Below are positions 1 to 39,614 of a stretch of 39,614 nucleotides of DNA, piece by piece; positions within the stretch are counted from its first letter, which is position 1, and each line of letters begins with the position of its first letter. The stretch spans positions 1-39,614 of the forward strand of contig NZ_QSDY01000013.1 of the NCBI RefSeq assembly GCF_003463825.1. Direction: 5' to 3'. This DNA comes from Veillonella sp. AM51-8BH (GTDB taxonomy: Bacteria; Bacillota; Negativicutes; Veillonellales; Veillonellaceae). A program made the translations under genes and the position numbers. A model generated the notes under the pieces. It saw only the letters and a program-made list of their open reading frames with translations. It had not been told where the DNA came from and ran no database searches.

Positions 1-114
1 TTATTATGAACGATTGATAATAACTATAATATATGGTCAAAAAGACAAAATACTTGGAATTGCTGTATATATAGTATTAGACTATATAGTTAACTAAAAG
101 TCAATATACAATAG

Positions 115-144
115 TTGACAATTAAAAAATACAAGTGATTTAAT
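115..144 (+). promoter_or_regulatory. bioY promoter with possible BirA-like operator
   Basis: A consensus -35 TTGACA (115-120) is followed 18 bases later by TTTAAT (139-144) carrying an extended TG at 136-137. Half-sites TAGTTAAC (87-94) and GTTGACAA (114-121) form an imperfect inverted repeat resembling the biotin repressor pattern, and the right half overlaps the -35. The 19-base gap is longer than the usual BirA spacing, so the operator reading is tentative; the promoter is firmer. Confidence 0.5.
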
Positions 145-190
145 TTAGGTAGTTAGTAGTTTGTTGATGTGTTATCAATGGAGGTATACC

Positions 191-757
191 ATGAGTTCCA
201 CAGTATCGAAACAAGGTCGCATTACTACCCGTCAATTAACGATGACAGCACTCTTTGTGGCATTGATTGCCGTAGGTGCTTTTATACGGGTACCATTACC
301 AAATTGTCCGTTTACATTACAAATCTTATTTACTACCCTCGCAGGCATTGTGTTAGGTAGTCGATTAGGTGCTGCTAGTGTTGGTATTTACATTGTATTA
401 GGCTTAATTGGGGTACCGATTTTTACATCTGGTGGTGGTCCTGGTTACATTTTACAACCCACCTTTGGTTATTTAATTGGTTTTATGGTAGGTGCTTATG
501 CAGTGGGCCGTATTGCAGAGACTATGGAAACATTGTCCTTTAAGCGACTATTAGCAGGATCTATATTAAATCTATTTATCGTGTATGGCCTTGGAATGAT
601 TTATCTATACTTCATTATGAATTTGTACTTAGGTAAACCAATTGGGGTAGAGGCCGTTATTATTACATGCTTCTTGATTCCAGTAGGTCCAGACATCTTC
701 CTTTGTGCTGTTGCTGCATCTCTTGGCAAACGAATTGTTAAAGAGTTACATCGATAA
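191..757 (+). CDS. bioY: BioY, substrate-binding S component of the biotin ECF transporter
   Basis: This is an integral membrane protein of 188 aa that binds biotin and works with an energy-coupling-factor module to import it. The sequence is almost wholly hydrophobic, with about six membrane segments. It carries BioY-typical stretches: VPLPNCPFTLQ near the N-terminus, then VLGSRLGAAS and GGPGYILQPTFGYLIGF in the middle. I chose ATG 191 over an in-frame ATG at 161 because GGAGG sits six bases upstream of it. No AAT ATPase or EcfT gene is nearby, so it either shares an energising module encoded elsewhere or acts alone. It is monocistronic, between its own promoter and a strong terminator. The family call is confident. 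Confidence 0.93.
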   Translation: MSSTVSKQGRITTRQLTMTALFVALIAVGAFIRVPLPNCPFTLQILFTTLAGIVLGSRLGAASVGIYIVLGLIGVPIFTSGGGPGYILQPTFGYLIGFMVGAYAVGRIAETMETLSFKRLLAGSILNLFIVYGLGMIYLYFIMNLYLGKPIGVEAVIITCFLIPVGPDIFLCAVAASLGKRIVKELHR

Positions 758-806
758 TATAGTCGCTATATAATACTATTATATGTTTACTAAATATATG
801 TTTATT

Positions 807-836
807 AAAACCGAGGCGTAATGCCTCGGTTTTTGT
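807..836. terminator. Bidirectional Rho-independent terminator (bioY / YcgQ-like gene)
   Basis: Stem ACCGAGGC / GCCTCGGT with loop GTAAT, flanked by A-rich and T-rich tracts on both sides. It can therefore stop bioY on the plus strand and the convergent minus-strand gene ending at 887. Confidence 0.88.
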
Positions 837-886
837 TTATGGACTTATTTAAGATTGTTTAAGACTATCGGTTCAAGAGTGTTTGT

Positions 887-1651
887 TTAAGGATATACAT
901 AACCTAAAATGGGTTCTGCTGATTTTATTTTTGTAATTTCTACGTATGGTTGTTGACGACCGTGGAAATCTCGCGTAGATACTTTGCCTTCGATAGAAAC
1001 CCATTGTTCATTAGCTAAGCTATCACCATCTGGTTTATAGGCGGTCATGCCAATCGGTGCCACGTCAGCAATGCAGCAGGACATAGCCATACGAGAGATG
1101 GTAAACTCATTAGATTTTAGCGTGTTATCATCGCGGTTTACATAACCTGTCATATATACAGTGTAGTCTTTGTATTGGTCTACATTAGATCCAACCTTTA
1201 CGATGGTTTGATAGAAATTATCTGAATTTAACACGATTTCTTTTTTATCTTTAGAAATGCCAGGCTCTTTACTTTCACTATTAACAGTAATCACCTCGCC
1301 GATAGCATCGTTTGTGAAATCAAAGTTGTTTGTATCGTCATTAATGCGTGCTGCGCCTTGAACACCAGTTGTAGGTACAAGCACAGGGGGAACGATGAGC
1401 AAGACTACGGGAATAATGATAGGTACAATAGAGCGCCAGTTGTGTTTATAATAGCGCGATGGAGCCCAAATAACCGTAGCCAATCCGCCTAATATGAGAG
1501 CTACACTGCTAATGCCTAGCAGTAGTTCATATCGTGGTGCGATATAGTTCAAATAACGACCGGTTACGATTAGGTATACACAGCAGATACCTAAGGTGAG
1601 GTAAAGTAAGCCTTTCACAATGGAAAAGCGATCTTTAAGTCCTAATTTCAT
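887..1651 (-). CDS. YcgQ-like putative membrane protein (TIGR03943/DUF1980 family)
   Basis: This 254-aa protein has at least three N-terminal membrane segments and a C-terminal soluble domain. The soluble part contains VYMTGYVNRDDNT, the motif MSCCIADVAPIG with paired cysteines, and a terminal ILGYVYP. This layout matches the TIGR03943 family (B. subtilis YcgQ), normally encoded next to a DUF318/YraQ permease (YcgR), as here. The start at 1651 is supported by AAGGAG eight bases upstream; an in-frame ATG at 1675 has no such site. It is the last gene of a three-gene minus-strand operon with the GTPase-permease fusion and the COG0523 GTPase. Its biochemical role is unknown. The neighbours suggest metal- or anion-linked transport, which is inference. 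Confidence 0.82.
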   Translation of the reverse strand: MKLGLKDRFSIVKGLLYLTLGICCVYLIVTGRYLNYIAPRYELLLGISSVALILGGLATVIWAPSRYYKHNWRSIVPIIIPVVLLIVPPVLVPTTGVQGAARINDDTNNFDFTNDAIGEVITVNSESKEPGISKDKKEIVLNSDNFYQTIVKVGSNVDQYKDYTVYMTGYVNRDDNTLKSNEFTISRMAMSCCIADVAPIGMTAYKPDGDSLANEQWVSIEGKVSTRDFHGRQQPYVEITKIKSAEPILGYVYP

Positions 1652-1703
1652 AGAATCATCTCCTTTTATATTCATGAAGAACTGAAATAGTAATGACTAA
1701 ACA

Positions 1704-3239
1704 TTAGCTTAAAAAGAATTGAAAACCTAATGCTGCTAAATAGGATATAACAACAATTGTTAAGCCTAGACGAAGAATAAATGATGTAGGCATATATTGT
1801 TTTAAAATATATACATTTTTAATATCCAGCATAGGTCCTAAGATGAGAAAACCCATGACTGAGCTCATAGGGAACAGGGTGCTCAAGGATTTGCCTATAA
1901 TAGCATCTGATGTAGAGCAAACAGAGAAGAAGAACGCCAATATTAGCAGAATTGGGATAGCCCACACGTCAGGTAATGTGATGCCGGCATTGATGAGCCA
2001 AGGCTTTCCATACACTTGAACTATGGCTAGTACACAAGCTGCAATGGAGAAATAGAATAAGAGCTGGGAGAACTCTTTTTCCATATGAATGAGTAATCTT
2101 CTTTTATTGATATGTTTACTTTTTGATGCTTCTAAGACGATTTCTTCGTAGCTTAGGTTCTGTGCCGTTTTAGCTTTCATCATAGACGTAGATGGTGGTA
2201 TAAAACGGAATGATAAGGCAACCAATAAAGCTACGCCAAGGCCAAGTACGATACGCCATACAGAAATCATTGGATTATCTGGGAAGGCATACCAGGTAGA
2301 TAGAATTGTAATAGGATTGATGATTGGGCTGGCGAGCATAAATAGGAGGGCCACAGATAATGGTACACCTCTATCTGTAAGTGCTTTAAATAATGGAATA
2401 ATAGCACAGTCGCAAACTGGTAAGGCTAAGCCACTAACCATGGCGGCACCATAGCTCTTCCAAGAGTGATCTCCTAATAGTTTTAGCAGTATTCTTTGTG
2501 GAACGAAATAGCGAATGACTGTTGAACCAATGGTTCCTAATAATAGGAACGGGATAGCCTCGATAATGAGCCCTGTAATGATGGCAAAGCATTGGTGGAT
2601 GGAGTAAGGAATATCATGACGGAATGCAGTGACTAATAGTATGTAGGCTGTAATGCCGATAACTAATAGATTTGGTATGAGTCCCCACGTAGAATTGCGG
2701 CATAATTCTGCTACCTTTTCTGGCGCAGGCGCTGTTACAATCTTGGCGTCACTGTTATAGGTCCGTAATAAGGCGTGATGTGTATCGGTTTCTGTGATGA
2801 TACAATCTGCACTATATAATTGGCTTGTTACATCATTACCTAAACCAGGCAAAATGGATGCGACGAATTGGTCTGTACAAAGATATAATACCTTTTCGAT
2901 TTGTAATAGATGGCGCAGCTTATCACTATATAGCAAGGCTTCTAGTTGGTGAAAGCTGATCATACCGTTCCATTCAATCCATATTTCTTTCGGCTTTACC
3001 TTATCGACATAGCTTGCGATTTCATCAGCTATAGAACTATATGTATCAGGTTCATTAGGCGTAATTGCACTAAGCCTATCAGGATTGAGTTGTAATCCTT
3101 CTTTGATGAGCGATACTGTACCTTCTTCGGCGCTGATACATGCCGTGCCACCAAGCTTTTTACGATGTTGTAGTTGTTCATTTATGAAAGTACTTTTACC
3201 AGAACCGATAAATCCGGTAACGATATAAACAGGTATCAT
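1704..3239 (-). CDS. COG0523-like P-loop domain fused to a YraQ/DUF318 (YcgR-type) permease
   Basis: This 511-aa fusion protein starts with a P-loop domain. Walker A GFIGSGKST is at residues 9-17 and an IWIEWNG strand is in the Walker B region, but it lacks the CxCC metal motif and a clear NKxD motif. From about residue 190 onward it is a polytopic permease with the duplicated DUF318 signatures PVCDCAIIPLF, ASPIINPITILSTW, SVCSTSDAIIG and FLILGPMLDIKN. ATG 3239 overlaps the upstream stop as ATGA, which indicates translational coupling; a GTG at 3248 is the alternative start. The P-loop start matches the adjacent GTPase almost position for position (MIP, GF.GSGK), suggesting tandem duplication followed by fusion. 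The substrate is unknown. Confidence 0.83.
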   Translation of the reverse strand: MIPVYIVTGFIGSGKSTFINEQLQHRKKLGGTACISAEEGTVSLIKEGLQLNPDRLSAITPNEPDTYSSIADEIASYVDKVKPKEIWIEWNGMISFHQLEALLYSDKLRHLLQIEKVLYLCTDQFVASILPGLGNDVTSQLYSADCIITETDTHHALLRTYNSDAKIVTAPAPEKVAELCRNSTWGLIPNLLVIGITAYILLVTAFRHDIPYSIHQCFAIITGLIIEAIPFLLLGTIGSTVIRYFVPQRILLKLLGDHSWKSYGAAMVSGLALPVCDCAIIPLFKALTDRGVPLSVALLFMLASPIINPITILSTWYAFPDNPMISVWRIVLGLGVALLVALSFRFIPPSTSMMKAKTAQNLSYEEIVLEASKSKHINKRRLLIHMEKEFSQLLFYFSIAACVLAIVQVYGKPWLINAGITLPDVWAIPILLILAFFFSVCSTSDAIIGKSLSTLFPMSSVMGFLILGPMLDIKNVYILKQYMPTSFILRLGLTIVVISYLAALGFQFFLS

Positions 3240-4105
3240 GATTGACACACTTCGTTATGTACCATTGGTACATTAAAATCTGTGCCAATAACGACTAAGC
3301 TATAGTCCGTGGACTCACTAGGGGATAGGGAACAGTAATGGGTACCGTATTGCAACTCATGAGGTCCTTCGGTGGTCGGTACAATACCTTTAGCACGGAG
3401 TACTGTATCAGGCATACCTTCTAAGATGGTTTTCCATTGAACTAATGTGAGCGTGCGTAAGTCTTTGAAGGTATGGCTCATAAATAGATGCTCATCATGT
3501 AAGGAATTGTCATCATGGCAATGATAGAGACGTTTGATATAGTCACGTAATGCAATGGTGTCCCATGCCTCTTCGTGAATTGGAGTATTTGGTGCTAACT
3601 CGTGAATCATACGTTTGGTAATACTTGTTTGTTGGATGTCTTCGGTATGACTTAAGAAGATGGCATCACTGTTTGTGATTTGATCTTTAAAGAAGAGGCC
3701 AAAGTTTTTAATAAACATAGGTGCTTGCATGGCATCTACGGTGGTTACCGATGCATGAACATAGGCGGATTTTGCAATCTCTTCATCCTCGCAGGTATGG
3801 ATGATTTCGCTTAATTTACTGACCCCTGATGGTTCAATATAGATGGTATCTACATCGTAATTTTGCAGAATGTCGAGCAGTGCTTGTTGGAAATTTCCTT
3901 GCAAGCTACAGCAAATACAGCCAGATGTAACTTCACGAATGGTAGCCCCTGTTTTTGCAAGATTTGCTGCATCGAGGCTGGTTTCACCAAAATCATTTTC
4001 TATAATTAAAATTTTATCTGTAGATTTATGTTCTTTTAGTATATGTTGTAAAAATGTTGTTTTTCCCGAACCTAGAAATCCGGATATGATAATAATAGGA
4101 ATCAT
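3236..4105 (-). CDS. CobW/COG0523 family metal-chaperone GTPase
   Basis: This 289-aa P-loop GTPase has Walker A GFLGSGKTT (residues 9-17), the ENDFGET switch region, the diagnostic CxCC metal motif GCICC (Cys63, 65, 66) and IYIEPSG as the Walker B-like strand. The fourth GTPase motif reads SHTED where [NT]KxD is expected, so base specificity may be altered. The C-terminal half matches the CobW C-terminal domain. Start 4105 is set by AGGAGG five bases upstream; an earlier in-frame ATG at 4165 lacks one. Family members deliver Zn, Co or Fe to client proteins. The linkage to a YcgR/YcgQ-type pair suggests a zinc-responsive unit, but I found no convincing Zur box upstream. It is the first gene of the operon. 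Confidence 0.9.
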   Translation of the reverse strand: MIPIIIISGFLGSGKTTFLQHILKEHKSTDKILIIENDFGETSLDAANLAKTGATIREVTSGCICCSLQGNFQQALLDILQNYDVDTIYIEPSGVSKLSEIIHTCEDEEIAKSAYVHASVTTVDAMQAPMFIKNFGLFFKDQITNSDAIFLSHTEDIQQTSITKRMIHELAPNTPIHEEAWDTIALRDYIKRLYHCHDDNSLHDEHLFMSHTFKDLRTLTLVQWKTILEGMPDTVLRAKGIVPTTEGPHELQYGTHYCSLSPSESTDYSLVVIGTDFNVPMVHNEVCQS

Positions 4106-4529
4106 ATGTGCCTCCTGAGTAAGATAAACACAGTATACACCTATAGGATAACACAGAAAATACATCCTAGGGTATATGCATAGTTATGAGATTTCTATTA
4201 TTCTTAAAATTCTCTTTAAATATATGGATTATATACATTATATGAGTATATTAACAGATGTATTTAATATTCATAATTAATTGTGGAAAACGTAGGAATT
4301 ATCAATTTCTCCATATATGAATAAATACTCCTGTTTGAATATATATTAATTTTATATTTTTTTGAAAAACATAAAAAATCCCTCCTATAGAAGGCTTAGT
4401 CAGGAAGAGTTGACTGAAGCCCTCATAGGAGGGGGGAAGAGAATTCGTTATATAAATCTCTAATTAGATTACTTTTAGTATACCAAATTATATATAAAGT
4501 ATGTAGTCATTATTTAAAATTTTGTATGT
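4106..4529. other. AT-rich intergenic region between the GTPase operon and pepD
   Basis: Contains the pepD terminator (4373-4434) and, on the minus strand, the leader of the GTPase operon with two TATAAT-like hexamers in very AT-rich sequence. I see no reading frame, no convincing metalloregulator box and no known riboswitch. Confidence 0.5.
4373..4434 (-). terminator. Long-stem Rho-independent terminator of pepD
   Basis: Outer arms CCTCCTAT (4381-4388) and ATAGGAGG (4425-4432) enclose a second paired segment, GGCTTAGTCA with TGACTGAAGCC (one bulged base). The minus-strand transcript ends in a run of six U. It lies about 100 bases beyond the pepD stop. Confidence 0.85.
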
Positions 4530-5978
4530 TTATTGTAACTTAGCTAACAATGCTTTGAGGTATACATACACGTTTTCAACGGATGGTAAATGAACGCGTT
4601 CCATTGGTGTATGTGGACTTACGATAGTAGGGCCAAAGCTAATCATTTGGGTGTTTGGTAATACGCCTTTCAACAAGCCGCATTCAAGACCTGCATGAAT
4701 AGCGTTTACATTAGCTGGTGTATCAAACATTTCGTTATGTAAGGAAATAGCTTGTTCTTCAAGTTTGGAGCCTTTATCGTATTCCCATGCAGGATAACCA
4801 CCAGTACGCTCTGCAGATACACCTAGTGTTTTCGCAAGTAATATCATTTTCTTAGCCAAGAATTCAAGACTGTTGCTATTGGAGCTACGGATGGAAATGA
4901 GTACTTCAATAGTATGTTCGTTTTCTCGTACGATAGCGATGTTGTCAGAAGTTTCCACAAGATTTGGGATAGATTTGCTTACAGAATGAACACCATCTTG
5001 TGCAAGATAGATGTAAGTAATAAGAGCTTCTGTTGTGTCATCTGCGTATACTACATCAGGAGTAGCGACATCTTCTACAACAAATTTAAGACATGGATCT
5101 TGGATACCATATTCATGGAGATATTGCTTTTCTTGGTAGGCAATTAATGTTTTAATGGCCGCTACATCTTCAGCGCGTACGGATAATACAGCAACTGCTT
5201 TAGAAGGAATGGCATTATGTTTTACGCCACCTTCAAAGGATGCTAAGCATACAGGATATTGTTGTTGAATATCATAGAGTACACGTGTTAATACTTGGTT
5301 AGCATTAGCTCGTTGTTCGTTGATTTCGATGCCGGAGTGGCCACCTTTAAGGCCTGTTACGGTAAAAGATAAGCCTGCATCATAACCAGGTTGGTTGTTT
5401 TCGCGCAATAATGGAATATTTACGTGAACATGACAACCGCCAGCACAGCTAACAGTGAAGTCGTGTTCTACCTCTGTATCGAGATTGAGTAGGTAATCGC
5501 CACTTACTTGGCCTTCTTTAATGGCGAAAGCGCCATCCATGCCAGTTTCTTCATTGGTAGTGAACAATAATTGCATAGGTCCATGTTGTTGACTATCATC
5601 TTCGAGGATGGCAAGCATCATCGCACCACCCATACCGTTGTCCGCACCTAGTGTAGTGTGGTCTGCGTGCATCCATTCACCTTCGATGATGTTTGCAATA
5701 GGATCCTTGGAGAAGTCATGATTGGAGTCATGATCTCGTACACAAACCATATCGATATGGCCTTGTAAGATGATAGAAGGTCGGTTTTCATAACCTGGAG
5801 ACGCTGGCTTTTTGATGACTACATTAAATTGATCGTCTTGATGAACCTCAAGCCCCAAGTTTTTAGCGAAGTTTACGATATAATCGCTGATGCCTTTTTC
5901 GTTTCCTGATTCACGAGGAATTTGGCTCATTTCTTTAAATATTTCTAATACGCGTTTTGCTTGAACGATTGATTCCAT
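4530..5978 (-). CDS. pepD: Aminoacyl-histidine dipeptidase PepD (M20 metallopeptidase)
   Basis: This cytosolic zinc dipeptidase of 482 aa hydrolyses Xaa-His and other dipeptides. The metal and catalytic residues sit in their usual order: HID in LQGHIDMV, the bridging Asp in TTLGADNGMGG, the Glu pair in TNEETGMDG, the Asp in NLDTE, and the C-terminal His in SPHTPMERV. The length matches the PepD family (about 480 aa). ATG 5978 is preceded by AAAGGA at good spacing, whereas ATG 5999 is not. The gene is monocistronic, divergent from pncB, and has its own terminator. A 12-bp dyad overlaps its predicted -35 region. Confidence 0.93.
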   Translation of the reverse strand: MESIVQAKRVLEIFKEMSQIPRESGNEKGISDYIVNFAKNLGLEVHQDDQFNVVIKKPASPGYENRPSIILQGHIDMVCVRDHDSNHDFSKDPIANIIEGEWMHADHTTLGADNGMGGAMMLAILEDDSQQHGPMQLLFTTNEETGMDGAFAIKEGQVSGDYLLNLDTEVEHDFTVSCAGGCHVHVNIPLLRENNQPGYDAGLSFTVTGLKGGHSGIEINEQRANANQVLTRVLYDIQQQYPVCLASFEGGVKHNAIPSKAVAVLSVRAEDVAAIKTLIAYQEKQYLHEYGIQDPCLKFVVEDVATPDVVYADDTTEALITYIYLAQDGVHSVSKSIPNLVETSDNIAIVRENEHTIEVLISIRSSNSNSLEFLAKKMILLAKTLGVSAERTGGYPAWEYDKGSKLEEQAISLHNEMFDTPANVNAIHAGLECGLLKGVLPNTQMISFGPTIVSPHTPMERVHLPSVENVYVYLKALLAKLQ

Positions 5979-6296
5979 AATGGTTCCTTTCATTCTCATG
6001 TAAATAATAGATATATATGTTGATTGATTATACGGAATACTTAGTGTTTTTATTAGTATCTGAATTTGTAATACTAATAAAAGAGTTTATTCCAGTGATA
6101 ACTTTCACAGACATATATATGGAATATATAAAATAGTTTAGTATATATATAGTTATATCACAAGAATGATTATTAGGATAGTTAATAGAAACTGTAGTAT
6201 ATGTATGTACTAGCTATATAGGAATAATAATGTATAATGAGGATATACGATTAACGATTAATTAAATCCATTAGATTTTAGAAGGTTGGTGAACCG
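5979..6296. other. Divergent pepD/pncB regulatory region with a perfect 12-bp dyad
   Basis: A perfect inverted repeat TTTTATTAGTAT (6048-6059) / ATACTAATAAAA (6071-6082) with an 11-base spacer lies here. The minus strand has TATAAT at 6032-6027 as a likely pepD -10; its -35 position (6055-6050) falls inside the dyad. On the plus strand TATAAT at 6233-6238 is a candidate pncB -10 with a poor -35. No U-tract follows the dyad, so a terminator is unlikely. Confidence 0.5.
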
Positions 6297-7748
6297 ATGC
6301 AACACGACAGTCGCAATATTAGTATGCTTATGGATTTTTATGAGATGACCATGGCACACGGCTATTTTACACAACATGAAAATACGGATCGAGTCGCTTT
6401 TGATGTGTTCTTTAGACGCAATCCAGATAAGGGTGGCTTCGCCATTTTTGGTGGTCTTGAACAAATCGTTGAGTACATTTTAAATCTACACTTTGATGAA
6501 AGTGATATCGATTTTTTACGGAATCAAGGGATCTTTAGTGAGGAATTTCTAAACTATCTTAAAGATTTCTCCTTTACTGGTGATGTATATGCGTTCCCAG
6601 AAGGTTCTATTATTTATCCAAACGAACCAGTTATAACCATCGTAGCCCCTCTCATAGACGCACAAATCGTAGAAACTGCAGTGCTAACTATGATGAACCA
6701 TCAGTCCCTTATCGCTACAAAGGCTAATCGCATCGTTCGTGCTGCGGATGGGCGTGTAGTAGCCGATTTTGGGGCTCGTCGAGCTCATAATGTGGATGCC
6801 GCTGTATATGGTGCGAGAGCAGCCTACATTGGTGGGGTACAGTCTACGGCAACTGTTTTAGCGGGCCAACAATTTGGTATTCCTGTGAGTGGAACCATGG
6901 CTCATAGTTGGGTTATGTATCATGATTCTGAATACGAAGCTTTCAAAGCTTACGCTGAAGTGTATCCGGATGGGGCTGTATTCCTTGTTGATACCTATGA
7001 TGTATTAAACTCTGGGGTTCCTAATGCTATTAAAGTAGCTAAAGAGGTATTGGAACCTATGGGAAAACGCTTAAAAGGTATCCGCCTTGATTCAGGTGAC
7101 CTTGCGTACTTAGCAAAAAAAGCGCGTCGTATGCTTGACAAAGCAGGCTTAGAAGATTGCAAAATTATGGCTTCCAATAGTCTTGATGAATATACAATAA
7201 CCTCTTTATTGGGACAGGGTGGTCCCATTGATATCTTTGGTGTAGGTGAAAGACTGATTACCTCTAAGAGCGATCCTGTATTTGGCGCCGTATACAAGAT
7301 TGCTGGTGTTGAAAAGAATGGTGTGTGGGAGCCTCGCATCAAGATTTCTGAATCTGTTGAAAAGATTACGAACCCAGGCTTTAAAAAGGTGTATCGCGTA
7401 TACAATGATAAAGGGCGTGCCATTGCAGATTTAATAACATTGTTAGAAGAGGTGCCAGATACGACAGAACCATATCGTTATATCGATCCAGAACAACCAT
7501 GGCGTGAATTGTACTTTGAAAATTGCACCTTTAAAGAGATGAAACAACTCATTATTAAAGATGGCAAGCTTATCGTAAAATTGCCGACACTAGAAGAGCT
7601 TCGTCAATACGTTAAAGACCAATTAGACCGCGAAATTTGGTTAGAAGAACAGCGCTTTGAAAATCCACATCGCCATTACCTTGATATGAGTCCAGGATAC
7701 TATCAAATGAAAATGGATTTATTAAATCGTATTTTCCGGAAGAAATAG
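6297..7748 (+). CDS. pncB: Nicotinate phosphoribosyltransferase
   Basis: This enzyme converts nicotinate and PRPP to nicotinate mononucleotide, the entry step of NAD salvage (Preiss-Handler pathway). The 483-aa protein has the N-terminal YEMTMAHGYF, the central FGARRAHNVDAA, SGTMAHSWVM with the phosphorylated-type histidine, IRLDSGDL, and FGVGERLITSKSDPVFGAVYK near the PRPP site. All are typical of the longer Gram-positive PncB group. The start is ATG 6297; the upstream Shine-Dalgarno match (GAAGG) is modest. nadE follows after eight bases and performs the last pathway step, so the two are an operon. nadD is not in the window. Confidence 0.95.
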   Translation: MQHDSRNISMLMDFYEMTMAHGYFTQHENTDRVAFDVFFRRNPDKGGFAIFGGLEQIVEYILNLHFDESDIDFLRNQGIFSEEFLNYLKDFSFTGDVYAFPEGSIIYPNEPVITIVAPLIDAQIVETAVLTMMNHQSLIATKANRIVRAADGRVVADFGARRAHNVDAAVYGARAAYIGGVQSTATVLAGQQFGIPVSGTMAHSWVMYHDSEYEAFKAYAEVYPDGAVFLVDTYDVLNSGVPNAIKVAKEVLEPMGKRLKGIRLDSGDLAYLAKKARRMLDKAGLEDCKIMASNSLDEYTITSLLGQGGPIDIFGVGERLITSKSDPVFGAVYKIAGVEKNGVWEPRIKISESVEKITNPGFKKVYRVYNDKGRAIADLITLLEEVPDTTEPYRYIDPEQPWRELYFENCTFKEMKQLIIKDGKLIVKLPTLEELRQYVKDQLDREIWLEEQRFENPHRHYLDMSPGYYQMKMDLLNRIFRKK

Positions 7749-7756
7749 GAGGACTT

Positions 7757-8524
7757 ATGTTAGACAATCCAGAAGCAACAAAAGAGGCTGTCGTTCAATG
7801 GATTAGAGACTATTTTAGTCAAAATGGGCCTAGCTGTAGCGCCGTAGTAGGTGTTTCAGGTGGTAAGGATTCCACAATCGTAGCTGCTTTATGTAAAGAA
7901 GCCCTTGGGGCAGAACGCGTAGTAGGTGTTCTTATGCCGAATGGAATTCAGTCTGATATCGATGATGCCAAGGCTGTAGTGGCACATTTGGGGATTCCAC
8001 ATATCATAGTGAATATTGGAGTTGCCTATGAAGCTTTGACGAACGCTATCATTCAAGGTGAAGGTTATAAAGCAGTTACTGGTAGAACTGATATATCCAA
8101 GGATGCAGGAATTAATACACCACCGCGTCTTCGCATGACAACGCTATATGCAGTAGGACAAAATTTGCCAAATGGCGCACGCGTAGCTAATACATGTAAT
8201 GGATCTGAAGATTATGTAGGGTATTCTACAAAATATGGCGATAGTGCTGGAGATTTTAGTCCTCTTGCCAATCTTGTCGTAGAAGAGGTACGCCAAATAG
8301 GTCGATTACTTGATATTCCAAAATATCTTGTAGATAAGACGCCTAGTGATGGACTCAGCGGTCTATCTGATGAGGATAAATTAGGATTTACCTATGCTGT
8401 ATTAGATCGATATATTAGAACTGGAGAGATAGAAAATCCTGAAACGAAAGAACGTATTGATTATTTAAATCGTATTAATAAGCATAAATTAGAATTGATA
8501 CCGTCCTTTCACCCACAATGTTGA
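7757..8524 (+). CDS. nadE: Ammonia-dependent NAD+ synthetase
   Basis: NadE amidates nicotinate adenine dinucleotide to NAD+ using ATP and ammonia. This 255-aa protein has the PP-loop SGGKDST near residue 35, NTPPRLRMTTLY, CNGSEDYVGYSTKYGD and DKTPSDGLSGLSDEDKLGF, the standard NadE signatures. It has no nitrilase/glutaminase domain, so it is the free-ammonia type. AGGAGG overlaps the pncB stop and sits four bases before ATG. The asparaginase gene downstream could supply ammonia locally, which is inference. Confidence 0.95.
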   Translation: MLDNPEATKEAVVQWIRDYFSQNGPSCSAVVGVSGGKDSTIVAALCKEALGAERVVGVLMPNGIQSDIDDAKAVVAHLGIPHIIVNIGVAYEALTNAIIQGEGYKAVTGRTDISKDAGINTPPRLRMTTLYAVGQNLPNGARVANTCNGSEDYVGYSTKYGDSAGDFSPLANLVVEEVRQIGRLLDIPKYLVDKTPSDGLSGLSDEDKLGFTYAVLDRYIRTGEIENPETKERIDYLNRINKHKLELIPSFHPQC

Positions 8525-8613
8525 GAGAGGACTTGTTTTAGCTAGTCTAATTCATGCTAATGTTGATTAACAAAAGATTTACTATTTCTTATGTATTTTA
8601 TGATGGAGGTAAT

Positions 8614-9591
8614 ATGGAGACAAAAATTGCGTTGATTGGTACGGGCGGTACAATTGCTGGACAAGGCGCATCCGATACAGATTTGACGGGCTATACTGCA
8701 GGTGTACTAGGCCTCGATGAAATTTTAGACTCCGTACCAGGCACAGAACCATATGGTCCATATACATATACTCAGTTTAGTAATATTGAAAGTTCCGATA
8801 TTACGGTCCAGCATTGGTTGGATTTATCTAAGTTAGTACAAGAATTAGTAAATCAAGAGGATATAGGCGGGGTTGTTATTACTCATGGAACAGATAGCAT
8901 GGAGGAGACAGCTTATTTTCTTAATCTTACTGTTCGTACAGATAAACCTATCGTTATTACTGGCTCGATGAGACCTGCTGGGGCAATTAGTGCAGATGGT
9001 CCTATTAATTTATTACAAGCGATTCAAGTGGCAAGAACACCTGCATCTGTAGGTAAAGGTGTTCTTGTTGTTCTAAATGGCTATGTTGATGGGGCGCGTG
9101 ATGTGTCCAAACGGAATACAACTAATGTGGCTACCTTTGACAGTCCATTAGTAGGGCATCTTGGTATTGTCCAGGATGGTGTAGCTCATTATTATAAAGC
9201 CTCTACTCGTCGTCATACGAAAGAATCCATCTTTGATGTACATGACCTTAAGGAATTGCCTCGTGTAGTCATTTTGACTTGCTATGGCGGTATGGATGAC
9301 ATGGTGCCAATGAGTGTAGTTGCCACTAATCCTGATGGGCTCATCTTGACTGGATTGGGTCATGGTACAATTCCTCAAAATGTACGTCAAATAACACAAA
9401 ATACAGCATTTCCAACTGTACGTGCCTCTCGTACAGGGAGTGGCATGGTATCTGCTGTACCACAAGATGCACTAGCAGGCTATCTCGTAAGTGATACATT
9501 GAGCCCACAAAAAGCTCGTATTTTATTGATGCTGGGGCTTACAAAAACTAAAAATCTTAAAAAGTTACAACAGTTCTTCTATAAATATTAA
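8614..9591 (+). CDS. L-asparaginase
   Basis: This enzyme hydrolyses asparagine to aspartate and ammonia. The 325-aa protein has both catalytic signatures: IGTGGTIAG at the N-terminus (first Thr nucleophile) and VITHGTDSMEETAYFL (Thr-Asp pair plus Lys region), followed by ITGSMRPAGAISADGP. There is no signal peptide from the chosen start, so it is probably cytoplasmic. ATG 8614 is chosen because GGAGG lies five bases upstream; an in-frame ATG at 8554 would add an unconserved extension. The gene follows nadE by about 90 bases and is probably co-transcribed, ending at two successive terminators. Type I versus type II assignment is not secure. Confidence 0.92.
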   Translation: METKIALIGTGGTIAGQGASDTDLTGYTAGVLGLDEILDSVPGTEPYGPYTYTQFSNIESSDITVQHWLDLSKLVQELVNQEDIGGVVITHGTDSMEETAYFLNLTVRTDKPIVITGSMRPAGAISADGPINLLQAIQVARTPASVGKGVLVVLNGYVDGARDVSKRNTTNVATFDSPLVGHLGIVQDGVAHYYKASTRRHTKESIFDVHDLKELPRVVILTCYGGMDDMVPMSVVATNPDGLILTGLGHGTIPQNVRQITQNTAFPTVRASRTGSGMVSAVPQDALAGYLVSDTLSPQKARILLMLGLTKTKNLKKLQQFFYKY

Positions 9592-9605
9592 TTAGAAAAT
9601 AAAAA

Positions 9606-9637
9606 AAGATTTGAGAAAAACTCTCAAATCTTAATTT
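9606..9637 (+). terminator. Terminator after asparaginase gene
   Basis: An 11-bp perfect stem AAGATTTGAGA / TCTCAAATCTT with loop AAAAC, followed by AATTT. The weak U-tract may explain the second terminator downstream. Confidence 0.7.
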
Positions 9638-9687
9638 GATATTCATTTTCAAGTATTATACTATGTGTAACAGTTTTATATGCAATG

Positions 9688-9727
9688 AACCGCACATCCC
9701 GATCGCCTAGGATGTGCGGTTTTTTAT
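9688..9727 (+). terminator. Second strong terminator between asparaginase and cbiZ
   Basis: A 12-bp perfect stem AACCGCACATCC / GGATGTGCGGTT with a 10-base loop and a T6 run on the plus strand. The T run overlaps the stop codon of the convergent cbiZ gene. On the minus strand no U-tract follows, so it is mainly a plus-strand terminator. Confidence 0.82.
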
Positions 9728-10500
9728 TCGGCGCCAATAGCATTTTCTAAGGCCCGTTGTATACCTACATAAACCGCTTTAGCCAATGTGTCCCCAAATA
9801 GGGAGAAGGAGCCGGCATCCGTTAACACATCACCATTTGTATCTATGGTGAGAATGATACCGTCTGTGGATGTTCCTGTAGCAGAAGTCTTGCGTTCTTT
9901 TGTGATGGCATCAGGAATATCTTCGTTGATAAATGGATAGAGGCGTACACTTTCAACACCCCAATCTTGGAGGGCTGCGCTTTTAGCCTCCGTAATTGTC
10001 ATCATAGCTTTCACCATGGCGCTGTCAGTTAAGGCCTTATTCGTAAAGACTAGTATGTTGATTGTGCCAGGCGTCACAAACGCTCCGTCCCGTTCTTCAT
10101 AGCAATATCCTGTACCTGCACGATGGGCCGTTTTTTCATAGCCTGCAGTAACGATGGTCTCCACAATCGTATCGTGCTCCTCGCACTTGGCGTATGCGTG
10201 AAGGTTCATTGTAGCAGACGTAAGAAGGGCTGTACTAAAATGAACAGGTGTATCGATTTGCTCGAACTCTTGTGCTAAATAGTTGGCTACCGAGCCACCT
10301 GGTAAATCTTTTTCTGTTTCGATTTGGTATGTTAATTGTTGATTTCGTACGGCTAACGTATGGTGATACCCACCATTGAGTTGACCACTAGATAAGGCAT
10401 AATGGATGTCGTCAAAGTGTACTGTAACGGAACTTAATTCTTTCGTTACATGACCTCCTGTTGCAAGCTCTTGTGGTGCTTCATATGGATTGTTGAACAT
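9724..10500 (-). CDS. cbiZ: Adenosylcobinamide amidohydrolase CbiZ
   Basis: CbiZ removes the aminopropanol tail of adenosylcobinamide or pseudo-B12-type corrinoids to give adenosylcobyric acid for re-use. The 258-aa protein carries the CbiZ signatures LSSGQLNGGYHHTLAV, GTINILVFTNKAL, TEAKSAALQDWGV and SATGTSTDGI with the following glycine-rich segment. GGGAGA lies six bases before ATG. It stands alone here, divergent from the mscS-type gene, with no other cobalamin gene in the window and no cobalamin riboswitch recognised upstream. This fits a cell that scavenges and remodels corrinoids; the physiology is inference. Confidence 0.88.
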   Translation of the reverse strand: MFNNPYEAPQELATGGHVTKELSSVTVHFDDIHYALSSGQLNGGYHHTLAVRNQQLTYQIETEKDLPGGSVANYLAQEFEQIDTPVHFSTALLTSATMNLHAYAKCEEHDTIVETIVTAGYEKTAHRAGTGYCYEERDGAFVTPGTINILVFTNKALTDSAMVKAMMTITEAKSAALQDWGVESVRLYPFINEDIPDAITKERKTSATGTSTDGIILTIDTNGDVLTDAGSFSLFGDTLAKAVYVGIQRALENAIGAE

Positions 10501-10565
10501 GTAAGTCTCCCTAGATTTAGATTGTTATATATATAATATAAGGATATAATAGTTTTACTAAATTA

Positions 10566-10601
10566 TTGTAAAATACATATGTTAGATTATAACACATATG
10601 T
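10566..10601 (+). promoter_or_regulatory. Putative promoter of the MscS-family gene, overlapped by a dyad
   Basis: TTGTAA (10566-10571) and TATAAC (10588-10593) are separated by 16 bases. An imperfect inverted repeat, ACATATGTTA (10575-10584) / TAACACATATGT (10590-10601), covers the spacer and -10. Confidence 0.42.
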
Positions 10602-10663
10602 TTATTTCGAATATATTTCCGATTCTACCGAATGAGCGTTATATTTTATTCATGGAGGTTAGT

Positions 10664-11593
10664 ATGAGTGATCTTTTAAATAGGGCTTCTGAATTACTGT
10701 TTAAAGATGCTAATGTATTGATTCAATTTCGAGATTGGTTCTTTTCTCAAGCGGGTAATATATTATTAGCTCTTATTATATTTTGGGTAGGTCGTTATGC
10801 TATTAAATGGGTGAAAACCTTTGCTGTCCGTATTATGACTAAGGCCTCTTATGACTCTGCTGCGATGAGCTTTATTACGCAGATCATCAATTATGCATTG
10901 CTAGTAGGTCTAATATTGATTTGCTTAAATCAAATTGGTGTTCCTACTACATCCTTTGTTGCTGCCTTTGGTGCCTTTGGTTTAGGTATTGGTTTGGCCT
11001 TACAAAACAACTTATCTAACTTGGCATCAGGCTTATTAATTCTTATATTTAAGCCTTTTAGAGCAGGTCATGTTATTCAAGTTGGAGATACTGTAGGTAG
11101 TGTTAAGTCTATTCAATTTATGTATACTATTATCACTACTAAAGATCAAAAAAATGTGTATATACCAAACTCTATCCTTACCTCCCAAGCCATAACTAAT
11201 ATTGCTTATACCCACGAAAGGGTTATCCCGTTCGTCTTTGATATTGGTTATAACAATAATCATCATGAAGCAATTAAAATTTTAAAAAATATTTTTGCTG
11301 CTGATAAACGTGTACTCAATCCTAAAAATATGGAAATTGGTATTTCTGAATTTGGCGATAACTCTGTACGCATTGCTGCCTATGCACGCGTTAAGTCGAA
11401 AGACTTCTTAGATGTGCAATATGGAATTATGTCTGATGTAAAAGATGCGTTCGATAAATATGGTATCGACATTCCATATCCTCAACGTGTTGTATATCTT
11501 CAAAATGTAGATAACTCTACTGGTGAAATTAAGGGAACTAAGAAAAAGGCAAGTGGAACGGATGTTGCCATTGATGATACCCCTGAAAGTTAA
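10664..11593 (+). CDS. MscS-family mechanosensitive ion channel
   Basis: This 309-aa inner-membrane channel opens under membrane tension to release solutes on hypo-osmotic shock. It has three N-terminal membrane segments. The pore-lining TM3 is rich in Gly and Ala (FGAFGLGIGLALQNNLSNLA), followed by the beta domain (FRAGHVIQVGD, VYIPNSIL) and a C-terminal alpha/beta part with a charged tail. ATG 10664 has GGAGG five bases upstream, so the in-frame ATG at 10598 is not used. The carboxypeptidase gene follows by 24 bases. This is the small, minimal MscS layout. Confidence 0.92.
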   Translation: MSDLLNRASELLFKDANVLIQFRDWFFSQAGNILLALIIFWVGRYAIKWVKTFAVRIMTKASYDSAAMSFITQIINYALLVGLILICLNQIGVPTTSFVAAFGAFGLGIGLALQNNLSNLASGLLILIFKPFRAGHVIQVGDTVGSVKSIQFMYTIITTKDQKNVYIPNSILTSQAITNIAYTHERVIPFVFDIGYNNNHHEAIKILKNIFAADKRVLNPKNMEIGISEFGDNSVRIAAYARVKSKDFLDVQYGIMSDVKDAFDKYGIDIPYPQRVVYLQNVDNSTGEIKGTKKKASGTDVAIDDTPES

Positions 11594-11617
11594 TATGTAA
11601 TGTAGAAAGTGAGATAA

Positions 11618-12475
11618 ATGATATCTTTAACAACTAATGTAAATATACTTTTGAAACGACTTATTTTGATGATAGCCTTTATAGGCGCTATTATTTTTGG
11701 TACTAGTGTTTCTCATGCGGCGTATATTGCGCCGCCATCTACGATAGGTGAGGCAGTTGTTCTCATTGATGCGGATACAAAAGAAATCCTATTTGCAAAG
11801 AATCCTGATAAGTGGATGCATCCTGCGAGCACTACGAAAATGGTTACCTTGTTAACAGCTCTAGAACTCAAAGGTACACAACTTGATGAACTGGCGACTA
11901 TTAGTAGTTATGCCACTAGTATGGAGGAATCCAATCTGGGGGTTCGTGTCGGAGATCAAATTACCTTGGAAGGCGTTCTTGAAGGCATGATGGTTGCCAG
12001 CGGTAATGATGCGGCCGTTGTAGTAGCAGAAAATGTAAGTGGCTCTGTAGAGAACTTTGCAAAGGACATGAATCGCGTTGCTGCAAAAGCAGGGGCAAAA
12101 AATAGTGTGTTTTTAAATCCTCATGGTTTGACACAAATGGGCCATCACTCTACGGCTCGTGACTTGGCGATGATTGCAGCGTATGGTATGAAATACCAAA
12201 TGTTCCGAGATAAAGTAGCCAATGATTATTATAAGGTGCCTTATCAAAACCGTACGCCAGAAACAATTCGCACTACAAACCATTTCATTCGCAATAAATA
12301 TCCCGGTGCTAATGGTTTAAAAACTGGCTTTACGAATGCTGCAGGGGAATGCTTGATTGCATCGGCTACCCGTAATGGTCATACTATGATTGTAGTTATG
12401 CTTAACGATGATAACCGTTGGGATGAAGCAGTACAATTCCTTGATTATGGATTTAAACTTCGCGGTGTAATTTAG
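11618..12475 (+). CDS. D-alanyl-D-alanine carboxypeptidase (DacA/DacF type, S11)
   Basis: This low-molecular-mass penicillin-binding protein trims the terminal D-Ala of peptidoglycan stem peptides. The 285-aa precursor has a signal peptide (Lys-Arg then LILMIAFIGAIIFG, cleavage probably after SHA). All three active-site motifs are present: STTK (Ser71-Lys74), SGN (128-130) and KTG (235-237). It ends about 50 residues after KTG, so it lacks the C-terminal beta-rich PBP5 domain and amphipathic anchor. It may therefore be periplasmic and soluble, or held by an uncleaved signal. Its stop codon lies in the first unit of a 13-bp tandem repeat. Confidence 0.92.
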   Translation: MISLTTNVNILLKRLILMIAFIGAIIFGTSVSHAAYIAPPSTIGEAVVLIDADTKEILFAKNPDKWMHPASTTKMVTLLTALELKGTQLDELATISSYATSMEESNLGVRVGDQITLEGVLEGMMVASGNDAAVVVAENVSGSVENFAKDMNRVAAKAGAKNSVFLNPHGLTQMGHHSTARDLAMIAAYGMKYQMFRDKVANDYYKVPYQNRTPETIRTTNHFIRNKYPGANGLKTGFTNAAGECLIASATRNGHTMIVVMLNDDNRWDEAVQFLDYGFKLRGVI

Positions 12476-12502
12476 TGGTGTAATTTAGCGATGTAATCTA
12501 AT
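12464..12502. repeat. Three tandem 13-bp units across the carboxypeptidase stop
   Basis: Units start at 12464, 12477 and 12490. The first two share GGTGTAATTTAG exactly and the third is degenerate (GATGTAATCTAA). The stop codon TAG at 12473-12475 belongs to unit one. Confidence 0.75.
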
Positions 12503-12574
12503 TGAGCATGATTAGAGAATATCTTGAGTAAACCTAATATAATTTAAGTTCCATAGTTAAATGAATAGTATTAA

Positions 12575-12601
12575 AATAGGTCCTGCCATGCAGGACCTAT
12601 T
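12575..12601 (+). other. Perfect 12-bp hairpin in the yfbR leader
   Basis: AATAGGTCCTGC and GCAGGACCTATT are perfectly complementary around a CAT loop. No U-tract follows. It ends nine bases before the yfbR Shine-Dalgarno sequence, so it is better read as an mRNA 5' structure or processing site than as a terminator. Confidence 0.6.
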
Positions 12602-12617
12602 ATGTAATGGGGGACAT

Positions 12618-13208
12618 ATGAGTTCATTTTTTGCATTTTTAAAACGCATGCGCTTTATCAATCGATGGAGTCTCATGCGTAATACAGAAACAGAAAATAT
12701 TCAAGAACATAGCTTAGAAGTAGCTATGGTGGCACATAATTTAGCGGCACTCAAAAATGAATACTTTGGTGGCAATGTAGACATTAATAAGGTAGCTGTC
12801 ATTGCCATGTACCATGAAGTGAGTGAAATCTTTACTGGCGATATGCCAACACCGATTAAATATTTTGATCCAAAGCTTCGTGAACTATATGGCGAAGTTG
12901 AAACGTTGGCACAAGAGAAAATGCTATCTACCTTGCCAGAACGATTACAAGCTATCTATAAGCCTTTTATTGTAGATGCAGAAGAGAGTCCTGAATGGCC
13001 CATCGTTAAGGCCGCAGATACAATCTCAGCGTATATGAAATGTGTGAACGAACTCAAAGCAGGAAACGATGAGTTTAAAGAAGCACATGACTCTATCTTG
13101 GCAAAATTAAAATCATTAAATATGCCAGAAGTTGATATGTTCCTTGAAACCTATATGCCTGCACTTGGAAAAAGTTTGGATGAACTAAACTACTACGAAA
13201 TCAAATAA
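12618..13208 (+). CDS. yfbR: YfbR-type 5'-deoxynucleotidase (HD-domain)
   Basis: YfbR dephosphorylates deoxyribonucleoside 5'-monophosphates in the cytosol. The 196-aa protein follows E. coli YfbR closely along its length: MRFINRWSLMRNTETEN, EHSLEVAMVAHNLA, FTGDMPTPIKYF and VKAADTISAYMKC. The usual second metal motif His-Asp reads His-Glu here (MYHEVSE), a conservative but notable change. ATG 12618 is chosen because a G-rich Shine-Dalgarno (GGGGG) lies just upstream; an in-frame ATG at 12561 would read through the leader hairpin. It is the last gene before a strong bidirectional terminator. Confidence 0.9.
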   Translation: MSSFFAFLKRMRFINRWSLMRNTETENIQEHSLEVAMVAHNLAALKNEYFGGNVDINKVAVIAMYHEVSEIFTGDMPTPIKYFDPKLRELYGEVETLAQEKMLSTLPERLQAIYKPFIVDAEESPEWPIVKAADTISAYMKCVNELKAGNDEFKEAHDSILAKLKSLNMPEVDMFLETYMPALGKSLDELNYYEIK

Positions 13209-13247
13209 TGATTAAAAAAGAGACGACCAGAGGTCGTCTCTTTTTAT
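13209..13247. terminator. Bidirectional terminator shared by yfbR and the candidate sRNA
   Basis: Stem AAAAAGAGACGACC (13215-13228) / GGTCGTCTCTTTTT (13232-13245) with loop AGA. Read on the plus strand it ends in T5. Read on the minus strand it ends in U6. Confidence 0.92.
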
Positions 13248-13353
13248 TCTATAAAAATAGCCATAACATCTTAATAGACGTCACAGCCATTTTACATCTC
13301 AAATAAAGTTTTAGAGATGAGCTGGACGTTCCTAGGCATCTAGCTATCTCTGT
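13213..13353 (-). ncRNA. Candidate small RNA of about 140 nt (unassigned)
   Basis: A perfect sigma-A-type promoter faces into this 200-base gap between convergent genes, and the only thing it can transcribe ends at the intrinsic terminator at 13245-13215. The predicted RNA folds as a rod: ATAGC pairs with GCTAT (13347-13343 / 13261-13257), then an open internal loop, then ACGTC/GACGT, CAGC/GCTG and CATCTC/GAGATG closing an A/U-rich loop near 13301-13313. A separate 3' terminator hairpin follows. There is no good reading frame with a Shine-Dalgarno. It could also be produced from the queG 3' UTR. I recognise no Rfam family. Confidence 0.6.
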
Positions 13354-13359
13354 TATTTT

Positions 13360-13388
13360 ATTATATGTTTTTGCTAAACAGATGTCAA
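13360..13388 (-). promoter_or_regulatory. Perfect consensus promoter of the candidate sRNA
   Basis: On the minus strand TTGACA (13388-13383) and TATAAT (13365-13360) are separated by exactly 17 bases. Transcription would start near 13353 and run toward 13213. It lies downstream of queG on the same strand and precedes no protein-coding gene. Confidence 0.8.
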
Positions 13389-13437
13389 AGCCTGTAAAGC
13401 TTGTAAAGGTATTATAAAGTATAAAAAATTATAATAT

Positions 13438-14313
13438 CTATTTACGTTCAATAATATTTTGATTTCTCATTAATATTTTTTTCCCCCGCCACGAGAATGC
13501 CCGATTGCCATACTTAGCTTTGAATTCTTTGTTTGTTAGGGTCTCTAGTTCGTTAATATCTATGTACGGTTCTACGTGTTGAAATTCAGGTATGGGCGTT
13601 GTTGGGATATTTTGATTATGGGGACAGACCTCTTGGCATACATCGCAGCCAAATACGAGTGGCGTTTTTCCTATGATGATTTCCTCCTCGTTTGTAAGAT
13701 CTCCTTTTTTCTGTGTTAAGTAGCTTTTACAGGTATCATATTTAAATTCGTCATGACCTAAACATTGCCCTAAGCAAGCCGTAATACACCGATTGCATCC
13801 TATACAGGACTGAGCGAGCGGTGTATTTGGCTCTAATTCTAAGGTAGTTAAAATTGTTCCAATGACTACATAGGAACCCCACTTAGGACTGATGAAACAA
13901 TTGTTTTTGCCGTAGAAACCAAGGCCTGCTAAGTAGGCCATGTAACGATCTGCGAGGGGAGAGGTGTCACAATGTATAGAAAACTGGGCTGAAGTATTCA
14001 TTTTTTGTAATTTTTCAGTAAGTTTTTCTAAATATTCATTAATGACCAGGTGATAATCTGTAGCCCATGTATAGCGGGAAAGATTAGATGGACCACTACG
14101 TTCTACGTAGTATGGGAAGAGGCATACTATAGCGCTTTTGGGCGTAAACTCTGTTGTTCCTAGCAATCGCTCTTCTACGTCGGCTGCTGTAAATGGACAG
14201 GGGTTGCTTTCATACAAAATAGTTTTTGCATTTTCAGGTAGGGGCCAAGGGGCAATACCAAATTCATAAATATGTAATTCTTTGCAAAATTCTTGTAAAT
14301 TTATATCTTTCAT
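13438..14313 (-). CDS. queG: Epoxyqueuosine reductase QueG
   Basis: QueG performs the last step of queuosine biosynthesis, reducing epoxyqueuosine in tRNA with a corrinoid and two [4Fe-4S] clusters. The 291-aa protein has the catalytic-Asp segment CDTSPLADR, then GLGFYGKNN and GSYVVIGTILTT. Cysteine clusters follow: CIGCNRCITACLGQCL and CDVCQEVCPHNQ, with a further Cys at CKSYLT. It ends with the NREFKAKYGNRAF-like tail typical of the core and lacks the C-terminal HEAT-repeat region of longer homologues. No clear Shine-Dalgarno precedes ATG 14313. Dependence on a cobamide cofactor links it to the CbiZ corrinoid salvage gene nearby. Confidence 0.88.
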   Translation of the reverse strand: MKDINLQEFCKELHIYEFGIAPWPLPENAKTILYESNPCPFTAADVEERLLGTTEFTPKSAIVCLFPYYVERSGPSNLSRYTWATDYHLVINEYLEKLTEKLQKMNTSAQFSIHCDTSPLADRYMAYLAGLGFYGKNNCFISPKWGSYVVIGTILTTLELEPNTPLAQSCIGCNRCITACLGQCLGHDEFKYDTCKSYLTQKKGDLTNEEEIIIGKTPLVFGCDVCQEVCPHNQNIPTTPIPEFQHVEPYIDINELETLTNKEFKAKYGNRAFSWRGKKILMRNQNIIERK

Positions 14314-14467
14314 CGTAGATTTAGTAGCGAATAATTGGTAAAATAAAAGTATAAGAAACGTGAGGAATTCTATAGATTCCTGCTAGGTTTGTAGTTCGGT
14401 GATATCTGTATTTTTATGGTTATCATCCAGTACTGTTAGTATTAGTATACCATTGAGAGGACAGATT

Positions 14468-15250
14468 ATGTTAGCATTTATGAAAGTATTACAACCGAAG
14501 ACGGTGGAAGAGGCTTATGAATTAGCCACAAAAAACAAAACTGCCCCAATGCTAGCTGGCGGCTGTTGGTTGCGTTTAGGTCGACGCACATGGCCTGCAG
14601 TGATTGATATGGCTAGTCTTGACTTGCGTTATGTTCGTGAAGAGGATAACGAATTTGCCATTGGTGCTATGGCAACGCAAGGTGATGTGGAACGTTTTGA
14701 GCCATTACAACAATTTTGTGGTGGTGCTGTTGTTAAAGGTGTTAAGGAAATTCTTGGCATTCAATTCCGCAACACAGCTACTATGGGTGGATCTGTAGCA
14801 AGTAAATTCGGCTTTTCTGATATAATTCCGGCTCTATTGGCAGTACATGCAGACATCGTTACTTTTAAAGGTGGTCGCATGTCCATGCAAGACTATATGA
14901 AATACAGAGAACGTGATATCCTCGTGGAAATTCGCATTCCTAAAGTAGAGGTACCTGTAGCTGTTGAAGCTCTTCGTATCTCTCGTGGCGATTTCCCAGT
15001 ATTGACAGGTGCTATTCGCCGTGATGATAAAGGCGTTGAATTGTACATTGGTACAAGACCTGGCGTACCTCAATTAGCAGAAAAAGCAAGTGCTTTGCTT
15101 TCAGAAAAAGGATTGGCTGCAGCAAAAGAAGCCGGTCAATTAGCATCTGAAGAATTAGTTTACCAATCTAACTCTCATGCGTCCAAAGAATACCGCATGG
15201 AAATGGTAAAAGCAATGGTTCAACGCTTGGCTAAGGAGGTGGCACAATAA
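14468..15250 (+). CDS. Xanthine dehydrogenase-type FAD-binding subunit
   Basis: This is the medium (flavin) subunit of a molybdenum hydroxylase of the xanthine dehydrogenase family, 260 aa. It has the N-terminal PKTVEEAYELA, the flavin pyrophosphate loop near MLAGGCWLRLGRR, and GIQFRNTATMGGSVASKF with the downstream GFSDIIPALLA, as in FAD_binding_5 proteins, plus the C-terminal CO dehydrogenase flavoprotein domain. ATG 14468 has GAGAGG upstream; the in-frame ATG at 14399 is unsupported. It is the first of an eight-gene operon and overlaps the next gene by one base (TAATG). Confidence 0.92.
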   Translation: MLAFMKVLQPKTVEEAYELATKNKTAPMLAGGCWLRLGRRTWPAVIDMASLDLRYVREEDNEFAIGAMATQGDVERFEPLQQFCGGAVVKGVKEILGIQFRNTATMGGSVASKFGFSDIIPALLAVHADIVTFKGGRMSMQDYMKYRERDILVEIRIPKVEVPVAVEALRISRGDFPVLTGAIRRDDKGVELYIGTRPGVPQLAEKASALLSEKGLAAAKEAGQLASEELVYQSNSHASKEYRMEMVKAMVQRLAKEVAQ

Positions 15251-15705
15251 TGGAATTAGTACTTAATATTAATAATAAAAATGTAACTGTTAATGTGCCA
15301 ACTGATGAAATGTTGTTGGATACATTGCGTAATCTTGGTTATTACAGCGTACGTTGTGGCTGTGACACAACAAACTGTGGTCTTTGCACTGTATGGGTAG
15401 ATGACGAAATTATCTTGTCTTGTGCGTATCCTACATTCCGTGCCCCAGGTCACAAAATTACTACATTAGAAGGCTTACAAGAAGAGGCTGAATTATTGGC
15501 GGATTGTATTGCTAGTGAAGGTGCTGACCAATGCGGTTTCTGCACAACTGGCATGATGATGAGTGCTATCAACTTGAAACGTAAAAATCCAAAGGCTAGT
15601 GATGATGAAATCCGCGAGTACCTCATCGGTAACTTGTGCCGTTGTACTGGCTATGAATCACAACTTCGAGGGGTTCGTAAATTCTTAGAAGGAGGCCTGA
15701 AATAA
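15250..15705 (+). CDS. Xanthine dehydrogenase-type 2Fe-2S subunit
   Basis: The small electron-transfer subunit, 151 aa. The plant-ferredoxin-type cluster uses C38-x4-C43-x2-C46-x11-C58 (CGCDTTNCGLC, then LSC). The second, helical cluster uses CGFC near residue 97 and CRC in GNLCRCTGYE. The length is normal for the family. AAGGAGG precedes the start, and both its start and stop overlap the neighbouring genes as TAATG, so the three subunits are translationally coupled. Confidence 0.95.
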   Translation: MELVLNINNKNVTVNVPTDEMLLDTLRNLGYYSVRCGCDTTNCGLCTVWVDDEIILSCAYPTFRAPGHKITTLEGLQEEAELLADCIASEGADQCGFCTTGMMMSAINLKRKNPKASDDEIREYLIGNLCRCTGYESQLRGVRKFLEGGLK

Positions 15706-17999
15706 TGAATAAGCACATCGGTAAGTCCTATGACAAAGTTGACTATAAAGGTATCTTGTCTGGTAAACCATCTTATACAGGTGATTTTGTTCCAAAAGAT
15801 GCGCTCGTTATTAAGGTACTTCGTAGCCCTCATGCACAGGCGCGCATTAAATCTATCGATACATCTAAAGCTAAATTGATTCCAGGCGTTGAAGCAATCT
15901 TCACACATGAAGATGTGCCGAATACTCGCTTTACATTGGCCGGTCAAACATATCCAGAACCATCTGCTTATGATGCGCTCATCTTGGATCCTGTAGTTCG
16001 CTATGTAGGCGATGAAGTGGCTCTTGTTGTGGCAAAAGATGAAGCTACAGCACTTAAAGCGATGCCTCTAATCAAGGTTGAATACGAAGTACAAAAACCT
16101 GTACTCGATATGCATACAGCTATCGACCATGAAACAGTAGTTCACCCTGAAGATGATATTCACAATAATATCCCTGTAGGTCAAGATTATAAACGCAATA
16201 TTTGCGTATCCTATCATAAACGAGTAGGCGATATTGAGGCTGAACTTGCAAAATGTGATTATGTAGTAGAAGGTACTTACTTTGACCAAGCGACACGTCA
16301 AACAGCGATGGAACCGTTTCAAAGCTTTGGTTATATAGATACATTGGGCCGCGTAGTTATCGTATCTTCCACACAAATCGTATTCCATGTGCGTCGACAT
16401 ATTGCGCGTGCACTTGGTATTCCTGCGACAAAGGTTCGTGTAATTAAACCTCGTATCGGCGGTGGTTTTGGTTCTAAACAAACGGCTTGTACAGAAATTA
16501 TGACAGCTTTTGTGGCATGGACATTGAAGAAACCTTGCTATCTTTTATACGATCGTACAGAAGCGCAAACGTGCTCCACTACACGTCATGCTCGTGAATG
16601 GAAAATCCGCGTAGGTGCTACAAAAGACGGTATTATCAAAGTAATTGATATGGACTCCATTACTGATGCAGGTGCTCATGCAACTCACTGCTTCACTACT
16701 ACTACAGCTGGTGAGCATAAGTCCATTCCTTTATACAATAAAGCGACAGCAATTCACTACGGTACAGAAGGTGTATACATGAACCATACACCAGGTGGTG
16801 CATTCCGTGGTTATGGTGCTACTGAAGCGTTGTGGCCTTTAGAGTGTGCTGTTAATAACTTGGCGGATAAAATGGGGGTAGACCCTGCTGAATTGCGTCA
16901 AAAGAACTTGATTGCTCAAGGTGAACAAAGCTTGGTATATGCTCCAGATGAATATCTTGATTCTGGTTTGTTCCAAGACACTGTAAACTGCGTAAAAGAA
17001 ATGGCTCGTTGGGATGAACGTCCTCATTCTTGGGATATTGACGAACGTTATCGCGGTGGCCTTGGCATGGCATTGGCATTACAAGGTTCTGGTGTTGCTA
17101 ACATTGATGTAGCATCTGTAGAAATTCGTCTCGGTGATGATGGTAACTACACATTGTATACTGGTTCTTCCGATATGGGCATGGGGGCTAATACTGTATT
17201 GACTCAAATGGCTTGTGAAATCATCGGCTGTCCTATGGAATACATGACAGTTGTTGAATCCGATACAGACATCGTACCATTTGATCCAGGTTCCTATGCA
17301 TCTAGTACAACATACGTAACTGGTACGGCTGCTAAGATGGCTGCTGAAGAATTACGCACTAAGATTATTGCTAAGTTCGCTCAATTCTTCAATACAGATG
17401 TAGAGAACATCGACTTTGATGGCGTTGTGGCTACTACAAAAGATGGTTCCCAAACAATGGATATCCATCAATTGGCTCCAAAATTATTGGTAGGTGTTAA
17501 CGCTGAACAATTGTCTGGTTTTGCTACATGGGGCAGTCATACATCCCCACCACCATTCATGGCAACTATTGCAGAGGTGAAAGTAGACAAACAAACTGGT
17601 AAGGTTATTCCTCTTCATACATACTCCTGTATCGATTGCGGTACTGTTATTAACCCTAAATTGGCTCGCGTTCAAGTTGAAGGCGGCGTGGTACAAGCTA
17701 TCGGTATGGCACTATATGAAGATGTGCGTTATTCCAATAATGGTCGCTTAGAGACTAATAACCTTATGACTTATAAAATTCCAACCCGTCAAGATATCGG
17801 TGAGTTACATGTAGACTTTGTAGAATCTTACGAACCGACAGGCGGATTTGGTGCTAAATCTATTGGTGAAGTTGTTATTAATACGGCTAGTCCAGCTATT
17901 CAACATGCTATTAAAAATGCAGTTGGTGCGGATGTTCGTACATTACCTATGACACCTGAGAAGGTATTTATGGCTATGGACGAGAAATATAAAGTATAG
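15705..17999 (+). CDS. Xanthine dehydrogenase-type molybdenum-binding catalytic subunit
   Basis: This 764-aa subunit binds the molybdopterin cofactor and carries the active site for hydroxylating purines or related heterocycles. Signatures: YTGDFVPKDALVIKVLRSPHA at the start, GGGFGSKQTACTEI, GGAFRGYGATEALWP, GSYASSTTYVTG, and the catalytic-Glu segment GGFGAKSIGEVVINTASPA near the C-terminus. Together with the FAD and 2Fe-2S genes it forms a three-subunit enzyme. The yqeB and yqeC genes downstream mark the selenium-dependent subgroup, so a labile selenium ligand on Mo is likely, but that cannot be read from this sequence. Xanthine is the likeliest substrate; purine or nicotinate hydroxylation are alternatives. 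Confidence 0.92.
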   Translation: MNKHIGKSYDKVDYKGILSGKPSYTGDFVPKDALVIKVLRSPHAQARIKSIDTSKAKLIPGVEAIFTHEDVPNTRFTLAGQTYPEPSAYDALILDPVVRYVGDEVALVVAKDEATALKAMPLIKVEYEVQKPVLDMHTAIDHETVVHPEDDIHNNIPVGQDYKRNICVSYHKRVGDIEAELAKCDYVVEGTYFDQATRQTAMEPFQSFGYIDTLGRVVIVSSTQIVFHVRRHIARALGIPATKVRVIKPRIGGGFGSKQTACTEIMTAFVAWTLKKPCYLLYDRTEAQTCSTTRHAREWKIRVGATKDGIIKVIDMDSITDAGAHATHCFTTTTAGEHKSIPLYNKATAIHYGTEGVYMNHTPGGAFRGYGATEALWPLECAVNNLADKMGVDPAELRQKNLIAQGEQSLVYAPDEYLDSGLFQDTVNCVKEMARWDERPHSWDIDERYRGGLGMALALQGSGVANIDVASVEIRLGDDGNYTLYTGSSDMGMGANTVLTQMACEIIGCPMEYMTVVESDTDIVPFDPGSYASSTTYVTGTAAKMAAEELRTKIIAKFAQFFNTDVENIDFDGVVATTKDGSQTMDIHQLAPKLLVGVNAEQLSGFATWGSHTSPPPFMATIAEVKVDKQTGKVIPLHTYSCIDCGTVINPKLARVQVEGGVVQAIGMALYEDVRYSNNGRLETNNLMTYKIPTRQDIGELHVDFVESYEPTGGFGAKSIGEVVINTASPAIQHAIKNAVGADVRTLPMTPEKVFMAMDEKYKV

Positions 18000-18040
18000 A
18001 GGTTTCTATTTACTTTTCCTTTCTAAGGAGGCCTGGTTTT

Positions 18041-18798
18041 ATGACATCACAAACATCCTATTGGAATCGATTGATTCAGCCGGGAATCGTGGCCCTCGTT
18101 GGGGCTGGCGGTAAAACGACTGTGCTTTCAAAATTAGTAGAATATGGACGCCTGAAAGGTCAGCCTATCGTAGTTACGACTACGACTCGACTCTATGAAT
18201 CTCAAGTGGCTCATTATGAACCGATTTATACTCGAAATATTAATGAAGCCGATGAATATTGTACTGATCGTGTGTTACGTGGATATTGTGGTGCGTGGTT
18301 CTCTGGAATTACGGGAACAAAAGTAGACTCCTTAGATTGTGATCTTATCGATGGTTTAGCAAAGTTACATCCGAACTGGCAAATTGTAGTAGAAGCAGAT
18401 GGGGCAAAGGAAAAATGGCTTAAGGCGCCTAAGACGACCGAGCCAGTTATCCCATCTCTTACAAAGACCACCATTGGTCTAGTGAATTTGCAAATGTTAG
18501 GGGCCCTCTAGATGATGAGCACGTACATAATATCGAGCTCGTTCAAGATATCGTGAAACGCGATATGGGTGCCATTGTAACACCGCGCATGTTAGCCGAC
18601 CTTGTGCTTCATAAACAAGGCTTATTCCAATACAGTAAGGGTAAAAAAATACTCTTCTGTACTGGTTATGAAACGGTGCAACATCGTATCATTGATGATT
18701 TTATTGATCATATTGTAGATAGCGATATTTCCGATATCATCTTAGCTGATGGATATAAAGCAAGTTGCGAAATCCGTCGCATTATTCAATGTCGGTAG
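18041..18798 (+). CDS. yqeC: YqeC-type selenium-dependent hydroxylase maturation protein (one-base frameshift as written)
   Basis: A P-loop protein of the YqeC family, with IVALVGAGGKTTVLSKL near the N-terminus and VVEADGAKEKWLKAP in the middle. The reading frame stops at 18509-18511 (TAG), then continues in another frame from about 18512 with DEHVHNIELVQDIV and IVTPRMLADLVLH. One missing C in the CCC run at 18504-18506 explains this, and restoring it gives 252 aa, the expected family length. AAGGAGG precedes ATG 18041. The family co-occurs with yqeB in operons of selenium-dependent molybdenum hydroxylases. I treat it as one gene with a probable sequencing deletion. Confidence 0.82.
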
Positions 18799-18804
18799 GT
18801 ACTC

Positions 18805-19527
18805 ATGACTTATGTGAAAGCAAAATCTAATAGCGCTTTCAGTCCCATGAGAGACCCCATAGACCGTCACCCTTTGCATATTGGTATTGTCCTCCTCGTA
18901 GGGGGACAATCCAAGCGCATGGGGTGTAATAAGCAGCTTTTACCCTGGCGTGGTAAAACTGTTTTAGATGCGGTCTGTGGGGCTCTTCATTGTGGATGGG
19001 AAGATTATGTAAAACCTGCTGAATTCTGTAAACTACCTTTTGTAGCGGTTACTGGTGACGATCATGAAAAATTGGAACCTATTGTTACAAGCTATGGGTT
19101 CGAAGTAGTTCGGAATGAACATCCTGAGCGTGGACAGGGTCTGTCCATAGCGATAGGAGTACGTTATTTGGTAGAAAAATCACCGATATCGCTAGATGGC
19201 ATTCTTTGTTCTGTAGGGGATCAACCACTACTGACTGGGAATGTTGTACATCAGGTTATTAGTGCATTTAGTGATAACTTTCATTCGAAAACTATCGTCG
19301 TCCCGCATTATGGGGCGAATTATCAGTCGGGAAATCCTGTTCTCTTTGGTTCGCATTGGTTTGAATCTTTACAACATATCCAAGGGGACCAAGGTGGCAA
19401 GACCATCATTCGTGGTGATGGTAAAGATCATGTTATCAAACTATGGATTCGTGACGATATTGGATATGATATCGATACACCCGATGATTTTGAGCGTTTA
19501 AAAGAACGTGAAAGTGAGGCATTATGA
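18805..19527 (+). CDS. mocA: Molybdenum cofactor nucleotidyltransferase (MocA-like)
   Basis: MocA-type enzymes add CMP to Mo-molybdopterin to make the MCD cofactor used by xanthine dehydrogenase-family enzymes. The 240-aa protein starts its fold at IVLLVGGQSKRMGCNKQLLP (nucleotide-binding loop and conserved Lys), followed by RGQGLSIAIG, SVGDQPLL and a C-terminal DIDTPDDF, all NTP-transferase features. Residues 1-28 precede the conserved domain and may be partly untranslated, since the Shine-Dalgarno (GGTAGG) is weak. Its stop overlaps yqeB as ATGA. Confidence 0.88.
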   Translation: MTYVKAKSNSAFSPMRDPIDRHPLHIGIVLLVGGQSKRMGCNKQLLPWRGKTVLDAVCGALHCGWEDYVKPAEFCKLPFVAVTGDDHEKLEPIVTSYGFEVVRNEHPERGQGLSIAIGVRYLVEKSPISLDGILCSVGDQPLLTGNVVHQVISAFSDNFHSKTIVVPHYGANYQSGNPVLFGSHWFESLQHIQGDQGGKTIIRGDGKDHVIKLWIRDDIGYDIDTPDDFERLKERESEAL

Positions 19528-20336
19528 AACCATTAGTGCTTATGCGTGGAGGCGGAGATATCGCTTCTGGCGCTGTATATAGATTGAAACGTGCAGGCTA
19601 TCCGGTAGTGATTAACGAAATCGCTATTCCTACCATGATTCGCCGTGAAGTTTGTTACGGCAATGCTGTGCATCGTGGCGAAATGATTTTGGAACGCTTT
19701 GTAGCTCGTCATGTAGCCCTTAGCGAAGTAAAGGATACATTGGCACAAGGTGTTATTCCTGTAGTAACTAGCTCCTATGAAGAGTTATTAGATACATTGA
19801 AGCCAGCCATTGTGGTGGATGCTATCTTAAGCAAAAAAAATCTTGGTACCAAACGAGATGATGCAGACCTTGTTATCGGTGTGGGCCCTGGTTTTACTGC
19901 AGGAGTCGATGTGGATGTGGTTATTGAAACCATGCGCGGTCATTCCTTAGGCCGTTGTATCTACGATGGCCCGGCGCAACCTAATACGGGTATTCCTGGT
20001 AATGTAGGTGGTTATACTCATGAGCGTGTTATTCACTCTCCAAAGGCTGGTCTATTTACAGCTAAGCGTCATATTGGAGATTCTGTACAAGCCAATGAAG
20101 TCATTGGTTATGTAGATGAAGAGCCCGTACGGGCAAAAATTACAGGTATTCTTAGAGGTATTCTTAAGAGCGGGCTTATCGTATCCGACCATTTTAAATT
20201 GGCCGATGTAGATGCTCGTTGTGAAGAATCTCATTGTTATAGTATTTCAGATAAATCTCTCGCTGTTGGTGGTGGCGTTTTAGAAGCTGTTACTGCATGG
20301 GATTATGAAAGGAATCAAGATGGAAACGATCTATGA
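19524..20336 (+). CDS. yqeB: YqeB / EF2563-family selenium-dependent molybdenum hydroxylase maturation protein
   Basis: This 270-aa protein matches the EF2563-type family: VLMRGGGDIASGAVYRL at the start (a Rossmann-like glycine loop), INEIAIPTMIRREVCYG, VVDAILSKKNLGT, VIGVGPGFTAGVDVD, and a C-terminal barrel-sandwich-like segment HSPKAGLFTAKRHIGD. The family is a marker for selenium-dependent molybdenum hydroxylases and is thought to help install the selenium ligand; its exact reaction is unknown. Overlaps with mocA (4 bases) and with the next gene (17 bases) show tight coupling. Confidence 0.9.
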   Translation: MKPLVLMRGGGDIASGAVYRLKRAGYPVVINEIAIPTMIRREVCYGNAVHRGEMILERFVARHVALSEVKDTLAQGVIPVVTSSYEELLDTLKPAIVVDAILSKKNLGTKRDDADLVIGVGPGFTAGVDVDVVIETMRGHSLGRCIYDGPAQPNTGIPGNVGGYTHERVIHSPKAGLFTAKRHIGDSVQANEVIGYVDEEPVRAKITGILRGILKSGLIVSDHFKLADVDARCEESHCYSISDKSLAVGGGVLEAVTAWDYERNQDGNDL

Positions 20337-21048
20337 TGTGATGAAAGACCGTCTTCAGCTTACAGAAACTACATTGATGGTTACTGTATTATCTGGTCCT
20401 CGTCAAGGGGATAAAGCAATTTATGCTGAAGATGGTAGTGTTTTGTATGGCACACCAATCGAAGGCTTTATGGTAGATAAAGCAAAGCTCAATTCTTTGT
20501 GCATGGTAGGCGAAGTAGAATGTTTCGTACAACCTGTAGAAAATGATCCGTCTGTTCTCGTATTAGGCGCTGGTCATGTGAGCCGTGCTATTACAGATTT
20601 ATTACTATTCATTGGGTGTCGTGTTACTGTTGTAGATGACCGCCCAGAATATGTAGTTCCTGAATTCTTTGACGAGCGCGTAACTCGTAAATGCTTGCCC
20701 TTAGAAAACTTTAAAAATGATCTACCTCTTGATGAATATAATGGTTTTATCATTGTTACACGTGCTCATGAGTATGACAATGTATGCTTAGAACAATTGC
20801 GCGATTACTTGCCAACCTATATGGGTGTTATGGGCAGTCAAAAGCGCATTCATTATGCATTTGAAGTGTTGCGTGAACAAGGTTGGACACAAGAAGAATT
20901 AGATATGGTATATGCACCAATTGGTCTAGACTTAGGTGCACAAACTCCTGAGGAGATTGCATTATCTATCGTTAGCGAATATTTGGCAGTGGTGCGTGGT
21001 AAAAAAGGCGGCTCATTGCGGAAAGGTAGAGTGAGCCATGAATCGTGA
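20320..21048 (+). CDS. XdhC Rossmann-domain protein (maturation factor)
   Basis: This 242-aa protein corresponds to the C-terminal Rossmann half of XdhC. It has VLVLGAGHVSRAI then VVDDRPEYV, ITVTRAHEYDNVCLEQL-like sequence, and the closing APIGLDLGAQTPEEIALSI. XdhC proteins bind the mature Mo cofactor and insert it, sulphurated or selenated, into the hydroxylase. ATG 20320 has AAAGGA six bases upstream; ATG 20305 is an in-frame alternative. The usual N-terminal XdhC_CoxI domain is missing here but is encoded by the very next gene, so the two products probably form one functional unit. Confidence 0.88.
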   Translation: METIYDVMKDRLQLTETTLMVTVLSGPRQGDKAIYAEDGSVLYGTPIEGFMVDKAKLNSLCMVGEVECFVQPVENDPSVLVLGAGHVSRAITDLLLFIGCRVTVVDDRPEYVVPEFFDERVTRKCLPLENFKNDLPLDEYNGFIIVTRAHEYDNVCLEQLRDYLPTYMGVMGSQKRIHYAFEVLREQGWTQEELDMVYAPIGLDLGAQTPEEIALSIVSEYLAVVRGKKGGSLRKGRVSHES

Positions 21049-21352
21049 GTTTATTGAATATTTAAGTGCTCGTAAAAATGAAACACTAGCTGTAGCTACA
21101 ATTTTATTTACCCGTGGTTCTACACCACGTAAGGCTGGTACATCTATGGTAGTATTCCCAGATGGATCTATCTTTGGTACTATCGGTGGGGGTCGTGCTG
21201 AAAATGAAATTCGTCTAAGCGCTGTTGATTCTTTGAATAAAAAAGAAGCACATCGTCGTATCGAAGTTCTTTTAGATGATGATGTAGCTGTAAAAGAAGG
21301 TATGGTGTGCGGTGGACAGATGGATGTGTGGATTGAAACACAAAACATCTAA
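21038..21352 (+). CDS. XdhC/CoxI N-terminal-domain protein
   Basis: This 104-aa protein contains only the XdhC_CoxI domain: ATILFTRGSTPRKAGTSMVVF, then GTIGGGRAENEI and, near the end, VCGGQMDVWIE with the conserved CGG. It overlaps the Rossmann-half gene by 11 bases and is the last gene of the operon. The split and the order (Rossmann half first) are reversed relative to fused XdhC. The length is right for the isolated domain, so it is not a truncation. Confidence 0.87.
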   Translation: MNREFIEYLSARKNETLAVATILFTRGSTPRKAGTSMVVFPDGSIFGTIGGGRAENEIRLSAVDSLNKKEAHRRIEVLLDDDVAVKEGMVCGGQMDVWIETQNI

Positions 21353-21409
21353 TATCATATCTTATATTCGTTTATAAATTTACAGTGATTGTAAAATGAG
21401 TTAAAATAT

Positions 21410-21445
21410 AAGGTACAGCCAAGTAGTTGGTTGTACCTTATTTTT
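21410..21445 (+). terminator. Terminator of the molybdenum hydroxylase operon
   Basis: Stem AAGGTACAGCC (21410-21420) / GGTTGTACCTT (21429-21439), 11 pairs including one G-U, followed by A and T5. It ends just before the cdaA Shine-Dalgarno. Confidence 0.85.
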
Positions 21446-21463
21446 GTATAAGGAGCTATTTTT

Positions 21464-22276
21464 ATGCATATTGACGCACTTATACATACCTTTAGGCTTC
21501 TTGATATCGCTGATATCTTAATCGTTGCTGTAGGTATTTATTACTTATATAAATTGCTTAAAGATACACGGGCCGTTTCTCTTTTGAAAGGTCTCGTTAT
21601 GTTAGCAATTCTAAATTTATTGAGTCATCTGCTAAATCTATATGTTATCAATTGGATTTTGCAACAAAGTATGACTGTTCTTCTCTTCGCATTGCCTGTA
21701 GTATTCCAACCGGAATTGCGCCGTGCTTTAGAACAATTGGGCCGTGGCCGAATTTTTAGCAAGGCACAGAATGTTAATGAAGAGGAAATGGACATGGCCA
21801 TCAATGAAGTGATGGCGGCAGCTCGCGTTATGTCTCGTGAGCATACAGGGGCTCTTATTGTTTTTGAACGTGAAGTGGGCCTTAATGACTTTGTGGACAC
21901 AGGCATTTTGATTGATGCTGTGTTAAGCCGTGAATTAATTAAAAATATTTTCGTTCCTAGTACGCCACTTCATGATGGGGCGCTAATCATCCGCGATGGC
22001 CGTATTCGTGCAGCTGGTTGTTTGTTGCCACTAACTGAAGACCGTACATTGAGTACTGAACTTGGTACGCGTCATCGTGCAGCCATCGGTTTATCTGAAC
22101 AAACAGATGCGGTCGTTGTTGTTGTCAGTGAGGAAACGGGGACAATTTCGTATACCTATGGCGGTCATATTTATCGTCATTTGCCGGAAGATCAAATTAA
22201 AGAAGCGTTGCGTACATTTATGGAACGCCCTCGTCAAACCATTACTGGTATGTGGAAATGGGGGGCAAAAAAATGA
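21464..22276 (+). CDS. cdaA: Diadenylate cyclase CdaA
   Basis: CdaA makes the second messenger c-di-AMP from two ATP. The 270-aa membrane protein has about three N-terminal membrane segments and then the DAC domain: VFEREVGLNDFV, the active-site LHDGALIIRDGRI (DGA) and TRHRAAIGLSEQTDA (RHR). AAGGAG precedes ATG 21464. Its stop overlaps the ybbR start (ATGA). In Firmicutes cdaA, ybbR (cdaR) and glmM are linked; here a flavoprotein gene lies between ybbR and glmM. Confidence 0.95.
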   Translation: MHIDALIHTFRLLDIADILIVAVGIYYLYKLLKDTRAVSLLKGLVMLAILNLLSHLLNLYVINWILQQSMTVLLFALPVVFQPELRRALEQLGRGRIFSKAQNVNEEEMDMAINEVMAAARVMSREHTGALIVFEREVGLNDFVDTGILIDAVLSRELIKNIFVPSTPLHDGALIIRDGRIRAAGCLLPLTEDRTLSTELGTRHRAAIGLSEQTDAVVVVVSEETGTISYTYGGHIYRHLPEDQIKEALRTFMERPRQTITGMWKWGAKK

Positions 22277-23193
22277 TGATACATTTGAAACGCAATTGGC
22301 CTGCTAAGTTATTATCATTGCTAGCGGCCATCGTCATGTGGTTCTTTATCATGCGAGATCAGAACCCTGTGATGGAGGTAACCTATACTGTACCTGTTCA
22401 AGTTCAAAATCTTGACTCTCATTATATTATAGAAGATGCACCGGATGTTGCACGTATTGTGCTTTCAGGTCCTCGTGATACGATTATGTCTATAAAAGCA
22501 GATAATCTTCGCGCTTACATTGACGCATCGGGTGTGAAACCAGGTCAAAATAATGTGACAATCGGATTTACACCTCCAGCGGGGATGAGCCTTGTTGAGG
22601 TTAAGCCTGATACTATAACAATTAATGTAGACGAATATGCGGAACGAAAAATACCGGTTGAAATTCTTCCAATTGGTAAGTTCTCCGACGATGTTGCTCT
22701 CAAGTCAGTAACTATTGTACCGAAAGAGGTAACTGTATCTGGACGTAAACAACAGGTTAATGCTGTGAATAAGGTTGTTATGAAAGTCAATATCGCTGGT
22801 CAAACCAAGAACTTTAGTGCTGTTAGTACATTAGAGGCTTGGGATGTATCTGGCAATGTACTAGATGTACATATCAATCCAAACCAAGGTCAGGCGCAAT
22901 ATGAACTTAACTTATTGCGTAAAGATAAAGCAGTTCCTATTACGGTACCAACTGTGGGAGCGGTAGCTGATGGCTATGAGGTTAAGTCCATATCTGTTAC
23001 ACCAACCCAATTAACCGTGACTGGCCGAGAAGAAATGATTGATTCTGTTACAGAAATTCAAACAGAACCAATTGATCTCACTGGTGCAAATAAGGGAATT
23101 CAAGGTAATTACAACTTAGTATTGCCAAGCGGTGTTAATAGTAATGTTACAACGGTTCATGTTAAGGTAGATATACAAAAGAAAACTACGTAG
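22273..23193 (+). CDS. ybbR: YbbR-domain protein CdaR, regulator of CdaA
   Basis: This 306-aa protein has one N-terminal membrane segment (KLLSLLAAIVMWFFIM) followed by an exported portion of repeated YbbR domains. Recurrent segments such as VPVQVQNL, IPVEILPIG and VPITVPTVG mark successive repeats, each followed by VTVSGR or VTGRE. It binds and modulates the diadenylate cyclase encoded just upstream. The start at 22273 gives ATGA coupling with cdaA and has GGGGG upstream. A terminator follows. Confidence 0.92.
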   Translation: MMIHLKRNWPAKLLSLLAAIVMWFFIMRDQNPVMEVTYTVPVQVQNLDSHYIIEDAPDVARIVLSGPRDTIMSIKADNLRAYIDASGVKPGQNNVTIGFTPPAGMSLVEVKPDTITINVDEYAERKIPVEILPIGKFSDDVALKSVTIVPKEVTVSGRKQQVNAVNKVVMKVNIAGQTKNFSAVSTLEAWDVSGNVLDVHINPNQGQAQYELNLLRKDKAVPITVPTVGAVADGYEVKSISVTPTQLTVTGREEMIDSVTEIQTEPIDLTGANKGIQGNYNLVLPSGVNSNVTTVHVKVDIQKKTT

Positions 23194-23202
23194 CTAAAAA
23201 AG

Positions 23203-23246
23203 ACCCTAATAGAGTAGATTGCTTAACTCTATTAGGGTTTGTTTTT
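23203..23246 (+). terminator. Terminator after ybbR
   Basis: A 13-bp perfect stem ACCCTAATAGAGT (23203-23215) / ACTCTATTAGGGT (23226-23238) followed by TTGTTTTT. Confidence 0.9.
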
Positions 23247-23385
23247 ATTATTCATATATTAGCTTTTATAGTAGTGTTGTATAATAAAGATGTATGACCA
23301 TTTTCTAATAGGTCAGTGATAAAGAATTTAGGTCAAATAATATAGATGTGGTCTATTCTGAAAGGATAGCTTTAATAGGTAACAT

Positions 23386-24983
23386 ATGATTAGAATAATA
23401 AATCTCCGCGTGGCCGTGACGGTCAAGTCGGATATTAAAGAGATTGTAGAAAAGAAATATCCCCAACTACGTGGCGCCATTGAAACAATTCACGTTGTGC
23501 GACGTGCTGTAGATGCTCGTAAAAAACCTAATATTGTATTTGTATATACTTTGTTTGTTGAGGTTCATAAAGAAGCTCAAATCATGAAAAAATTAGGTAA
23601 ACAAAAGGATGTATCTGTGTTCACTCCAGAAGATCCGGAACCTATCGTATATGGCAATGTGCCTTTAGCACATCGTCCTGTGGTGATGGGCTTTGGGCCG
23701 GCAGGTATGCTTGCAGCCTTTTACCTAGCTCGTGAAGGGTACCGTCCAATCGTTCTTGAACGAGGCCAAGACGTCGACACTCGTAGCCAAGATGTAGAAA
23801 CATTTTGGAAAGAGGGCATATTTAAGCCTGAATCGAATGTACAATTTGGCGAAGGTGGTGCAGGTACCTTCTCGGATGGTAAATTGACAACTCGCGTTAC
23901 TCATCCTAGATTGCACGAAATCTCTAAATACTTTGTAGAGTTTGGTGCGCCTGAAGAAATCTTATATAAACATAAACCTCACGTAGGTACAGATAAGTTG
24001 CGTACCATGGTAAAAGCTATGCGCGAACGCATTATCGAATGGGGCGGAGAGGTTAGATTCGGGGCCAAAGTAACTGATTTGTTCATTGAAAATGATCGTA
24101 TCGTTGGTGTTGAAGTTAATGGCAACGAGCGAATCGATACGACGGTTGTGCTTTCTGGTGTAGGCCATAGTGCACGTGATACGTATGAAATGCTACATAA
24201 ACGCAATGTAGAAATGACAGCAAAACCATTTGCTATTGGTGTTCGTATTGAACATGATCAAGCTGTTATCGACGAGTCCCAATATGGTGTAGAACCTTCC
24301 AGCTTGGGCCTTGGTGCCGCAGAATACTCCCTTGTGTATCACGATAAAGAAACAGGCCGTACTGCGTATAGCTTCTGTATGTGCCCAGGTGGCCAAGTTG
24401 TGGCATCTGCCTCTGAAAATGGCGGCGTTGTTGTGAATGGCATGAGCCTATATGCTCGTGATAGCGGTGTTGCGAACAGTGCCATCGTAGTTAACGTAGG
24501 ACCAGAAGATTTTGGTAATCATCCTCTGGATGGTGTAGCATTCCAACGTGAATGGGAGCGAAAGGCATATGAATTAGGTGGCTCTAACTTCCATGCACCA
24601 GCACAAACAGTGGGTCAATTTTTAGGGCTTTCACCAGCACCTAGCGTACAAGATAGCACCTATAGCTATGAACCAGGTGTAGTAAATTGCGATTTACATG
24701 ATGCTTGCCACCATTCGTAACGTCTGTATTGGAACGGGCTTTGCCATATTGGGGACGACGCATTCATGGATTTGATGATCCTGCAGTATGCATGACGGGC
24801 GTTGAAACGCGTACCTCAGCACCACTGCGCATGGGACGCAATGAAGAACGTGTTTCTCCAACTGTAGGTGGATTTTATCCTATGGGTGAAGGCGCTGGCT
24901 ATGCAGGTGGCATTATGAGTGCAGCCCTTGATGGAGCCGAAACTGCTATCTTATGCATGGCAAAATATGCGAAACCTAACTAA
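23386..24983 (+). CDS. COG2509 FAD-dependent dehydrogenase (one-base frameshift as written)
   Basis: This uncharacterised flavoprotein family has a ferredoxin-like N-terminal region (RRAVDARKKPNIVFVYT) followed by a Rossmann FAD loop (VVMGFGPAGMLAAFYLA), QFGEGGAGTFSDGKLTTR and a C-terminal YPMGEGAGYAGGI. The frame breaks at 24705-24706, where GCTTGCC should read GCTTTGCC. Adding one T joins the two frames into 532 aa, the normal size. The stop of the first frame is at 24718-24720. No substrate is known. It sits between ybbR and glmM with its own short upstream gap. I regard it as intact in the organism. Confidence 0.85.
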
Positions 24984-25085
24984 TTAGTAGTAGAATATAT
25001 TGTAAAGGAAACTACAGTATAGGTTCATATTGATACTGTAAAATAGTATATCTGTATAGTATCTATATGTGTGGTGTATATATTG

Positions 25086-25136
25086 TGATATAATACACAA
25101 CAGTGAATATATGAGGATTTGTGACTTTCACAATCC
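25086..25136 (+). promoter_or_regulatory. glmM promoter (extended -10) and leader hairpin
   Basis: TGATATAAT at 25086-25094 is a perfect extended -10; the -35 is poor. The leader then contains a hairpin, GGATTTGTGA (25115-25124) / TCACAATCC (25128-25136), with one bulged base, ending four bases before the glmM AGGAGG. Confidence 0.6.
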
Positions 25137-25152
25137 CTAGAGGAGGATAATT

Positions 25153-26504
25153 ATGGCTCGTTTATTTGGTACAGATGGTGTACGTGGTGTTGTTAATGAA
25201 TTTTTAACACCTGAATTAGCCTATCATTTAGGCCGTGCTGCGGCTACATATTTTGGTAAGGAAAAAGATCATCCTACATTCTTGATTGGCCGCGATACAC
25301 GTATTTCTGGCTCTATGCTTGAAAGTGCGTTAGCAGCAGGCATTTGTTCTGTTGGTGGCAATGTTGTTATCGCCGGTGTTATCCCAACTCCAGCAGTAGC
25401 TTACCTCGTACGTCAACAAGGTTTTGATGCGGGTGCTGTTATTTCTGCATCTCACAATCCATATCCAGATAATGGTATTAAATTCTTTGATGGCAATGGC
25501 TATAAATTGCCAGATGAAGTAGAAGATGAATTAGAAAAATATGTTCGTCAAAGTGCGGACAATGAATTGGCACGTCCTACTGGTGATGGCATCGGTACAA
25601 TTGAGTACAATAGTAACTTGGCTCATTTCTACGCTCACTTTGTTCGCCACACAATCGATACATCCCTCGAGGTTTGACTATCGTATATGATGGTGCGAAC
25701 GGTGCTGCTTCTAGCGTAGGCCCTGAAATCTTGTCTGGCCTTGGTGCTAAAGTAATCAACATCAATGTTAATCCAGATGGTTTGAATATCAACCATCACT
25801 GTGGCTCTACACATATTGAAGGCTTACAAGTAGCTGTGCAACAACATAATGCAGACCTTGGTATTGCTAACGATGGTGATGCTGACCGTTGCTTGTTGGT
25901 TGACGAAAAAGGCCAAGTTCTCGATGGCGACCAAATCATGTTATTGTGTGCCCTTAAACTAAAAGAAGAAGGCAAGCTAAAAGGCGATACAGTAGTTGGT
26001 ACTGTTATGAGTAATATTGGGTTCCATAAAGCAGCAGAAGAACTTGGTATGAAAACGGTTTCTACTGCAGTTGGTGACCGCTATGTATTGGAATACATGC
26101 GTGAACATGACCTCTCCGTTGGTGGTGAACAATCTGGTCACGTAATCTTCTTAGATCACAATACAACTGGTGACGGTATGTTAACAGCTGTGCAAGTAGC
26201 GGCTCTTATGAAAGAAAAAAATCAACCACTCTCTGAACTCGCTAGCATTATGACGAAATACCCACAAGTATTAGTAAACGTTCGAGTTGCTACAAAAACA
26301 GGCTGGGAAGATAATGATATTATTAAAGCTGCCATCGTAACCGCTGAAGGTGAACTCGGCGATGAAGGCCGCGTTCTAGTACGTGCATCTGGTACAGAAC
26401 CACTCATCCGCGTAATGGCCGAAGGTCCAGACCAAGAAGCATTACAATCCTTATGCCAAGAAATAGCTGATATTATCGGTAGAGAACAAGGGTTAGCGGA
26501 ATAA
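25153..26504 (+). CDS. glmM: Phosphoglucosamine mutase GlmM (one-base frameshift as written)
   Basis: GlmM interconverts glucosamine-6-phosphate and glucosamine-1-phosphate on the route to UDP-GlcNAc. Signatures: MARLFGTDGVRG at the N-terminus, the phosphoserine loop ISASHNP (Ser100), the metal loop NDGDADR, GGEQSGHVIF, and the C-terminal RASGTEPLIRVMAEG. The frame stops at 25675-25677, where GAGGTTTGA should read GAGGGTTTGA. One added G gives 450 aa, the standard length. Since this enzyme is normally essential, a base-calling deletion is the likely cause. Strong AGGAGG precedes ATG 25153. Confidence 0.92.
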
Positions 26505-26511
26505 AAGTAGG

Positions 26512-26605
26512 GTGTGAGGCGGTAGAGGAGCTTGCGACGATGAAGCCCACACATCACTTTGTTCCGAGCGTAAGATTTTGCGAAGCAAAATCCACAGCGA
26601 GGAAC
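26512..26605. repeat. Candidate dispersed structured repeat downstream of glmM
   Basis: Two adjacent hairpin units share a GAGC...GCGA(C/G)GA pattern (GAGGAGCTTGCGACGA near 26525 and AGCGAGGA near 26596). They are more GC-rich than the surrounding spacer. This is the look of an interspersed REP/MITE-like repeat, but only one copy lies in the window. Confidence 0.4.
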
Positions 26606-26675
26606 CATCTTTACTAAGATTAAACTAATGGATTTTAATAATTGTGAATCCATTCTACAATTTCATATTAAAGGT

Positions 26676-26750
26676 ATACCCTCCTATATATGTCCCTTTG
26701 CTCCGTCCTACGTAAAGTCGCTGCAGGAACATATATAGAGGGTATTTATT
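26676..26750 (+). terminator. Long hairpin, possible glmM terminator or inverted repeat element
   Basis: Arms beginning ATACCCTCC (26676) and ending GAGGGTAT (26745) pair over about 19 of 20 positions with one bulge, and T-rich sequence follows. The 30-base loop contains GTCCTACGTAAAGTCGC. It lies about 170 bases after glmM, so a repeat element is an alternative reading. Confidence 0.5.
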
Positions 26751-26996
26751 TTATATTTATTTAGGATGGTTACCGAATGGAACCGTCACTATGGCGCAAA
26801 TATTTCTGCATTATACCATTTCTACTCATTAAGAGTTATTTCGTATATGGGGAGGAGGATAGCAGAGATGATGTAATTTATCTCTTACATAGTTAAGAGA
26901 TGGAATGGTGTTTTTGCAAATACGTACATAGGGTATGACTTATGTTATTATAGCTATATAGTTTAAATCGTATTGGTTTAATAGTTAAGGTGTAAT

Positions 26997-27989
26997 ATGA
27001 AAAATATAAATCAAGGGGAGGCTGAGACTCTCCTTAATGAGTGCCCGAATAGTATTGATTCTGCCTGTGAGCTTGCATATGCTGAATCACAAGCGAGGAG
27101 AGAGAAAAATTCACAGCTTATCTTGGAGAAGTTCTTAGAAAAATATAGTGATGAATTGAATGATGTTGAAAAAGCTAAAGTTTATACTAATTTGGCTTTT
27201 TATTATAATGATGAGGGCAATATAAAAGAATATGAGTATCTATCTGCAGCTGTAAAGTTAAATTCTCCATATATAGAGACCTACCGAGGGCTGGCTTTGT
27301 ATCATTTCTCATCTTATGCAGATAAGGGCTCAGTAGAGGAATTGGAGAGAAGCTTACTGACTTATGAAAAGGGACGAAGCATATCATATAATTATGAAAT
27401 GAACTTTGGCCGTGCCGTATGTTTATTTGAACTCAAAGAATATGAAAAAGCAAAGACCATATTTTTGCAGTTACTTGAAAACTATCCAAATAGAATGCGA
27501 TTATTTCTTTGTATAGCTTATTGTGATGTGTATTTAGGAAATAAAATCCAATCCCTTGATTATTTGAAGAAAATTAAGATTGGTGGAGATCCTACATATC
27601 AGCGAGATGATGAAATTTGGGAGTTTGATATCTTTAACGCCTATTATGTATTAGATGAGTACAAGTTATTCTTAGAAGAATGTGAAAAGGCTAAAAGCAC
27701 TTGTGACTTAAATTACGGCCCTTATTATTTTGGCCTTTGGACTATGAACCAACATGACCAATTCTATCTAGAAGTGATCAAACAACGAACAGAAATACTA
27801 GCATGTATTGAAGATGTAAAAATAGATGATGACTTTGCGAGTGAAGAAGAGAGGCAAGAGTATCTCCAATGTTGGGAAGATGATTTAGAAAGCCTAAATA
27901 TATTAGAGCATAAGATTAAATATGAAAACTATAAGCCTGTGGTTGAACTAAAACTATGGCCCATATATGACTGCTATTTGATAGACTAA
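26997..27989 (+). CDS. TPR-like repeat protein of unknown function
   Basis: A soluble, strongly acidic, helical protein of 330 aa rich in Glu, Tyr and Leu. Repeated helix pairs such as YTNLAFYYNDEGNIKEYEYL, YRGLALYHFSSYADKG and RAVCLFELKEYEKAKTIFLQL fit tetratricopeptide-type repeats over residues 45-200. No signal peptide, membrane segment or catalytic motif is visible. AAGGTG lies upstream of ATG. It stands alone between the structured region and a strong bidirectional terminator, and is more AT-rich in codon choice than glmM and glmS around it, which may indicate recent acquisition. No function can be assigned; a protein-protein scaffold is a guess. Confidence 0.75.
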   Translation: MKNINQGEAETLLNECPNSIDSACELAYAESQARREKNSQLILEKFLEKYSDELNDVEKAKVYTNLAFYYNDEGNIKEYEYLSAAVKLNSPYIETYRGLALYHFSSYADKGSVEELERSLLTYEKGRSISYNYEMNFGRAVCLFELKEYEKAKTIFLQLLENYPNRMRLFLCIAYCDVYLGNKIQSLDYLKKIKIGGDPTYQRDDEIWEFDIFNAYYVLDEYKLFLEECEKAKSTCDLNYGPYYFGLWTMNQHDQFYLEVIKQRTEILACIEDVKIDDDFASEEERQEYLQCWEDDLESLNILEHKIKYENYKPVVELKLWPIYDCYLID

Positions 27990-28049
27990 CTCTCAGAATA
28001 AATTTTGGTATAACCTTAGGCAGCTTTGTATGGTTCTAAATCGGCATAG

Positions 28050-28090
28050 AAATAAAAGAGGCAACGTCGACGACGTTGCCTCTTTTATTT
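28050..28090. terminator. Bidirectional terminator with 19-bp perfect stem
   Basis: Arms 28050-28068 and 28072-28090 are perfectly complementary around GAC. The outer A/T tracts give U-rich ends on both strands. It serves the TPR-like gene (plus) and the beta-helix gene (minus). Confidence 0.93.
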
Positions 28091-28097
28091 CTTGGTT

Positions 28098-29480
28098 TTA
28101 TTTATCAGCCACAACGAGTTTATATCCATTCAAGTGAATGTTACTGCCTGTTGTGTCTTCGTTAGTTAAGGATTTTACATAGCTGTTGCCTGTGAGTGTC
28201 CAGGTAGAGTCTTTGCTGAGTTTCATTGTAATTTCTTTAGCTGTGTTGTCTGTGTTTACAGCGCCTACGAGGCTGGATCCATTAGTCATGTCTAGTGCGA
28301 CAGTGCTGATGGAGTCGGCTACGATGTTACCGTTAAGTTCTTGGTTGGATGCGCGAAGTGTGAGGTGACCACCGTTTTCACCATCTTTACCCCAGCGGGA
28401 GTCTGCTGCGGCTTTCACGAGTGTGGTAGTATTTGGCATTACAATTGCGTTGCCTGTAAGGTCTACTTCGGCTGTGGTGTTGTTTACATAGATGAAAGCG
28501 CCTGTACCATGAGTTGTAAGTGTGTTATTTTCTGCTTTTAAACGAGCAATACCGCTTTCAGCATCACCGGAGAAACTTTGGTATAGCATGAAGCCATTAT
28601 CGTGGTAGCCTGTAACATTAGAGTTCGTAAGGGTAATGGAGTTTTTACCTTCTACGACGCCTATTTCACTCTTGTTAGCTACGCCGTTGATACTGTTTGC
28701 TAAAATATTGCCGGTGGAGTAGATAACAGGGCTACCCGCACCAGAGGTTGTAAGCTTAGCTGCCTCCGCAGTAATAGTGCCTTCGCCACGGTCTGTAGCG
28801 AGTGTAGCAGAGTGAGCCCCTTCAGTAGTAATGGTTAAATTTTTGCCGTTTACAGTGCCTTTATAGGTTGCATCTAAGCCGCGAGAGGAATCACCTTTTG
28901 TGTGAATATTAGTATTCTCTATGTTGATAACAGATCCTTCGCCAGTGGCAAATACTCCATTAGAGCCAATACTATTAGATGTAATATTACTATTTTTAAT
29001 GCTCGTTTGACTGCCTTCGATGCCGAGCACTACTGCATTTTGTCCGCGGAAATTACTGTTGTCATCATTTGTGGTGTTACCCTGTTTATCAAATACGCTG
29101 CTATCGATGGTGATAGTGGCTTTGTTTTTTCCGATGAAAGCATTTTGATCGCTTGTAGTATTGTCGAATCGTTGGTGTTCTAATGTTTTATTTTCACTAA
29201 TAACAGATGTGCCTGTGAAAGTACTAGGATCAGCTTCCTTATGAGGCGTTGGTTCGTTAATTTCTCCTGTCTTTACATCATCTGGTCTAGGTACATCATT
29301 TTTAGGCATATTAGCGTTAGGTGCATCAGCCTTAGGGGCAAATATGTTTTGTGGTGGAACATTAGAATGTACTGGTTCTGCACCAAATGTAGGGGCAAAG
29401 GCTAGTGCTGCGAGGGCGCCGCCCGCTAAAGCTGGAACGATGAAACGTCTTAAAGTTTTATAATTACGTGAATGTGTCAT
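28098..29480 (-). CDS. Secreted beta-helix repeat protein (autotransporter-passenger-like)
   Basis: A 460-aa exported protein. An N-terminal signal peptide (RRFIVPALAGGALAALAFAP, cleavage near TFGA) is followed by a proline-rich low-complexity linker (about residues 40-85). After that come many short degenerate beta-strand repeats rich in Asn, Thr, Ser and Gly, for example SIKNSNITSNSIGSNGVFAT and INIENTNIHTKGDSSRGLDA. This is the pattern of a right-handed parallel beta-helix, as in autotransporter passengers. No C-terminal beta-barrel, SLH domain or sorting signal is present, so how it is held or released is unclear. GGAGG precedes ATG. It is probably an adhesin or surface protein; the family is not certain. 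Confidence 0.75.
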   Translation of the reverse strand: MTHSRNYKTLRRFIVPALAGGALAALAFAPTFGAEPVHSNVPPQNIFAPKADAPNANMPKNDVPRPDDVKTGEINEPTPHKEADPSTFTGTSVISENKTLEHQRFDNTTSDQNAFIGKNKATITIDSSVFDKQGNTTNDDNSNFRGQNAVVLGIEGSQTSIKNSNITSNSIGSNGVFATGEGSVINIENTNIHTKGDSSRGLDATYKGTVNGKNLTITTEGAHSATLATDRGEGTITAEAAKLTTSGAGSPVIYSTGNILANSINGVANKSEIGVVEGKNSITLTNSNVTGYHDNGFMLYQSFSGDAESGIARLKAENNTLTTHGTGAFIYVNNTTAEVDLTGNAIVMPNTTTLVKAAADSRWGKDGENGGHLTLRASNQELNGNIVADSISTVALDMTNGSSLVGAVNTDNTAKEITMKLSKDSTWTLTGNSYVKSLTNEDTTGSNIHLNGYKLVVADK

Positions 29481-29536
29481 ATATAATAACCTCCAAATAT
29501 TTATTGCGCGATAAAATCGAATTGTGTAAAATTAAG

Positions 29537-29566
29537 ATTGTAAGAAGTATAGTAATTATCTGTGAA
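29537..29566 (-). promoter_or_regulatory. Putative promoter of the beta-helix gene
   Basis: On the minus strand TTCACA (29566-29561) and TACAAT (29542-29537) are 18 bases apart, about 55 bases upstream of the start codon. Confidence 0.38.
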
Positions 29567-29639
29567 AATAGTATGAATGATACATGGGATTTATAAACAA
29601 ATATTAACCGTGATGTTTAGATATGTCGATGAGGATATC

Positions 29640-29669
29640 TTGCTTTCACCATTACTTATCACGTATAAT
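29640..29669 (+). promoter_or_regulatory. glmS promoter
   Basis: TTGCTT (29640-29645) and TATAAT (29664-29669) with an 18-base spacer. Transcription would start near 29676, about 70 bases before the ribozyme cleavage site. Confidence 0.62.
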
Positions 29670-29724
29670 ATAGATTGGTATATGATGTATACTATTAAGA
29701 TCTGCCGTATCTTATAGAAAGGAG

Positions 29725-29890
29725 TTCCCTAATTCGTAAAGGCGAATAGCGCAAGTACCCGCGAAGGCAGTCGTTAGGGTAGACGAGGTGAAGAGTAATC
29801 GAATCATCAGCGGATGCTCTTCCGGCATATTCATGTCGTAACAGATACTAAAAAGCCCATCGGTAACGATGGGGACAAAGTGTATCTGAA
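29725..29890 (+). ncRNA. glmS ribozyme-riboswitch (glucosamine-6-phosphate responsive)
   Basis: The leader of glmS contains the conserved core of this self-cleaving ribozyme in order. First is AGCGC (29748-29752), with cleavage expected between A29748 and G29749. Next is stem P1, TACCC (29756-29760) / GGGTA (29777-29781), then GACGAGG (29782-29788), ATCGAA (29799-29804), AGCGGATGCTC (29809-29819) and CCGGC. The 3' part is a P4-like stem CAGATAC/GTATCTG holding a GCCCATCG-GTAA-CGATGGGG hairpin. In the known mechanism, glucosamine-6-phosphate triggers cleavage and the mRNA is degraded. The gene downstream is glmS, which confirms the context. Confidence 0.9.
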
Positions 29891-30020
29891 TGAATTGTAT
29901 TCAAATACTATTTGATACATAATTTGAACATTAACTTAGATTGTTAAGTTAGAATAGTAATTTGTTAGCCTTAGTTTTTGGCTGGGGCTAGAATGCCCCC
30001 AGTTATAGGAGGATATACTT

Positions 30021-32897
<2,877 letters not shown>

Positions 32898-32933
32898 AAT
32901 CATATAGTAGACTTTCAATTTGTGAGGTAAGCC

Positions 32934-33410
32934 ATGACGAAACAAGAGGCAATGGAACGCTTTTCATCAGGTGCCGTACAACAGAGCTTAGAAATACATC
33001 GTGGAATCCAGTGGACTGGACGCATCGTCGGTCTATTGGTGTGCGTGTTAATTGTGAAATATTTGCCGTCCGATTGGGCTGAGCGTATATTGTATTATCT
33101 GTTGTTACTCCTTATATTGTGGACCCTTCATAGATTAGGTGAAAGTCAAGCTTTTATCTGTGAAAAGGGCCTCGTGTTGAAACGTAGGCCTTTTTCTTTT
33201 ATAGAATACTTTCACAGTCTTTTTCATGGGGATGAATATTTTGTCTTTGTAGATTACGAGCATATTATTGGGTTTACCGAAGGTTGGCGTGAATTGCAGG
33301 CTATGAATGGTCATGGTGGTATTTATGTCATACCCTTAGACCTCGCGCAGGTAGGGTATAAAGATAAAATGGCCATGATTGAAGCTATTAATAAGCATTC
33401 AAATCTTTAA
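32934..33410 (+). CDS. Small membrane protein of unknown function
   Basis: A 158-aa protein with two adjacent membrane segments (IVGLLVCVLIVKYLP and ILYYLLLLLILWTLH), preceded by a short charged N-terminus and followed by a soluble C-terminal part of about 85 residues. That part resembles small YcxB- or PH-like domains in size and pattern (FICEKGLVLKRRPFSFIEY), but I cannot assign it. GTGAGG lies six bases before ATG. It follows trpS by 36 bases and is probably co-transcribed. Confidence 0.72.
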   Translation: MTKQEAMERFSSGAVQQSLEIHRGIQWTGRIVGLLVCVLIVKYLPSDWAERILYYLLLLLILWTLHRLGESQAFICEKGLVLKRRPFSFIEYFHSLFHGDEYFVFVDYEHIIGFTEGWRELQAMNGHGGIYVIPLDLAQVGYKDKMAMIEAINKHSNL

Positions 33411-33500
33411 AATATAGGTTATACAAATGCTTTATCCTTACAACAGATGATATGTAATATTAAGAAATTAAGAAAATCCAAAAATTCATCAAATTAGCTA

Positions 33501-33529
33501 TTTACAACTTTAACGAACTAAAGTATAAT
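33501..33529 (+). promoter_or_regulatory. Promoter of the amino acid ABC transporter operon
   Basis: TTTACA (33501-33506) and TATAAT (33524-33529) are 17 bases apart. The predicted 75-base leader contains a hairpin, GTGCAGA / TCTGTAC, with loop GGTGAGT. A second small hairpin, GGTGT / ACACC, sits next to the Shine-Dalgarno. Confidence 0.72.
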
Positions 33530-33611
33530 ACAATCATCGGGTGCAGAGGTGAGTTCTGTACAGCATATAATAGCAAGTAGTTAAAGGTGTAACACACCGT
33601 GGAGGATAGTT

Positions 33612-34424
33612 ATGAATTGGAAAAAAATGATGGCCGTTGGCCTTGCAGCAGTATCTATGATGGTATTTGTAACGGGTTGTGGTAGCGATACTAAAACTGC
33701 TAATACAGAATTACCTAAAAAAATCGTTATCGGCTTAGATGATAGCTTCCCTCCAATGGGCTTTAAAGATGATAAAGGCGAAATCGTAGGTTTAGATATC
33801 GATATGGCTAAAGAAGCAGCTAAACGCGCTGGTATGGAGGTAGAGTTCAAAGCTATCGACTGGTCCAGTAAAGAAGCCGAGTTGAAATCTAAAAAAATCG
33901 ACGCTTTATGGAATGGCTTAACAGTATCTCCTGAACGTGAGAAAAATATTTTGTTCTCCAATCCATACATGAAGGATAAACAATACATCGTTGTTCGTAA
34001 TGATGATGACTCCATCAAATCCAAAGCTGATTTAGCAGGTAAAGTAGTAGGTGTTCAACAAGCTAGTACTGGTGAATCTGCATTACAAAATGATCCAAGC
34101 GGTAAAACTGTGAAAGAAACAAAATCTTATGCTGACTTCGTAAGTGCTTTCATGGATCTTGGTATTGGTCGTGTTGATGCAGTTATCGCCGATGGTGTTA
34201 TCGCTCGTTACCTCATGACAAAAGAACCTGGTAAATACAAAATCGTAGACGGTACTGATTACGGTGTTGACAACTTCGCTGTTGGTTTCCGTAAAGATGA
34301 CACTGCATTACGTGATAAAATCAATGGTATCTTAGCGGACATGAAAAAAGATGGTACTGCTGATAAAATCGTTGAAAAATGGTTGGGCTCTAGCGCAGAC
34401 CTAGATAAGAGCGATGCTAAATAG
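33612..34424 (+). CDS. Polar amino acid ABC transporter substrate-binding lipoprotein
   Basis: This 270-aa SBP_bac_3 family protein captures an amino acid for import. A lipoprotein signal ends VTGC with the lipidated Cys23. The mature protein has IVIGLDDSFPPMGFKDDKGE, GLDIDMAKEAAKRAG, WNGLTVSPEREKN and DFVSAFMDLGIGRVDAVIAD, which are typical of cystine/glutamine/arginine binders. The ligand cannot be read from sequence. GGAGG precedes ATG. A stable hairpin separates it from the permease gene, probably raising its level relative to the membrane parts. Confidence 0.93.
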   Translation: MNWKKMMAVGLAAVSMMVFVTGCGSDTKTANTELPKKIVIGLDDSFPPMGFKDDKGEIVGLDIDMAKEAAKRAGMEVEFKAIDWSSKEAELKSKKIDALWNGLTVSPEREKNILFSNPYMKDKQYIVVRNDDDSIKSKADLAGKVVGVQQASTGESALQNDPSGKTVKETKSYADFVSAFMDLGIGRVDAVIADGVIARYLMTKEPGKYKIVDGTDYGVDNFAVGFRKDDTALRDKINGILADMKKDGTADKIVEKWLGSSADLDKSDAK

Positions 34425-34493
34425 TACAATTCGTGATATACTAATAGTACTATGGTCAGTATGTACAACAGATAATAAAAGAACGAAATGTAC

Positions 34494-34534
34494 ACTAGAG
34501 AAGAGGCCAGATGCCTCTTCTCTAGTCGTGTTTT
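34494..34534 (+). terminator. Intra-operon hairpin between binding protein and permease
   Basis: A 14-bp perfect stem ACTAGAGAAGAGGC (34494-34507) / GCCTCTTCTCTAGT (34513-34526) with loop CAGAT, followed by CGTGTTTTG. The weak U-tract suggests partial termination or 3'-end protection of the binding-protein mRNA. Confidence 0.68.
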
Positions 34535-34547
34535 GAAGGAGTATTCC

Positions 34548-35204
34548 ATGTTAGATTATTTATTGCAGATTATCCCAACCATCGCTGATGGTTTAAAGGT
34601 AACCGTATCGCTATTCTGTATTGTATGGATTTTATCCATCCCTGGCGGTATCTTACTTGCTTTGGTACGTCTATCAAAATTTACAGTGCTCGACAAAATT
34701 GTTGAAGCCTTCGTATATTTGATGCGCGGCACACCATTAATGTTACAAATTTTATTCGTATATTATGCATTGCCTATCATTACAGATGGAGCAGTCCAAA
34801 TGGATGATGCTACAGCTGCAGTACTTACATTCGTGTTGAACTACGCAGCGTATTTATGTGAAATTTTCCGTGGTGGTATTCAATCCATTTCTCGTGGTCA
34901 GTACGAAGGGGCAAAGGTTCTTGGTTTTACTTATGCTCAAACAATGCGTAAAATCATCTTGCCACAAATGTTTAAACGCGTATTGCCTCCGCTTGCGAAC
35001 GAAACAATTAACTTGTTGAAAGATACGTCTCTTGTATACGTATTGGCTATGAATGATATCTTGCGTATTACAAAATCTATCGTACAACGTGACTTTGATA
35101 TCTCTGCCTTCTTAGTGGCAGCTTTGTTCTACTTGATCTTTACCTTTATTTTGACAAATATCTTCAACTACTTAGAAAGACGATTTGCTGTATATGAAGA
35201 TTAA
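34548..35204 (+). CDS. Polar amino acid ABC transporter permease
   Basis: A 218-aa HEQRo-family permease with about five membrane segments. It has YLMRGTPLMLQILFVYYALP at the start of the domain and the EAA loop GGIQSISRGQYEGAKVLGFT, which contacts the ATPase. ATG 34548 has AAGGAG seven bases upstream. It works with the lipoprotein upstream and the ATPase downstream; a homodimer is expected because only one permease gene is present. Confidence 0.94.
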   Translation: MLDYLLQIIPTIADGLKVTVSLFCIVWILSIPGGILLALVRLSKFTVLDKIVEAFVYLMRGTPLMLQILFVYYALPIITDGAVQMDDATAAVLTFVLNYAAYLCEIFRGGIQSISRGQYEGAKVLGFTYAQTMRKIILPQMFKRVLPPLANETINLLKDTSLVYVLAMNDILRITKSIVQRDFDISAFLVAALFYLIFTFILTNIFNYLERRFAVYED

Positions 35205-35310
35205 TCTATTCTGTAGTAGTGTGTCGTAGATATGGACTTAGTTGTTTTAAAGGGCTATAGCCCGTTTGAAATTACAGCTATTTATTTATACGACGATGTA
35301 AGAGGTACTT

Positions 35311-36069
35311 ATGACATTTGTAAATATGGAGCGTATTGAAAAACGCTTTAACAATCAAACTGTATTGCGCGATGTATCGCTCAAAATGGATAGAGGGGAA
35401 ATCGTTTCTATTATCGGCCCATCTGGCTCTGGTAAATCTACATTCTTGCGCTGCTTAGGTCAATTAGAGACTATTGATGGTGGTTCTATTACTGTAGATG
35501 GTACTGTTCTTGCTAGCACAGATGCTAATGGCACTGTAAACTATGCAAGCCAAGAAACACAACATGACTTGCTATTACGCATGGGCATGGTGTTCCAATC
35601 TTTCAATTTATTTCCTCATATGACAGTGCTCGATAATATTATGATTGCACCGCGTATGGTAAAAGGAATGAAAGATGATGAGATTTTACCGATTGCAGAG
35701 CGATTACTCAATAAAGTTGGTCTATGGGAAAAGCGAGATATGTATCCATCCCGTTTATCTGGGGGCCAACAACAACGTGTGGCTATCGCTCGTGCATTGG
35801 CTATGAATCCAGAAATTATGCTCTTTGATGAACCTACATCAGCTCTTGATCCAGAGTTAACAGGTGAGGTTTTAAAGACGATTAAACAGTTGGCTGATGA
35901 TCATATGACGATGATTATCGTAACTCATGAAATGAACTTTGCTCGTGAAGTATCTGATCGTGTCATCTTTATGGCGGATGGTGTTATCCAAGAGGAAGGT
36001 ACACCAGAACAAATTTTCAACAATCCACAGAACGATAGAACGAAAGCGTTCTTGGAGAACATGTTATAG
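35311..36069 (+). CDS. Polar amino acid ABC transporter ATP-binding protein
   Basis: A 252-aa ATPase with Walker [11 protein letters not shown]-loop [19 protein letters not shown], signature [15 protein letters not shown], Walker [13 protein letters not shown] and the switch His in [10 protein letters not shown]. The [17 protein letters not shown] stretch is typical of the GlnQ/ArtP group. The Shine-Dalgarno AGAGGT is modest. The gap to the permease (106 bases) holds a small GGGCTATAGCCC palindrome and no terminator. Confidence 0.95.
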
Positions 36070-36077
36070 GAGGTCTT

Positions 36078-37348
36078 ATGAAGTTACGTTTTATTGCTGC
36101 TACGTTAGCTGTCATGGCTATGAGCACGACCTCTATTATGGCAGAAGGCTTGCAAGGCACACCTGGAACTCCGATGGCAATCGTAGATTCCCAAAAAGAC
36201 TCTGCCTCTATTTTGCCAGATCAGTATAAATCGTATGCGACTACGATGAACACAGTAGTTAAGGACTATAAAAATGGCTATACCTTTACGATTCCATGGC
36301 GTGTAGCCGATGGTGTTAAGCTAGATATGGATGTGCGTAGTGAAAGTGAGCATATTCAAGGCTATTCTTTCAACCTAGCAGGTCCAACACAAGATGATTC
36401 CTATACTGTGTCTTTCACAAAACGCAATAATACACCGCAAGACGGGGTATCTCAAAAGGAATGGAATACGACTTGGTATGGTGTGCCAATCAAGGGCATG
36501 TCTGATGAAGAGTACTTGAGCATCTGGCGTCAGCATAGTAATGTCTTTGAAAATAACGATATCGTTGGGGGCTTCTTTAACAAGAAAGGGGCTATATCAG
36601 CACGTTGGGATAAGACAACACCAAAATCGTATGCTGAAATGACATCTACAGAGCCTGTTCAATCTGTATTTGAAGCGGAATTCATCATGGATAAGGATCC
36701 AACGCATCGCTACAATTTGGCGAGCACCTATGCTCCTATTCAAGGGGAATTTATGGAACAAGGCTTGATGGAACATACAATTCCATCCTTTGAATTACTA
36801 AATAAGTCTGGTTCTAGTACAATCAAAGGTGTTAAGCAGTTTATCTCTGGCACAAGTGATATCAGCGTAGCTGAAGGTATTAAATTTGCTATCCAAAAGG
36901 TTTTACCCGTCTAAATGAAAAGGGTAAAATTGCTTTCGCTAAGCATAATGTGCGCCTTGATATTGAATCCTTTACAATCCCCGTACAAGCGGTTAGCACA
37001 GGCATGCCTACAATGATGGGCAAACAAATGCTAGGTGATTATTACCTTAAACAATTGGTTGAGGTGAATAAGGCAACCATTACTCGTTATGAAACACATA
37101 TTATCGATGGTAATGTAATGTTCTACTTGGCAGGTCATATGAAGAATCCTAATACGGCTGATACATCTGCAGCTGCACCAGTATCCTTTGCCGCTACTAT
37201 TATCTTAGGTAATGAAGGCAATGTAGCCGTGGCTCGTATGATTGGCCCAGCAGGCACTAGCCTTAGCACACCAGAGCTCATCGATGTGCTGGATGGGTTT
37301 AAATTGACTACTACATTGAATACTAACCAATCATCACAAGTTTTATAA
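36078..37348 (+). CDS. Exported protein of unknown function in the ABC operon (one-base frameshift as written)
   Basis: A secreted protein of unknown family with an N-terminal signal peptide (MKLRFIAATLAVMAMST, cleavage near MAEG). AGGAGG lies five bases before ATG, and only eight bases separate it from the ATPase gene, so it is co-transcribed with the transporter. The first frame ends at 36912-36914. One extra G at 36900-36901 (AAGGTTTTACC to AAGGGTTTTACC) continues it as KGFTRLNEKGKIAFAKHN to give 423 aa. The mature part mixes beta-strand-like segments (GYTFTIPWRVADGVKLDM, THIIDGNVMFYLAGH) without cysteines or known motifs. Confidence 0.75.
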
Positions 37349-37370
37349 TATACACATAATATTCTTTTAT

Positions 37371-37401
37371 TTGTATAAATCTGTATGATTTGTGCTATAA
37401 T
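37371..37401 (+). promoter_or_regulatory. Promoter of the universal stress protein gene
   Basis: TGCTATAAT (37393-37401) is an extended -10, with TTGTAT (37371-37376) as a 19-base-spaced -35. The leader of about 110 bases holds two small hairpins, CCTCT/AGAGG (37411-37426) and ATCCCT-TTG-AGGGAT (37482-37496), the latter just before the Shine-Dalgarno. Confidence 0.55.
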
Positions 37402-37516
37402 AAAAGAAATCCTCTAGAAAAAGAGGAGTTTTCCTTGATGGTCTAGAATATAATAATATAGGCTAAACGATCTTTGATCATATCCCTTTGAGGGATTAGA
37501 AATAGGAGGGGTTATT

Positions 37517-37963
37517 ATGGTTACCTACAAAACTATTGTTGTACCTACTGATGGTTCTGAAAATGCTAAACGTGCGTTGGAACATGCTCTCGCTGTAGCG
37601 GACCGCAACCATGCTGAATTGATTATTGTTCACGTTGCAAATATCGTGTCTGCTATTTCCAATTTCGATCAAACACCAATTTCCGGTGGTTACGTATCTG
37701 AACAAATTGCAGAAGATATGGAAGAAACTGGTAAAGAAATTCTTAACGATGTAGTAAAAGAAATTCCTACAGGCGTAAAAGTTAAAAGCGTATTCGAAGT
37801 TGGTTCCCCTGGTCCTGCATTATTAGCAGTAGCTAAAAAATATAATGCTGACCTTATCGTAATGGGTAGCCGTGGCCTTGGCCCATTGAAAGGCTTATTC
37901 ATGGGTAGCGTAAGTAGCTATGTAACTAGTCACTCCACTTGCCCTGTATTGATCATTAAATAA
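37517..37963 (+). CDS. Universal stress protein, UspA family (ATP-binding type)
   Basis: A 148-aa single-domain Usp. The N-terminus IVVPTDGSENAKRALEHAL has the conserved Asp, and the C-terminus VMGSRGLGPLKGLFMGSVSS fits the G-2x-G-9x-G(S/T) ATP-binding pattern, followed by CPVLIIK. The family responds to starvation, redox and other stresses. AGGAGG lies upstream of ATG 37517. It is monocistronic with its own promoter and terminator. Confidence 0.94.
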   Translation: MVTYKTIVVPTDGSENAKRALEHALAVADRNHAELIIVHVANIVSAISNFDQTPISGGYVSEQIAEDMEETGKEILNDVVKEIPTGVKVKSVFEVGSPGPALLAVAKKYNADLIVMGSRGLGPLKGLFMGSVSSYVTSHSTCPVLIIK

Positions 37964-37988
37964 TTCATATCCTGTACAGATATGATAC

Positions 37989-38023
37989 AAAAAGAGACTT
38001 TGTTGTAACAAAGTCTCTTTTTT
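37989..38023 (+). terminator. Terminator of the universal stress protein gene
   Basis: A 15-bp perfect stem AAAAAGAGACTTTGT (37989-38003) / ACAAAGTCTCTTTTT (38008-38022) with loop TGTA and a T run. Confidence 0.9.
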
Positions 38024-38035
38024 ATAGCGTAAAAA

Positions 38036-38076
38036 TGATATAATATTTGTATGTATGCCATTTAGGTTTACAAATA
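38036..38076 (+). promoter_or_regulatory. arsR-type gene promoter with an 8-bp dyad at the start site
   Basis: TGATATAAT (38036-38044) is an extended -10. TATTTGTA (38044-38051) and TACAAATA (38069-38076) form a perfect inverted repeat with a 17-base gap over the predicted start site, a plausible autoregulatory operator. Confidence 0.45.
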
Positions 38077-38144
38077 AGAACGAAATTAAGTTACATGAGA
38101 ACAATAAATAAACATAGATAATGGTTTATAAAATGGGGGACTAT

Positions 38145-38435
38145 ATGAGCGACAAACAAGAATCATTGCTAAAGCTAGCAGAACTGTTTAAAATCCTGGG
38201 TGACCCTACACGCCTTAAAATAGTAGAATTATTATTAGAAAACGAAATGTGTGTAAATCACATTGCAGAAACAATGGGGATGGGACAATCTGCTATTTCT
38301 CACCAATTGCGTGTACTCCGTCAAGCAAGACTTGTGACCTATCGCAAGGAAGGTAAAACTGCATACTACTCTCTAAACGATGATCACGTAGAAGGTCTCG
38401 TAAGAATGGGTATGGAACACGTATCTCATCAATAG
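38145..38435 (+). CDS. ArsR/SmtB-family metalloregulator, CzrA-like alpha-5 zinc/cobalt sensor
   Basis: A 96-aa winged-helix repressor. The recognition helix is in MGMGQSAISHQLRVLRQARLV and the wing in YRKEGKTAYYSLN. The last helix carries D79, H81, H92 and H95, exactly the D-x-H...H-x2-H spacing of the alpha-5 zinc/cobalt site in CzrA. The alpha-3 position has a single Cys (MCVNHIAE) and no CxC, so arsenic or cadmium sensing is unlikely. ATG 38145 has GGGGG five bases upstream. No metal efflux gene adjoins it here, so its target lies elsewhere. The metal choice is inferred from residue spacing. Confidence 0.9.
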   Translation: MSDKQESLLKLAELFKILGDPTRLKIVELLLENEMCVNHIAETMGMGQSAISHQLRVLRQARLVTYRKEGKTAYYSLNDDHVEGLVRMGMEHVSHQ

Positions 38436-38539
38436 TCATATAGCCGTATTGCATACTATTTGTCTAACTTGATTGGGGATATACAAAAGTACTCATGATA
38501 TATATATCCTCTAAAGATATATAAAGTTAAAATATAAGA

Positions 38540-38568
38540 AAAGGAGCCGTTTATACGGCTCCTTTTTG
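38540..38568. terminator. Bidirectional terminator between arsR-type gene and carrier gene
   Basis: An 11-bp stem AAAGGAGCCGT (38540-38550) / ACGGCTCCTTT (38555-38565) with loop TTAT. A/T-rich flanks provide U-tracts on both strands. Confidence 0.88.
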
Positions 38569-38584
38569 TATAGGTATACTAGTA

Positions 38585-39574
38585 TTAATATAAAGGGAAG
38601 AGGTAATAGGCTATCGTAATAAATAGTGGCATAGTTACTGCTGATAGTATGGTTGTACCCATTACAATTTGCGTAGCGTATTCTGGATTGTTTTTCATCT
38701 CGATAGCAATAAGGGCCATATTGATGGCTGTTGGTACGCTATAGGTGATGACAATCGTTTGCGCTGCAATCGGGTGCATAGGACCATAGAACATTATAAA
38801 TAATATAGTAATAACTGCAGCAATGAGAGGACTTACGACGAGACGTAAGGATGTAGCGAGCATAACATCCGCCTTAAAGAAGTTTAATGGCGTTCTGTTA
38901 ATCTGCACCCCTAAAGCGATCATAGCAACGCCTACAAAGGCATTAGCAAAGATTTTAAGAGGGGCAAAGAAGAATAGACCGTGTAAATCAAATGGTAAGA
39001 GCTGGCAAAGTAATGCAAGCGGTATAGCATATACCATAGGCATATGGAAGACTACGCTTAACGCATCCTTTGTGCTCAAACGCCCAGCACCAGCTTGGTA
39101 GAAACCATAGGTATTACTTGTAATGGTCTGTATAATCATAATGGATACGACGCTGACAAGACCTAAATCAGCATAGGGGGTTGCGCCATCGATGACGTAA
39201 GGCACATTGGTAAATACAAAGATGGCAAGGGCGATGCCCATATTGCCGACATTGTTAAACATAACGCAGTTCTTTAATGTGGCGATTTTTGCTACATCAT
39301 AACCTTGTATTTTGCCGACTACACCTGAAAGGATAGAGTTCAGTATGAGTACAACTAGTGCACAAAATACGATTTCTAACGTACCTGATGTAAATTTAGC
39401 TTCATACATAGCCCTAAATACAAAGGTAGGCAATAATATGTAGAAGTTTAGTTTACTCAGCGTATATAAATCTAGTTTAAATTTTCTATCCAATATAAAC
39501 CCTACGCCTATCAGTATAAAAATAGGAATCATAGAGTTCATAAATATATGTCCTATTAGCTCGAATATATTCAT
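38585..39574 (-). CDS. Auxin efflux carrier (AEC) family transporter
   Basis: A 329-aa integral membrane protein with about ten membrane segments, of the AEC family that includes bacterial malate and other organic-acid carriers. N-terminal IPIFILIGVGFILDRKFKLD and LSKLNFYILLPTFVFRAMY, then FNNVGNMGIALAIFVF (the conserved Asn-Gly-rich crossing) and the C-terminal VITYSVPTAINMALIA are characteristic. The substrate is unknown; a dicarboxylate would fit an organic-acid-fermenting Negativicute, but that is inference. AGGTGAG lies just before ATG 39574. Its promoter would be beyond or at the window edge. Confidence 0.9.
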   Translation of the reverse strand: MNIFELIGHIFMNSMIPIFILIGVGFILDRKFKLDLYTLSKLNFYILLPTFVFRAMYEAKFTSGTLEIVFCALVVLILNSILSGVVGKIQGYDVAKIATLKNCVMFNNVGNMGIALAIFVFTNVPYVIDGATPYADLGLVSVVSIMIIQTITSNTYGFYQAGAGRLSTKDALSVVFHMPMVYAIPLALLCQLLPFDLHGLFFFAPLKIFANAFVGVAMIALGVQINRTPLNFFKADVMLATSLRLVVSPLIAAVITILFIMFYGPMHPIAAQTIVITYSVPTAINMALIAIEMKNNPEYATQIVMGTTILSAVTMPLFITIAYYLFPLY

Positions 39575-39614
39575 TATCTCACCTAGAGTTTCTTATTAAT
39601 TTAGTATGGATTTA

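Follow-up and report, generated by a model that had tools for sequence, protein, structure and literature searches.

The window analyzed here, a 39,614-base stretch of Veillonella sp. AM51-8BH DNA, carries between two protein-coding genes a strong promoter and a structured RNA gene. We read this element from its sequence, with a probability of about 0.88, as the gene of an orphan antitoxin RNA, left behind when a chromosomal type I toxin-antitoxin module lost its toxin gene by deletion. The antitoxin reading is supported by the layout of related loci, homology, covariation, the absence of the toxin and the conservation of the RNA. What had been a promoter-and-hairpin gap becomes, on this reading, a defined element of a multi-copy type I toxin-antitoxin family, found in Veillonella and some members of its class. 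No Rfam family matched it at the loci searched; its kind is already known, both as type I toxin-antitoxin systems and as orphan RNA antitoxins.

The gap comprises 229 bases without a gene, between two frames which we take to be yfbR (12561-13208, plus strand, 215 aa) and queG (13438-14313, minus strand, 291 aa). The original prediction described a mismatch-free TTGACA-17-TATAAT on the minus strand of this gap as the only full-consensus promoter of the window. Both statements hold: the motif at 13388-13360 is the sole exact match in the 39,614 bases, where 0.04 are expected, and at least one exact match appears in 3 of 100 shuffled windows. The implied exceptional standing of this promoter needs correction, since a near-consensus promoter is a trait of the RNA family: 60 of the 63 strong Veillonella loci (defined below) show 11 or 12 of the 12 consensus bases, with a spacer of 17 in all 60. 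A consensus scan of positions 5000-20000 listed the gap promoter first and picked up neither terminator hairpin of the gap; its totals (50 promoter-like and nine terminator-like elements) were not above those of shuffles. A held-out model match, covariation and conservation give good support to the proposal of a non-coding RNA transcribed from a promoter of its own. The features of the gap are collected in Table 1.

Table 1. Features in and around the putative orphan antitoxin RNA gene (positions in the window).
Feature	Position	Strand	Basis
-35 hexamer TTGACA of the RNA promoter	13383..13388	-	exact consensus; same in V. infantium T11011-4 and Veillonella sp. T11011-6
-10 hexamer TATAAT, spacer 17 nt	13360..13365	-	exact consensus
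Putative antitoxin RNA, about 100 nt	13252..13353	-	held-out covariance model R2, E 7.1e-7; R1 and R3 (locus included) also match
5' hairpin (AGAGAUAGCU...AGCUCAUCUCU, inner GAUG/CGUC)	13313..13351	-	fold and covariation
Second hairpin, probably terminator of the RNA	13254..13293	-	fold; in several distant matches, GGCC...GGCC leads into a run of T
Terminator hairpin of 14 pairs, probably that of yfbR	13215..13245		perfect stem; present also in V. parvula SKV38
Putative TAG stop codon left over from the toxin gene	13258..13260	+	window letters; alignment to V. infantium

The limits of the RNA are inferred: it would start 7 nt past the -10 hexamer and end at its terminator hairpin. This start agrees with the one predicted originally, near 13353, while the length would be about 100 nt, with an end near 13252, instead of the predicted 140 nt or so. 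The difference lies in the choice of terminator. The perfect 14-pair stem assigned to the RNA does exist at 13215-13245, but it is probably the terminator of yfbR, since it is kept in the gap of V. parvula SKV38, which shows no RNA; the RNA itself probably ends at 13293-13254. The DNA of this second hairpin would also have lain at the 3' end of the mRNA of the toxin now missing. Compared with shuffled sequences, the minus strand of the gap has a much more stable fold (z -7.3 when the hairpin at 13215-13245 is included), and the fold of 13252-13353 gives a z of -5.2. When seven RNAs of the family were folded singly, all seven showed the same two hairpins, with a small third hairpin between them in one.

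The original prediction drew the transcript as a rod with an open internal loop, recalling 6S RNA. The rod as drawn has an energy of -18.3 kcal/mol, and the best fold with the rod pairs enforced reaches -29.7 kcal/mol, at least 5.6 kcal/mol worse than the two hairpins (-35.3 kcal/mol). A covariation analysis of the family used alignment A4, with 82 distinct sequences among its 90 matches; a few matches are doubtful and one is the shortened remnant of the nearest genome, G001. The analysis supports a structured RNA in the form of two hairpins. In A4, the pairs of this structure are formed in 93.5% of the cells, 13 of its 20 pairs are changed on both sides and none of 500 shuffles is as good, all with a bias in its favor, as A4 was fitted to this structure. 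A 14-sequence alignment was too uniform to discriminate, with one pair changed on both sides. The rod is paired in 64.4% of the cells of A4, with its outer stem (91.6%) and middle helix (75%) better kept than its CATCTC/GAGATG terminal helix (27%), and on three of five measures it does better than every one of 500 shuffles; parts of the rod, above all the two better kept helices, may therefore belong to an alternative conformer. A4 also allows pairing between the 3' arm of hairpin 1 and the 5' arm of hairpin 2, with changes on both sides in some cases, as another possible alternative conformer.

A 6S-like regulator of RNA polymerase is accordingly a reading to which we give almost no weight. 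The rod can be drawn, and its well-paired outer stem and its score against shuffles speak for it; against it stand the lower stability of the rod, its poorly paired terminal helix and the results with the 6S model itself. RF00013 gives no match at the window gap, and in all 18 relatives searched it exceeds its cut-off elsewhere in the genome, where the ordinary 6S RNA sits. With neither a covariance-model match nor a rod with a large central bubble at the gap, 6S RNA was rejected.

Covariance models were used to define the family. As the window locus is among the 14 aligned RNAs of model R1, a second model, R2, was made of 15 sequences that exclude the window type. R2 matches 13252-13353 on the minus strand (E 7.1e-7), and this is its sole match in the window at E values up to 10. 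R1 matches were found in 20 of 28 genomes of the bacterial family, with up to 10 per genome; across the class, 35 of 380 genomes gave matches. When 398 sampled genomes of the phylum were searched with strict filters, two genomes matched, both in the class of the window, and the RNA was not found outside this class. The Rfam search proposed with the original prediction was run at 13190-13440: no family exceeds its gathering score. Known Rfam small RNAs, including enterobacterial ones, were rejected since all matches at the gap are below the cut-offs, and at eight relative loci Rfam reports tRNA alone. On this Rfam basis (the window gap and the eight loci), no match to a described antitoxin RNA family such as RatA or SR4 was found. 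No description of the RNA family in Veillonella was found in the literature among the matches listed, and the words "toxin" and "antitoxin" are absent from the available part of a metatranscriptome study in which Veillonella and new ncRNAs are mentioned (PMC7160235). Viral contigs contain no match to the exact RNA pattern, and phage and plasmid records none to one intact module (401 bases, V. rogosae locus L056), in both cases with more diverged copies escaping such a search; a mobile element was rejected on these results.

The convergent frames facing the RNA were surveyed at 89 matches, namely 81 of the 84 R1 matches in family genomes and eight of 17 additional rows of the class search. Loci with an E of at most 1.6e-10 were considered strong (63 loci in 14 genomes of the genus Veillonella), and toxin frames were considered intact when full-length with E < 1e-15. 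An intact convergent frame encoding a 33-aa hydrophobic peptide is present at 45 of the 63 strong loci and absent at the other 18. Conversely, 45 of 46 intact toxin frames lie beside the RNA, and the 46th lies at a contig end. Two features of type I modules are thus found. A small hydrophobic peptide gene (<60 aa) is present at the 45 strong relatives and in the corresponding gap of V. infantium and absent in the window; and the RNA has its own promoter and runs convergent with the toxin gene, so that, judging from the sequence, the two transcripts would overlap. A weaker, toxin-like frame at G011:C17:43137-43208 (E 7.2e-7) lacks a neighboring RNA match.

Among the 26 other RNA matches, we count 12, weaker and mostly from other genera, that lie opposite frames of the MSxYEVLSLMIAF type with 22-29 aa. 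Five of six such peptides tested exceed the cut-off of Pfam Hol_Tox (PF16935, putative holin-like toxins), and one of those above it comes from the genus of the window (G009). Through these matches, an RNA model derived from the RNAs of a single bacterial family gives an independent lead to a recognized toxin family. The 33-aa peptides of Veillonella differ in this respect: all five tested are below the gathering score of 23.3, the best with 17.3 bits. Arrays of a second peptide, a 25-aa Hol_Tox peptide, occur in V. rogosae (L175) and in genome G021 (L176); about 50 bases downstream of all eight of their frames lies a distant relative of the RNA, matched weakly and by the broad model R3 only (E 0.003-0.035).

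The same gap was compared by a DNA search of the 28 family genomes, BLAST of the loci and an alignment of seven gaps. It was recovered in several relatives, and weaker, dispersed copies of the RNA were found elsewhere in those genomes, with the same layout and related 33-aa peptides, or in some copies without a peptide. In V. infantium T11011-4 (G013), the gap holds the RNA, its promoter and an extra stretch. Convergent with the RNA, this stretch encodes a hydrophobic peptide of 33 aa, and the stop codon of the peptide falls inside the terminator hairpin of the RNA. In Veillonella sp. T11011-6 (G019), the RNA and promoter are present and the toxin stretch is missing, as in the window. The gap of G001 lacks the promoter, the 5' half of the RNA and the toxin, and that of V. 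rogosae (G018) lacks the promoter, the 5' half of the RNA and part of the toxin; no RNA was seen in the gaps of V. parvula SKV38 (G020) and G016. Conservation in close relatives, one of the points on which the original prediction could fall, is divided: promoter and RNA are kept in V. infantium and Veillonella sp. T11011-6, while the promoter is lost in G001 and V. rogosae.

The loss of the toxin in the window is consistent with a 238-bp deletion between AAAAATA repeats, both of which are still found in V. infantium. An unrooted tree of queG and yfbR groups Veillonella sp. T11011-6 with the window and G001, so in the simplest history the toxin would have been lost once, before these lineages separated, and the RNA gene would later have disappeared from G001. 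The 18 strong loci without an intact toxin further suggest that such orphaning recurs.

A similar word of about 14 nt (GATAGTYAGACGAG type) occurs at the 5' end of the RNA and in the toxin leader, beyond chance, at 43 of the 45 intact loci. As it is inverted in the DNA, the 3' arm of the 5' hairpin of the RNA would be complementary to the toxin leader. Predicted pairings were considered to pass when at most 10 of 200 shuffles did better. The 3' arm against the leader beats the shuffles at 18 of 45 loci, and the first 62 nt of the RNA pass at one of 12 loci, being no better than shuffles at the other 11; a second contact may thus exist. Against the five intact paralogous leaders of Veillonella sp. 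T11011-6, the 3' arm of the window RNA ranks 2, 3, 49, 66 and 75 among 200 shuffles, a mixed outcome in which pairing is predicted for the first two and not for the other three, and against the leader of its former partner in V. infantium it ranks 24 of 200. All five toxin leaders folded have their purine-rich ribosome site inside a hairpin.

Taken as a type I module, the system would work as follows. The strong promoter would yield an RNA of about 100 nt ending at the second hairpin. At intact loci, it would be transcribed towards the gene of the 33-aa hydrophobic peptide, a putative membrane toxin, antisense to the 3' end of its mRNA. Pairing of both 3' ends would stop translation and lead to cleavage of the duplex, perhaps with a contribution from the repeat conserved in toxin leaders. 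In the window the RNA alone would remain, either neutralizing paralogous toxins in trans or as a slowly decaying relic.

These two fates leave the identity of the element unchanged and concern its present role. That the gene is a neutral relic, decaying since the loss of its toxin, is a serious possibility which we place somewhat short of even odds. The orphan RNA is dispensable in G001, because its promoter and 5' half were lost there; V. rogosae has lost the promoter together with part of the toxin, and promoters are weakened at three of the 18 toxin-less loci. The other 15 retain at least 11 of 12 promoter bases, which argues against simple decay, as does the conservation of the RNA. Between the window and Veillonella sp. 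T11011-6, the RNA has changes at 3 of 102 sites, compared with 42 of 174 for fourfold sites in the flanking genes; between the window and V. infantium, 1 of 102 RNA sites and 74 of 167 fourfold sites are changed. The binomial probabilities of so few RNA changes, with sites taken as independent, are 3.5e-9 and 9.6e-25, respectively. The V. infantium comparison includes time with the toxin and the T11011-6 comparison is without it if the toxin loss was shared; short-patch recombination could produce the same picture. A more specific proposal, in which selection keeps orphan antitoxin RNAs as trans-acting guards and one toxin-less RNA silences several resident or incoming modules via its conserved 5' hairpin arm, which would be complementary to a repeat common to the leaders of paralogous toxin mRNAs, is speculative and, in our judgment, rather unlikely. 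The repeated loss of the toxin with the RNA kept (18 of 63 loci) offers a natural series in which to ask whether orphan antitoxins stay functional.

A stand-alone, trans-acting regulatory RNA, unrelated to toxins and with toxin pairing as a secondary matter, would fit the conserved structure, the strong promoter and the persistence of the RNA at the 18 of 63 loci where no intact toxin is left. We consider it improbable, as the convergent peptide gene at 45 of 63 loci, the position of 45 of 46 intact peptide genes beside the RNA and the Hol_Tox peptides facing the weaker matches all stand against it. The antitoxin reading has points against it as well, namely the scores of the Veillonella 33-aa peptides below the Hol_Tox cut-off, the leader pairing at only 18 of 45 loci (one of 12 for the longer segment), the G011 frame without an RNA, the loss of the promoter and 5' half of the RNA in G001, and short-patch recombination as a possible source of the apparent conservation.

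The antitoxin reading has parallels in known systems. In fst/RNAII (par), toxin and antitoxin share a terminator and make a second, repeat-based contact near the toxin start; the Veillonella layout recalls both, in a likeness of layout alone. In Bacillus subtilis TxpA/RatA, BsrG/SR4 and BsrE/SR5, the peptide mRNA and the antisense RNA pair at their 3' ends over 100-140 bp (PMC6562991). The Veillonella loci resemble them in joining a small hydrophobic peptide gene to an antisense RNA, and the 3' pairing proposed here is drawn from that analogy. They differ in that the Veillonella RNA has about 100 nt and two hairpins, whereas SR4 and SR5 have four stem-loops (PMC6562991), and in that the window RNA has no Rfam match, has lost its toxin and is, in the phylum sample, confined to the class of the window. 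Antitoxin RNAs that outlive their toxin are also described for Escherichia coli, where about 30% of genomes have orz without an intact zor and OrzP was seen by Northern blot in MG1655 (PMC11264685). Orphan OrzP is comparable by description, zor/orz being another type I family, and had already raised the question of function in orphan antitoxins (PMC11264685).

Elsewhere in the window, a glmS ribozyme/riboswitch at 29737-29898 (plus strand) is the only Rfam match above its cut-off. Three adjoining frames at 14399-17999 (plus strand) presumably encode the FAD, iron-sulfur and catalytic subunits of a molybdenum hydroxylase (xanthine dehydrogenase-like). In V. rogosae, the RNA occurs four times in a span of about 10 kb (locus L056, positions 1-14001), among repeated frames whose products look secreted; three of these copies have an intact toxin and the fourth has none.
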